Positions 1 through 64,000 of a DNA stretch of 64,000 bases are shown piece after piece (positions within the stretch are counted from its first letter, which is position 1; each line of letters opens with the position of its first letter). A program made the position numbers and the translations under genes. The notes under the pieces were generated by a model, which worked only from the letters and a program-made list of their open reading frames with translations, ran no database searches and had not been told where the DNA came from. Source of the stretch: Inonotus obliquus (Eukaryota > Basidiomycota > Agaricomycetes > Hymenochaetales > Hymenochaetaceae); assembly GCA_032164295.1 (NCBI GenBank), contig JAJHTX010000002.1, positions 2,232,001 through 2,296,000 of the forward strand. Reading direction: 5' to 3'.

Positions 1-666
1 GATATCATCGTGGGGAAACCAAGGTGGTTTAACGTAGGTGCCTATGGCGATGAGTAACCGTACACTTCGTCGAGTATCGTTCGAAGGTATTCTCCAGCCT
101 AGGTATAGGTCTCCTTGTAGTCGAATAGCTTTGCAGTATGCCCATAGTTCCCTGAGTGTGTTTGCAACCCATGCCGCTGTTATCGGTGAGCGGCGGTTCG
201 TAACATAGTCTGCACTGATCTCCACGAATGTGCTTGGGCACTCGAGTGCTAATATGTCGTGGATTCCTACTATTGTCCAGTGCGTCTTTGGTTGCATGCC
301 TATTGCCGTATCCATTGCTATTGTTGATCTCGTGCGATTTCGAACGACCTCCGGGGGATTGTGGTATTCTCGATAAGCTGTTGCTCGTTCGCTGGACACA
401 TGATATGTCAACATGCCCGTTGCCTCCCGTAGTATTATCTTGTGTAGGTCTTCGATGATCTGTCGCACTCTTCTGCATTTATAGCAAGCCGTTGGAGGTT
501 GCTGTACGTGCTGCATCGTTTGCAAAGGTTTAGTGTGATCGTCGGGATTAGCGTTGCTAGCCGATGCTTCTTGATCGTCGGCTTCGGATTGTATTAGATT
601 CGCGTGTTCTCCGCTTCTCGCTGTCGATCCTGATCGTCTCCGGCCAGTGAAATTAACCGGTCCCAT
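1..666 (-). CDS. Unknown protein of LTR-like element, copy 1, open to window edge
   Basis: The frame starts at ATG 666 (MGPVNFTGRR..) and stays open to base 1 (about 222 codons seen). By comparison with the second copy the full protein would be about 258 residues. Visible features are a polar N-terminus, a single CYKC pair near residue 60, then a basic and mixed segment (RRVRQIIEDLHKIILREATG) and a more structured half with WTIVGIHDILALECPSTFVEI and RELWAYCKAIRLQGDLYLGW. I recognise no zinc knuckle, protease, RT or integrase motif. At the codon where copy 2 has TGA this copy has CGA, so it is the better preserved copy. It could be a gag-like or an accessory LTR-encoded protein; function is not inferred. 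Confidence 0.55.
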   Translation of the reverse strand, partial: MGPVNFTGRRRSGSTARSGEHANLIQSEADDQEASASNANPDDHTKPLQTMQHVQQPPTACYKCRRVRQIIEDLHKIILREATGMLTYHVSSERATAYREYHNPPEVVRNRTRSTIAMDTAIGMQPKTHWTIVGIHDILALECPSTFVEISADYVTNRRSPITAAWVANTLRELWAYCKAIRLQGDLYLGWRIPSNDTRRSVRLLIAIGTYVKPPWFPHDDI

Positions 667-724
667 CCGGGGTAGTTTCGATCGGCGTTCCTAATCGAAT
701 CAAAATTTCAGCACAATCCTTTCA
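1..724 (-). mobile_element. LTR-like element with ORF, copy 1 (truncated by window edge)
   Basis: This is the same sequence as the right part of the element at 52632-54197, in the same orientation, so only the last 724 bases of a roughly 1.57-kb element are visible. It ends ..CCTTTCA at 724. The next five bases, TTGCC (725-729), continue into unit U. In uninterrupted copies of unit U (reverse strand near 2560-2580) the sequence runs ..ATTGCCTGACTCG.., so this copy is inserted inside unit U and TTGCC should also precede its hidden left end. Strand is given for the encoded frame. Confidence 0.8.
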
Positions 725-729
725 TTGCC

Positions 730-1402
730 TGACTTGACTGGGCATTGCTTGGCTTCCCCTCCGAGTCGGATCGATGGCCTCCTCCGAGATCGAAGCAGCG
801 TACGGCGGACTTGATTCATTTCCCAACCTTCCTCTCGACGTAGATCTCCGAGGGCGTGGTCTCGACCTAGCACACGTTACGAACTCCGGTACAGGAGCGG
901 ACCATCGGTATCAACACCGGTATCGTCGGTATCGACGCATGGCAGTTCCGAAGGGCATACCGTCAGACTGGGAGCTTCGACCATGATCCAACTCTTCGCA
1001 GCAACGTATGGCAGACCGATCGTAGCTTTGTGAGCCTTTCCCTCTGGTATGGGCTGTCGAGGGCGTAGTACCGACTAGACGTGGACTATTAAGCGTCGGT
1101 ATCAGGATGGGTGGACGGTACGGTATCGGTATCATCGGTATCGAAGTCTGGTGGTTCGGTACTGTGATGGATGATGGGCGTAGGGATTGGTGATTCGATA
1201 TTGGCGCAGAAGTCTGGCTAAACGTATGCAGGACCAGTTCTCAATCGTTCTTAGCCTTGTCGAATCGCAGAAGCCTCGTACTTTGTTGGAACCGCAGGCG
1301 TAGATAGGACGGCAGAAGTACCGTGGTCCGAAGAGAAGTAAGAAGCGGTAGAATCGCAGAATTAAGCCCATATTGATCGTAGCCTCCGGTATTACTCTTT
1401 AG
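730..1402 (-). repeat. Unit U, partial copy (inverted relative to the copy at 1908-4131)
   Basis: The stretch matches 57853-58534 on the same strand and 1908-2580 and 55196-55880 as reverse complement. Its terminus ..GGTATTACTCTTTAG at 1402 is the same end as CTAAAGGGTAATAC.. at 1908 and 55196. Its distal part is cut by the LTR-like element ending at 724. It is rich in GGTATC/GATACC words and has no coding frame of note. Confidence 0.8.
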
Positions 1403-1907
1403 CGGAATCATTTTGTTCCTCATTTTCCGCAGTTTTAAAACCATCCTTTCTCAGCATGAAGGACCTTCTATTTCTACTCGCCCTGCTAGGAACCAGTTCT
1501 ATTCCAAGAAACGGCCATCTCCTCACCACGACAGTATTCAGAAATCCCGCTGCAAGGATTCTCCAGCCCCTTCTTGCAAGACTCCAGCTATCTTGAAAGC
1601 CGAGCTACAGTGGATACGACACCGTGAGGCTCAACTAGCTGCCTGCAGGAGAGAAGACATTTACGTTGAGAAAGAGTACTACGAAGAGATATGCTGCTAT
1701 ATGCGAGAAATGGAGGTCAGTCGTTGAAAAGTGACTTGCTTATGTGACTCGCTCCCATTCTAAATGCTAAGTGTCAATGCATAGGACTACACAATGGGAA
1801 TCAAACGGCCTCGTCTCGTCGACTTTCTTATCGAGATTCATTTTACTTTCCGACTTTGTCCTGAGACTCTTTACCTTACTATGAACATTGTTGACCGATA
1901 TGTTTTG

Positions 1908-4131
1908 CTAAAGGGTAATACTGGAGGCTACGATCGATATGGGCTTAATTCTGCGATTCTACCGCTTCTTCCAATTAACAATACTTCTGCGATTCTTCTT
2001 ACTTCTCTTCGGACTATGGTACTTCTGCCGTCCTATCTACGTCTACGGTTCCAACGAAATACGAGGCTTCTGCGGTTCGACAAGGCTAAGACCCATGCAT
2101 TTAGCCAGACTTCTGTGCCAATACCGAATCACCAATCCCTACGCCCATCTTCCATCACAATACCGAACCACCAGACTTCGATACCGATGATACCGATACC
2201 GTACCGTCCTCCCATCCTAATACCAATGCTTAATAGTACGCCCTCGACAGCTAATACCAAGGGAAAGGCACACAAGCTACAATCGGTCTGCCATACATTG
2301 CTGCGAAGAGTTGGATCATTGTCGAAGCTCCAAGTCCGACGGTCTGCCCTTCTGAACCGCCGTGCATCAATACCGACGATACCGGTGTTGATACCAATGA
2401 TCCACTCTGGTACCGAAGTCCATGACGTGTGCTAGGTCGAGACCACGCCCTTGGAGATCTATGTCGAGAGGAAGGTTGGGAAATGAATCAGGTCCACCAT
2501 ACGCTGCTTCGATCTCGGAGGAGACCATCGATCCGACTCGGAGGTGAAGCCAAGCAATGCCCAGTCGAGTCAGGCAATGCGTACCAATCGATATTGAGGG
2601 AGTACCCCAATGCCAAGATTAGGTTGTACCAACATATCAACATCGGAGCACGCTGTCTGATCGCTCGAAAGATGCCCAGACTGTGTTAGGATGGTCGAGG
2701 TGGCGGTGCATGCTCGAGGCCTGTTCTCACAAAGATCGCCTGGTTAAACCAAGACAACCTCTACACCGTCTTAAGGGAGAGTACACAGTCGTCGGCGACG
2801 TATGTCTAAGGTGATGAGCCTTGAGTAATGCACGTGTCTAGGAACAGTATATGACTAAGACGTCGTGGTGGTAAGTAGATTGAATAAACTAAGTAAGTAC
2901 AAGAGAGGAATACCTAAGATGTCGTGGTGGTAAGTAGAAGAGTTGAGTGGGGAAGACGAGACAAGATCTATCTACTTATATACACATGAGATGTGGGAAG
3001 GTATTACTCTAAGAGGGTGCTGCGCAGCAGCATAACAATATAAACAAATAAACAACGGGGGCTGACGAGTCAGCAAGAATGAGTAAGGGTGAGTAAGCGT
3101 CGTCGGGGTTGGGGCGGAATTAGTAATGCAGTATTAGTAATGTATCGGGATGGGGCGGAGGGAGTCATAAGGTATTAGTAATGAAAGGAAATTAGTAATG
3201 TAATGGAATATGAAAAATAAGGAAAGATGAAAAAGGAAAAGCGTTCTTACAGACTGACGCCGCACGGATCATGATACCAGAACAAAGGTAAATCAGGATG
3301 ACACACTTGAGAAGACGACAGGGCCATCGCCAGGAGCGCCCATGCGGTAGTTTGAGACACGTCCTTATTTTAGCGCTGGTCGACGTTGGTACTGCCACCC
3401 TACCTCGGTATCACTCGTTGTGAGTTTTCATTGGGTTCTTGTCTCGTCCCACCCTATTCTTAGCTACCCCCTGATAAAACTTCTTATTCATTCATCATCT
3501 TATGTTTCCCCTGATTATATTTTTACATTCAATTCGATCTTATGTTCCCCTTCTTGTACCGGATTGTGGTACGATTCGACTTGTAAAAACTCCCCATTTG
3601 GTATCTTGAATGGCTACGGTATTATGGTATTTATAGCCTGCATGTTCTACTGTAGCAAACCAGCTAATCTGAGAGGAACTTCCAGAGTGAAGGTCCGGGT
3701 TTTGCTCATCTCGTTCAAGCCCCCATTCGTTTGTCTCGTCTCATAGTCGCCGGTATCGATACCGGTAGTCGTCTATATTGTCTTTGTCATCCTTGCCTCT
3801 CATCTCACAACTAGTCCTATCAGAAACACCCCCTCTGCTCGTCTTCTCTACTGCTTCGTTCTCTCTACCGCGATACCGGACACCAAATGACTCGGTATCG
3901 ACGGATTCATCTCGGTATTGATCGTCTCCTGATACTTCATCTCTTGAGCGGTCACCTAGAGCCCCCTGTACTCATCAATCCAGCCAGGCCCTACTATCTC
4001 TCTTGACGACTTGTCTGTGACAGTACGACTTAGTACCGCCATGTACCAGCCCTCCCAACGCACCTAAATCGTACCCCCCTCGTCCGGTACTTCTGATACC
4101 GGCCGCATTCTCGCACATTCATCGTGTCGTA
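1908..4131 (+). mobile_element. Unit U, full-length copy inserted in the cyclin gene
   Basis: Starts CTAAAGGGTAATAC and ends TCTCGCACATTCA, the same two ends as the copies at 55196-58620 and 56829-58534. Without the solo LTR at 2684-3251 it is about 1.65 kb. It has no terminal inverted repeats beyond chance and no frame above about 110 codons, and is rich in the palindrome GGTATCGATACC (for example near 3750). No clean target duplication was found: TTG precedes and TCG follows. Removing it leaves the cyclin frame in phase. Confidence 0.75.
2684..3251. mobile_element. Solo LTR with 5-base target duplication
   Basis: A 568-base insertion TGTTAGGATGG..GTTCTTACA lies between two GACTG copies (2679-2683 and 3252-3256). 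The paralogous unit U near 56031 has the uninterrupted site with a single GACTG (..GATGCCCAGACTGACGCC..). TG..CA ends and a 5-base duplication are typical of LTR retrotransposons. Inside, a 20-plus-base block with GTCGTGGTGGTAAGTAGA occurs twice (about 2856 and 2915) and TATTAGTAATG words recur near 3120-3205. No internal coding region remains, so this is a recombined solo LTR. Confidence 0.88.
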
Positions 4132-4614
4132 TTATGTACACGAAGCATTACCAATTAGTTGGTTGCGCGGCGTTGTGGATAGCAGTGAAATTCGAGGACG
4201 CGAAAAGAACACGTGCCAACTCTAACAGACCTGGTTGGGATCTGCCACCATGATACCTATGATGAATCCGCCAACATGTTCTTGCTACCATTCAGTGGAT
4301 GTTGGGTCATCCAACCGCAGAAGCTTGGCTTTGGGTCTGTTGCTGTGGCTCGTTTGAAGAGAGTGCAAAGGTTCAGTATATTGCAAGATTTCCCATGGGA
4401 GTTACCCTTTTCTATCGCGACTTCATCAAATTCTCGCCTTCTGCTATCGCCCTCGCATCGCTCATACTTGCACATCACATTTGCCAGGAACCCCGACAGA
4501 TTTAGGATGAGCCCGACATGATTGACTCCATCTTGGGTATTTACACCAAGTTGGAATGGATACTTGTCCTTAATCTTGCGTGCAATTGATTAGACTCGCT
4601 TTGCAGGCTTGAGA

Positions 4615-4815
4615 GACTCATGGGATTGGAACGTATCGACGAGAGCGGCGAAGTTGGATGGCTGGCCGTTCTTCTGAACATACAGGAAGTCTGGATCGAG
4701 GGTAATCCCTTTGTGGAGTCAGAAGAGAATCATCGTGTACGGTGCTTTGATCATTTCTGGAAAGAAGGGTAATCCATCTCACTAGACGGAAGTTTACCAT
4801 GAGCAATTGGAATGC
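4615..4815 (+). pseudogene. Leucine-rich-repeat protein fragment
   Basis: After a CTTTGCAG-like acceptor the frame reads LERLMGLERIDESGEVG, then NIQEVWIEGNPFVESEEN and VRCFDHFWKEG, a TAA, and SISLDGSLP in the same frame. The xxIxxVWIEGNPF..FDxFWKEG..LDG pattern is that of the last repeat and cap of an LRR protein. It is short and carries an in-frame stop, so it is a fragment, possibly captured or left by rearrangement next to the cyclin remains. Parent gene unknown. Confidence 0.45.
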
Positions 4816-4894
4816 AGCTCTTCCTGGGGAGACCTATGAAACAGAATGAATGGCGTGGTGATGAAAGTGGTGAAGATGGCTCTGCTCGTCGCAG

Positions 4895-4985
4895 GCCGTT
4901 GCCTGCTCATCGCCCTCCCATCGCCCTCCCATCGCCCTCCTATCGCCCTCTCATCACCCGCCCATTGCCCGCTGGTCACCCGCTC
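4895..4985. repeat. Short tandem repeat, CATCGCCCTCCC-like units
   Basis: About seven imperfect 12-base units (CATCGCCCTCCC with T/C variants) run from the GCTCATCGCC near 4905 to the CCGCTGGTCACCC near 4975. Frames crossing it give meaningless GRAMGGRWEGD-like peptides, so I read it as a minisatellite. Confidence 0.7.
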
Positions 4986-5004
4986 AATATGTCTTCGAAT
5001 GATA

Positions 5005-5285
5005 TTTAGAATATTGACTTTGACGATATCCTTATCTATATTTGAAATTTCGGCAAATTTGATATCTTGACCTATATTTAAAATATCAGTAAAGCGATAT
5101 TTAAAATATCGATTTACATATTATAATCCGACCAATATTTAAAATAACCTTAGACTGATATCCTTATCGATATTTAAAATTGTGTCACGTGAAAAATAAC
5201 TTTAAATATCGGCTTAGCCGGCATGCTTACTGATACTTAAAATAAATGCTCGAAAAGTATTTAAAATACAATCCCCGCTGATATC
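5005..5285. repeat. Degenerate palindromic GATATTTAAAATATC array
   Basis: At least eight near-copies of the palindrome GATATTTAAAATATC or its half, separated by 20-40 bases. A similar array lies at 52300-52580. A/T-rich, no coding potential. Confidence 0.7.
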
Positions 5286-6530
5286 CTATTTTGCCCGCCG
5301 TGAAGAAACGAGACTTCTCATGGTCCATGCCACGTCGTGCCAGAGCTAGCTTATCCTTAAGCGATTACCGTTTTTTCAGAGACACCTTTGACTCCATGTA
5401 TCCCCTTCCACATCACAAAACTAACTAGTTTAAAGTACATGAATCATGTATTTGATGTCAAAGACTTAAATATTCTAAAAAGATTTGGAATTTTACAAAA
5501 ATCTGCCGAGATATAGCATTATTTAGGTCATATCTATGGAACTAGACAATTTCTTGAGAACTTTTTCTTAACAAAATGAAGATAGCCATGAAATAATACA
5601 GTTTGTGCATTTACATGAGAATTTTTGGAGAATTCACGGAGTTCTGAGCATTGGAAGAGTGCATTGAATCTCACTAGATAAGGTAAAATCCCATCACGTG
5701 ACACTATTTTTGTGAGGAACTTGAACCAACAAACTGAGCAATAATGTGAGAAAACACCACAAAAAAACTGTAAATACAGAACTCATCAGATTACTCAGTT
5801 AAGCATACCATAGTACTGGTATACCTGAAGACAAGGCTATCAGCAGGACTAGTGCCTTGCAAAACACCTATATTAGTCTTTCTCAGAGATGCATACAGTG
5901 ACACCATCTATATTGAAGAATCAACATAGCAAGGTCTGAAGTGCAGTAGATAGTGTATTGCTACTGTATCCATTCCAAAATCTCACTAAATATATAAATG
6001 AATGGCTGATAACATCACCAAAGGCCTTGTTTAGAACCTTAATAGTTGGCCATGGTCAACCGGTAATACTACTTAGCAATAGAGTATGCTAGGCGTGCAG
6101 TGTCTTCTATAATCATCTGGCATCACACTTAGGAAGCCTCTGTATTTAGTTATCTGGTATATTTCTCATGGAATACTAATTATCTGGTCTTAAGAAGGAT
6201 GGGTATACAATATGCGAAGGCGGTAAACGTGGATCGCCGTTTCTCACCATATATGGTAAGTATTTAAACTCCGTTCGAAAAAAGTTGTCTCGCGCGACTC
6301 TGAGGAATTGCCACACCCCACTGGTCATCCTGATTGATCGCACGTTGCAGACCTGAGTAAGGGGTGTTGATATATGTGGCTGGGAGGTGCGTACTCACAT
6401 CACACAGTCCACATGAAGTGGATGCTCATAGCATATTGCGTGAGTCTTGGAGAGACACAATGCACTTCGCATTAATTGCAGAACATGAGCCTCGGTCGAA
6501 AAACAATATTTCTTAGGTAGGTATTTAGGG
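5286..6530. other. AT-rich stretch without recognised gene
   Basis: I see no credible coding frame, RNA gene or complete repeat here. It lies directly upstream of the hAT relic and may be its non-coding 5' part, but I could not find terminal inverted repeats to prove it. Confidence 0.4.
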
Positions 6531-6583
6531 ACATTTTGGAACTGAATGCTTCGACACTTCTCTTCACTTGCCGCTCGGTCTTT

Positions 6584-7345
6584 ACCATGAGCAACGATGG
6601 ATTTCAACTTGTCTCTCACGCAAAACGTCGAAACCGTGATGAGGTTGATGAAAGTGACATCATCTCTGAAAAACGGCCTCGTATTCTCTCATTTTTTAAT
6701 CTTCGTGGAGTCGACCAACCTACTGGACCTGGACTGAGCAAGATGCAAACTTCGAATCGCTTTGAAGTTATATCTGATGTGGAGGACGGCGCTGATGAAT
6801 CTCAGAACAGTGGCCGCGACACGGAGTTCAACCTAGATGTGGTCTCTTGTGATGTTAGCGAGGACGATGAAGAACCAGATGACACTTCATAGGTGCATAT
6901 TTTTTGTTTCCTTCTAATTCTCTATTTGATTGTAATTTTTTATAGGCTAGTCTCGATTTACCAAGAATGGCAGCCGTCTCAAGAAAGGTCAAGAGGATAT
7001 AGAAGGTACGTACTCAAATAATCAACCTATGTGTCCTGAATGTACTAATGAATGATTTCTACGTATACAGAAGAGCATCAGACACGTCAAGACGAGCAAG
7101 CCATCAACAAGTACCATGGTCACAAGAGAGTTGCATGCCATTCCAGGTGAGTCGAAAACTTTCTTCTTGACATAATAGTATATAGGATATATAATTGATG
7201 ATCTTTGCAGGCTCCTCAGTCGCCGTCGAAGGTGTATTCTCAGGAGGCAGAGATACTATTGCACTCCGTCGTGCCCCTCTGGGGTCAGAGACCATCACAA
7301 CCAGCTTATGCTGGTGAAACTACTCCCGGTGCGTTTCCGTAGCTC
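6584..7345 (+). pseudogene. hAT-family transposase relic
   Basis: The first segment (6584-6892) encodes a charged N-terminal peptide (MSNDGFQLVSHAKRRNRDEV.. with an acidic EDDEEPDDTS end). After several GT..AG-bounded pieces the last exon joins HAIPG to SSVAVEGVFSGGRDTIALRR, the signature of the C-terminal dimerisation region of hAT transposases (usual consensus SSVAxERVFSGGRDxIxxRR). The frame then shifts near 7300: LMLVK appears in another frame. The BED finger and the catalytic core are absent, so it is an internally deleted, frameshifted relic. The link between the first segment and the transposase is inferred from position only. Confidence 0.6.
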
Positions 7346-7830
7346 ACCCCAAAATTAAAAATACGGAGCGTAAAGCACGGATCGTAACCCGTACTTGTGT
7401 CTTATCTTTATGCGAGTACCTTGATACGTACGCTGCGGAACCCTGGCCGTCTTGTTGTGCGTAATGTTGAGTACCCACGTCGTGCTGTGCAGTAGCGGAA
7501 ACAAGTAGTTATTATGGTCTCCTAGACAGCAACCCAGAGGCATGCGCTGCACGTAGCAAGCCATCGGATATGCGGAGTTGGGGGAAAGCAACAGGAAGAT
7601 GGAAGTTTACCACGACTACCGGGACGGGTCACAGCTTTTTTCCGATGTCAAAGTCATAAAAGTGCAGATTTTATCTATATCATACATATTTAATGTCGCT
7701 GATACGCCTACAGCTACAGAACACTTCTCAGGAATTGAAAGGTGCGCATCACAGGTCACTGGTAACAGACTCATCGATCAAATAATTGCAGTATGTCTGC
7801 ACCAAAGTAGTACCAACCTTACTTTTTCCC
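7346..7830. other. Non-coding stretch downstream of hAT relic and paralogue 1
   Basis: No supported gene. Homology between the two tandem paralogues begins near 7806 (GTAGTACCAACC..TTACTTTTTCCC, also at 11145), just beyond the stop codon, which marks the left limit of the duplicated block. Confidence 0.5.
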
Positions 7831-10653
7831 TTATACAACGTCGAAGGAGCCTTTCTTCAAGCGAAGAACATTCAACTGCACTGACGGCCGCTTGGGGTAT
7901 CTGCGAGTCAAAAGTTTTTTCCTCGGTACCCTCGAGATATTCGAAACGGATTCCAATTCCACCGGTTTCCCTGCTTCAATTTTACGTGCATATGCTTCAT
8001 AATCCGCGTCATCCTTGTCCATCACAACCGTGACCAGATCCTTGGTCGCAAACTTACCCCATCGCTTCCCTGCTTCCAATGCTCTGAATTTATGGAAGAA
8101 TATCTGTGGATCGGACGGGTCAGTGATGCCTCGGTTGCTCGGCATGGTGCTTACGGACTTCTTCACCTTGTCTTGCAGGCTCGGTGAAGTTGATCAGGAG
8201 AGCATAATATCGTGCGTCGAATTTTCCGGTCACTGTTTGAATGGCATTCGTCATCATCGCTTCCTTGTTCCAATAGACACGAGCTTACCCATAATTAAGT
8301 TGGTCTGATATAGATTCGAATGATCCTTTTGATAGTGGTCAAGGATATTTTTTGCGTTTTTCTTGAACCACTCCCCTGCATCACACATGCCAACCATGTC
8401 CAGCTTGTACGCTTTGGCATCCTCAACACACATGTACGACCTGTTTACACCCATTGAGATCAGCAACGGGTAGCTTTTCCTGTCGATGGATATTCATCAG
8501 CGATGTATCAACCCGGCTCGACAGAAACGAGTAAATTACTTGACATCCTTCCGGCTCCCTTTCCTCGGTGCAGGGTTTGGTCTACGCAGCTTGGTCTTCA
8601 CTATTTTGACAGGTCCGAGTGGTTTCTCGCTGATCGGATTGGGCAGCCGGGAATTAAACAACCGGACAAACCGACCAGAGGAATCGATGTATCCAACATC
8701 ACATATTTCGCATTCGGTAGGATTCCACAGCGGTTCGTTATCTACATACGTGTGTCAGTTAGCGTTCCATTATCGTCCCTGTGGCTCGACGGTGCTACGA
8801 CAACGTACATCTCTCGCCAATAAAATTCAGGCTGGTCGCAAATATGTCCGCGACCTTATCTCTCGGACGTGGTTCTGTCTGTGTACCGGAATCCTTGTAC
8901 TCTGGTCGCAGAAGGACTGCTGCAGGTCCTTCAAGTGGGATGAGATTGGAGCTCTGAGATCCGGAGCGACTCTCTCTCGTTCCACGAGGAGTTGTGTCTC
9001 TGGATCTCTGAGATACGAGTCTGTCTTTGCTCGCCCGACGGGACGGTGCTTCTGGTCCTCTGCTGGAGCTATGAGATCTGAGGCGGCCTCTGCTTGCTTG
9101 ACGAGATCTGGTTGGTTTTCTCGGTTGTCTGGGCTGACCATGTTTGCCGTTACCGGGGGATGTGGGGCGACTTCTAGATGGAGGGCTTCTACTCTGTTGG
9201 CTTTCTTTTCTGCCTCGACCCTTCTGGCCTGCTAACGAGGATAGTTTTGCCTCAACTTTATCTATGCGTTCCAAGAGCTTGATGACCCCATCCTTGAACT
9301 CTTGTGTGGGTGAATGCTCTTGAATCATCCGCTTAACTTCCGCATCAAGTTTGTCCTCATCCTCCTGTGTTATCGTATGTTTGCTTAATACCGGATTCAC
9401 AAGGTCTTCTGATAGCCTGACTATTTGTGGCAACATTACGGATATAGTTTCATTAATCTCCGACGTTAGTTTCAAATTCTCCATATCGGCAAATAGCTAC
9501 GAGTTCCAGACCAATGAGTTTGGTTGATTGATCGCTGAAGATATTTATACAGACATACGTGAAGTCTTTTAGTTTTGAAGACAATCATTCTCGCTCGACG
9601 TCGAGTGTTATCTGCAATTTCTTCGCGCTTAATGAATTGAAGTATCGTTCTCTGATTATAATCGGCCAAAATCTTCGAGCGTATGAAATCACAATAGCTG
9701 AAATGGACCGCGTATAGGTGAGATGACAATGGAAGCATTTCGCGGGGTACGCACTCGACTATGGATATGTAGTATTTCTTCATTTTGCCCAATAATTCTA
9801 CCCGCACTTTGTCAATGGTACTGGAACCGATCGTATCTATTATGATTCCCCTGACTTGCTGAAATTCATCCACACAGTCCTCTAAAGCTAAACGTGCCAG
9901 TTCTCTGTTGTGCTGCTCATATCAGTGTTGTGAGCTCGCACCTCTGTATATCACGACGGACATACCTGAACTTTAAACAACGACTCCAACATAAGGTGCA
10001 CAACCCCTGCGGTACTTGCTAATACAAGTCCCTCTTCTGGTTCTTTTCCAATTCTCGACGCTCTGAAAAGGGCCAATGCAGCGTCTATAGACAGTGGAAG
10101 GACACGATTCCTGCCCTTCATCTTGCTACGTATCATCTGATACATTCTCTTATGATGTTTTTGATTTTCTACGCCATATGTTTCACGTCGTATTACTTCA
10201 ACCACTGTCTGATAATGTTCTCGGTTTCTTAATACATCCTCGCCAGTCTTGATGCATTCTGCAATAAGTTTCTGGTAGCGAAGTCAATCAGGTCCGCGGA
10301 AGGGCACATCGGCAGGTACTAACATTAATGATTATTTCTTCATCGTGTTTGCGCTGCCTTAGTGATAATTTGGGTACACTTATACTCGTAAACGGTAAAT
10401 GGGTTTTCTTGCGACGCTTCGCTTTATCCCCCTCTGGTCCCCGCTCTGCTACACTGGGAACGAGGGGATATGTGAAAGAAACTTCTCTTTTGGTCTTGGG
10501 TCGCTTTTTCGTTTGGCCTGCTTCCAGAGCAGATTTTCGTCCTGCCAGGTCTTCCTCAACAGAATGAAAGGAAGATTCGGATCGTACAGACAGAGTATGA
10601 CTGGACGAGGAGGGTGGGCTATGTGAGATATCTCTGGACCTTTCCTCAGCCAT
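7831..10653 (-). CDS. Unknown fungal protein, tandem paralogue 1 (9 exons, about 786 aa)
   Basis: I do not recognise the family. Exons read by hand: 10653-10324, 10271-9966, 9912-9755, 9697-9559, 9496-8809, 8741-8540, 8479-8289, 8232-8159, 8103-7831; they sum to 787 codons including TAA. The product has a Ser-rich basic N-terminus, an alpha-helical middle (LSIDAALALFRASRIGKEP; LEDCVDEFQQVRGIIIDTIG), a strongly basic RS/SR-rich stretch (about residues 380-480, SRQASRGRLRSHSSSR) and a conserved C-terminal module: LWNPTECEICDVGYIDSSG, SYMCVEDAKAYKLDMVGMCD, DARYYALLINFTEPARQ, RWGKFATKDLVTVVMDKDDA. The donor of intron 8 (GTCCGT) is weak but is the only one keeping frame. A TATATAAAAC motif sits about 75 bases upstream of the ATG. 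The neighbour at 11169-14417 is a duplicate. Confidence 0.75.
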
Positions 10654-11168
10654 ACTGGACTGTCAGAGGGGCATGGTCACTAAAGACAGACTGTATGCGA
10701 TAAGCCCTTACTTTGACCGGCTGGCACGTTTTATATAGAAATCTCTTATCAGTAACCGCGCAAAGTTGAGGCACGCGTATCGGAGGTAAGATCACGCAAT
10801 CACAGCCTTTTTCAGAAGTAGCTACACACGTGCACATTATGTAAATTTCTCTATCTTGTCTTGGTAAAGGTGAGATTTGATTTTTCATTCACTCCTCACG
10901 CATCACTCTCTTCAATCCATTGTACATACTGCATCCACTCTGGATAAATAGCAAGATATCTCTGATTCTGGATTGTTGCCCCCAAATTTACAAATACCGG
11001 GGAAACTAAGGCATGAACACAGGACGACAATCGATGTTCGCAACTTAACAGTATGTAGAAATGTTTGACACTCCAGGAACAAAATGGCGCTTGCGGCGCT
11101 TGGGTATTACTACGTACTAATAGTAGTACAAGCTGTGACTATAGGTAGTACCAACTTTACTTTTTCCC
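10654..11168. promoter_or_regulatory. Upstream region of paralogue 1 / downstream of paralogue 2
   Basis: This 515-base spacer separates the tandem paralogues. It holds ATTTCTATATAAAAC on the minus strand near 10731-10743, a plausible TATA element for the gene starting at 10653. Nothing else was recognised. Confidence 0.4.
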
Positions 11169-14100
11169 TTATACAACATCGAAGGAGTCGTTTGTGCCAT
11201 TCGTCAACTTCAAGCGAAGAACATTCAACTGCACTGACGGCCGCTTGGGGTATCTTCTAGTCACAGGATATTTCCTCGGTACCCTCGAGATATTCGAAAC
11301 GGATTCCAATTCCACCGGTTTCCCTGCTTCAATTTCATGTGCATATGCTTCATAATCCGCGTCATCCTTGTCCATCACAACCGTGACCAGATCCTTGGTC
11401 GCAAACTTACCCCATCGCTTCCCTGCTTCCAATGCGCTGAATTTATGGAAGAATATCTGTGGATCGGATGGGTCAGTGATGCCCCGGTTGCTCGGCATGG
11501 TGCTTACGGACTTCTTCATCTTTTCTTGCACGCTCGGTGAAGTTGATCAGGAGAGCATAATATCGTGCGTCGAATTTCCCGGTCACTGTTTGAATGGCAT
11601 TCGTCATCATCGCTTCCTTGTTCCAATAGACACGAGCTTACCCATAACTAGGTCGGTCGGATAATATAAATTCGAATGATCCTTTTGATAGTGGCGAAAG
11701 ATCTGTTTTGCGTTCTTCTTGAACCACTCCCCTGCATCACACGCTCCAACCATGTTCAGATTGTGCGTTTTGACATCCTCAACACACATGTACGACCTGT
11801 TTTTACCCCGCGAGATCGGCAACTGGTAGCATTTCCTGTCGATGGATATTCATCAGCGATGTATCAACCCGGCTCGACAGACGGTAAATTACTTGACATC
11901 CTTCCGGCTCCCTTTCCTCGGGTCAATAGGGTTTGGTCTACCCAGCTTGGTCTTCTTTATCTTTATCTTGACAGGGACGAGCAGGTCGATCTTCTCAACC
12001 TTGTCCCTGATCGGATTGAACAGCCGGACAAACGAACCAGAGGAATCGATGTATCCAACATCACATATTTCGCATTCGGTAGGATTCCACAGCGGTTCGT
12101 TATCTACATACGTGTGTCAGTTAGCGTTCCATTATCGTCCCTGTGGCTCGACGGTGCTACGACAACGTACATCTCTCGCCAATAAAATTCAGGCTGGTCG
12201 CAAATATGTCCGCGACCTTATCTCTCGGACGTGGTTCTGTCTGTGTACCGGAATCCTTGTACTCTGGTCGCAGAAGGGCTGCTGCTGCAGGTTCTTCAAG
12301 CGGGATGAGATTGGAGCTCTGAGATCCGGAGCGACTCTTTCTCGTTCCACGAGGAGTTGTTTCTCTGGATCTCTGAGGTACGAGTCTGTCTTTGCTCGCT
12401 CGACGGGACAGTGCTTCTGGTCCTCTGCTGGAGCTCTGAGATCTGAGGCGGTCTCTGCTTGCTTGACGAGATCTGGTTGGTTTTCTCGGTTGTCTGGGCT
12501 GACCATGTTTGCCGTTACCGGGGGATGTGGGGCGACTAGATGCAGGGCTTCTACTCTGTTGGCTTTCTTTTCTGCCTCGACCCTCCTGGTCTGCTGCTAA
12601 CGAGGATAGTTTTTTATCTATGCGTTCCAAGAGCTTGATGGCCTCATCCTTGAACTCTTGTGTGGGCGAATGCTCTTGAATCATCCGCTTAATTTTCGCA
12701 TCAAGTTTGTCCTCGTCAACCTTATGGCTCCTTAATACCACCTCCACAAGGTTTCGTAGGTCTTCTCTTAGCCCCTCAACCTGTGACGCTAATTCGGATA
12801 AAGATTCCTTATCCTCTTGTATCTCTTCTTTTAGCTTAAGTATATGTGACAATATTACGGATAAAGATTCCTTATTCTCCGCTGATATTGTCAAACCCAG
12901 CAAACTGCTAAATAGCTACGAGTCACAGACCAATAAATTTGGTTGATTAATCGTTGAAGATATTTATATGGACATACGTGAAGCCTTGCTGTTTTGAAGG
13001 TAATCTGTCTCGCTCGACGTTGAATGTCATCTGCAGTTTTATCGCGAGTGATGAATTGTTTTATCTTGCTTTTGTTAAGTTCGGCGACAAGCTGGCGGTG
13101 TATGACATGACAATAGCTGAAATGAACCGCGTATAGGTGAGATGACAATGGAAGCATTTCGTGGGGTACTCACTCGACTATAGAATTGAAGTATGTCTTC
13201 AAACTTGCGATTAGTTCTTCCCGTACTTTGTCAATGACACTGGAACCGATCGTATCTATTATGATTTCCGCGACTTGCTGAACTTCATCCACGCAGTCCT
13301 CTAAAGCATAAAGTGCGTTCTGTCTGTTGAGCTGCTCATGTCAGTGTTGTGAGCTCGTACCTCTCTAGAACGAGATGGACATACTAGAATTAGTCTCCAC
13401 GCGTCCAAGCAAAGGTGCAGAAACCCTGCGACAGATGCGATAATATTTCCCTCTGGTGTTCCAGTTCTCGACGATCTGAAAAGGGCCATCGCAGCGTCTA
13501 AACCAAGAGGAAGGGCATACTTTTCGGTGAGTTTTGGAAACCTGTCTTTCGCCTGTTGAAACCAGGTGTCATACTCATCTGCCCACACGGACTTGCCAAT
13601 TTTAATACATCTATCAATAAGGGTCTGGTATCGAAGTCAATTAAGTCCGCGGAAGGGAGTATCGACAGGTACTAACATCAATTTGCCGCTCTCGCACTTC
13701 TTCATCTTGGGTCGATGGCTTCCGAGTCAAGTCGGGTGCACTTGCACTCTTAAACTTAAATAATGATAATAATTTTCCTCTTTCCCTACTCGTTTTAATA
13801 GCACTATCCCGAGATGAAGGGTGAGTTACAGGCATCGAGTATATGCTATCGGTAGAAGGCGTTCCGGGATGAAGTGACACTGGACTAGTGTTCTTTAGGC
13901 TGAAAGAAACTTGTCTACCGGGAAATTTGGGTCGTCCCACTTTTTTCGGATTTTCCCCAGAAGAATGGAGCTCCTCGTCGGAAGAATCAGGCGCAAGTAG
14001 AGCCCCACTCGCCTCAGACGGTGGTGCAACTGATGAGGATGCAAATGATGAGGATGCAACTGATGAGGATGAGGATGCAACTGGTGAGGATGCAATTGAT

Positions 14101-14417
14101 GAGGATGCAACTGATGAGGATGCAAATGATAAGGGAGGTGAGGGTGGGCTTGAGTGATACACTGGCGTTTTTTTCTCTTTCTTCCCTCTTTTCCACATTC
14201 GCCCGATTAAGGATGTTGTTGAACTTCTGGGATGCAATGACATTGATTGTAGATCCCCGGTGTTTCTCTTGCTGCCATTTACGAGACTAAGAAGACTTTT
14301 CGTCCTCCCAAAGGGCCAATTTTGTATTTCTCTCTCTGTTTGTTTGGACATTCGGTGTGGCTCGTGACCTGTAGGATCACCACCACCACCCCTACGACCC
14401 TCGGTGGCTGCATCCAT
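11169..14417 (-). CDS. Unknown fungal protein, tandem paralogue 2
   Basis: Same exon plan as paralogue 1, with first exon 14417-13677 (247 codons) more than twice as long and hardly alignable, while later exons are close to identical. The first exon encodes a Ser/Ala-rich run (VASSSIASSPVASSSSSVAS) over a minisatellite. The coiled-coil exon is longer (KLKEEIQEDKESLSELASQV) than in paralogue 1. The C-terminal module is kept: CEICDVGYIDSSG, YMCVEDVKTHNLNMVGACDA, DARYYALLINFTE, FATKDLVTVVMDKDDA. A GTGAAG present in paralogue 1 near the eighth donor is ATGAAG here, but the GTCCGT donor used in my model is intact in both. I see no disabling change. Function unknown. Confidence 0.75.
14020..14135. 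repeat. Minisatellite GATGAGGATGCAA in exon 1 of paralogue 2
   Basis: Eight or so 12- to 18-base units of GATGAGGATGCAA(C/A)T in tandem on the plus strand. On the coding (minus) strand they give the Ser/Ala/Val run; another minus frame gives HPHQL repeats, a reading-frame shadow. Unit lengths are multiples of three or six, so copy-number change keeps the frame. Confidence 0.8.
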
Positions 14418-14618
14418 TATGGATTGTCAAGGTCAAGGGTTGCCGAAGGATGGTTGTATGCGCTACTGAGTTGAGGAATGGAATGCGACAGACAGGTTTT
14501 GCTTTGACTGCTCGCTTTAAGACTCACGAAAAATAAAAGCAATATTGTGGCACGTGTGGTTACGTATATGCAATGTTCCTGAACACGTGACTCTTTCACT
14601 TACGTCATCTCGCGGCGA

Positions 14619-15268
14619 CAGGTCCTTTAAACAGTACCGTTCCTTTGAACACCATGACTTTTCTCACTCAATTCTTCACTTATCAACTCATAAAAATGCA
14701 AGTACTAAAGAATAGTATGTATCACTGAGTCTGCAAATTTACAAGAAATTTGAGCAAGCTGTTGAGTCTAGAAAAATTATACAGTGCTGATATTTGGTGA
14801 AATTCACAGACCTGAGTCGAAACCAATTCCTCTTGCAATTTCCCCTGTCATTTAATTGTATAGATAACCTGATACTCTAAAAGTATGCCACATATTATAC
14901 TTTCACTCCAAGTTTCAGGGAGAAACTGCTGCTCAATCAATTAATATTGTAAGAAAATCTCAAGAGTGTGATAGTCAAAATGATCGGCGTGCTGAGAAAA
15001 TAAGATATCTCGGAAATTCATTACAACCGGAGTGTAATTGATATTGGCGTGACATTACGTCACAAGGTGTTCAAAGGAGTCGTTTTCCGTGACAGGGGCC
15101 CTTGTTTCTTTCCAGGTCCATATCTATTTTTCTAGCACACCTTCCGGCTTAGAGGAAAATCAGCGTGTGTCTCCTATAGTATACTCCATGTAAATGTATT
15201 TTAATTTCTGAAAAGTTGTGTGTGGAAAGACCTGGGGGCAAGTTTGTAATTGGTGTTTAAAGGAAGTC
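14619..15268 (+). mobile_element. MITE, family M, copy 1 (upstream of SREBP gene)
   Basis: About 650 bases matching 54498-55173 and the two halves around 19106-21385 as reverse complement. Ends carry TCCTTTAAACA inverted repeats (GGTCCTTTAAACAGTACC at left, GGTGTTTAAAGGAAG at right). Internal landmarks shared by all copies are TTCCTTTGAACACC, TCTAGAAAAATTATACAGTG and GTTGTGTGTGGAAAGAC. No coding frame. The copy at 54498 has a TA target duplication, pointing to a Tc1/mariner-type source. Confidence 0.8.
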
Positions 15269-15387
15269 TTAATACTTGCTAGTCACGTGTGGCAAATGTG
15301 GTACGATGATAAGTGGTGCGACAGAGTCTCTCTCCTTCAAGTCAAGTAGTCTGATTCATTCGTCTCCGCAACCACCATACTTCATCA
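15269..15387 (+). promoter_or_regulatory. Proximal promoter of the SREBP-like gene with E-box
   Basis: Only about 120 bases separate the MITE end from the ATG at 15388. They contain AGTCACGTGTGGC (CACGTG E-box near 15284), a site class bound by bHLH factors of the same family as the downstream gene, so autoregulation is possible but only inferred. A CT-rich, CACC-containing leader precedes the ATG. Confidence 0.4.
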
Positions 15388-18300
15388 ATGTCCTCAAGGA
15401 GAACGACCACACCCTCCACTCCATCCTCCGAGTCGCTCTCGGACAGTCCCCAAAGTTCTCCAAACTCGTCTGCTGCCGATTCTCCCCTCGTCTCCTTCCA
15501 CTCCTCCGACTCCCGTAGCTTCCCTGCCTCTCACTCCCCTTCAGCCATCGATTCGTCCCCCGCTGGCTCCCTATTTTCTCCTATATCACCCTCTCTCCAT
15601 GCTGTTTCTCGGGGAGGCGACTGGCCTTCGTCAGTCTCAGTACAGTCCAAGGACCCTTCAGATTCGTTTTGGCATCAGCCCGAGCTATCGCTATTTTCTC
15701 TTGATAACTTCACCTCTGCTAGTGTCATGGACTTCTCCATGGGCTTCGATACCGTGCTCTTTCCAGACGATACAGCATTTTCAGCAACCCCAGCGACCTC
15801 TGGTGGTGGAGTAATCAATCCATCCACTGATCTCTCTTTCTCTTTCAGCTTCCCGGAAGCTCTTCAAAATGTTACTCTGCCGCGTACAAACGCTGATGAT
15901 GAGAGATCCGGCCTTTCTTCCTCGGTTGGCATGTCCACCTCGCCCGTAGCAGAGCCTGCCCGTATGACGGGAAGCCCCTCGTCCAGCGTTCCTGACACGT
16001 CTACTACTTTACCACCACCAGTTTCGACCCAAGGACAGTTGTCCAATGACCAGCTTGTCAACGGATTAGCAGCGTATGCAAAGCAACTCGTCGGACTAAC
16101 GATGGCTCTCCCGTTTGGCGAGTCTGCACCTGGTTGGTCCTCTCTTGTAGTAGCCTTTGTGCCCCTCGTACTTATAGAAAACATAGATCACTCAGAAAGG
16201 AAGCAAGATCAACAACAGCCTGCAAGCATCGCTCCGTCGCTTCCGAACATAACAGCCCCTATTCCCGGGGTATCTACACCATTGAGTTCGCCTTCCCCCT
16301 TTCCTAATGCCGCTCCTACTGCTGCACGTACGAAGACATCACACACAACTATTGAACGGAGATATCGGACGAACCTTAACGCGCGTATCCAGAGTCTCCG
16401 AGCTGCTGTACCTGCTCTTCGCGTCCTGGAGGTCAAGCAAGGCAATCGCGTTGGTAATCTGCAGTTGAAAGAGGGTACTCGACGCGTAGGCGTTGACCCA
16501 GATGCACAGCCAGGTCAAGAAGACGTTATTGACGAACGCGGATACATCGACGGGGTGAAGGTAGCGCGCAAGGGAAGCAAAGCCAACGTTCTTGGCAAGG
16601 CAGTTGAGTATATACATGTTCTGAAACGGCGGGAGATGCGTTTGAAGCGTGAGCAAGAAGGGTTGAAGGCACTCGTCCGTAGTCTTGTAGGCGGGTCAGA
16701 ACTGTTGCAACAATGGGAAAGGATGTGGCGTGAGCGTTTTGGTGGGCCGGAGAAGGATGAAATCGACATGGGGGACGTCGATGATGACAACGACGACGGC
16801 GAGGATGACGATGAGATTGATAATAGAGAGATGGATGATTTGGGAACTGTTTCGGGAAGGAAACGAAAGCGCGTTAAGGCGAATATGGTGTTCCCTGTGA
16901 AAGCCAAGGAAACGAAACCTGCAGGATCCAACGCTCTTTATTATCCCCTAGGAGCTCAGTCTATTCCGATCATGCCCTCGCAGCCTAACTCTGCTTCCGT
17001 AAGCGCTACTTCAAGCTCTGTGCTCGCGCAGCCAGGGAAAAGGAAGCGCGGGCGTCCCCGTAAGGTTCCAATCCCTCCACACGTAACGGTTAACGACGTA
17101 CAAACCTCTTTTGCGCAACAAAATCGTGCTGCCTTGGTTCCAATGGCGGGTGAAACCCTAAAGAAACTTGACCCCGTCTTGAATGAGCAACGAAACTTCG
17201 AGTCTCCGGTTCATTCGAGGGCGACCCCTGGTCAACAATATCTTCTTGCTGCCTTTGCATTTTTTTCATTTTTCAACTCTCCTTTACCATATCAATCCGC
17301 GTCGCCACGGACGACGTCACGCTCAAATCATCACCACACCTATTCAGGGTCGGTTATCATCGACTCTCAGTCAGAGGATATTCGCGTTGGATGGAATACC
17401 GTGGGCAATATTGGACTTCCATTTGCTTGGCATGATGCATTGCAAATCTCACATCTCACTGTGTCACTTCTTCTGCTGCTGTCAATCATGGCCCCGTGGA
17501 TCTCAGAATTCGTGCATCGCATTCCGGGAACGCTAAAATCCATTCTGGACGTTCTACTTATGCTTGATTCTGCACAAGCCTCGTCAGCTTCCATAAACCC
17601 ATATGTCAACGAGGAAGAGAAGACCGACACTGCAATACGGATGGAACTATCCTCCGCACTTTCCAGACGTAGATCGGTCCCTTTCCACGCGGAGATGGAG
17701 ATGTTGCGGAAAGTCCTGGGGTTTAAAACAGGAGTTCTAGGTCTGGTGATTTCGTTATCACGCCAAGTCGCTTCGCGAAGCAAGGGCCATTTTCGCCATG
17801 CGCTTGAACGGCAGGTATTAGAGCAAAAGACTTTCCTACGTTTTGCCGAGCTCGCTGCTATGGACAGTAAGTGACTGATTTTGTATCTGCTGCGCAAGGA
17901 GCATCTGAGAACTGATATACCTGCAGAGGAGATCCCGATCACGATGAGGATCCAAATTTATGCCCACTCCTTCAAGTTCCTTTCCCTCTTTTCAGCATCC
18001 GCGAAGGACATCGCGACGCTGGCGCTAATCATTCGACCTATGTGGCACACAAGAAGCGCCTCTTTGTGGCGTTTAGCATTGATTCGTGCGCGAGAGAAGA
18101 TTGCAAACGTATGTCGACCGTATGAGGCATTCGTATTGGAGAATATGGATGTCGATGAAGCAGCCTCAACACTGGAAACATTAAATTTTCCCATGACCGA
18201 AGCGCGTTACGGTGGTATGGCAGCAATCTCGTCGGTCGAAGACGAGGAAAGGGTCGATCTTGCTAGTCCGCTTGCCGTTCTGGCGAAGTATTCCATTCAT

Positions 18301-18930
18301 GATTTTGTTCGTAAGCATGCCGAGCGCGCCTTCCTTCGATGTGTTGGAAGGAGCGAATTTGTCTTTGCTGAACAAACCAATGGTGGTGGCGATAAGAAAA
18401 AGTTGCAGTGCGAGATCGCCCGTGCCGTGATTGCGGGTCGATCACTTGGTGGATGCACAGCCAAACTCACCGACATATTTGCTAGGATATGTGGCCTGGT
18501 ATCTCAGTCGTCCCTTCCAGAATCCGATTTGGACGCTCAAGACCTCGAGTTCGAGTGCACGGTTCCACCCGGTGGTGCGACCGATACCGACGGTGAACTA
18601 TTCGCCTTGTTGCATGCTATTTCATTATATCACCATATCTTTGCTACGAGTAGAAGTGTAGATGTTGTGGGCATGCAGTGTCGTATGGCAGGCGGTCCCA
18701 GCCTTCGTATTTCGCCAGCACCGGTTCCCTCACCTCCTCCTTCACCATCCCGCTGGGGTGTAGCTCCTCGCTTGGCGCTCCGAAGGTGCCTAGACTCGCC
18801 GGCGTTTGATCGAAACGACGCACTTGAAGATGCCCGCGATTGTGTAGTTGATATGCTGACTACTGTTCCGGGTGGTCGAAGCGACTCAGTTGTTGATTGT
18901 TTGGGAACTAAACTGGCCGATGCGGAATAG
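15388..18930 (+). CDS. SRE1: SREBP-like bHLH membrane-bound transcription factor
   Basis: Two exons, 15388-17866 and 17927-18930 (60-base intron GTAAGT..TGCAG), giving 1160 residues. The N-terminal 300 residues are Ser/Pro-rich. The bHLH starts near residue 316 with HTTIERRYRTNLNARI, including the Tyr in the basic region that distinguishes SREBPs from other bHLH proteins. An insertion rich in charged residues sits in the loop before YIDGVKVARKGSKANVLGKA and helix 2. Two hydrophobic segments follow (about 617-630 YLLAAFAFFSFF and 688-706 LTVSLLLLLSIMAPW), fitting a hairpin in the ER membrane, then a long C-terminal half as in fungal Sre1. By family knowledge it is released by proteolysis under low sterol or oxygen and activates sterol synthesis genes. 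A KRKRGRPRK AT-hook-like motif lies near residue 551. Confidence 0.9.
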
Positions 18931-19105
18931 AAGGTGGCTCAGTGATAATGTATGATTCCTACGTGTTGCATTCGGAGACTAGTTCACTAACATGCTTGGT
19001 TCTGAGGGGTGGTATTGTTTGTTCTTTCTTGGGTCTCAGTTCACCTAGTAGATTAATTGAGCTTCTTCCACTCATTATTACTAAACGAGTAAATATTATG
19101 TAATA
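18931..19105. other. 3' flank of the SREBP-like gene
   Basis: 175 bases of AT-rich sequence between the stop codon and the TA preceding the family-M MITE. No feature beyond a likely 3' UTR. Confidence 0.4.
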
Positions 19106-19436
19106 CAGTCAAAGACGCGTCCTTTGAACACCCAATTGAAATTGGGCCCAGAGAACGCCACACGCCAGTTTTCTCAAATTTAAACACACAATCTTGGAGA
19201 TTATTACGAAAGCTACTTGCTGAATTTTTTTCGGGGCAGAAAACGCTGTGGAAAAATAGATATGGGTTCGTGAAGAAAGTGAGGAAAATGTCACAAGACT
19301 CACTCCTTTGAACACCTTGTGACGTGATGTCACGATTACACTTGGTTACAAATGATTTGCCGAGAGATCTAATTATGGCAATATTTCGATCATTTTTCCA
19401 GTCACACTTTGCGAGTTTTATGTGTTATTAGTATTA

Positions 19437-21050
19437 CAGTCGTTCCGGAAAACCTTGTCCGAGGGGTGCTTTCTTTCTTTCTTTTGTGTACCCAACAAAA
19501 AAGGAGAAAACGTCCAAATCTGGTTACCCGCCATCCGCCAAGATCAGCAACGCGGAGACGCGTGCCGATCATACCTTACTACAGGTGGTTCCCCTAAGTG
19601 TTCGTCACCCCCGTTTTTGGAAGGTGATCTGCGCGTCGATCAAATCCTTCGTCTCGCGTCATTTCATGCTCACTCACTGTGAAAACTTGCCACAAAAATT
19701 ATTAAACGTTACTGTAAGCTATGAATATTTACATATGTCTAATGTATGAATATATACAGAAAAAATTATGCAGAAAAAAATGCCATTAATAACCTGTATT
19801 TCCACCCTCTGCAAAAAGGACAGCCTGGACCCGGTGGGGCATGGATTCCACTTGTCTGTTGATTTGCTCGATAGTGAGCTTGTCCCAGGCCTCCTGGGCA
19901 GATCTTCTGAGGTGCTCCTTCGTCTCTATCACAGAGTGTTGTGCGCGAATAATATTTTTCCAATCAAACCAGACTGGTTCAATAGGACTAAGATCGGGTG
20001 ATGTTGGTGGATGAGGAAATTGTGGAATGTTGTTTGCTCAAAGACAGGCAGTTGTGGCCTTGGCAGTATGGCAGCGGGCATTGTCTTGTTGGAAGAGAAG
20101 CTCTGGTCGCTCAGCTTGAAGCTGGTCGAATGCTGGAATCAAGACAGGAAGCAGGACTTGCTGCTGGTACCATTCGGCAGTCATTCCCCCTCCTCGTCCT
20201 CCTGGATAGTCAAGAATGACAAGCGGACCCTTGTAATTGTAAGCTATGCATGCCCACACCATAACCCTGACTGGTGACTGAGTTGGCTTTTCGATTACAC
20301 AGGACTTTTCGTATTCTTCATTTGGTTTTCGAGTGACATACACATTTCCAACATTTCCATCAATGCAAACGTAGGATTCGTCGGACCACATGATGTTCTT
20401 CCACTGCTCGATTGTCCAGAGGTGATGGTTGCCTGCCCAGATATGCCTTCGAGCTATCTGTAATGCGCTTCAACGAATTACTCTTCTGACTTTTCGACGA
20501 TGCAATCCCTCCTTTGCCAACTCCTTCCTAACCAGGTTACGGCCAATTCCAAACTTCTTTCCCAGCTGCTTGAGGGGCATAAAGCAAAAGGTAGTCGCAT
20601 AATGAACTAGCAACTCATGCATGAGGGCATCAAATCGTCTCGGGCGGCCAGTTCGAGGTAAGTTTGATGTTGAGCCGAGTGTAAGCCATTTTTTCCAAAT
20701 CGACTGCGCAGTTGTTCTTGGGACGTTTTCAAGCTTAGCAGCATGAGAGATAGAGGCACCAGCACGAATGGCACCAATTATTCGATTTTTTCTAGGTGAA
20801 TTAAGCTGGCAGCGAGCCATATATAAGTGGAGGGGCAATATAGTATCTATAGAGTACATGAGGAATGCGCGAGACGAAGGTTTTGATCGATGCGCAGATC
20901 ACCTTCCAAAAACGGGGGTGACGAACACTTAGGGGAACCACCTGTATCCGGGGATAGGGGAAGCTGGATTTGGACGTTTTCTCCTTTTTTGTCGGGCACA
21001 CAAAAGAAAGAAAGAAAGCACCCCTCGGACAAGGTTTTCCGGAATGACTG
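19437..21050 (-). mobile_element. Tc1-type transposon with long TIRs
   Basis: 1614 bases between TA dinucleotides (19435-19436 and 21051-21052). Ends are CAGTCGTTCCGGAAAACC and its near-complement GGTTTTCCGGAATGACTG. Inverted similarity runs inward for about 190-230 bases (to about 19665 and from about 20860), including CGAGGGGTGCTTTCTTTC and CACCCCCGTTTTTGGAAGG. The enclosed frame is a DD34E transposase. It lies inside a family-M MITE and is therefore younger than that MITE. Confidence 0.9.
19786..20820 (-). pseudogene. Tc1-like DD34E transposase with two in-frame TGA codons
   Basis: A single uninterrupted frame from ATG 20820 (MARCQLNSPRKNRIIGAIRA) to TAA at 19786, 345 codons. The N-terminal helix-turn-helix pair includes ASISHAAKLENVPRTTAQSI and a GRPRR hook. 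Catalytic residues: D in MWSDESYVCID, D in LLFQQDNARCHT and E in PDLSPIEPVW, with 34 residues between the last two, i.e. DD34E. Two TGA stops (20470-20472 and 20038-20040) break it; both could have come from single changes at CGA or TGG. All three catalytic residues are otherwise intact, so inactivation looks recent. Confidence 0.88.
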
Positions 21051-21674
21051 TAATCGATTGAAGAATCGTTTCATCACAAAACTTGGCACATACATAGCCA
21101 AAGTAGCATGCTTTAAGAATATATACTAAATGTTTTGAGTAGAGACCCAGAGCATCTGCAGGATGACCCGGTTTAGATCCAGCTCTAGGAATTACACCAA
21201 ATTTTGACAGTAAATGTTTTTTCTAGACTCAACATTTTGCTCAATTTTTCTAAGAATTTACACATGTACCAGCACAGTCATTTCTGACATCCTTCTATTT
21301 TTTCGAGGTGAGAAACGAAGAATTGGGTGAGAAAAGCCTAGGTGTTCAAAGGAACAGTCCTGTTTAAAGGACGCGTCTATGACTCGCGGGGGGAATTGAA
21401 GTGAAAGTTTGAAATAAATAATCTTTAGCACCGTCTGAACACCTCACTCGGGCGGGTCCTGTCCGGGCCGACCCATAAGTCACGCGTTATGAAATGACAC
21501 CACATTTGTTTTTCTGAGTACTTATTTATGCCCATTTTCTGCTTGCTTGATACTTTGGACTGCGTAATATGAGCGCGAACAAGGACAGACGCGACCCAGC
21601 TATTACGCATCATGCTATCGGTTCGTTCTCTTTCCGTGCGTCTTGACTAGTCCTCTACAGCTGACGATCTGTAA

Positions 21675-22958
21675 GATTACAGTTACTTTGGCGGCGCCGA
21701 CTCGCTGGATGACGGCCGTTCACCACGCAGGACTATTGTGGAATGCCCCAATGCTGTTGATGATGGAAAGTTATACCCAGGTCCTCCCCAAGACCCGTCC
21801 GATTTTCTCTGGTTACACACGGAGGAACCGCATCGAAGTCGTAGAGCTGCTATAATGAAAACCCATCCAGAGGTGATTACATACCCAAGCCCAACTGTGA
21901 CTGAAATGGAAGTGATGCTGTTATATATACAGGTTGTAAAGTTGATGGGCTACGAGCCTCTGACGAAATGGATTGTCTTGGCTGTTGTGCTATTTCAGCT
22001 CAGCATTGCCTACGCACTCCGTGAGACACGCGTTCTCTCTCCCAGGTTTCTTCTCTGTGCGTACATCATCGGCGGGACGGCGAATCACAACCTTTTCCTC
22101 GCAATCCACGAAATCACGCACAATCTAGCATTTAGGAGCGTCAAACCCAACAAGTTGCTCGCAATTTTTGCAAACTTGCCAATTGGAGTACCCTACTCGG
22201 CAATGTTCAAGGCACGTAGTCCCTGCCGTTTTAAACTGCAGAAATCACCTGATTCGCGTGTTGTGTCTTTGTCTTGCAGAAGTATCATATTGATCACCAC
22301 AAACGCCTGGGCGAGGACGGTGTTGATACAGATGTGCCCACCAATCTCGAGCTGCTTTGCTTGAATAACGTTTTGGGAAAAACTTTCTTCGCGTAAGTCC
22401 AATAATACATGCTGTTGGTCAGCTACTGGACTAAGTTTGTTTGGTATCAGCACCTTCCAAATTTTCTTCTATGCACTCCGTCCTGGATTTGTGCGGTCGC
22501 AATCACTCACATTCTGGCACTTTCTTAACTTTGTTGTCCAAATTGTTTTCGATTATTTCCTCGTCCGTGTCTTTGGAAGCCGAGCCTTCACATACTTGAT
22601 TCTCTCCTCCTTTTTAGCTGGATCATTACACCCGACCGCGGGACACTTCATTGCGGAGCATTACCTTTGGGATGGGCTCTCCCAGGAGACATACTCGTAT
22701 TATGGACCACTCAATCTCCTCGCGTATAATGTGGGATATCATAACGAGCATCACGACTTTCCGAGTATTGCGTGGACAAGACTACCGAAGCTCAAGGCAC
22801 TTGCACCCGAATTTTATGATACCTTGCCGTCTCATCCTAGCTGGCCGATGGTGATCGTGAACTTCATTAGGGATAAAGAAGTGGGTATGTTTGCAAGAGC
22901 CAAGAGGAAGGACAAAGGCTCACCGGTAGATTATTCGCCGAGGATTCCACTGAGGTAG
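21675..22958 (+). CDS. Sphingolipid (dihydroceramide) Delta4-desaturase
   Basis: Introduces the 4,5-trans double bond of ceramide at the ER. Frame: from about 21675 through SDFLWLHTEEPHRSRRAAIM to PIGVPYSAMFK (22211), exon KYHIDHHKRLGEDGVDTD (22280-22392), exon ATFQIFFYALRPG.. (22451-22958). The three His boxes are present: HEITH, HIDHH and HNEHH, with hydrophobic segments between them. Intron 1 (22212-22279) starts GCACGT, a GC-AG intron that keeps the conserved FK-KYH junction in frame; intron 2 is GTAAGT..TCAG. The true start lies further upstream: a short unassigned first exon is probably near 21600-21640, because no in-frame ATG follows the stop at 21672. Confidence 0.9.
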
Positions 22959-23060
22959 AATGTAGAGGTTAGATGCGAAAATGATTTTAAAATGCCATGA
23001 CAGACCGTGACTCGCCGAGATTGCCGGCTCGGTTTGGACGCAATCAATCAGAACCCTGTA

Positions 23061-23431
23061 CAGTCACCTGACAAAAGTTTTGTCGCTTATGTTTTTGGGC
23101 CATTTTCGTGTATTCTTCACTTTGCTCAATCAATTTTGCGGAAAAAAATCAAAGATTCTGTCATATGGATTGACAACCAAGCAAAGTTTGAGGGGAAAAT
23201 ATGAGAAATTGACCTCAGATCCAGGTATTATTTTTCCTATTACAATTGACACCCCCAAACTACGTTTTGAACTGAAATCTTCATCTTTCCTCACAAAACT
23301 TTGCAGGATTATTTCTCTTTATGACAAAAGCACACTGATTTTTTTTACATAATACATACAGGTTAAAATTGGAAGAGAAAATTGCGAAAAACATGAAAAT
23401 GAAAGTGCGACAAAACTTTGTCAGGTGACTA
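23061..23431. mobile_element. 371-base MITE with TA target duplication
   Basis: Left end TA-CAGTCACCTGACAAAAG, right end CTTTGTCAGGTGACT(A)-TA. Inverted repeats of about 28 bases also share GTTTTGTCGC / GCGACAAAAC. The CAGTC start and TA target point to a Tc1/mariner-derived MITE. It lies 80 bases upstream of the DJ-1 gene start and contains no coding frame. Confidence 0.8.
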
Positions 23432-23512
23432 TATGTGTAAAACCTCTTCTTCTTGTCTTGTATCGTTTTACCAGCGAACGCATAGTAAAACAAAACAAAG
23501 CAGATTGAACAA

Positions 23513-24555
23513 ATGACTTCTGCACTCGTCTTTATCGCTGATGGAACAGAAGAAATAGAGTTGTGCGTCTTAATCTTCTTTCTCAAAACTTGCCAACATT
23601 TGTGAACAACTTGGACCAACGTTCCCTAGCACAATCACATATGATACCCTTGTCCGTGCGGGTGTGAAATGCCTGTCTGTTTTTGTACCTGCTGCAGGGG
23701 GTGACAAGGGTGTAGGGATGACTGACCCAGATCAGAAGACGGCGACGTGCTCGCGCGGAGTAGTGATCATTGCTAATTCAACTCTGAAAGAGGTTATTGC
23801 GACGAATGCGGTGCGTCTGTTTGACATCTTGGTGTTCTGTGCTGGTATCCAGGGGTGGAGACTCATACAGCATCCATGAGTCGTTTGCTTACCACGAGAA
23901 CACTGACTACGTCTCTTTCATAGATCCAGAATACTGATCTTCTTGTCGTGCCAGGAGGGGTGAAAGGGGCGGAAACGATCTCAAGCAATAGCCAGATACA
24001 GGATCTCATTAGACATCAGCTATTGGTAAGAGACAAATGGGTTGGCATGATATGCGCAGGTTCGTTGTCTCCAGACTTTCGTTGCGTGCTTTAACTGAGC
24101 ATAGATGTACGTAGGCTCCCTGGCGGCAAAGACGTCTGGTCTACCAAGCCGGCCCATCACAAGCCATCCGAGCGTTAAGGGTGAACTGGACAAGGGTACG
24201 TTGTACACATTTGATGTTGAGCTGCACGTATGACTACGACGGTTACAAATAGATTTCGAGTACCGCGAGGATGCAGTCGTCGTGTCAGGGAAGCTCGTTA
24301 CTACGTAAGTTGCACACAGCATCTTGGCTTTCTATATTATATTTTACCCACCCGATTCATCTTTATTTAGCCGCGGTCCTGGTATGATTTTATAATCTAT
24401 CTTTCGCCCTGCTCTTTTCTTTATGTGTTGGATTTGTAGGAACTACCTTCCCGTTTGCATTGAAGCTCGTGGAGTTTATACTAGGTGCGGATGTTCGAAA
24501 GAAAGTGCAGGATCCAATGGTGTTTCCTGATAGTTCTGAGAGCTACTTGCTCTGA
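23513..24555 (+). CDS. DJ-1/PfpI-family protein (DJ-1 orthologue)
   Basis: Seven exons: 23513-23562, 23630-23810, 23924-24059, 24115-24195, 24253-24304, 24371-24381, 24440-24555, giving 208 residues against about 190 for animal DJ-1. Visible family motifs: LVFIADGTEEIEF with the active-site Glu, TITYDTLVRAGVKC, DLLVVPGGVKGAE, WVGMICAGS with the nucleophilic-elbow Cys, PSVKGELDKDFEYRED, and TRGPGTTFPFALKLVE. Family members act as glyoxalase/deglycase-type or stress-protective proteins in the cytosol. The sixth exon is only 11 bases and encodes the RGPG loop. An extra polar stretch (VGMTDPDQKTA) sits before the TCSRG strand. Confidence 0.92.
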
Positions 24556-25045
24556 ATTTGTATTGGATGGCATAAAGTCGGAGATCTAAATTGCACAATG
24601 ACTGCGTTTGGAACACGTGATGGAGGGTCAAGATCAAACTACACTACTACATAGTACTACTACAACCATCCCGTAACTCGAACCTGACTGCACAATAGTA
24701 GTCCTGGTCTGAATCGTCTGCTTGGGCCTTGTGTCGCAAGGTACGCTTAGAGGTATCGGTTTGCTAGATCATAAGAGAATACTTACAATTCGAGTATTCA
24801 GTCCTTTTTCCATACCATTGTAACAACAATTTCTTTCTTGCTGCCTAATCCTCACCCTTCTTGCGCGCGGTCACTCTGTCGACTTTGGCGTAACCGCTTC
24901 TAGACAGTCTGTAGCCAGATTGAACTTCGGAGCAGAGTTGTAAGAACGTGACGATGGGCGCTTAACTCTAGGCGCAGTTGTCCTTTCATAACAAGTGCAT
25001 CAATCCTCCTCCTCCGACCATCATCTACAACTTTCTCTTTCCACC
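24556..25045. promoter_or_regulatory. Intergenic region between DJ-1 and GNAT genes
   Basis: 490 bases with the DJ-1 3' end and the promoter of the next gene. A CACTACTACATAGTACTACTAC short repeat sits near 24640. No gene seen. Confidence 0.4.
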
Positions 25046-27310
25046 ATGGACGGTGCTTTCTCGTTGGGTGACACTACTGACGCGCTCAAGCTGCCGCGTA
25101 TTTCACTACGCCCTATTGATCTTAGTCTCGCAACAGAGCGCCTCGTGGAATGTTGGCATGATCTTAAGCGCTCGTCGGTCGATGCAGCAATATTGCCCCC
25201 ATCCGAGAACAACATTTTCGCTTTCGCAGATATGTGTATCTTTATGGCGACTATCCATAATTTGGATACTATGGAGAACGACGCAAAAAAACGGGAGAAA
25301 GTGCCTGCTGCGAATGCACCCCCTTTTGAGGATAGATTGTTATCTACTTTTCGATTTAGGAACGAGACTGTACGCTCGTCCGCGAATGCCGGGACTACCA
25401 CCGGTAAGCAGCTCCGGTGGACAGAATATAGTGAACGAGAGTCTTCGTTCAGAGATGGGCAGCAAGACCAGGCTTCTTCATCATCAAGAGCCCATGAACA
25501 TACAAGTGATGTACCGCCATATTACGATGTCGTTGCTCCGAATAATCACTGGACCATGCCTCCGTCCATTTCCACGCCGAATACACGAGACTACGCCTCT
25601 GACAATGGCTGTGACCAGAGGGACGACATGGCAGGATTCACCCTTTCCGACGACCCTTCGCTACCAGACGATTCCGAGCTGAAATCGCCGGATTTGGTCG
25701 GAATTGCGTATCTCTACCCAGCGACGGGAGCTGCAGCATCCGCATGCGAAGCCTCTCTGGGCGTATCGCTCTTACCACACGCGCGTGGGAAAGGACTTGG
25801 GACGGAAACGGTGAGGCGTCTGCTTGGACTTGCTTTCGAAGAGTTCAAATTCCATCGTGTCTCTGCCGGAGTTATCGGTCCGATTATTGATCGTCCTTCA
25901 CCGCGCGGCACGTCTACATTGTCTGGAACTCTTGCGGAAACCGAAACTACTTTGCGTATGCTTGTCGGGCTCGGATTTGTGGTTGAGGGCACACGGCGCC
26001 GCGCCGTCCCGGGTATGGAAGACAACGGTTCATGGCGTGATGTCTATTATCTCGCTATGCTCGACACGGACTGGCTTGTTACGCCCTTGGGCCAGCCGTG
26101 GCTGTCCGGAAGCTCGAGCGACAATAGGACAAGAGCATATTCGTCATTGCAAAACCGACGCACGCGATGGGACGAGATGCTTTCTCGTCATCAGATGGAG
26201 AGAGAGACGCTACTTAGTGCGGAATCTCGCTTGAAGAGAAGCGCGAGCATGGAGACACTCCGCCCTGACGGGATTATAAGCTCGAATAGGGCTGATGTTG
26301 AGATTTCTCTAGCTCCGTCAAGTGTTAGCGTGAGTAGTTCTGCGGCGAGCGAGTATATGAGTGACCGTGGGGTAGAGCATGGACAACGACAGGCAGTTGC
26401 GCTCTCATCCGTCCAGTCACTGACTTTTTCGTTGTCAAATCCTTTCCGGGACCCGACTACATTCATTCCAGGCGGGCTCCAGCTTCTATCAAGCTCACGT
26501 TCCACCTCTGAGAACGCTAATATACGTGAAGGCAACGACCTTTTAACCGATTTTGATGCCAGCGCCGTCCACGGTAAAGTTGCACGATACTTACTCGCAC
26601 ATCCTGCTCCTGGGCCTCCTCCATCGGAACCTGGTTCCAGCTTGGATTCAGAGGCTGATTCGGCATCTGAATTCGAGTCTTGTGCGGATCCTGATGATCT
26701 TGATTTCCTAGGTGATGTAAAAGACAAAGGCAAGGCCAAGGCGATTTCTCAGGGACGGCAGAACCACAAGGAGATCTCACTGTTCTTTGCGAGAGATGGA
26801 AATTCGTCCGTGAGCTACTCGCCCTCCCCGGACGCCCATACGATTGTGGAACAGGACGAACACTCTGGCAAATCGAGCGAGCAAGTTAGGAAGAAGCGGC
26901 GTCTGTCCAGCGATTTAGGGGAAGAGGTGGGGACCACAAGCAATCCGAATCTCACAGGTCTTACTACTCCTCAACTTCATACATCTACTCTCAATCTTCT
27001 GTGCCTATCGTCTCCATCGTTCAGCTCCGGTCCCTCCCGGCTCGCATCAGGATCCGTAGTAGAACAGGGAGCGCCACTCTATTCCACACCACTTCCTTAC
27101 AGGAACCTCAGTGAGAATTCATACTCGCATTCACATTCAGAGGTAGAGTCAGTGTCGTCGGACGCGGAGACAAATTCGACCGCGACATCATCGTGGGGTG
27201 TTGTCTCGAGCGCTGGTGACCCGCATCGTTCACCCTCGCCGACTCTGTCCTTGTTGAGCGGAACGGGTTCGCCTAGTTTGCAGAGCGCTAGTGAGGACCA
27301 GGATGAATGA
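25046..27310 (+). CDS. GNAT-fold protein with long disordered C-terminus
   Basis: The start is ATG 25046 in a strong context (CCACCATGG); the longer upstream frame begins at GTG and is not used here. 754 residues, no intron needed. Residues about 10-50 (LPRISLRPIDLSLATERLVE) and 215-340 resemble RimJ-type GNAT acetyltransferases: VGIAYLYP, GVSLLPHARGKGLGTETVRR (acetyl-CoA loop R/G-x-x-G-L-G), FKFHRVSAGVIG and MLVGLGFVVEGTRRRAV, then RDVYYLAMLDTDW. A roughly 110-residue low-complexity insertion splits the fold. The last 400 residues are Ser-rich and probably disordered. Substrate unknown; it could be a divergent or inactive acetyltransferase with a regulatory tail. Confidence 0.78.
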   Translation: MDGAFSLGDTTDALKLPRISLRPIDLSLATERLVECWHDLKRSSVDAAILPPSENNIFAFADMCIFMATIHNLDTMENDAKKREKVPAANAPPFEDRLLSTFRFRNETVRSSANAGTTTGKQLRWTEYSERESSFRDGQQDQASSSSRAHEHTSDVPPYYDVVAPNNHWTMPPSISTPNTRDYASDNGCDQRDDMAGFTLSDDPSLPDDSELKSPDLVGIAYLYPATGAAASACEASLGVSLLPHARGKGLGTETVRRLLGLAFEEFKFHRVSAGVIGPIIDRPSPRGTSTLSGTLAETETTLRMLVGLGFVVEGTRRRAVPGMEDNGSWRDVYYLAMLDTDWLVTPLGQPWLSGSSSDNRTRAYSSLQNRRTRWDEMLSRHQMERETLLSAESRLKRSASMETLRPDGIISSNRADVEISLAPSSVSVSSSAASEYMSDRGVEHGQRQAVALSSVQSLTFSLSNPFRDPTTFIPGGLQLLSSSRSTSENANIREGNDLLTDFDASAVHGKVARYLLAHPAPGPPPSEPGSSLDSEADSASEFESCADPDDLDFLGDVKDKGKAKAISQGRQNHKEISLFFARDGNSSVSYSPSPDAHTIVEQDEHSGKSSEQVRKKRRLSSDLGEEVGTTSNPNLTGLTTPQLHTSTLNLLCLSSPSFSSGPSRLASGSVVEQGAPLYSTPLPYRNLSENSYSHSHSEVESVSSDAETNSTATSSWGVVSSAGDPHRSPSPTLSLLSGTGSPSLQSASEDQDE

Positions 27311-27766
27311 GAAATTGTCTCTTTCCTTCTTCGCTTGTCCAGAGGTTATTTTAGTTGTTCTAGTATCCATGAGTATGTGTTAGCATACTTGTTGAGTCTG
27401 AAAGCTAATCGCTTTGCATCGTTTCGTTTTCCCGGAACAGCGCGAGTCCTGGATGTTGTTACTCTGCCCTAGCTAGTAGCTCTTGTACATTGACATTTCA
27501 TCCCTCTTTATCTAACGCATGTAAGACAGGAAGATTCGAGGTACCTTGCGAAACATATACAAGTTTTTCCCTTGATTTCAGGGTTTTCCGCATTATCTCT
27601 TCGCTGTTCTACGCATGTATCGACACATTGGGAAGCAAGGTTAGGTTGGGTGAGAATCTTTGTACCATAGATAGATACAGTATGGTATGATATAAGTGTC
27701 TACGACATCCGCCATAGAGAGTGTCCGCCCAGTTCTACTGTGAAGCGGAGGTTCTGGCTTGACTAA
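27311..27766. other. Convergent 3' ends of GNAT and NAA15 genes
   Basis: 456 bases between two stop codons facing each other; presumably both 3' UTRs and polyadenylation signals. No other feature. Confidence 0.4.
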
Positions 27767-30700
27767 CTAAGAGGAAACTACTTCGATTTTTGGAGCCTCT
27801 CGAGTAACGTTGGGTTCGACGCTCTTCAAGGCGTTCTGCCGTCGCTCGCGAACCTTAGCATAAAGCTTTGAGAGCTCCTCATATGTCTTGAATACTGTTG
27901 CCAATTCGAACCGCCTATCACACGTTTCACGGAATTCGTCTTTCCGTGTTGATTTTATAGACGAGAGAAATTCGAGAGCTTTCTGTGCGATCTGTAGTGA
28001 ATGGAGTCATGGATTAGGACTCTACGGGGACAGATCAAATGGAATAGATTAGACGCACCTTGATGTCAGCATCACTCTCAGGTGCTAGTACACCAAAGAC
28101 AGTAACCTCCACTTCATCAATTGGCGCACGCAGGAGATGAATAACCTGCGCGGCGGCAAGAGTAGAATGTGCAGACAATGAGTGGCGTTGAAGATATTGT
28201 GAGTTAAACGTCTCGGGAGTGACCTCGGACGGGCAAAGCGTGGACAATGCGGATTCAATGACAGCGTTGAGCGGATTTGCGAGGGGTTGTGAAAGTGTCG
28301 ACACTAGAAGACAAGATTGCCAGAGTCAATATAAAGTGCACCTCACTGACGGGATCTAGGTCGGAAAAGGAGGGATCTGACCTCGCATCTTGAAATCAAC
28401 AATACGCATATGCAATTCCGCGTCCTCCGGGTTTATAGACTGTGCGGCTAGCAGCGCTTTTGAGGCTTGCAAGTATTTTTCTGTGCGCTGTACTTTAATA
28501 TCGAGAATGATTGACAACAATACAATCCAAGACACTCACGTCGTCTGACTGAGACATCGTAGATGACAGTGCAAATGTCAATGCGTTCCAAGGGGTGGGC
28601 CACAAGTGGCTTCAAAAGTTTCCATGCGCGCTCCAAACCGTCCGGGATGATTAGCGCTTTCGAACCATCGGGATCATCATCTTTCTGGGTAGGTGGATCC
28701 AGTCCCTTGTCCTCATGAGACGAAGCATTGCCCTCTAGTAAGAGACAGCAGTCAAGATAGCAGACATTGAATAAACAAGCGCCGACTCACGCTTTTTGGC
28801 CTCCTCTTGGTGCTTCAGTGCTGCCTTCTTGGCTTTCTTTTGTGCCTTCTTTTCGGCCTCGGACATACCTGTGTCCCATCAGCAACTTTCCGAACTTATT
28901 CAGAAGAGCGATCATACCCGCTGAAGATGACGTGGCAAGTTTTGGATCATCATGAACCCGGACGAATATCTAATGTCCTAGCCTTCAACGCAGAAGCAAA
29001 AAATGAGGTACAAGGTACTCACTCGAGACGCCTCTAATATCGCGTGTATGAGTACCGGATGTCGGTACAGCCCATCTTCCCATCGGAGCAGTCTGGAATT
29101 GTGAAGAGTATTAGAATCCGTAAGATCCGGAACGGGGAAAGACAGAACTTGAAATAGGCGCTAATGGTAAATCTTCTTAATGCATAGAAGTGAAAGTCGT
29201 ATTGATCGTGATTGTAGTCGTCGAATACCTTCAGTCCATCAGAAATATATCCCAAGCCGTGAGAACACGCTATGCTCACTTTCTGTACTGCGAGATATTT
29301 TTTGAGCGCGGGTCCAAGCTTTCCGTACTTATTCTGACAGTCTGCCTCCTCCGTGAGATACAGTAATGATTGCATTTCTTCAAGGTCGGCTCCTGGTGAG
29401 ACCGCATCTTTCTGAATAAACATATTAGTCTTCTATTCGTATAGCGAATGAGATCAGAATTTGTAGAGACTCACTTTTGTAAACAATCCGAAGAGCGTCT
29501 GCGCTTCTTCGGAGAGTCCAGCTCGTAGGTGATACTTGGCGCTCTTAGTATTTAGGAATCGGTCCTGCAGGTCTAAGAGGCGCGCTTCTTCGGCGTATTC
29601 TACAGCACCAACGAGGTTGCCCGCCCGCTTGAGTAGTCGTGCTTTGCATGTATAGAGCTCCGGAAGTGTGGGTGTATGTAAGAGTGCTTCATCGAGAATG
29701 GGCAAAGCTTTGGAAAACTGCCGCAAATATGAATAATGCTGAGCAAGGAAGTAGAGAATCCATAGGTACGTCGTTGGTGGTTCCGTATTAGTCTTGGCAG
29801 CGCCATTGATAACAAGCGAAGTATTGGAAGAAGGTTCTTCTTGTCGAAGCTCCTCGGTCACTTCCTCGATGACACGCTGCTTCGTCAAGTCTACATACAG
29901 GCTCTTAACATCAGAGAATAGGGATGGCACTCCTCTCCTGAAGCCGTCGAGGAGATATCCTCTGGCACGTTCTCTGAATCCGTCAGCTGCAATCAGGGAA
30001 AGTTAAAACCACAAGCAACCGACGAAATACGGCAACGATTTACCTGTCGCCACTGTCAAAGCTATCCTTCGCGGCGCTGTGGCCCGAGTATGTTGGACAG
30101 AGAATTGTTGCAATCCTTGTAAAATGGCGCCACGATTCTCATCAGAGATGCTGTCTAAACTAGCTCAGCCAACGACCAGAATCAATAATGGCTGGTCTAC
30201 CTAAGGGGGTACCCCTGTTACTGAAGAAGCCTTCATAATATCCAAAACAGTCCGAGTTCTTCTCTATGAGAGCTCGCCAAGCATCTTCCGCCTCAGAGGA
30301 ACTCAGTTTAGAAAGTAGTCTAGCTGCAACAAGTTCCTACGATCAATGTATGAAAATCGTGATAGGACATGAATTGTTCGCACCCCGGGTTTCCATAACG
30401 GCAGTGCGGTCGACAATCACTCTTGATTTCGCACTGTTGTCCAGCAATTGTAGCGCTTCGTTGAGCTCTCCCAATTCCTCTATTACTCGTACGTGATACA
30501 GCGTAAATTCAGAGTGCTCGAAGTCATAATCCGGGACATTCTGGACTCGAGGTTTATATATGTGGAACTTCCCAGTAGAAAGGGAATAGACTTACCTTGA
30601 CAATCTCCGCGTACTTGTCCAACATTTTCTTCGCAGCCAACAGGTTGCCATTAAGATGGTATGCCACGGCCAGCGATATCCAGCTTTTCCTCGCATTTGG

Positions 30701-31252
30701 TTTGAGCTTCAGTATTAGCTCACGTGTATCTTGCAATGCATCGAAATGCCGCAGCTGCGTCTGTAGGTTAGCGGCATCATTCAGCAAGTTAAGGTTCTCC
30801 TAAGAGTCTCTTCCCGTTAATGCTGCGACAAATAGAGTCGTTGAAGAGCGGACATACCTTATCGAATTTCAGAGCCTGAGTATACGATTTGAGAGCGCCC
30901 TCGTAATCCTTTTCGCCCTTCTGGATGAGTCCAAACACGTGCCAGCATATATGAGATGTGAGGTCGAGTCGTATGCCTTTCTTCACCAGCTCCAGACCCT
31001 CGTCGCGTCTCCCCATATGTGTGAGAATGAGGCCCTTCATGCATAACGTTTCTAGAGCGATGATGGATCTTTAACACCGTGTTTATACAAAGAATTCGTT
31101 CGCCACATACCTCCGTGTTCAGGTACTTTCTTGAGGATCTGGTCAGCCGTCTTGACACCTTTCTTGAGCTGCTTAGTTTCATATAAATTCAAGAGTTCCT
31201 TGAACAACGCGCTCTCTTTCGAAGGCAATGTCTTTTTCTGCGGAGGTGCCAT
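27767..31252 (-). CDS. NAA15: NatA N-terminal acetyltransferase auxiliary subunit (NAA15/Nat1)
   Basis: Anchors the catalytic NAA10 subunit to ribosomes for co-translational acetylation of Ser/Ala/Thr/Gly N-termini after Met removal. Many exons. The start MAPPQKKTLPSKESALFKEL at 31252 and the early TPR segments KGLILTHMGRRDEGLELVKK, SHICWHVFGLIQKGEKDYEG and RKSWISLAVAYHLNGNLLAA match NAA15, as do the middle TTYLWILYFLAQHYSYLRQF and FALRRF-type block DQYDFHFYALRRFTISAYFK, and the basic linker EKKAQKKAKKAALKHQEEAKK-like region. C-terminal residues run LYAKVRERRQNALKSVEP to KIEVVSS and TAG. Length and order fit the family (about 800 residues). Introns are 45-70 bases; the first joins VPEHGG to ETLCMKG. 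Confidence 0.93.
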
Positions 31253-31503
31253 ATTGAGTGATTGAGCGAACGAATGGGTTTACCAAGTAGGAGGATTGAG
31301 GAGAACCTGAGTGCCGACGCGCAAGTGCAACGCGCCAGCTTGAAATTATTCCTCCGTATGTGCGGACGCGGATCTAGCCTTATCCGGTTATTCTTCTCAC
31401 GATTATGAATAATATTGATTTAAATTGCATATTGACATATGGATTAATCATGAAAGTCAACAGGACGAGATGAAAAGGTAACTTCTTGAAGCTTATGAGC
31501 AGC

Positions 31504-33143
31504 TTAAAGGTATCCACGAGGACCTCCACCACCCAAGCCAGGTGGACCAAGAACGAACTTCATTGACACATTCTCCTCACCCAGACACTCTCGAATGACG
31601 ACACATGCATCAAGCCACGCGCAGACGGCTCCTGCAAGCCCTTCGAATAGCGATAGAGGGTGATCGGGTGTGCGGAAGGGAGTGGCGTCTCCGGAAATGA
31701 GAGGGGGTAGAACAGTCGCTTTGAGAAGAAAGGCGAGCGAGCGTGAGAGAGGTGTGTTCGTCTCTGTAGTTCTGTCGCATAAAAGTTTCTTCAGAAACCC
31801 AGGATCGCAAGTAGAGTTCTAGTACTCACCCTTTGCGGCTGAGTCCCTGAAGTAGGAGCGTCCAGGCGTTCCCGGATACACCATGACACAAACCCAATCC
31901 CTTCTGTAGTAAACCTTCTTTCCACACTTTCTCTGCAGCGAGACCTTCTGCAGCTTCCCATTCCACTTTCCACTCATCCGGAAAACGATTTTTGAAGGTA
32001 GCGAGGAGCAAAAGTAGGCCAGGTGATCCATGGCATAGTTGAGTACATTCAAATGTCCGCTTTTTCGCCGGAAGTGACGACGGCAGGTGGCCGTCATTTC
32101 GAAGAGTGATATCGCAAAGGGTAGAGATGCAACTAGTGATGAGTGGCATTCGAGACGTGATCATGTCTCTGGGAGCCTGCAGGAGGACCGTCAATATACC
32201 CGCTGAAGACGGGTTGGCTAGTAAGGGGATATCGTTTGACCATATGTTTTCTATACGAACCAGTACCATGAATCCTAACCACCATGGACATTTATTAAAT
32301 GCACAAACCATGCTAAGAACATGCGCACATACGCTCCAATATAGAACTCTGTATGCCAGGGCCACATTAGAGGCACCGGTTCTTCTCGATAATTCTTGCT
32401 ATACCATCGGGCCCCTAACTTCCCAGACTCGATAATCCTTTCTATAACCTGCTCAATCGTGGTTATGTTAACTATGCGGCCAATATCCTTGCCTCTCGGT
32501 GAAGGTTCGCTCGCATTTACCCACTTATGCAAGTTAAGCATCGCCCACAAAAGGCCTGCACGCCCATAAAGAACCTCATCGCCCCCGAGACCATGATCAG
32601 CAACCGCGCATGATACGGCATTCTCTAGGGTCTTCAATGCGGAAACCCAGTTCTCGTCTCCAGACGGCAGACCTTGGGAGACACTAGCTGTGCCTAAATT
32701 CGTGAGCACGTAGATTAGAGTGGAGCCAAGTGGAGAGTCCAGAGGGGAAATATGTCCGGGCCTGAATTGGTGTGCTTCCAATGGAGGCAGCAGTCTCATC
32801 ACAATCGACGGGATCTGGTCCAGGAACTCTCTCTTGAGAAAATCTCCCAGACCTGCAGCGTCACTTTGCAATGCGACACGCAAGAACATGAGAGCGATAC
32901 CTAATCAAATCGCAATGTTGTACGTAGCATGAGATGCTGATCATCATTGAACTTTCATTACTACTCACCGGTATTTCCTGTGTATAACGAATCGCGAGAC
33001 TCGTGGCTGGGCCTGACATACCGCAATAGAAGCTGAATGGAGGACTCAATAGCAGCTTTGAGGGAGACAAGACTAGCATTTAGAGCTTCAGCGTCGGTGG
33101 TGATAGGTTTCAAGTCGTTCTCGAAGTATCGTAAGTCGGCCAT
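31504..33143 (-). CDS. LanC-like protein (LANCL family) with altered AHG motif
   Basis: Starts MADLRYFENDLKPITTDAEA at 33143 and ends GGGGPRGYL-TAA at 31504. Repeated GxxG motifs of the alpha/alpha barrel are visible: DSLYTGNTG, DEVLYGRAGLLWAML, CHGSPGLLLLLATF, LCHGVSGNAWTLLL and PLSLFEGLAGAVCAWLDA. The zinc ligands Cys (LCHGSPG) and Cys-His (LCHGVSG) are present. After FYIGA, where the family usually has AHGxxGI, the best-framed splice gives ANPSSAGIL, so the conserved His-Gly appears lost. Bacterial LanC makes lantibiotic thioether rings; eukaryotic LANCL proteins add glutathione to dehydroamino acids. The last intron uses the acceptor ACTACAG near 31770, which restores the frame of the final repeat. 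Confidence 0.85.
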
Positions 33144-33424
33144 GGTGATAACTTACAAAGTACTTACTTATTGTTGGTACTGTACTAACGATACAGGAAT
33201 GTCACCTGATATATCGGATAACAAACCGAAAGAACAAGGTAATCAGGTGATTAGACAGGTGATTAGATAACAGTGAACACATAGGGCGTAGAGAAATGCG
33301 ACAATGCGACCGACCGAAGATGTACACTGAAAGCAAGGAAACGAGTAGATAAAGGAGGAAATACAGAGAGCAAGGTGAAATAAGTAGCATGCCAAATCCG
33401 AAAAAAATAACTTAGAAGAGATCG

Positions 33425-36400
33425 TTAGTCGAGGGATGAGGTTGACTTCGGTTTTGCCTTCCGTTGAGTCTTTTTCTGTGCCCTTGCCTAGACAACCACA
33501 AATTGAGTGTCGGTGCACAGAACAGTACATTGTGGGTTTATAATACCTTTGCTCTGGTACGCGCCCCCCTCCCAAGGTCCTCTTCATTCACATTTCTCTC
33601 ACTTTCTTCACCGTCGGAGCCTGAGTTGGACTCCGTGTGAGTGCTTCTCACAGGAGAGGATGACGCCTGCCCTTCATCGCCATTCTGGCTGACAGTACCG
33701 CCGTCGTCTTCCTGATCCTCTTCGTCAGATGATTGATGTTTACGCCGCCTAGCTGTCCCCTTTGATCTCCTAAGGAGCTCTCGTCAACAGAAAGTCGGCG
33801 AAGAGAGAACTAACGACTTACTTCGCCGAACCATTGACCACTGACGGCGCTTTCCTTTTAGTTTTCCTCTCCTGCTTCGACTTCTTCCGATATAATATCA
33901 GTTTGTATTATCTCATCGGATTAAGTTGATGGACCTGCCTTTAAACGGGACACAGAATGTTCATCAAGTTTTCTTACAATACCTTCAGGCAAATATGCCC
34001 GTTTCAGAATCTGATTTCGGAGTTACTGGCCAGTATTCTGAAAAGCTTAGCAGCTAACTAACCTCTGATCTCGCGCCATCTGATGGCAGGGGCCGGAAAA
34101 TGTCTGGTGGCAGCTTAATTTTCCCAGGATAGCTAGGAAGGCTCCATTGCCGAGCTTTGGCATGACGCTTGATGAGCTCCTGAGCGAGCTCGCTTGTTGC
34201 ATACAGTCGCTGTAGACGTTAAGTCATATATGGATCACCACATGACTAGCAAATGACACACCTCACTAAATACATGTGATTCGGTATCGCGAATGGTCTT
34301 GCATTTTTGAGCGAGATGATAGAGCAGGGAAACGTTGTTGGCGGTAGCCACCAGGTTTAGGTACTCCCGGATATACCTTGTGCACGAGCAGATAGCTTCG
34401 TAAGCCGGACGTACATTCCTGTAAGCATTGAACTCACTTCGCTGTCTCGAGAGCCTGAGACTCTTCAAGACCAAAATCAGGGTGATGCGCGATGACATAT
34501 AAGAGCTGAATGAAGATCAGCTCCCAGTTGCTTAGCCTAGCGTCTGCAATCGGCGTGAATCAACGACACATTCCACAGTATCCAATACACAAACCTTGTC
34601 TCGAGCGTCTCAGCATGGCGATCACAAAAGAGCGGGCCTGTCAAGATGGTATGGGTAACTTAGGAGTAGTCTAAAACGAGCTATGGGACGTACCTTCTCT
34701 CTGATCTCGTCCTCTGGATCATGGACGGTAAGGAATGGAATGATATTGAAACGAGCTGGCAGTTTGTTTGCTTGTATCAGACTTAACAATTTCCTTAAAA
34801 ATAAATGTCGGACGTGGAAACACGAATCCTAGCAATCAAGCCGTGAGGAGACCAGAATCGACGTGAGTGGACACTGGCAAAATACCTGAATTGTGAGTGC
34901 AATAAGCACGAAGCTGGATGTCATAGTTTCTGAGAATTTCTCGACCGTTGCTAAGTGCAGGAGCGAACAGGCGGCCTGTAGACGAAGTCTTGATTTTACA
35001 ATCGGTCTGAAGCATTGCATGTTGAGAAAGCAAGGGAAAGTAGCTTGACCCCGGGATGACCCACCCATCCGAAATCTCTGTAGACAATGCTCCACCGCCT
35101 TCTAATAGAGCGAAAAGTATTTTTAATACAGGACCGGCAACATCCATGGCGCCCTCAGATTTCGAGTGTACGAGACACCGATGTCGGCAGACTTTCAAAG
35201 CGAGAACCTTTGCTTCTGCTTGGGCTGGCAATAAATCATCCTCAATCCACTCATCGGCATCTTCGTCGACCTCCATGGGTGCCTAGATACAACATTTAGT
35301 ACATTGTTGAGAAGATTATCGCTTACGTACATCATGAGGTGCACCAGACCGCATGAGGACTTCCTTCAAAAGAAACTCGATGACCATGTCACTCTTCTGT
35401 TCAAACGCATCCGTAGCTGATCGAACCATCTCCACGAGAACCGCAATATGGGACACTAATGTGTTAGGATCTGCTTTCGATAAGCTCATAGCGATGGACT
35501 GCGCATGTCAGGACCCCATAAGAATGGTGCAGAACATGAATGCTAACCTCGACAATTTCCGTACAAAGCTCATCTTTATTCTTAGTAAAGGCGAGCACAC
35601 GGGTGGCAAGTTTTGCAACATGAGGTCGCGTCCCTCGTACGTACCGTGTCAGACGTTCGATTGTCCGCCTGGAAGTTGTAAATCACCCAACTCCCCATGG
35701 CATGATGCAACATGAATCAGGGCGCTCACCTGTCGGAGGGCGTGCTTCCAGGGTCGTGTCTTGACACCGCGGCAAGTGCCTGTAGGCACACTTCAACAAG
35801 CCTTGGATTCCTATCGTCCGCAATCGCCTTCGTTAACTCACTCACGTGGGCACGGTATACGATCGGGCAGTATTTCGAAATGGTTGTAAGCAAGAGCTGA
35901 GCGTGGTTTGCAGCGAGCTGAACTTGGCTCAACCCTTTCCCTTTCCCATGGTGGTCACTGACCAATCGCTTTACAAGCGTTGGAACAGATGATTGATTGA
36001 CGATCCAGAGACTAGATTCTTGGAATAACGTCTTCATTGTCGGCAGAATAGTCGGCGATGTTTGTTCTATCCGACGAATGAGCTCATTCTGCCGAAAGTG
36101 AGTAAATCCAATCTGAGGTAGATCCACTCCATATACTTACGTATGCCTTGACAAGAGCCTTCAAATCCGTCTGCGCATCCATGCACGTTTTTAGAAGCTT
36201 ATAGAGTCTCTGTTCATTCATTTTAGCAAATGCTTGAAGGTCGTCCACTCCTTTTTGTGGATCAGAAAAGTGCACTGATACAACACAAATGTGAATTGGC
36301 AGGAAGTGCCCCGAGAAGTGATGAAAAAGCGCACCAGAAAGGGCACGTATCGTACTGTTCAGTCGTCTCTTGACAACCTCCTCATTGTTGTCAATAATTC

Positions 36401-38287
36401 CACCCTATCAATAGATGTCAGAGGTTTTCACCGCTACGAAAACGGGTAGCGCACGTTGTTGTCAACACAACACTGCAGATAGTGATCGTAGACGGACGGT
36501 CGTTTGAATTTTAGATTTGAGATGGCTAAGAGAGTCGTTACGGTTTTCTCATCCAGATATCGCATAACTGTCAGAAGACGATCCGTCCTAGCGACCTCTA
36601 CCTCGCCCTTGCTAGGAAGTGGGTGGATAAAACTAGCAAATACTTGCAATGCTACTTGCCTATCAAGCTATCAATGAACATACCCGGCATAAGAAACGCA
36701 GCACGCACTTTACATCAAGACTTATCGTCGCAGCTTGCAGGATCTTCTGGGGGATCCAAGAAAAGTGCTTGATAGCCGCAGCATCATTATTCTCTCTTCA
36801 ATAGGGTTAGCGGTCACGCTCATTTAATGCATGGCTGTCTTACATCTCAGGATACGCGACTCCGAATAACTTTCCGATCGCCATAAGAGCCTCATGGCGA
36901 ACGATTTGCTAAGTAATTGGTGAGCAAGCGCCTTACAACCATAAATCCGATGGATAAGAACTACTGCACCTTCTTATCCAGCGATCTTTCACCGACGGCG
37001 CGTAGCTGGTCTTCGCTGACATAGTGCAATGCAGTCTCGTAATCCAATTGCGCATAAATCTTGCACACAGCTGAGCGCACTCTCTCATCCGGATCAAGCA
37101 GCTTGCTATTGAGCGCCTCTGTTGGAATTTTCAGCTACCCGGACGAAAGGGCAAACTGGTCAAATTACCCTCTATGGCCTGCCTGAGCTCCGCCTTATGA
37201 TGCAGCAGCAGTCCTTTACACCCTTCGACAAATGCCAGTCGCACCTGAAAGGACTTGTCGTTCCTTCGGAGAAGCCACAACGTCCACGTAGATGGATATT
37301 TCTTTTCCAGATCGCTATTCGAATCCGCAAACATCTCGCTCAATACCTGTGTCGCCAATGTCCGCAATTCGGCTTCGTCTACCCGGAGTTCTTCTTCAAG
37401 CTGCGGGACGACGTTATGCAGAAGCGCAGGGCAAGCCGCATTCAAACGCTTGATTAGCTCATGGCATCGAGCAACTTCTTCGAAATCTTCTCCTTTAGCG
37501 TGTGAGATGATGTTGTCTGTAAAGTATTGACAGACGTGTCTTTGCAGCTTGTCTGAAGTCGCGTTGCATACTTCGACGGCAAGACGGAAAGCAGGCTGGT
37601 CCATAACCTAATATGTGAAGTGAGATGCGTCGGAAAGACGGTCTCAAGCAACATAACGCTTACCGTATTCTTGTCCATGAATTGCGCCATGATACATTCC
37701 AACACTTCGGTCGGCAAGGCCTGGCACTCGTCAATGAGAGCAACAAGAATATCGGACATAAACATCTCGATATTCTTCGCTAGATTCTGTCGCACTAACC
37801 CGAAAAGGTCTCGAAAGATCTGAGTCATAAGCTCTTCTGCCTGGGGAATATCGCATATGAGAACCACACTTTTGACAGTGGATAGCGACTCGAGAAGATG
37901 GAAGTATTCGTTGTAATACGGCTCGGTGGAGCCCTTGAGCCCGACGGAGAGTTGACGGAAGAAGAACTGGAAGATGTCACGTAGCTCGGGACCTGTATAC
38001 GGTGCATCAGGAGCGAAGAGTCGCAAGATGTCGGCAAGGCAGCAGGCGGCATAAGCCTTGACGCCCTTATCCTTGTGGAGAAGAATAGACGGGCTAATGA
38101 GCTCCCTGCAGACCGGAGTAATGGATTTCGTGTCGACATTGTCTTGGTCAAGATCCGCGAGCTCCGTCGTCAGGCTCTTGAGCTTTTTCTGTAAAGCATC
38201 GGTAGTGAGACCTTTCCCGACGAGCTTATCGGAGAATTTGAGCTTGGCTGGCGAGCTGGTGCCGCCTTTACGCGTCTGAGCCACCAT
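33425..38287 (-). CDS. PDS5: Sister chromatid cohesion factor Pds5
   Basis: HEAT-repeat regulator of cohesin that binds Scc1 and balances cohesion establishment and Wapl-driven release in the nucleus. Start ATG 38287 (MVAQTRKGG; the frame extends to a non-ATG codon at 38293). The N-terminal signature KLVGKGLTTDALQKKLKSLT, TPVCRELISPSILLHKDKGV and AYAACCLADILRLFAPDAPY is diagnostic. Further HEAT segments run on through many short-intron exons, e.g. FRLAVEVCNATSDKLQRHVC and LLDPDERVRSAVCKIYAQ-type sequence near 37060. The C-terminus is disordered and basic: SDEEDQEDDGGTVSQNGDE, then after a last intron ARAQKKTQRKAKPKSTSSLD and TAA at 33425. Without that last splice it would stop at 33538. Confidence 0.92.
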
Positions 38288-38548
38288 GCTCAAAGATAAT
38301 CCCGGTGGTTAATGGGCGCAGCAGATTTCGTTCGTCAAGCCGGAGGATGAACAATTGTGCGTAGATTTGGAAATATCACGAGGGAGCGGTCAAGTATGTT
38401 TCGCGGTTGACGGAAAGTAAGAAGGTAGAGCAAGGAAAGCCTCAGAGCGAGCAGGGCGTGTATTGACGCGTGACATGAGTGACACAACACGAAAAACGCG
38501 TATATTATGTAATATTCATTATTCAAGTTGGACTTGTTTTTTACAGTA

Positions 38549-38910
38549 CTGTATACGTCTGTACGGGTGCAACCAGACGGGGTGCGTTACAGCAACGAAA
38601 TGGCCAACCGAGGCAGCTTTGCGCGTTACACGCCCTGTTCTAGGCAACCAGGCAACCAACAGGACATGCATTGAACCGTGAAAATTACAATATAACTTGT
38701 ACTGTCTGTCGCAGTAGACCTGGTCTTGCTTACGGGAAGGTGAACTCACCTACTTCGGACAATTTGCTTTCGCTTTTGGTGCCTTTTTGAGTTTTTTTAG
38801 TAAATTATACCCTGTAACGCGGCAACCTGGACCCCGTGTTACACGTTACACCAAGCAACCCAACCAAGGCAGCGTTACCGTTACAGTTGCACCCGTACAG
38901 ACGTATACAG
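38549..38910. mobile_element. 362-base MITE with TA target duplication beside HIS5
   Basis: Ends CTGTATACGTCTGTACGGG and CCCGTACAGACGTATACAG are perfect inverted repeats of about 25 bases, flanked by TA (38547-38548 and 38911-38912). GC-richer inside, with GTTACA-rich words; no coding frame. Its right end is 13 bases from the HIS5 stop codon, so it supplies the HIS5 3' untranslated region. Confidence 0.82.
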
Positions 38911-38923
38911 TATATTCTTTGCT

Positions 38924-40309
38924 TTATATCCGTTGCAAGACAACCTTCAGTTTGGTGAATAGTATCCTGTTCTCCTCCTCTGATCCAATAGTAATCCTCA
39001 GGCACCCATCGCATCCATGCTCTTTTCCACGAAACCTCACAACAATTCCTTCTCGCTCAGCCAGCTCCTTGTACACCTTCTCGCTTCTTTCGTTATCTGG
39101 CTTCCCACTCTCTTTGTTCAGCACAGGAACCATGACAAAGTTCGCATGGTTACCTCCGATTGCTTCTCCCAATCCTAGAGGCGCGAGCTCTCTCAGGGAT
39201 CCAAGGAGCGATGTGCGTGACGATATGAGTGTTGCAATTCGCTGATTCATGAGCTCGAGCACGGGAGCTTCAAGTGCGGACATTGCAAGGCTCGCAGTGG
39301 GAGCGGATATATTGTACGGTGCCTTCGTATTAGAAAGAATCTGGATCAGAGGTGGTTGCGCGATCGCGATTCCAAGCCTAACAGTCAAATCAGATGTTTT
39401 GAGCATTCTCAATGAAGTTTTCGAAGATAACGTCACCTTACCGAATAGCAGCTAACCCAAAACTCTTGCTCAGCGTCTGCATTACGCAAAGGTTTGCATA
39501 CTTTTCCGCAAGGGACACCGCACTGTTTCCAGGTTGGGAGAAATCAATGTATGCCTCATCGACGACGACGATGCCCTTAAACCTCGGATATTCTAGCAAT
39601 TGCTGTAGGTCTTTGAGGGAAATGAGTGTGCCCGTCGGATTTCCAGGAGAGCAGAGGAACACGAGTTTGATTAATGGATCTCTGTCAATGGCTTTTTTCA
39701 TCTATGAATATAATAGTCAGTGTGTCAATCCACTAAGTGAGAACAGCAGCACTTTACCTCATCTATCTGCAGCTGGAAAACGCCTCCTTCGACGTTTAAA
39801 GGCACTTTCACCACAAGGATATCGTTAACTTGTGCAGATACTGCGTACATGCCATACGTCGGAGGTGTTATTATGATCTTTTCTTTCCCAGGCGCAACGC
39901 AGACGCGCATGAGTAGATCGATAACCTCATCGCTGCCGACTCCAAGGAAGATGTAGTCATCCTTCGGCCTGCCATCTTCACCAGTAAGTCCTCGAAGCTC
40001 GGCAATACGCGACTTGATTCCGCGCTGCGCAGGATCCGGATAGCGGTTCAAGGCAAGGGATAAGAAATCTTGAGCTCCGTTCAAACTATCGTCAAGGTCT
40101 TTTGACGTTACCGAGTTTTTTGAAGAGCGCAAAGGAATAGAGTGACCAAGCGAGTTCTCGTTTGCGTCAAGTAGAATACCGTCCTGGTAGTCATCCCGAG
40201 CACATCGGTACGGATGCAAGGTAAGGATGTTCGGGCGTATGACGGCCTCAATGTCAAAATGAGGTGGATATAATGGCTTAAGCGATGGTGCGAGGCCAAG
40301 GATAGGCAT
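38924..40309 (-). CDS. HIS5: Histidinol-phosphate aminotransferase
   Basis: PLP enzyme converting imidazole-acetol phosphate and glutamate to histidinol phosphate, step 7 of histidine synthesis. Three exons: 40309 to about 39765 (MPILGLAPSLKPLYPPHFDI .. LQIDEV), about 39700-39441 (MKKAIDRDPLIKLVFLCSPG .. FGLAAIR) and about 39383-38924 (LGIAIAQPPLIQILSNTKAP .. KLKVVLQRI). Class I/II aminotransferase marks: LDANEN, DYIFLGVGSDEVIDLL, SPGNPTGT, VVVDEAYIDF, LSKSFGLAAIRLG with the Schiff-base Lys, and RITIG with the substrate-binding Arg. Length (about 415 residues) is normal. Shares a 106-base divergent promoter with CIA1. Confidence 0.95.
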
Positions 40310-40415
40310 GGTGAGGAGCGAGCGAGCGCGAGAGGAAGAAGGTTGAAAATGAATTATTCAATATATGCGTGCGAGAAGATTTATGACTTGGGCACACCTT
40401 TCTCATCGTCCCACC
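40310..40415. promoter_or_regulatory. Compact bidirectional promoter HIS5/CIA1
   Basis: Only 106 bases lie between the HIS5 ATG (minus) and the CIA1 ATG at 40416 (plus). It is A/T-rich with GAATTATTCAATATATGCG near 40350, a possible TATA for either direction. If CIA1 starts at 40477 the gap is 167 bases. Confidence 0.6.
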
Positions 40416-41776
40416 ATGTCCACTGAAACACACACATATCACCTCACTCAAACAGCTGAACTAACAGGTTCGTTTCATGTTCCAAACCTACACCATTGCT
40501 GAAGAGCAACACCTGTTAGGCCACGAAGATCGTGTTTGGTCCATCGCGTGGAATTCAGTTCGTCCTCTCCTTGCGTCATGCTCAGGAGATAAATCAGTTA
40601 GAATATACTACTACCGAAATTCACCTCCAAGCGATGACTCCCGATCAAGCAATCCAACGTTCAAGACATACGCATCAGTATCAACAGGACATGCCAAAAC
40701 AGTGCGATGCGTAGCTTGGGCCCCGTCAGGCAAAACATTTGCTACCGCAAGCTTCGACTCAAACATCGGTATATGGGAGCAAGAAGGTGCGGACGATGAC
40801 GAGCAGGACGTTGCTTTGGGTTGCGACCAGGAAGGGGGCGGTAGTGGACAAGGAGAATGGGAATGTGCGAGTCTGTTGGAGGGACATGATACGGAATGTA
40901 AGAGTATCTCGTATTCCAGTACAGGGACCCTCCTAGCGAGCTGCAAACGTGACAAAACGGTATGGATATGGGAGAGTGAGTCAACGAGTTCCTGTCTTAC
41001 TCGTACTAATTTATTCTTCGCTTCAGTACAACCAGACTCGGACTTTGAATGCATGGGTGTACTCATGGCTCACTCGCAAGACGTCAAATGCGTCGCCTGG
41101 CACCCCTACGAGGAGGTCATTCATTCTTTCTCCCTACTACCTTCTTACGATATCCTCACTTTATTTACCGAAAAATGCCTCCCAGGGCTTGTAGATCCTT
41201 GCGTCCGGATCTTATGACGACACCATCAAACTCTACGTTGATGATCCAGACGACGACTGGTACGACTTCCAAACCCTCAAAGGCCACGACTCGACCGTTT
41301 GGTCTCTCGCATTCTCACCTTGTGGTGAACTCCTTGCCTCCGCATCGGACGACCAGACTGTACGGATATGGCGCCGTACCGATAAATGGAAATGGGAGCT
41401 GGCCGCAGTTTTGTCTGGCCATGAGCGGAGTGTGTATTCTGTGAGTTGGACAAAAGGTGGGGATGAGTGGAAAGGCGGGGAAGAGAATGGTGGTAAAGGG
41501 TGGCTGGCGAGTGCCGGAGGGGATGGCAAGATAAACGTTTGGCATATACGAGTACGTGGATTTCCCTTGCAGATGTGGTACGTCTTATATTCACGACACC
41601 AGAGAGAAGTCGACAATTCGATTCAGTCCGAGCACATAGCAAGCCTAACGGATGCGCACGGCGTATGCGATGTAAACTGTGTCTCGTGGTGTCCTAGAGA
41701 AGGATTCGACGACCTACTTGCTTCCGCTGGCGACGATTGCGCTGTCCGAATCTGGAGGATACAGAATATCAAATAG
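40416..41776 (+). CDS. CIA1: Cytosolic Fe-S assembly factor Cia1 (WD40)
   Basis: Seven-bladed WD40 scaffold of the CIA targeting complex that hands Fe-S clusters to cytosolic and nuclear apoproteins. Blades read QHLLGHEDRVWSIAWN, VSTGHAKTVRCVAWAPSG, LLEGHDTECKSISYSSTG, LMAHSQDVKCVAWHPYEE, LKGHDSTVWSLAFSPCG, LSGHERSVYSVSW and DAHGVCDVNCVSWCPREG, ending DDCAVRIWRIQNIK. Start is uncertain: ATG 40416 (CCACCATGTCC) with a 37-base intron joining LTE to QHLLG, or ATG 40477 (MFQTYTIAEEQHLL) without it. Introns follow near 40981 (GTGAGT..TTCAG) and 41116 (GTCATT..TTGTAG). A 51-base GTACGT..CCAG segment near 41552 may be an optional in-frame intron. Confidence 0.93.
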
Positions 41777-42164
41777 CAAAACTGCGTTGAAGGTAGATCA
41801 GGTAGTTCTGCGCGATGTAGACGGCTCGATATTGAGCAGACATGGTTAACTTCATTCATGTATTATGTAGAAGACTTTATATCCACGTTAAAAGTTGAAT
41901 GGATAGGTGACACTTACATTTGTTTGTCTATACGTCTTTTCCTCAGTACGATCGTCTTCAACGATAGGTCTAAATACATAACGCCACAGCCAAAGCAAGG
42001 AAAACAAGTTTAATGTGGATAGCGAGAAGATATCCACATGTTACATGCCCACTGCAATGAGCTGAGTCATACTTGATAAATGCTCCACTTATCAAGATTG
42101 ATAGATCGCATTGTTTAGTACGATAAACAAACACCAGGATATCCTTGTACCTATTTCCAAACAA
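41777..42164. other. Convergent 3' ends of CIA1 and ubiquitin protease genes
   Basis: 388 A/T-rich bases with no gene; presumably the two 3' UTRs. Confidence 0.4.
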
Positions 42165-45100
42165 TCAAATCCTCTCATACATACATATATACGCCTTTGC
42201 CTGAAGTACTTCTTCTAGAGTCGCAAGACGTACGATAGTGTCGCTGATGTAGCACCACTGTCGTTGCGGCTTCGACCTCTCGCCTCCTCCCGAAGGCGTA
42301 GAAGGACGAGATACAAACTTGGCGTTCGAATTTGATGGGGAGTGCTGGGAATAAGGGATCGCGGTTCGTATGAAAGAAGTCGTACGTGGGACCTCGGGGC
42401 GGCTGGAACTCTGTTTTCCGGTGTTGGTAGGGATTTGTGGTTGAGGAAGTGATGTGGTTGAGGACGAAACTAATGATGCCTCTTTAATCGACGAGGAAAA
42501 TGAGTTGGAAGATGACCGTGAGGGAGGCATAGGTTCAGGAAGAACGGTATAAGCCACATAGTGACCACCAAGCTAATAAACAAACTGCAGTTAGAAGCAT
42601 CCTCGGCGAATGCAGAGAGCGGTTATTGGTCTTACCATGTTCCCCATATGAACGATAACAGCGTATAAGCGGTACATGCACCCCTCTACCTTCTCTACCT
42701 TCTCTTTTTCCCCACGTGGAAGTTTACTCTTCCTCCCCCCAATCCCCTTATTACCATCCCTCCCATCCACACCCTCCTTCTTGGGCAACAGAAATGGTTC
42801 CAAATCCAAATACTCTGGGAAACTCACAGGATCGTCTAGCTTCTTGAAGTTGGAAAAGAAGTGTAAATGATGCATTGTGGTGCTAGTGGGAACGCGTCCG
42901 ACTTGCTGGAAGCGCTTGAGGTGCACGACGAGGACTGGGGGCGGCGTTGCGATGAGGTAGCGCTTGTATGCACGTCGTGAGATGACTTGTTTCGAGCGAG
43001 GAATGATATTGTTCTTGTTTTTCCTCTGGACCTCTCTCCGGTCAGGAACGTTTCCGGCCCCATCATTGCCATTTATTGATTGGTGACGATTAGAGGCCTG
43101 CTCATCCGAATGATTTGCCACCGTCGCAGAAGAATTTGGGATACCATGTGATTCTTGGGGTGCAGACGATGTGACAGACGAGCTATCAGAGCGTACTGAC
43201 GCGGTCAGCGAAGTCTCGCCCTCAGTTTCTTCCCCTTCTTCCTCCTCAGCAGCGCTATTGATCCCCGAGCTCACACTACTCGAGTCACTAGTTAGTATTA
43301 TCCTAGATGAGCGCTCCGCTGGCTGACGGACATGCCGACTTCCCTCCGTGCTCCGTGGAAGTTGTAAAGAATCTCGCGAGGGTGAGGAAATGGATTCATG
43401 AGTGATGGATGATTTAGGTAGGGTTTCCGCGTTTTGCAACGAGCCATCCATCGTAGGCGTTTGTTCAAATTTCGAGGATTCGCCAGCCGTCATTGATATA
43501 GTCGGAACAGGGGAAGTGAGTGCCGGGGAAGACGGCGTGTACGTTACAATCGGTGATGAGTTATTAATTTCCATACCCTGTATATTCGAAGGTGGAGCTG
43601 AGCGAACGGAGATACGCTCACTGAGATCTTGAGAGGAGGACAACAGGTGTACCCTATTGCTAACCTTTGCGCTTGCGCACGAGTCGGGCGCGGATTCACC
43701 TTCGTCGGTGATGTCCCTTTCTTCAGAATCTCCTTCCCCGTCCTCGTCCGTGTCTACCAGATTTTCCTGAGGAATATGTTCGCCGTGTTGGATTTTCCAG
43801 CACTTCCTACAAGCAACCATGTTCTCCCCATCCAATACTTCCACACCTGTGAACAATCTCAGGCAACCCTCCACGCTCTGTACCCCCCCTTGCCCAAATC
43901 CAAGACTCAATCCTAGCTTCGGCCATGCCGATCCTCCTGCACGAATCTCGGGTACATCGGATGAAGATCCTGACGGTATATCCGCCAGTAGCCGTCGCAA
44001 GTACATAGACTCGGAACGCTTGCGTTTAATTCTAGGCTTCGATATGAAAGTTCGAGGAGAATTCGACGAATCATGTACCCGTTGCACAGGCAGAGCAGGA
44101 AGAGGTGAAGACGGACGAGAGAACCGTCCCTCCTGAGGCGGGAGTGACATGGGTGGGATGTCTGGTGTGCGTGGTGGAGACGTGACCGCAGAGAACGCCG
44201 GTGAATTTGCACTTGTGTTAGGTTCTGTCCGAGCCGAAGATGGCCTCCTCACGAATGCAAATTTTTGAAGTGCTATGGTCGCACCCAACAAAGGAGAAAC
44301 ATTTGTCGACGAAGCGGCTAGCATGGGCGATGGCGCCTTGACCTCGACGTAGGAGTCAAGCACCGACTCATCGTCTCCTGTCGTCGTTGCATTGTCCGCC
44401 TGACTATCGCCCATACCTGGGACACCATATATAGTTTCCCTCCCCTTCGAAATGATTCTCCGTTTCTTTCGTCTGTGATCTTTCTTCGTTCCCATGCCCA
44501 TCCCGACACCAGTACTGATCTTCCTGCGCAATTTGATCCATCCATCTTCATCCTTCTCCCGTTTCGCGTCTTCGTCATCTTCTCCGCGTGCTGACCCTCC
44601 TCGTTCATCAGGCACACCCAGCATGTCTGTCCTCTGCTCGCTAGCATCACCATCAGTCTCGAGCGCGCCTTCTTCCTTGATAGTTGCTGCTTTATCTAGC
44701 GATGGAGTCACCTCTCCAGCCTCAAGACTCCTCCTTCTGGGGCCAACGTCGTTCAACACTAGTTCAAACGACCTTTCCGCCTCCTCGCTCCGCCTCAGCG
44801 GGCTCGACGGGACGCTGCTTGATCTCGGACCCTGAGGGATATCCAGATCCCTGGCTATTCCACGACCACGCATGCCAAACTTCTTCGCGAGCGTCTTTAA
44901 CCTGTCACGCTTTTTAACTCTTTCGTAGTCTTCCTGCTTTATAGAGAGCGATAGGTCGTTGAAGTCCTCATACGTCCATGAGATGTTTTTGCATTTCTCG
45001 CAGACCAAGATGGAGGCGAGGCGTCCGCCGAAGACCATGTCGACGAACGAGGTTAGGCGTTCTTCCTCTGGGATATCCGCAGGGTCCGAGGAGGGTGAAT

Positions 45101-45867
45101 ACCTAGATTTGGCTTTGCATCGACGTTTCGGTTTTGTAGGTGGGGGCTGGCGCTTCTTAATGATCTAACGGGTAATTCAGATCTAGTGAAAGTCGTATAA
45201 ATTAATCCAGGAAAGCGTACGTCCAGCTCTTCCATTCGCATAGCGTCAAGTAGATGTCTCAGAAATTCGTGTGCATCCTGTTGCCGGAAGTCGAGATACT
45301 GATCGTACTTGGCGCCTATTCTTTGCAAAAGCTCCCTGCGATAAACTGATTAGCCGCTCATCAGCCCGGGGCAAGTGGAGCCAACAAACACATACCTGGG
45401 ACTCATACTCTGCCTCTGCCGCTCCTCCTGCATCCTCCACGCCTTCTGCATCAGATTCACGAATGTATCACCCAGTGGCATGCCTTGTTCCTTCCCTTGT
45501 TCGAGTTCCCCAGCTAACCCATGTCCGTTGGTCAGCTGCGGACTCCTGCGGGAGGATACAGGTGCGTAAGATTCAGGCAGCGAGAAGCGGACGATGTCGA
45601 CGAGCATGGGCGTCGCGATGAGCTGTCAAGCAGACCAACATATGAAAATTGAACTTGTACCCGCGGTTTCACCTGAGAGGATGACCGATAAGTGGGTGAT
45701 ATACTTACACCTTGAAGAACAGAGTTCATGAAGCAAGTATTTCCATGGTTGACAAGTCCCGGCGGTAAGAAGGCATTGCGCTCGTCTTCTTCCTTTTGCT
45801 TTCTGGCACGGTACACTTCCTGTGGAGTTGGTGACTTGTTGCTATTCTTGCCCATGAGCGCATGCAT
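42165..45867 (-). CDS. Ubiquitin carboxyl-terminal hydrolase (USP family) with long insert
   Basis: Cysteine protease removing ubiquitin. The Cys box is GLVNHGNTCFMNSVLQ (first exon), the QQD box YLDFRQQDAHEFLRHLLDA, and the His box LGGHYVAYTVLPEP after the intron near 42575; VLVVHLKRFQQVG precedes it. The fingers region has CxxC pairs LVCEKCKNISWTYEDFNDLS and MVACRKCWKIQHG. The catalytic domain is split by several hundred Ser/Pro/charged residues encoded in the long exon 45038-42591, which are likely disordered. The C-terminus YISDTIVRLATLEEVLQAKA and YICMYERI resembles USP16/45-type enzymes. Start MHALMGKNSNKSPTPQ at 45867 is the best ATG seen; an upstream exon cannot be excluded. Confidence 0.9.
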
Positions 45868-46223
45868 GGCTGGACAATCGAGTTATTAGACTCAGTGAGT
45901 GAATAGTAGAAAACAAGCAAGAATGAAACGAAGTAAATAGTGATGCAGCGCTGAGTAGAGCTGACCCTGAGGGCTAGCACTCAGCAATATAGCACGTTCT
46001 CGAGAGAGGTGGCTCGAGACAGTATCAGACACACAGAGAATAATTATAAGAATTAAATCCTTGGTATTTTGGTATTTATTACGATCGCCATCACTGTTTA
46101 CTTCTCACGCCTCAATAATAAAATATAATCATGTAGGATTGCTTGTCACCATTGGCATAGACATACAATGCAGGTCAATGCAACATGACATGCATATGTG
46201 CAATAACAACAACGCCAGCTCCT
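45868..46223. promoter_or_regulatory. Region between RPL14 3' end and USP start
   Basis: 356 bases containing the RPL14 3' UTR and the USP promoter, both on the minus strand. No distinct element recognised. Confidence 0.35.
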
Positions 46224-46971
46224 TCATGCACTCGCCTTGGCCTTCGCTAATGCAACATTCGCACCATAACGGCGCTGCTTCCCCTCCACCATAACCTTGA
46301 ATCGCCCAAGGTCATTCAATTGCTGCCGCTTCTTGACTACTCCGTTCTTCTTCGCCCAAGGTGAACATTCCCACTTCTCTAAAATTCTGTCTGCTTCGAG
46401 TCGCTTTCTGACTACGCCTGAACCAGCACCACGGGGAAGTTTGGAAACAAGAAGCGGTGTGAGCGAAAGGTTTCGGTATCTGAAAGACTGGCGTCGCACG
46501 CCCGTTACGGGATTATCAATTATGGCCTATAGGAATGAATTAGAAGGAGAAATATCAGGCGACAACATTGGTGAATATGAGAATCGAAGTTGCATACGCG
46601 GTTGTGGTCAATAATCTCGACAATGACTGCGATTTGCCCCTCTGACTCGCCAGAGTTGAGAAGAACAACACGTCCAACCTCGACGAAGCGCTTGAAGGTC
46701 GATTTTGGTGGCTATAAATTAGAGACTATTCATCAGTTTCTTGTTCAAACGTGCAAGTCATGTACCGCATTGCTATTGCTGTCGGTACCATCCAGCCTGC
46801 GCCATCAATGCTTGTTGGCAAGAAAAGCCCAATGGATGTTATCCAGCCCTTACAACATGAATCCACCTTCATCCACCGTCCCTTCGACTTTCCTGATTCT
46901 TCATATCAAACAACAACAAGAGAAATCCCTACGACAATGAGAAACAGGGCAGGAAAGACACTCACGGCCAT
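46224..46971 (-). CDS. RPL14: 60S ribosomal protein L14 (eL14)
   Basis: Three exons: ATGGCC (46971-46966), 46711-46599 and 46526-46224. The first exon codes only Met-Ala, a common ribosomal-protein gene arrangement, and is followed by a 254-base intron, the longest in a compact gene here. Protein: [56 protein letters not shown], then the basic tail to [21 protein letters not shown]. Length about 140 residues, as expected. I looked for C/D or H/ACA snoRNA boxes in the long intron and found no convincing pair. Confidence 0.95.
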
Positions 46972-48007
46972 GATTTTGGTGCTTGACGGAAGTGACGATA
47001 GCTTCCAAATGATACTACAGAGTAATAAGCGTGATTGTGGCTGTGCCACCGTTGCATCTGTTCGATTCCTTCCAGGTCCACTCAAAAAAGAAAGATAATT
47101 ACGTGGCACAACAGACGGTAGTACTTGTAGTACTAGTATTGGAGGTTGATATGATATATATTATTCTTTACTATTTCAAACAAACAACAGGAGGGAAAAT
47201 TGATCACAAACAGTTTAGGAACAGCAGGACGTTTGAAGATGGGAAGCTAATAGATAGCTGGATCACTAGTACTTTGCCTACCTATAGGCCACTCGAGTAC
47301 AGACGCCAAGAATAAGGCGAGGAAACATTAAAACGATAGATCACTTTAGTAGCAAGACCACAGCCCTGAAAGAAACAAAATCCGAAGACTGGTGCAATCC
47401 CCACCATTCATGTCTTCCTTCCCACTAACTGCACTCCGGTATGCTTCGACCAAGTACGAGTGGGCCGGGTTAAGAGGAGGAAAGAGGAATCCGATAGGGA
47501 TCCAATCGGTCCGACGTGGTGATCGATCGAAACCGTTTCGCATAAGAGTGAGTTGGGATTTGGAATTGTATCGTACATACGTTGATGCCGGAAGATCGAT
47601 CGTTGGTTACGACGTACAACACGGTTGTGACCGAGGTCCGCCCAAGCAATATCACTCCTGTCGGGAGATGTGGTATCGGCAAGAAGGAAGGAATGTAGTG
47701 AAGAGCGAAATGATAGCAGGAATGCGAGTGAGAGAAATGCAAAGGAATGTAGGTGCCGAAGAAAGGAGACACAACAACGCAAAGAACGAACGAAGGGAAG
47801 GATGTCCAAAGAGTGATACCTGCCGAGAAAACACAACAAAGACTCGCTGCTGCATCGTATCTACGATGAAGCTTCCGCCTTGGATAATTAACAAACTCAA
47901 ACTCGCTTCCCGCCTCTCAATCGTCCTACTTGATCGCCTCTCGGGCCTCTTGAGACACGTATGAATCGATACTCCAGCTTCTTTCTTCGTCCCTACTTGA
48001 AGCGCAT
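46972..48007. promoter_or_regulatory. RPL14 promoter and bZIP 3' UTR
   Basis: A 1036-base stretch between the bZIP stop codon and the RPL14 ATG (both minus strand). The upstream half is pyrimidine-rich on the minus strand. A 190-codon plus-strand frame at 47392-47964 looks like chance sequence (see rejected). No other feature. Confidence 0.4.
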
Positions 48008-50724
48008 TTACACATTATCGTCTTTTCGAGAAGAGCAACTCGAACAGCTGCTCATTCTCGCAAACAAGCCTTTCTTCTCGCTCCTACTATCATCCAGCCT
48101 CCTTTCCTGCTTGTCATCGAGCGACATACTCTGCATACCGTCCGCAATTGCATCCGCGGATTTGGATGTGACAGATGTAGGAGTACGATCAACATCCACC
48201 ACGCGAAGCACAGCCGATCCTTCCAAGACACGGAGTACCTTGTCCGTATCCCAGGTACGTGCCGGAGGTGCCGGGCCAGATGAAAATCCCGGAGACGGAG
48301 AAAATGCCTCCCAGAAAGCACCTCCCAGCTTCTGCAATAAAGTCTGGCTCGCGAGCGTTGCTAGCATCGCATTCGTCTGAGCTAGCTCCCTTTCCCTTTG
48401 TTGGTTTGGGCGTCGGTTTTGCTGCAACGCAGCCCGATCCTTTTCGCCCACTCGTGGACTTGCTGGAGGTGTTGGTAAGCCGTGGTGCCCATGTCCGTAA
48501 GGTAGACCTTTGTTCGACAGCAAGGACCCGAGCGGCTTGCCCGTCCCAGTTGCATTTGTCGGGCTACTTGGCGTACGTGAACTAGCAGACGCAAAGTACT
48601 GCGGACGCAAACTGCTCGCCAGGCCCGACAGGGAGCTGTTTGCATTCTCGGAAAGTGAAGGAGACGAGTAGGGGGATGGGTAAACGGCTGCAGCATTGTG
48701 AGAGCCCATTGGACGAGGACATTCACGTTGAGCGTGCTGTACCTGGGCCGCCATGCGGCTCCAAAGTTGCATTCGATACGCATCAAGCGTCCTAAGCGTG
48801 AACGGATTCACGTCGGCGAAGCCAAGCGCATCAAACGCATTTTGCGTTCCGTGCCAATCACTTCCGCCCTTCGCGCCATTATTGTTACCATTTCCATAAA
48901 GCTGAGAAAGCACTTGACTCGGCACCTGCTGTTGCTGTTGCTGTTGCTGCTGCTGTGCGTGAATGTTTAATGCTGGATTAATGTTCTCCTTCTGTCGATC
49001 CTCCGAACCGAAGACTGAGGTGCCCGTCTCCGGAATGATTGCAGTGTGCACAGACGTTATTCCACCCCCGAGGCTACCAAAGCCACCAGCCTGGCCACCC
49101 CAGAAGGGAGATGCGCCGAGACGCGGACTCGTCGGAAGATCTTTGTGTGTATTTGGCTTTATTATGTTACCATTGCTGTTCGGCTTGCTACTGCTGCTCG
49201 CATTCATGATGCTTGATGCTGACGAGCTCGAGCTGGGAAGTGTGGCAAGGCTAGAAAGTGGAGAAAGCGGTGATAAAGGTGCAGGTGGCGGGAGCATCGG
49301 ACTTGCACGGCCTTCAAGAATTGCTTTTTTCAAAGCCTCAACCTCCTGACGCAATGCGCTGTTCTCGGATTTGGTACTCCCAAGCTCTGCCCGAATGGCT
49401 TCGATCAGGCGGTCACGGTCGGCAATATCACCTTCAAGCGTTGAGATGTACTCTGAAACAAGGATGAATCAGTATCCGCTAAGAAATATTCTCCGAGTAA
49501 AGCGACAGAGAAGCTGTTGCATGTAGACTGAGGGTATGAAAGAGAGATAGGTTGAAAATCAAAACGTGGAGTGGTGGAACCTCAGATGTGGATCGATGAA
49601 GGATCACGAGGGTAGGGAAAAGCTGGGGGTAAAGGCTAGCTGATCTATAACATACCTTTCCTGCGAATTCGGAAATTGCGCGCGCTGATTTTGTTGCGCA
49701 ACTGACGTTTCTCTTTACTGCTCATCTTTGCATATTCCTCAGGACTTGGACGCCAATCATCAAGATCTTCGTCCTCGATGTCGTGGTCTTTATCTTTCGA
49801 TCCCCTCTCCTTCCCGGAAAACTTGCTAGAATCTCTTGGCCCCCCTCCACTGTTACCCAAGCCCCTGCCCACGGAGGCAGTTGGGCCATCGACAGAAGAT
49901 AAGGACCCAAAAATGCTCTGTGGACCAGACAAAGCCACTTTCTTTGAGACGCCACCAGATTGAAGCGTGCCACGGCGAGCTTTGCCCTTGCCTCCAACCT
50001 TGACGGGTGTGATGAGAAGGCCATGTGAAGCCTCCCCGTCTTCATCTGCTTCGGCTCCATTTTCCGAGTGCGTGTCTGTTGCAGACGTCGCCGGTGTCAT
50101 GGGTGTACGAACAAGCTGAGGATCAATTGCGGAGAACGTAAAAGAGGCATTGCCGTTGGCGCTAGTAGTAGACGCGGGCGTGACTGCAGACACGCTTGCA
50201 TCAGACGAAGTGGCACCAGTGCTGCCCAACGACGAATCAAGCGACGCAAATAAATCAAACGGCGAGTGTGAGAGGCCCGCAAGAGGGTCAGTACCAGGCT
50301 TGAAATAGTCGCCACCAGCATTGATGCCCAACGTGAACATTGATTCCTCCTCGATCGTCGCAAGAGAACCAAAAGCGGACGAATCATAGTTCATACCCAT
50401 GCTGATATCGAAGGTGGGAATCGCGTCTGCTTGGGGAGGTGTTTGAAGATTTGCAAACGAGTTGGTAGGGGAGTCGGTACGGGCCTCAGACGATGCACGA
50501 GAAGAGAAGGAAGTAGAGTTGGCGGTGCTGTGAGCATGTACAGCGTCCGCTGGTGTAGTAGCAGATGATGCCGAAGCCGAGAGGCCTGCGTCATCATTGC
50601 CGGACAAAAGATCGAGATTTAAAAAGTCTTCAACCTGAAAAGAGGAAGAAGAAGATGTGGAGGGATTGTCGTACATGAGACTAGGATGATGAAGAGGATG
50701 TTCAAGGACGGCGGGGTGAGGCAT
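48008..50724 (-). CDS. bZIP transcription factor
   Basis: Two exons, 50724-49656 and 49452-48008, with a 203-base intron (GTATGT..TTTCAG). Start ATG 50724 (MPHPAVLEHPLHHPSL); the frame runs upstream to a non-ATG codon only. Exon 1 ends in the basic region RQLRNKISARNFRIRRK (about residues 340-356, N-x7-R/K pattern NKISARNFR). Exon 2 opens the leucine zipper EYISTLEGDIADRDRLIEAI and continues SENSALRQEVEALKKAIL. Both flanks are Ser/Ala/Pro-rich, probably activation regions, with a 10-Gln run near 48930-48960 and an IFGSL..KVALSGP basic patch. It binds DNA as a dimer in the nucleus; targets unknown. Confidence 0.9.
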
Positions 50725-51424
50725 GGTTGAGATGGGCAAGATGGTGGTAAGTATGAAGGGAGGAGGCGAGTCTGATTCTGTAAGCGAAGATGAGGGAAGA
50801 TGAAGCTTATGTAATTAGATGGCGACTCCCAAGAAGGAAATGTGACCGAATTCCGAGAGGACACGCACAAAGCGCGTTTCGGCAGAGTCATTCATTTGGC
50901 AATTGGGTACTGCGCTTTCATTCGCCTCTCTCATTCTCACCTATTCCATCTCTTTCTATCGCGTTTCATTCTCTTTCCACGGTGTCGGTGTTGAGTCGAC
51001 ACTGTTAAACGTCTTGTCTCAATTACCTCAATGGAGATGATCGCCACATCGGGTACTAGTAGTGGCGGCTAGACTCAAATTGTAGATTACCTTATTTGGA
51101 ACGCCGATCTCAGCAACTGTAACAGTGCAGTGTAGCCACAGGGGGCTGCAAGTACATGACTATGACTGTAGGCTTGCATCGAAACGAGTATGTATATAAA
51201 GTACGCTATTCAGCAGGTGAACTCAGCTATTTTATGCGCATAATGATGTCCTCTTCGCTCGCAAGTGGTGCTCTTCACCAACCCAAGCATTCCACGACTG
51301 ACTTGCGAAGCGTATTGATATTCATCTGTATCGAAAGACACAATCTCTCTTTTACGAGTCTATCCATCCAGATCTGTAAGCTTTATGTGGAAACACAGTA
51401 CTATTTTTTCTATCGTTCTTGGTG
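50725..51424. promoter_or_regulatory. Upstream region of bZIP gene, to edge of transposon nest
   Basis: 700 bases with TTCATTCGCCTCTCTCATTC-type pyrimidine tracts near 50920-50980. No credible gene. It ends at CTTGGTG (51418-51424), the flank of the 835-base element. Confidence 0.4.
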
Positions 51425-52259
51425 TGGTGACTGGCACGGCCTATCAAATTTTCATGAGTTCCCACGGTCGCTTCCTCCGCTAAGCAAACCCAAATTTGAA
51501 AGGCGGTGTCGATCTTCGTGTCTCAGCTTCATTCAGAACAGTAAACTCCCCCGCGAGTGTATATAGAACCCAGTAACAAGTCCAACAGGTTATAAATATA
51601 GTAAATGATGTATAAACTGGCTGCATTGCACAAAATTACAACAGATAACCTGTTTAGTGATGACTATGCCAAATTGTATGCATTTTCTGAATGAAATCCA
51701 AATATCACGTGATCTTGAAATTGCAAGGCCGGGCTCATTTTCTGAAGTGTTCCTCCCACTGAAACACCCAATACACCCCACCTTGAATGCAATAACTTAC
51801 CTTTAAACCTACATCCAAATGCAATGTCTAAATCTCATCAGAAAAAACTACACAAGTCCTAATTTGTTGTGATTTCAGTGGCATATATGCATCCAGGCTC
51901 CTTGAATACATAAGTTTCTTCCATACTTCTTCCACATACATAATATTTAAGAGATTTTGAACATTTCTGTCAAAAAAATTTTGAAATATTTTCTCTGCTG
52001 CGGAGATATGCACAAAAAAAGCGAATATCTCAACCAATATTTGACAAAAATTTGATTTTTTCTGACAGATTTGTTCTACACATTAAAAGACATTTTTCTG
52101 ATATTTTTTGGGATTTTTCATGAAGTTGTGGAGGGCTGAGTATCCTCCACAATGTCAAAACCAAAAAGTGAGACACTGAAATCGACGCGTCCATTGCTGG
52201 GAAGAGCTAACCGAGACCGTGGGAACTCACAGAAATTTGATAGGCCGTGCCAGTCACCA
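51425..52259 (+). mobile_element. 835-base TIR element E, copy 1
   Basis: Begins TGGTGACTGGCACGGCC and ends GGCCGTGCCAGTCACCA; inverted repeats run about 45 bases, to GAGTTCCCACGGTC / GACCGTGGGAACTC. Copy 2 (58716-59550) is the same length in opposite orientation and appears identical over most of its length, including two small frames (63 and 69 codons at 51590-51781 and 51828-52037, minus strand) whose translations match exactly. No transposase; non-autonomous. Left flank CTTGGTG, right flank TAGGCAC: not a duplication within this copy. Confidence 0.88.
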
Positions 52260-52299
52260 TAGGCACGGCAGGCAAATCAGGATGGAGGTAAGGTCAGAA

Positions 52300-52580
52300 T
52301 TTTAAATGTTTTTTTGGCTGTCATTTTAAATGCCGGTAAGTATATTAGTACGTGATTGATATTTATAGTGTCAGTAGGTTTGATATGCTTACAGATATTT
52401 AAAATAACAGCGCGAAAGCCATTTTAAATTTCTTTCAGGTAGTACAGAATATCTACCCGACTGATATTTAAAATATCAATCTGATTGATTTCCTTATTGA
52501 TATTTAAAATATTGACACGTAGTTTATATCTATAATATCTTATGGGTCGATATGCTTACTGGCATTTACAGCACTTTGCA
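52300..52580. repeat. Second GATATTTAAAATATC array
   Basis: Six or more near-copies of GATATTTAAAATATC / CATTTTAAATG words inside element N, resembling 5005-5285. TACTGATAC/TACTGGCATTTA motifs and ATGCTTACTG occur in both arrays, suggesting the left array is a decayed relative of element N. Confidence 0.6.
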
Positions 52581-52631
52581 TTAGTAATGACACTCTCCAG
52601 GATTTTGGGGAGAGAAGTAATGCATCATATC

Positions 52632-54197
52632 TGTTAGAAAACGCTCGCCCTAAAGGGACTATACAGTAACCACAGTAGGACGGTCCGCAGTGTTACGGGT
52701 TCGGCGATGCTTTTCTAAGAGTTTCCGGAGCCTACTCGGTTTTCACAAGCAGGGCAGATTCCCAAGTATACTAAGCGTTGCCTCAGACACTCTCGTTTAC
52801 TAATCAAGTCGGGCCTCAACCTCGTTGACAGACTAGTAGGACAGGGTCAACTGCCGTTCATAAGCTTCCCTAGTCGGTGGGCAACTAATCAATCGTTCCA
52901 CGCCGTAGGGTAAGAGAGGTTAAGCAGATTAGGTGGTCTTCAGATTAGAAGCTAGATGCCTAAGAGGACTCGATGTACAAGACGATCAAAAGAAAGATGG
53001 GGAGCTACGGTCTAAGTCTACAACTATTTATACCTTTTCCTCATGTTGTGGACGGACCACTTCCTACGCTCCGTAGTTCCTACTCTCGATCTGATTCGTT
53101 ATTCTAGCTTCCAAACTCGTCTGGTATTCCTATTGTTCTGCTGCGGATTGACTCATCGACTGCGCACTGTGCAAGGCGATGACTCGGCGTTGACTCATCT
53201 TGACTTGAACTGAATTGAAACCTATGCTCGGGGTCGGCCTTGTGCTACGCCCTGTGCATAGAGTGAGTCAGTGAGTGAGTCATTGAATGCGTGTTCGTAT
53301 GCCATTGGTTTTGCATGGCTGCGCCGTAGTTAAAGTTCACTCGTCCGCAGTTGCTCGTGCATTTAAGGAATTCCGTCGGGGTTCCGTTGTATAGCATCTG
53401 GGGCTATGAAGGCTGTGATTTGCTTGTCGCCTCGGGACTCTTGTTCGGGGCCATCAAGTGTGATTCGACATCGGATATCATCGTGGGAAAACCAAGGTGG
53501 TTTGACGTAGGTGCCTATGGCGATGAGTAGCCGTACACTTCATCGAGTATCGTTCGAAGGTATTCTCCAGCCTAGGTATAGGTCTCCTTGTAGTCGAATA
53601 GCTTTGCAGTATGCCCATAGTTCCCTGAGTGTGTTTGCAACCCATGCCGCTGTTATCGGTGAGCGGCGGTTCGTAACATAGTCTGCACTGATCTCCACGA
53701 ATGTGCTTGGGCACTCGAGTGCTAATATGTCGTGGATTCCTACTATTGTCCAGTGCGTCTTTGGTTGCATGCCTATTGCCGTATCCATTGCTATTGTTGA
53801 CCTCGTGCGATTTCGAACGACCTCCGGGGGATTGTGGTATTCTCGATAAGCTGTTGCTCGTTCGCTGGACACATGATACGTTAACATGCCCGTTGCCTCC
53901 CGTAGTATTATCTTGTGTAGGTCTTCGATGATCTGTCGCACTCTTCTGCATTTATAGCAAGCCGTTGGAGGCTGCTGTACCTGCTGCATCGTTTGCGAAG
54001 GTTTAGTGTGATCGTCGGGATTAGTGTTGCTAGCCGATACTTCTTGATCGTCGGCTTCGGATTGTATTAGATTCGCGTGTTCTCCGCTTCTCGCTGTCGA
54101 TCCTGATTGTCTCCGGCTAGTGAAATTAACCGGTCCCATCCGAGGTAGTTTCGATCGACGTTCCTAATCGAATCAAAATTTCAGCACAATCCTTTCA
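52632..54197 (-). mobile_element. LTR-like element with ORF, copy 2 (complete)
   Basis: 1566 bases from TGTTAGAAAACGC to CACAATCCTTTCA, flanked by ATATC on both sides (52627-52631 and 54198-54202). TG..CA ends and a 5-base duplication are those of an LTR or LTR element, but I find no internal direct repeat that would split it into two LTRs. It could be a long solo LTR with its own frame, or an unusual short element. Copy 1 ends at 724. The coding strand is minus. Confidence 0.75.
53363..54139 (-). pseudogene. ORF of LTR-like element, copy 2, one premature stop
   Basis: Starts at ATG 54139 (MGPVNFTSRRQSG) and runs 199 codons to TGA at 53540-53542; the same frame then continues 58 codons (SVRLLIAIGTYVKPPWF .. 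IQRNPDGIP) to TAA at 53363. Copy 1 has CGA at the stop position, so a single C-to-T change in a CpG broke it. No domain recognised; see copy 1. Confidence 0.65.
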
Positions 54198-54497
54198 ATA
54201 TCATGTGATATTTTGGACTTTGAAAAGAAAACAACTGTCTGCCTGTGGCGGTTTGAGAGGCTGTTGTCATAGGCTCTGATGACTTGAATTTATAAGGAGA
54301 AAGATTGACATGCCGATCAATGATGACATATGACAGAGGCTCATAAACTCACCCTCCGCTGCATGACTTTCTTCACAAAGTTTAAAGTATCACATGATAT
54401 GATATATTACTTCTCTCCCAAAAATCTTAGGGAGTGCCATTACTAATGCAAACAGCTATAAAATGACAGCAAAAAAACATTTAAAATTCCAACCTTA

Positions 54498-55173
54498 CAG
54501 GAAAATACCATTCCTTTAAATACCAATTAAAAACTTGCCCCCCTGTCTTTCCACACACAACTTTTCAGAAATTAAAATACATTTTTATGGAGTATACTAT
54601 AGGAGACACATGCTGATTTTTTTCCAAGCCGGAAGGTGTGCTGGAAAAATAGATATGGATCTGGAAAGAAATAAGCTTAAGGGCCTCTGTCACAGAAAAC
54701 GACTCCTTTGAACACCTTGTGATGTAATGTCATGCTAGTATCAATTACACTCCGGCTGTAATGAATTGCCGAGATATCTTATTTTGTCAGCATGCCGATC
54801 ATTTTGACTATCACACTCTTGAGATTTTCTTACAATATTAATTGATTGAGCAGCAGTTTCTCCCTGAAACTTGGAGTGAAAGTAGACTATGAAGCATACT
54901 TTTAGATTATCAGGTTATATATACAGTTAAATAACAGGGGAAATTGCAGGAGGAATTGGTTTCAACTCAGGTCTGTGAATTTCACCAAATATCAGCACTG
55001 TATAATTTTTCTAGACTTAACAGCTTGCTCAAATTTCTTGTAAATTTGCAGACTCAGTGATACATACTATCCTTTGGTTCATGCATGTTTCTGAGATGAT
55101 AAGTGAAAAATTGAGTGAGAAAAGTCATGGTGTTCAAAGGAACAGTACTGTTTAAAGGACCGGTATTTTCCTG
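54498..55173 (-). mobile_element. MITE, family M, copy 3, with TA target duplication
   Basis: 676 bases, CAGGAAAATACC..GGTATTTTCCTG, bounded by TA (54496-54497 and 55174-55175). The other arm of element N at 52288 shows the unoccupied site (GGAGGTAAGG). The interior is the inverse of 14619-15268. Confidence 0.85.
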
Positions 55174-55195
55174 TACCTCCATCCTGATTTGCCTG

Positions 55196-58100
55196 CTAAA
55201 GGGTAATACCGGAGGCTACGATTGATACGGGCTTAATTCTGCGATTCTACCGCTTCTTCCAATTAACAATACTCCTGCGATTCTACCGCTTCTTACTTCT
55301 CTTCGGACCAGTCCTATCTACGCCTGCGGTTCCAACGAAGTACAAGGCTTCTGTGATTCGACAAGGTTAAGAACAATTGAGAACTGGTCCTGCATGCGTT
55401 TAGCCAGACTTCTGCGCCAATACCGAATCACCAATCCCTACGCCCGTCTTCCATCACAGTACCGAACCACCAGACTTCGATACCGATAATACCGATACAG
55501 TACTGTCCACCCATCCTGATACTGATGCTTAATAGTCCACGCCCTCGACAGCCCATACCAAGGGAAAGGCTCACCGGTCTGCCATACGTTGCTGCAAAGC
55601 GTTGGATCATTATCAAAGCTCCAAGTCCGACAGTCTGCCCTTCTGAATCGCCATGCATCGATACCGACGATACCGTTGTTGATACCGATGACCCACCCCG
55701 GTACCGAAGTTTGTGACATGTGCTAGGTCGAGACCACGCCCTCGGAGATCTACGTCGAGAGGAAGGTTGGGAAATGAATCAGGTCTGCCGTACACTGCTT
55801 CAATCTCGGAGGAGACCATTGATCCGACTCGGAGGCGAAGCCAAGCAATGCCCAGTCAAGTCAGGCAATGCATACCAATCGATATCGAGGGGCTCGAGCG
55901 ATCTCATTGATGCCCAGGGACGATCCCAGCGTACTGATTGGTACCAAGCGATAGAATACTCCATTGCCAAGGTTAGATTGTACCGACATGTCAACATCGG
56001 AGCACGCCGTCTGATTGATCAGTAGATGCCCAGACTGACGCCGCACGGATCATGATACTGGAACAAAGGTAAATCAGGATGATGCGCTTCTCCGGAGAAG
56101 GAGACGACAGGGCCATCGCTAGAAGCGCCCATGCGGTAGCTTGAGACATGTTCTTATTTTAGTGCTGGTCGACGTTGGTACCGCCACCCTACCTCGGTAT
56201 CACTCGTCGTGAGTTTTCATTGGGTTCTTGTCTCGTCCCACCCTATTCTTAGCTACCCCCTGATAAAACTTCTTATTCATTCATCGTCTTATGTTTCCCC
56301 TGGTTATATTTTTACATTTAATTCGATCTTATGTTCCCCTTCTTGTACCAGATTGTTGTATGATTCGACTTGTAAAAACTCCCCATTTGGTATCTTGAAT
56401 GGCTACGGTATTATGGTATTTATAGCCTGCATGTTCTACTGTAGCAAACCAGCTAATCTGAGAGGAACTTCCAGAGTGAAGGTCCGGGTTTTGCTCACCT
56501 CGTTCAAGTCCCCGTTTGCTCGTCTCGTCTCGTAGTCGCCGGTATCGATACCGGTAGTCGTCTATATCATCTTCGTCGTCCTCGCCTCTCGTCTCACAAC
56601 TAGCCCTGTCAGAAACACCCCCTCTGCTTGTCTTCTCTACTGCTTCGTTCTCTCTACCGCAATACCAGACAACAAACGACTCGGTATCGACGGATTCGTC
56701 TCGGTATCAATCGTCTCCTGATACCTCGTCTCTCGAGCGGTCACCTAGAGCCCCCTGTACTCATCAATCCAGCCAGGCCCTACTATCTCTCTTGACGACT
56801 TGTCTGTGACAGTACAACTTAGTACCGCTGAATGTGCGAGAACGCGGCCGGTATCAGAAATATCGGACGAGGGGGGTACGATTTAGATGTGTTGGGAGGG
56901 CCGGTACGTGGCGGTACTAAGTCGTACAGTCACAGACAAGTCGTCAAGAGAGAATAGTAGGGCCTGGCTGGATTGATGAGTACAGGAGACTATAGGTGAC
57001 TGCTCAAAAGGAGAGGTATCAGGAGACGATCAATACCGAGACGAATCCGTCGATACCGAGTCGTCTGGTGTCCGGTATCACGGTAGAGAGAACGAAGCGG
57101 TAGAGAAGGCGAGCTGAGGAGGTGTTTCTGATGGGACTGGTCGTGAGACGAGAGACGAGGGCGACGAAGACGAGAATGATGACTACCGGTATCGATACCG
57201 GTGACTACGAGACGAGACGAATGAACGGGGACTTGAACGAGATGAGCAAAACCCGGACCTTCACTCTGGAAGTTCCTCTCAGATTAGCTGGTTTGCTACA
57301 GTAGAACATGCAGGCTATAAATACCATAATACCGTAGCCATTCAAGATACCAAATGGAGGGTTTTTACAAGTCGAATCGTACCGTAATCCGGTACAAGAA
57401 ATGGAACATAAAGTCGAATTGAATGTAAAATTACAATCAGGGGAAACATAAGATGATGAATGAATAAGAAGTTTTATCAGGGGGTAGCTAAGAATAGGGT
57501 GGGACGAGACAAGAACCCAATGAAAACTTACGACGAGTGATACCGAGGTAGGGCGGCGATACCGACGTCAACCAGCGCTAAATTAAGGACGTGTCTCAAG
57601 CTACCGCATGGGCGCTCCTGGCGATGTCCCTGTCGTAGAAGAAGCACGTCATCCTGATTTACCTTTGTTCCGGTATCATGATCCGTGCGGCGTCAGTCTG
57701 GGCGTCTACCGGTCGATCGGACGGCGTGCTCCGATGTTGACGTGTCGGTACAACCCAACCTTGGCAATGGGGTACTCTACCGTTCGGTACCAATCAGTAC
57801 CCTGGGATCGTCCCTGAGCATCGCTCTAGCCCCTCGATATCGACCGGTACGCGTCGCCTGACTCGACAGGGCATTGCTTGGCTTCCCCTCCGAGTCGGAT
57901 CGATGGCCTCCTCCGAGATCGAAGCAGCATATGGCGGACTTGATTCATTTCCCAACCTTCCTCTCGACGTAGATCTCTGATGGCGTGGTCTCGACCTAGC
58001 ACACGTAACGAACTCCGGTACCGGAGCGGACCATCGGTATCAACACCGGTATCGTCGGTATCGATGCATGGCGGTTCGGAAGGGCATACTTCGACCATGA

Positions 58101-58620
58101 TCCAACTCTTCGCAGCAACGTATGGCAGACCGATTGCAGCTTTGTGAGCCTTTTCCTCTGGTATGGGCTGTCGAGGGCGTAGTATCGACTAGACGTGGAG
58201 TATTAAGCGTCGGTATCAGGATGGGGGGACGGTACGGTATCGGTATCATCGGTATCGAAGTCTGGTGGTTCGGTACTATGATGGAAGACGGGCGTAGGGA
58301 TTGGTGATTCGGTATTGGCGCAGAAGTGGACCAGTTCTCAATCGTTCTTAGCCTTGTCGAATCGCAGAAGCCTCGTACTTTGTTGGAACCGCAGGCGTAG
58401 ATAGGACGGCAGAAGTACCATGGTCCGAAGAGAAGTAAGAAGTGGTAGAATCGCAGAAGTATTGTTAATTGGAAGAAGCGGTAGAACCGCAGAATTAAGC
58501 CCATATCGATCGTAGCCTCTGGTATTACTCTTTACCGCCATGTACCGGCCCTCCCAATGCACCTAAATTGTACCCCCCTCGTCCGGTACTTCTGATACCG
58601 GCCGTGTTCTCGCACATTCA
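55196..58620 (+). mobile_element. Unit U, copy 3, split by an inverted copy
   Basis: From CTAAAGGGTAATACC (55196) to 56828, resuming at 58535 and ending TTCTCGCACATTCA at 58620; about 1.7 kb once the inner copy is removed. It preserves the empty site of the solo LTR seen at 2684. It begins flush with the right end of element N. Confidence 0.8.
56829..58534 (-). mobile_element. Unit U, copy 4, nested and inverted in copy 3
   Basis: 1706 bases, starting TGAATGTGCGAGAA and ending GGTATTACTCTTTA, i.e. the reverse complement of unit U. CCGC occurs on both sides (56825-56828 and 58535-58538) where other copies have it once (ACCGCCATG), so a 4-base target duplication is likely. With the outer copy it makes a palindrome with arms of about 1.6 kb. 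Confidence 0.8.
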
Positions 58621-58715
58621 CCGCCATGAGGAGTCAGGAAATTGAATCAAGTATTCCACATGACCATCATCTAATCGGGCATTCCCAGTCTAATCTAACT
58701 GTTTTCACCACCAAG

Positions 58716-59550
58716 TGGTGACTGGCACAGCCTATCAAATTTCCATGAGTTCCCACGGTCTCAGTTAGCTCTTCCCAGCGATCGATGTGTCGATTTTAGT
58801 GTCTCACTTTCTGGTTTTGACATTGTGGAGGATACTCAGCCCTCCACAACTTCATGAAAAATCCCAAAAAATATCAGAAAAATGTCTTTTAATGTGTAGA
58901 ACAAATCTGTCAGAAAAAATCAAATTTTTGTCAAATATTGGTTGAGATATTCGCTTTTTTTGTGCATATCTCCGCAGCAGAGAAAATATTTCAAAATTTT
59001 TTTGACAGAAATGTTCAAAATCTCTTAAATATTATGTATGTGGAAGAAGTATGGAAGAAACTTATGTATTCAAGGAGCCTGGATGCATATATGCCACTGA
59101 AATCACAACAAATTAGGACTTGTGTAGTTTTTTCTGATGAGATTTAGACATTGCATTTGGATGTAGGTTTAAAGGTAAGTTATTGCATTCAAGGTGGGGT
59201 GTATTGGGTGTTTCAGTGGGAGGAACACTTCAGAAAATGAGCCCGGCCTTGCAATTTCAAGATCACGTGATATTTGGATTTCATTCAGAAAATGCATACA
59301 ATTTGGCATAGTCATCACTAAACAGGTTATCTGTTGTAATTTTGTGCAATGCAGCCAGTTTATACATCATTTACTATATTTATAACCTGTTGGACTTGTT
59401 ACTGGGTTCTATATACACTCGCGGGGGAGTTTACTGTTCTGAATGAAGCTGAGACACGAAGATCGACACCGCCTTTCAAATTTGGGTTTGCTTAGCGGAG
59501 GAAGCGACCGTGGGAACTCATGAAAATTTGATAGGCCGTGCCAGTCACCA
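58716..59550 (-). mobile_element. 835-base TIR element E, copy 2
   Basis: Reverse complement of 51425-52259; ends TGGTGACTGGCACAGCC and GGCCGTGCCAGTCACCA. In element orientation its left flank is TAGGCAC and its right flank CTTGGTG, the mirror image of copy 1. Strand follows copy 1 as plus. Confidence 0.88.
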
Positions 59551-60023
59551 GTGCCTACAGTACAGTACTTTACGTAAGTCATGATTGCATTCAAGTTATT
59601 TGATTATTCTGAAGACCACTTCCTAAACTTCAGCCTGCAATATGAAACTTGTGCACTCGAGTAGCCTCCGGGGTTTACTCATCTTCTTGCTATGTTCTCT
59701 GATCTGGTAATACTAATAACATCATGTCTGAGCCTAGCCAGTTGCATGCCTCGCACACGCTACGTGATGGGTTTTTCTATTTTCATTCTGACTGTTTTAC
59801 AGTAGCAACCAGTAAGGTGATCCAGCCTCAACGCAACTCTCGAAAACAGCTACCTGGCAAGAAACTACTGAAACATCGCTTGACTAGTTGGAGATGAAAT
59901 ATCTCGATGGTATAGAAAGGTATAAGAAACAAGCGATTGGGAGACGCTCCTCCATAATCACTCCTCTTCCCCACTTTTACTTGCCAACACAGTCACCCGC
60001 CTTCCATCCTTCTCCCTAGTACC
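59551..60023 (+). promoter_or_regulatory. Upstream region of the membrane-anchored protein gene
   Basis: 473 bases. Pyrimidine-rich leader (CTCCTCTTCCCC.., CCATCCTTCTCCC) directly before the ATG at 60024. No other element recognised. Confidence 0.4.
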
Positions 60024-62806
60024 ATGGAATCCTCTGCCTTCGCTACTCTTTTCGTCCCCCTCATCCTTGTCATCATCTTGGTCATATTAATCCTCTCTCT
60101 TCTTGCGTGCTTCGTCTACCGTGTTTTGTTTCGGCAATCTGCTTCCTCTAAAGAATGTCCACATTTCGTTCCCCGTCCCTTCTTGCTCAGAGCGGATATT
60201 CTGGAAAGCCGCAAGGCGGACCTTGAGAAAGGTTCGGAGCCCTGCAATGACTTCGACACGAGCAAGATATCCCAACCCACCTCATGTTCCTCGACCTGCG
60301 ATTTCTCACCAAACAGCGCTACCTTGAGGGCTTCACAAGAAACGATAGACGTTGCCCTCGTAAATACACCTCAAGAGCCTGGACGGCAATCCTTCGAACC
60401 CAGTCGGAAGAGAGATGTCGCAAGTAGAGAAAATGAAGAACAGCGCGACTCTACGAATTCAGTAGTTATACCGAATTATGCTGTCAATCGCAACGAGGAG
60501 ACCAAGGTGAACTTACTGCTTTACTCTTCCCATATTGCTGCTGACGATGGCGCTGACGCCCACTTTTAAGTCTTCCGCCTCAACAAAAGCAGTTACGCAA
60601 AAGCAAATAGTCTCGGACTCCGATGAGCCTGGACTGCAACCGCAAGCCGAACGTCACCCTACCACGGTAGGTTGTAATTCTTCGGTCGTCACCAAGGGCA
60701 GTGTCCACAGCGACGAGAGCCCGAAGGACGGCGAGTTGAGTAAGAATATTACAACATGGTGAGATGCTTCTTTTCTTTACCGTCACAAGCTGCTGACCAT
60801 GTGTTTATATCATCAGCAGTGGAGGGTTTTCTATTAGTCCCCTCCGCACAGACTATGAGTTTAGCGTCTCAGCGACTTCCACAGTTGCTCTCGAAACAAG
60901 CCCGCTCGACGGGCTTTCCGTCGAATGCGGTTCCGCACCCGACGACCTGGGAAACTCATCAGAAATACTCCCCAACACCGAGTCTCAAAGCGATTCCGAT
61001 CTTGGTGGACTGGAGAGTTTTGACGGATGCTTGTCTATCGGGACGGATGGGTCAAATATATGTGTTGGTCCGTCGGGCTTGCTCTCGGCGACTATCAGCT
61101 TCTTCGACTGGAGCGAGTCGGAAAGTAGTCTGACCTCTCCTAAAGAACCAACAAGGGTCTCCCCTCCCACGTTCCCAAGTCATGGAGTCCTATGGCAACA
61201 CCATAGAGTAACTAACTCCGTGGAAATAGCCCAGACCACACTACTTCGCAGCCGCTTTGCTCTACAGCGAGATTACGAGGTGTCCGTGCGCATTCCGAAT
61301 CCAATAAATGGGCATTGTGCTTCGTATAGGCGTGCAACAGCACCAGCGTCCTACGTTCCTGAATCTGAGCCAAGGACACCATCTAGCATTCGGAAGGAAA
61401 TACGCTGCAAGGCGCTACGCTGCTCTCAAACCCCCTATCGGCCCGGACTGACCTCTCCCCTCGCTTCTGCAGTAGCCATCTGCGGACCTGGTTGCCCAGC
61501 GGTGAAAGGAATCAGGAGAGCATCACGCGAACGGATTTTGTTCGTGGATTGGTCTGATTTCTTAGTTGATCAGGGCTCAGCCAGCGAACTGCTCATTGAG
61601 GTGCTTAGAAAGAGTTATGAGCGTCGCAGGATGGAGAAAGCGATGGCTTCTGGTTTGCCTCTGCTTCCCGCGAGTAACTTGGATCCACTGACGGACGATC
61701 TCGATATACGGTCAATGCTTATTGCCGACCCTAAGCCTTTTCGTCCTGCATCAGAGCCAAACACTTCATTACCCACGACGGGAACGCAGACACCGACTGA
61801 ACTGATAAATGGTGATAGCGTTAAACTGTCAGCCCCACACTCTTCAGACGATTCCGGATGCAAAAGGATTCCACCCGATCCTGTTCCAGATCTTCTCCCT
61901 GACCACGACGTTCCAGCCGTCGCGTCAGCCACCAGGGATTCCTATTCAGTCGCAGCTGCACCACCTCCAGCTTCGCGACCCTTGCCTTCTCCTAGTCATC
62001 GTAAAACTGACACCTGCAATCTAGGACAGTCAGAATCCCCTTCGCTTCCAGCGGAATCCTGCGTCCAGTCTCCCTCGCCGGCGGAAGGCCAGAAAGAACC
62101 TCCCTCGGGCTGCCTTCGATCTCTAGCTCTCAGAGAGGTTTCGGCGCATCAGCAACCCAAAGTCTCGGGGCGTAAACACACGGGGCGACGGCGCTCGACG
62201 ATTATAGGTACACGCGGCGCTAAGGTGAACTCGAAGGCCACTCGAAAGGACGCCAAACCCGCGACTCTCTGCTCACGTAGACGAGGTCACAACATGTTGT
62301 CGACCACTGTGGAGGGAGTACCAAATGCGATGTCGACTAAATCTCCCCGTCGCGTATCACCTCCACTTGTTGGAGGGTCCCCTTGGATACAGCGTATGCC
62401 AGCTGGAACTAATAGAGTGAAACTGGATGCTTCGAAGCCATTGACAGCTCCCATAAGAAAGTCTAGCCTCCCTCAGCAAGAGAACCCCCAATCCATCAAG
62501 CGTGCTGCCATTGAATCTAATTCAGCCGTTATCTCGCATATAAAGCGTCGCAGCCTATCTGATATATCTGCATCGTCTCTCAATGCTCGACCCGGTAGGC
62601 TTCTAGATTCTTCGGTGCTTTCGTCTTCTGCTGGATTCTTGGAAACATCCTCAGCCCAAGACTCCGCCGTTCTTTCTATACCCATGCCCAAACTCTCCGC
62701 CAATCAGCCCGTCACCACTGACAACAAAAACCACGCTCCCATACGTCCCTCTCGAGCTGCAATACCTCCTGGCTCGATTATTCTGTCTTCAGATACGATT
62801 CTGTGA
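60024..62806 (+). CDS. Single-pass membrane protein of unknown function, Ser-rich
   Basis: Three exons (60024-60506, 60571-60758, 60817-62806; 886 residues). Residues about 9-37 form one strong hydrophobic helix (LFVPLILVIILVILILSLLA) followed by FVYRVLFR, so a short N-terminus outside or in the lumen and a long cytosolic tail is likely. The tail is Ser/Pro/Thr-rich with basic patches (KHTGRRRSTIIGTRGAK; HIKRRSLSDISASSLNARPG) and a more ordered ERILFVDWSDFLVDQGSASE followed by LLIEVLRKSYERRRMEKAM. The second short exon would be missed if intron 1 were read through. No family recognised; could be a cell-cortex or ER-anchored scaffold. Confidence 0.75.
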
Positions 62807-63392
62807 ATGTCTCAAAAGCTTTTAGTCATCGTAATAGTCCTCTGGTCTTTTGGTTTTCGTCTGCTCGGTCTCGCTCTGCATTTCTTGATCTGCGAATCTC
62901 GGTCTCGTTATCAGTCTAGTCATCTCCTTGCCTATTATGTTTTGTTACAAGTTTGCGTCGTAGTCCCTTGATTCGTTGTTATTACCCTGCTTGTGCCAGT
63001 TGCTTGAATCGTCATTTTCTAACGTTATCGTGCCGTCAATACGTATCGTGCCTCTCCTTCATATCTTGTGCATCTGTTATCTTGAGAATCTCCAGTAATA
63101 TAATGCTTTTCGTATCTCGTATTAAACCGCATATCAATTCCAGCCGGCGTTCCTCGTGAAACATTAAGTCGTATCATACAATAAAAAGATGGCCTATTAT
63201 TCCATAAGTCATTCGGATATCATTACCAAAAACAGACCATACAACCAACCTCCATAAAAATGCTCTACTTTTCCATCGCAGCTGAATTTACTATCAAGTC
63301 AAGAGCAGTCTAGCTTCAGGTATGATATTTGTGGTGGCGGGGTAGCGACGGAGAACGATGAAAGTAAATGATAAGGTCAAACGAGCCCAGGA
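62807..63392. other. Convergent 3' region
   Basis: 586 bases between the stop codons of facing genes. Long T-rich 3' UTR-like sequence; a tiny frame at 62953-63159 has no support. Nothing else seen. Confidence 0.4.
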
Positions 63393-64000
63393 TCAGGCGT
63401 GCAGTCCCGGTCCAAACACATCAAACACGATCGGTATAGGGCCTGTGGCTAGGATGCCGATGCCTGCGTAGACGATGACTTTCGTTAGAACTATTGATGG
63501 TCGTCAGTTCAAAGCATAGACAATATAAGAATCCCTTAAAGCAGGGGAGCATACCGTCCGCGTCGTAATGCTTTACATCCTCGTCATCACCATTTGTCTC
63601 GTCAGGGCCTTCGGGAGTACCACGGACCTCCCTCGTTGTCTTGTCTGCTTGTCCGTTTCTGGTGTAAAATTCACTGTGACTTCCTATCTTGCCCTTCCTT
63701 ATGCGTCTCTTCATCCCACCGAGCTCATGGTCCATCTTACTTCTGCCCCTCTGGTCCAACCTACCACCTTCCTCATGCAACATCGTCGGCAAATCGATAA
63801 CACTTGGAATTGGATGTAGACCCTCGGGCTCAGGCACGCTACCAGCATACTCCGTAGCTGGAATATAAAATCGCCGGTTCGGGAGCTGTACGCCATTCGG
63901 AAGAATCCTTACTGACACCAGGCGGAACAAGGGCGGGAGAAGTGTGTGCAGGAGGAATTTGGCGCTCAGGCGCCAGACAAAAATTAGGGTGATACCGACA
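63393..64000 (-). CDS. Polytopic membrane protein, C-terminal part (LCB-phosphate phosphatase-like)
   Basis: Runs off the right edge. Read from 64000: GITLIFVWRLSAKFLLHTLL, PPLFRLVSVRILPNGVQLPN, RRFYIPATEYAGSVPEPEG, LHPIPSVIDLPTML, a charged loop (GGMKRRIRKGKIGSHSEFYT; ETNGDDEDVKHYDAD), a 64-base intron (63491-63554) and a last hydrophobic segment VLTKVIVYAGIGILATGPIP ending GPGLHA-TGA at 63393. The order membrane helix, PATEY..PSVIDLP, charged loop, final helix recalls fungal long-chain-base phosphate phosphatases (Lcb3-like), but the catalytic PAP2 motifs lie beyond the window, so this is tentative. Confidence 0.5.

Follow-up and report, generated by a model that had tools for sequence, protein, structure and literature searches.

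Two inversions of Drosophila are the closest described counterparts of the locus reported here. The inversion 2z3 of Drosophila buzzatii was made by the transposon Galileo and shows exchanged duplications, as set out in the part of the report that deals with its breakpoints (PMC2775673). In Drosophila mojavensis, the inversion 2s lies between copies of BuT5, according to the corresponding section of a second report (PMC3355041). On the other hand, the discussion of mechanisms in the former report predicts that a hybrid-element insertion of the P type would also give exchanged flanks, although in this case between identical copies (PMC2775673). In the literature searched, the phrase "exchanged target site duplications" occurred only in PMC2775673 and PMC3355041, and a search on gene conversion together with swapped sites gave no match. 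The sections consulted of a report on the mating-type loci of Cryptococcus (PMC12510652) treat inversions and ectopic recombination, and exchanged duplications were not found in them.

Few sequence marks can expose an inversion from a single genome, and exchanged target duplications belong to these. However, such flanks cannot separate recombination from hybrid-element transposition, and the identity of the copies must therefore be checked too. Both kinds of evidence are considered here for a locus in which a 6.5-kb inversion between two copies of an element, E, is well supported by the sequence.

Two inverted copies of E and their flanks

The window, that is, the whole stretch of 64,000 nucleotides that was analysed, contains two copies of E in opposite orientation (E1 and E2, Table 1). 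The original prediction of two 835-base inverted copies around 6.5 kb was borne out by the repeat coordinates, which give arms of 835 nt each with 10 mismatches between them and a spacer of 6456 nt, and its outer limits, 51418-59557, proved to be exact when rechecked. Both copies (835 bp each) terminate in TGGTGACTGGCACGGCCTATCAAATTT, with one mismatch in one of the four ends, and both read as non-coding.

Table 1. Features of the inverted segment and its surroundings (positions in the window)
Feature	Position	Strand	Remarks
E1, element E copy 1	51425-52259	+	835 bp, non-autonomous, TIR TGGTGACTGGCACGGCCTATCAAATTT
E1 body	51425-52163	+	739 bp identical to E2 58812-59550
E1 tail	52164-52259	+	96 bp, 10 differences from E2 tail 58716-58811
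E2, element E copy 2, inverted with respect to E1	58716-59550	-	835 bp
Inverted segment between E1 and E2 (well supported)	52260-58715	no strand	Exchanged duplications
t1, outer-left flank of E1	51418-51424	+	CTTGGTG
t1, inner flank of E2	58709-58715	-	CTTGGTG on - strand
t2, inner flank of E1	52260-52266	+	TAGGCAC; AGG (3-bp duplication of F) plus CAC (first F bases)
t2, outer-right flank of E2	59551-59557	-	TAGGCAC on - strand; three terminal F bases plus AGG, apart from F
F left piece, MITE	52264-52568	+	3-bp duplications
F right TIR piece, interrupted by P	55177-55196	+	
F probable last bases and right 3-bp duplication	58625-58631	+	CATG plus AGG, putative
Repeat G, nested in the block	52632-54197	no strand	Also in loci L084 and L086
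Repeat H, nested in right part of F	54511-55164	no strand	Second copy 14618-15265
P, large quasi-palindromic repeat	55197-58621	no strand	
Host DNA inside inverted segment	58632-58708	no strand	One genome match for 58600-58715; boundary rests on the reading of F

In element orientation, the flanks are CTTGGTG and TAGGCAC for E1, and TAGGCAC and CTTGGTG for E2 (read by eye, with the coordinates rechecked). As had been claimed, they match across the copies and not within them: the self pairs of E1 and E2 agree in 1/7 bases each, whereas both cross pairs agree in 7/7, and this identity ends after exactly seven bases, with no one-base extension possible on either side. Equality of two random 7-mers of the window has a chance of 8.9e-5, and two perfect cross pairs one of about 1.6e-8, with either pairing scheme counted. 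As a control, flank pairs between different E-type elements were compared, and 5 of 612 matched; these five are the two exchanged pairs of E1 and E2 together with three that arise through one repeat abutting three other elements. Four unrelated flanks agreeing by coincidence are thus hardly credible: elements with mismatched flanks do exist (5/16, see below), but the double match refutes this explanation statistically.

Two other origins were considered and discarded. The outer flanks of 51418-59557, CTTGGTG and GTGCCTA, differ, which rules out a composite transposon, and the segments 51000-51424, 58600-58715 and 59551-60000 have one match each in the genome, which rules out a paralogous empty site elsewhere.

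A real inversion could also have arisen through reversed-ends transposition, or through breakage and end joining near the E copies, and both processes produce inversions beside transposons, as stated in the review of mechanisms within PMC2775673. However, when derived by hand, reversed-ends transposition of two separate copies would leave a single matching cross pair and end joining none, whereas here both are perfect, so that either origin seems very improbable.

Target duplications of the E family and the end of element F

A search of the genome with E gave 90 matches from the 40 scored among 74 candidates, and 30 were made into loci. The flanks were compared in the 16 elements for which a single locus contains both ends, leaving out E1, E2 and three overlapping loci. 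A 7-bp duplication is perfect in 10 of these 16 relatives and agrees at 6/7 bases in one, while five have no match (L005 2/7, L008 2/7, L014 4/7, L018 1/7 and L024 0/7). The original prediction could have failed here, had the true duplications of E been of another length than 7 bases, and the ten perfect cases speak for that length. Of these five, L005 is degenerate at its right end, and for L008 the script had taken the end of an adjacent element as the partner; L008, L018 and L024 adjoin one common repeat, whose start is CCTTTCCTTCAACC. With 5/16 other elements showing no matching duplication, a mismatch within one element is nothing unusual in itself, and it is the match across copies that constitutes the rarity.

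Several further features of this family were observed. In L007/L010 (C7:542380-544390), F and an 831-bp E-type element interrupt a copy of E at about position 263, and the outer 7-bp duplication of this copy is still perfect. On contig C5, an E element with the flanks CTCTGAG and CTTTGAG (6/7, by eye) is divided between L008 and L009; its division lies near that position too, with 18.5 kb between the parts. The E-type elements of L018, L024 and L027/L008 (contigs C9, C13 and C5) abut the CCTTTCCTTCAACC repeat, which begins exactly at their terminal CACCA (CACTA in L018) and perhaps inserts at the ends of E. In addition, the TIR-pattern matches listed, about 100 of 114, include many E-type elements that are about 831 bp long and have TGGTACC/TGGTGCC at their ends. 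What these share with E is confined to roughly the terminal 100 bp, and they make up a larger related non-autonomous family.

The target t2 has a second anchor in the element F. Copies of F in the genome start within one base of window position 52264, and a 3-bp duplication is found in 13 of the 14 two-ended copies (from 20 loci, the window's own included), the exception being L041, with AGTT on both sides. The sequence TAGGCAC can thus be parsed as T-AGG-CAC, namely one host base, the duplication of F and three bases from the start of F, so that t2 lies across the F end. The body of F adjoins E1, and the t2 beside E2 carries the terminal bases of F and AGG next to host DNA. This is the arrangement that an inversion would demand, and it is explained if E entered the end of F and was later parted from F by the inversion. 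As for the opposite end of F, it is probably the CATG-AGG just after the repeat P, a less sure reading of the sequence that assumes a 3-bp duplication for P.

Contents and surroundings of the inverted segment

The inverted segment is nearly devoid of host sequence. The host-like, non-repeat DNA of the block amounts to about 84 bp (58632-58715, t1 included), and the remainder consists of F, G, H, P and smaller repeats. The repeat P is 84.8% complementary to itself over 3.4 kb (55197-58534) and is present in many genome copies (a first look gave 485 and 248 candidates, of which 40 were scored in each case); rearranged relatives of P also occupy the start of the window (1-4124). As for G, a copy of about 1.57 kb lies inside a P copy in L084 (L084:286-1859), with a repeated target of 6-7 bp, and in the window G is nested in a repeat other than P. 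One reading frame of G gave no families in Pfam and NCBIfam, nor did a second, overlapping G frame in NCBIfam, and the Rfam search gave no match. Elsewhere in the window, 7855-13123 holds a direct duplication of several kb, with a start-to-start distance of about 3.36 kb and 76-98% identity depending on the piece.

The block has as its neighbours what appears to be a bZIP gene of the - strand, whose first exon is near 49645-50814, and unassigned open frames of the + strand from 60024 onwards, and the inversion probably affects no gene. The assignment to bZIP rests on named matches and on a zipper that is visible by eye in 48008-49468. Within the best 120 of 495 matches of this frame, the top one has 60% identity, and the nearest named ones by score come from Phellinidium pouzarii, Rickenella mellea and Coniferiporia weirii, all Hymenochaetales, with 37-43% identity. 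Two frames of the gene searched separately against Pfam gave no families.

The exact inverted repeat of 739 bp raises the question of an assembly artefact, in which the true order would be the uninverted one and a wrong path would have been taken through the repeat. Reads shorter than 739 bp cannot separate the two paths, and a wrong path would produce exactly the swapped duplications observed. However, the genome of 36.07 Mb is assembled in 30 contigs, contig C2 reaches 4.36 Mb, and the window contains no N despite the 3.4-kb repeat with its hundreds of candidates. Megabase contigs that run through long repeats without N suggest that long reads lie behind the assembly, and an artefact appears improbable.

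Mosaic copies, mechanism and known inversions

The identity between E1 and E2 is that of a mosaic. Positions 1-739 show 0/739 differences and positions 740-835 show 10/96 (p = 2.6e-10 if the differences were evenly spread). Other body pairs of E, with at least 700 bp compared and including those of E1 or E2 with other copies, differ by 4.2-8.1%, and the later divergence between the bodies of E1 and E2 has an upper limit of about 0.4% (3/739). The difference between their tails, 10.4%, is the largest among the 21 tail pairs compared. With respect to 18 relatives, E1 has private tail bases at 768 and 771 and E2 at 740, 765 and 822, and for each of the remaining five tail differences the minority base is present in one to five relatives. 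Bases private to E1 and E2 jointly number 10/738 in the body and 0/96 in the tail (1.3 expected), a difference that is not significant. The CpGs are mutated in 6/8 cases in the tail and in 0/13 in the body (p 5e-4), which indicates that CpG decay contributes to the tail differences, and the four non-CpG differences between the copies are likewise found only in the tail (Fisher p 1.2e-4). Judging from these comparisons, the tails look like those of two copies that are old and separate, and the bodies look as if one had recently been copied over the other, so that E1 and E2 form a mosaic, though not a reciprocal chimera.

The inversion of 52260-58715, as originally predicted, is therefore supported by the 7-bp duplication length of the family, by a cross match beyond chance, by the location of t2 across the F end and by the mosaic copies. 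Regarding its cause, the prediction of recombination between inverted copies finds support, with a limit: flanks and mosaic both fit it, but the same footprint would follow from the hybrid-element transposition of a single copy, as treated in the discussion of mechanisms in PMC2775673. The best reading of the sequence, and a fairly probable one, is that two E copies of independent insertion recombined ectopically in recent time, with gene conversion; this would cover the flanks, the position of F and the mosaic with a single event. The starting point would be two independent insertions of E with opposite orientations, at CTTGGTG and at TAGGCAC, the latter target lying on the left end of an older F. 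Subsequently, and not long ago, a break in one E would have been mended with the other as template, through ectopic homologous recombination with crossover resolution. The crossover would flip the intervening 6.5 kb and exchange the inner duplications, and the accompanying gene conversion would homogenise positions 1-739 and leave the last 96 bp of each E unchanged. The order of these events, the occurrence of conversion and crossover as one event and the cause of the break are what we infer. Against recombination, a plain crossover would give two chimeras differing throughout, and the conversion must here span 88% of E and reach its extreme left end.

In a hybrid-element (alternative) transposition, a single E at CTTGGTG would be present on both sister chromatids, and the right end of one chromatid together with the left end of the other would insert at the nearby TAGGCAC. 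One step would thus create an inversion flanked by inverted copies with exchanged duplications, and the tails would diverge later by mutation or by conversion from another copy of E. A derivation by hand yields the same four flanks, the predicted exchange of duplications is indeed seen, and 739 of the 835 positions are identical between E1 and E2; moreover, the outcome is described in the relevant part of PMC2775673 as strikingly like that of ectopic recombination, except for the identical copies. However, this identity is contradicted by the 10 differences in the last 96 bp, with a crowding in the tail that an even spread would hardly give (p 2.6e-10) and with derived private bases in both tails, so that a second tail event from donors outside the compared copies would be needed. 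As the tails of E1 and E2 are not identical, recombination is favoured over a hybrid insertion, which appears rather unlikely, a later change of the tails being the alternative.

Ectopic recombination may, in a further and quite doubtful version, be recurrent, with E1, E2 and P forming a segment that flips repeatedly and both orientations segregating in the species. The ectopic repair would begin with a one-ended cut made in E by its transposase, or with a break at P, and it would invert the block and keep the E copies homogenised to their very ends.

The locus can thus be regarded as a Galileo-type inversion in a basidiomycete, a new instance of a known event, with no claim that published fungal cases are absent. 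With the inversion 2s between BuT5 copies it shares the exchanged target duplications, which in the section on that inversion also serve as evidence for ectopic recombination (PMC3355041); however, 2s involves 9-bp duplications, another element and a fixed inversion on a chromosome arm (PMC3355041). As for the hybrid-element insertion of the P type, in the form outlined in the first report, the flank pattern is shared, but E1 and E2 differ at 10 sites in the last 96 bp. The comparison with Galileo, of the P superfamily, concerns the 7-bp duplication, for which alone this superfamily was considered, and kinship with E is not implied. As the breakpoint sections of PMC2775673 describe for 2z3, the copies are oppositely oriented and mosaic, with exchanged 7-bp target duplications and transposons nested at the breakpoints. 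In that inversion, whose uninverted chromosomes were sequenced, the copies are reciprocal chimeras around the crossover (PMC2775673), whereas E1 and E2 are known from one chromosome and homogenised over 739 bp. Finally, 2z3 is cytologically visible, as that account indicates, whereas the E1/E2 inversion spans 6.5 kb, nearly all of it repeats, and represents a small and apparently recent basidiomycete case, anchored by the end of F inside the duplicated target.
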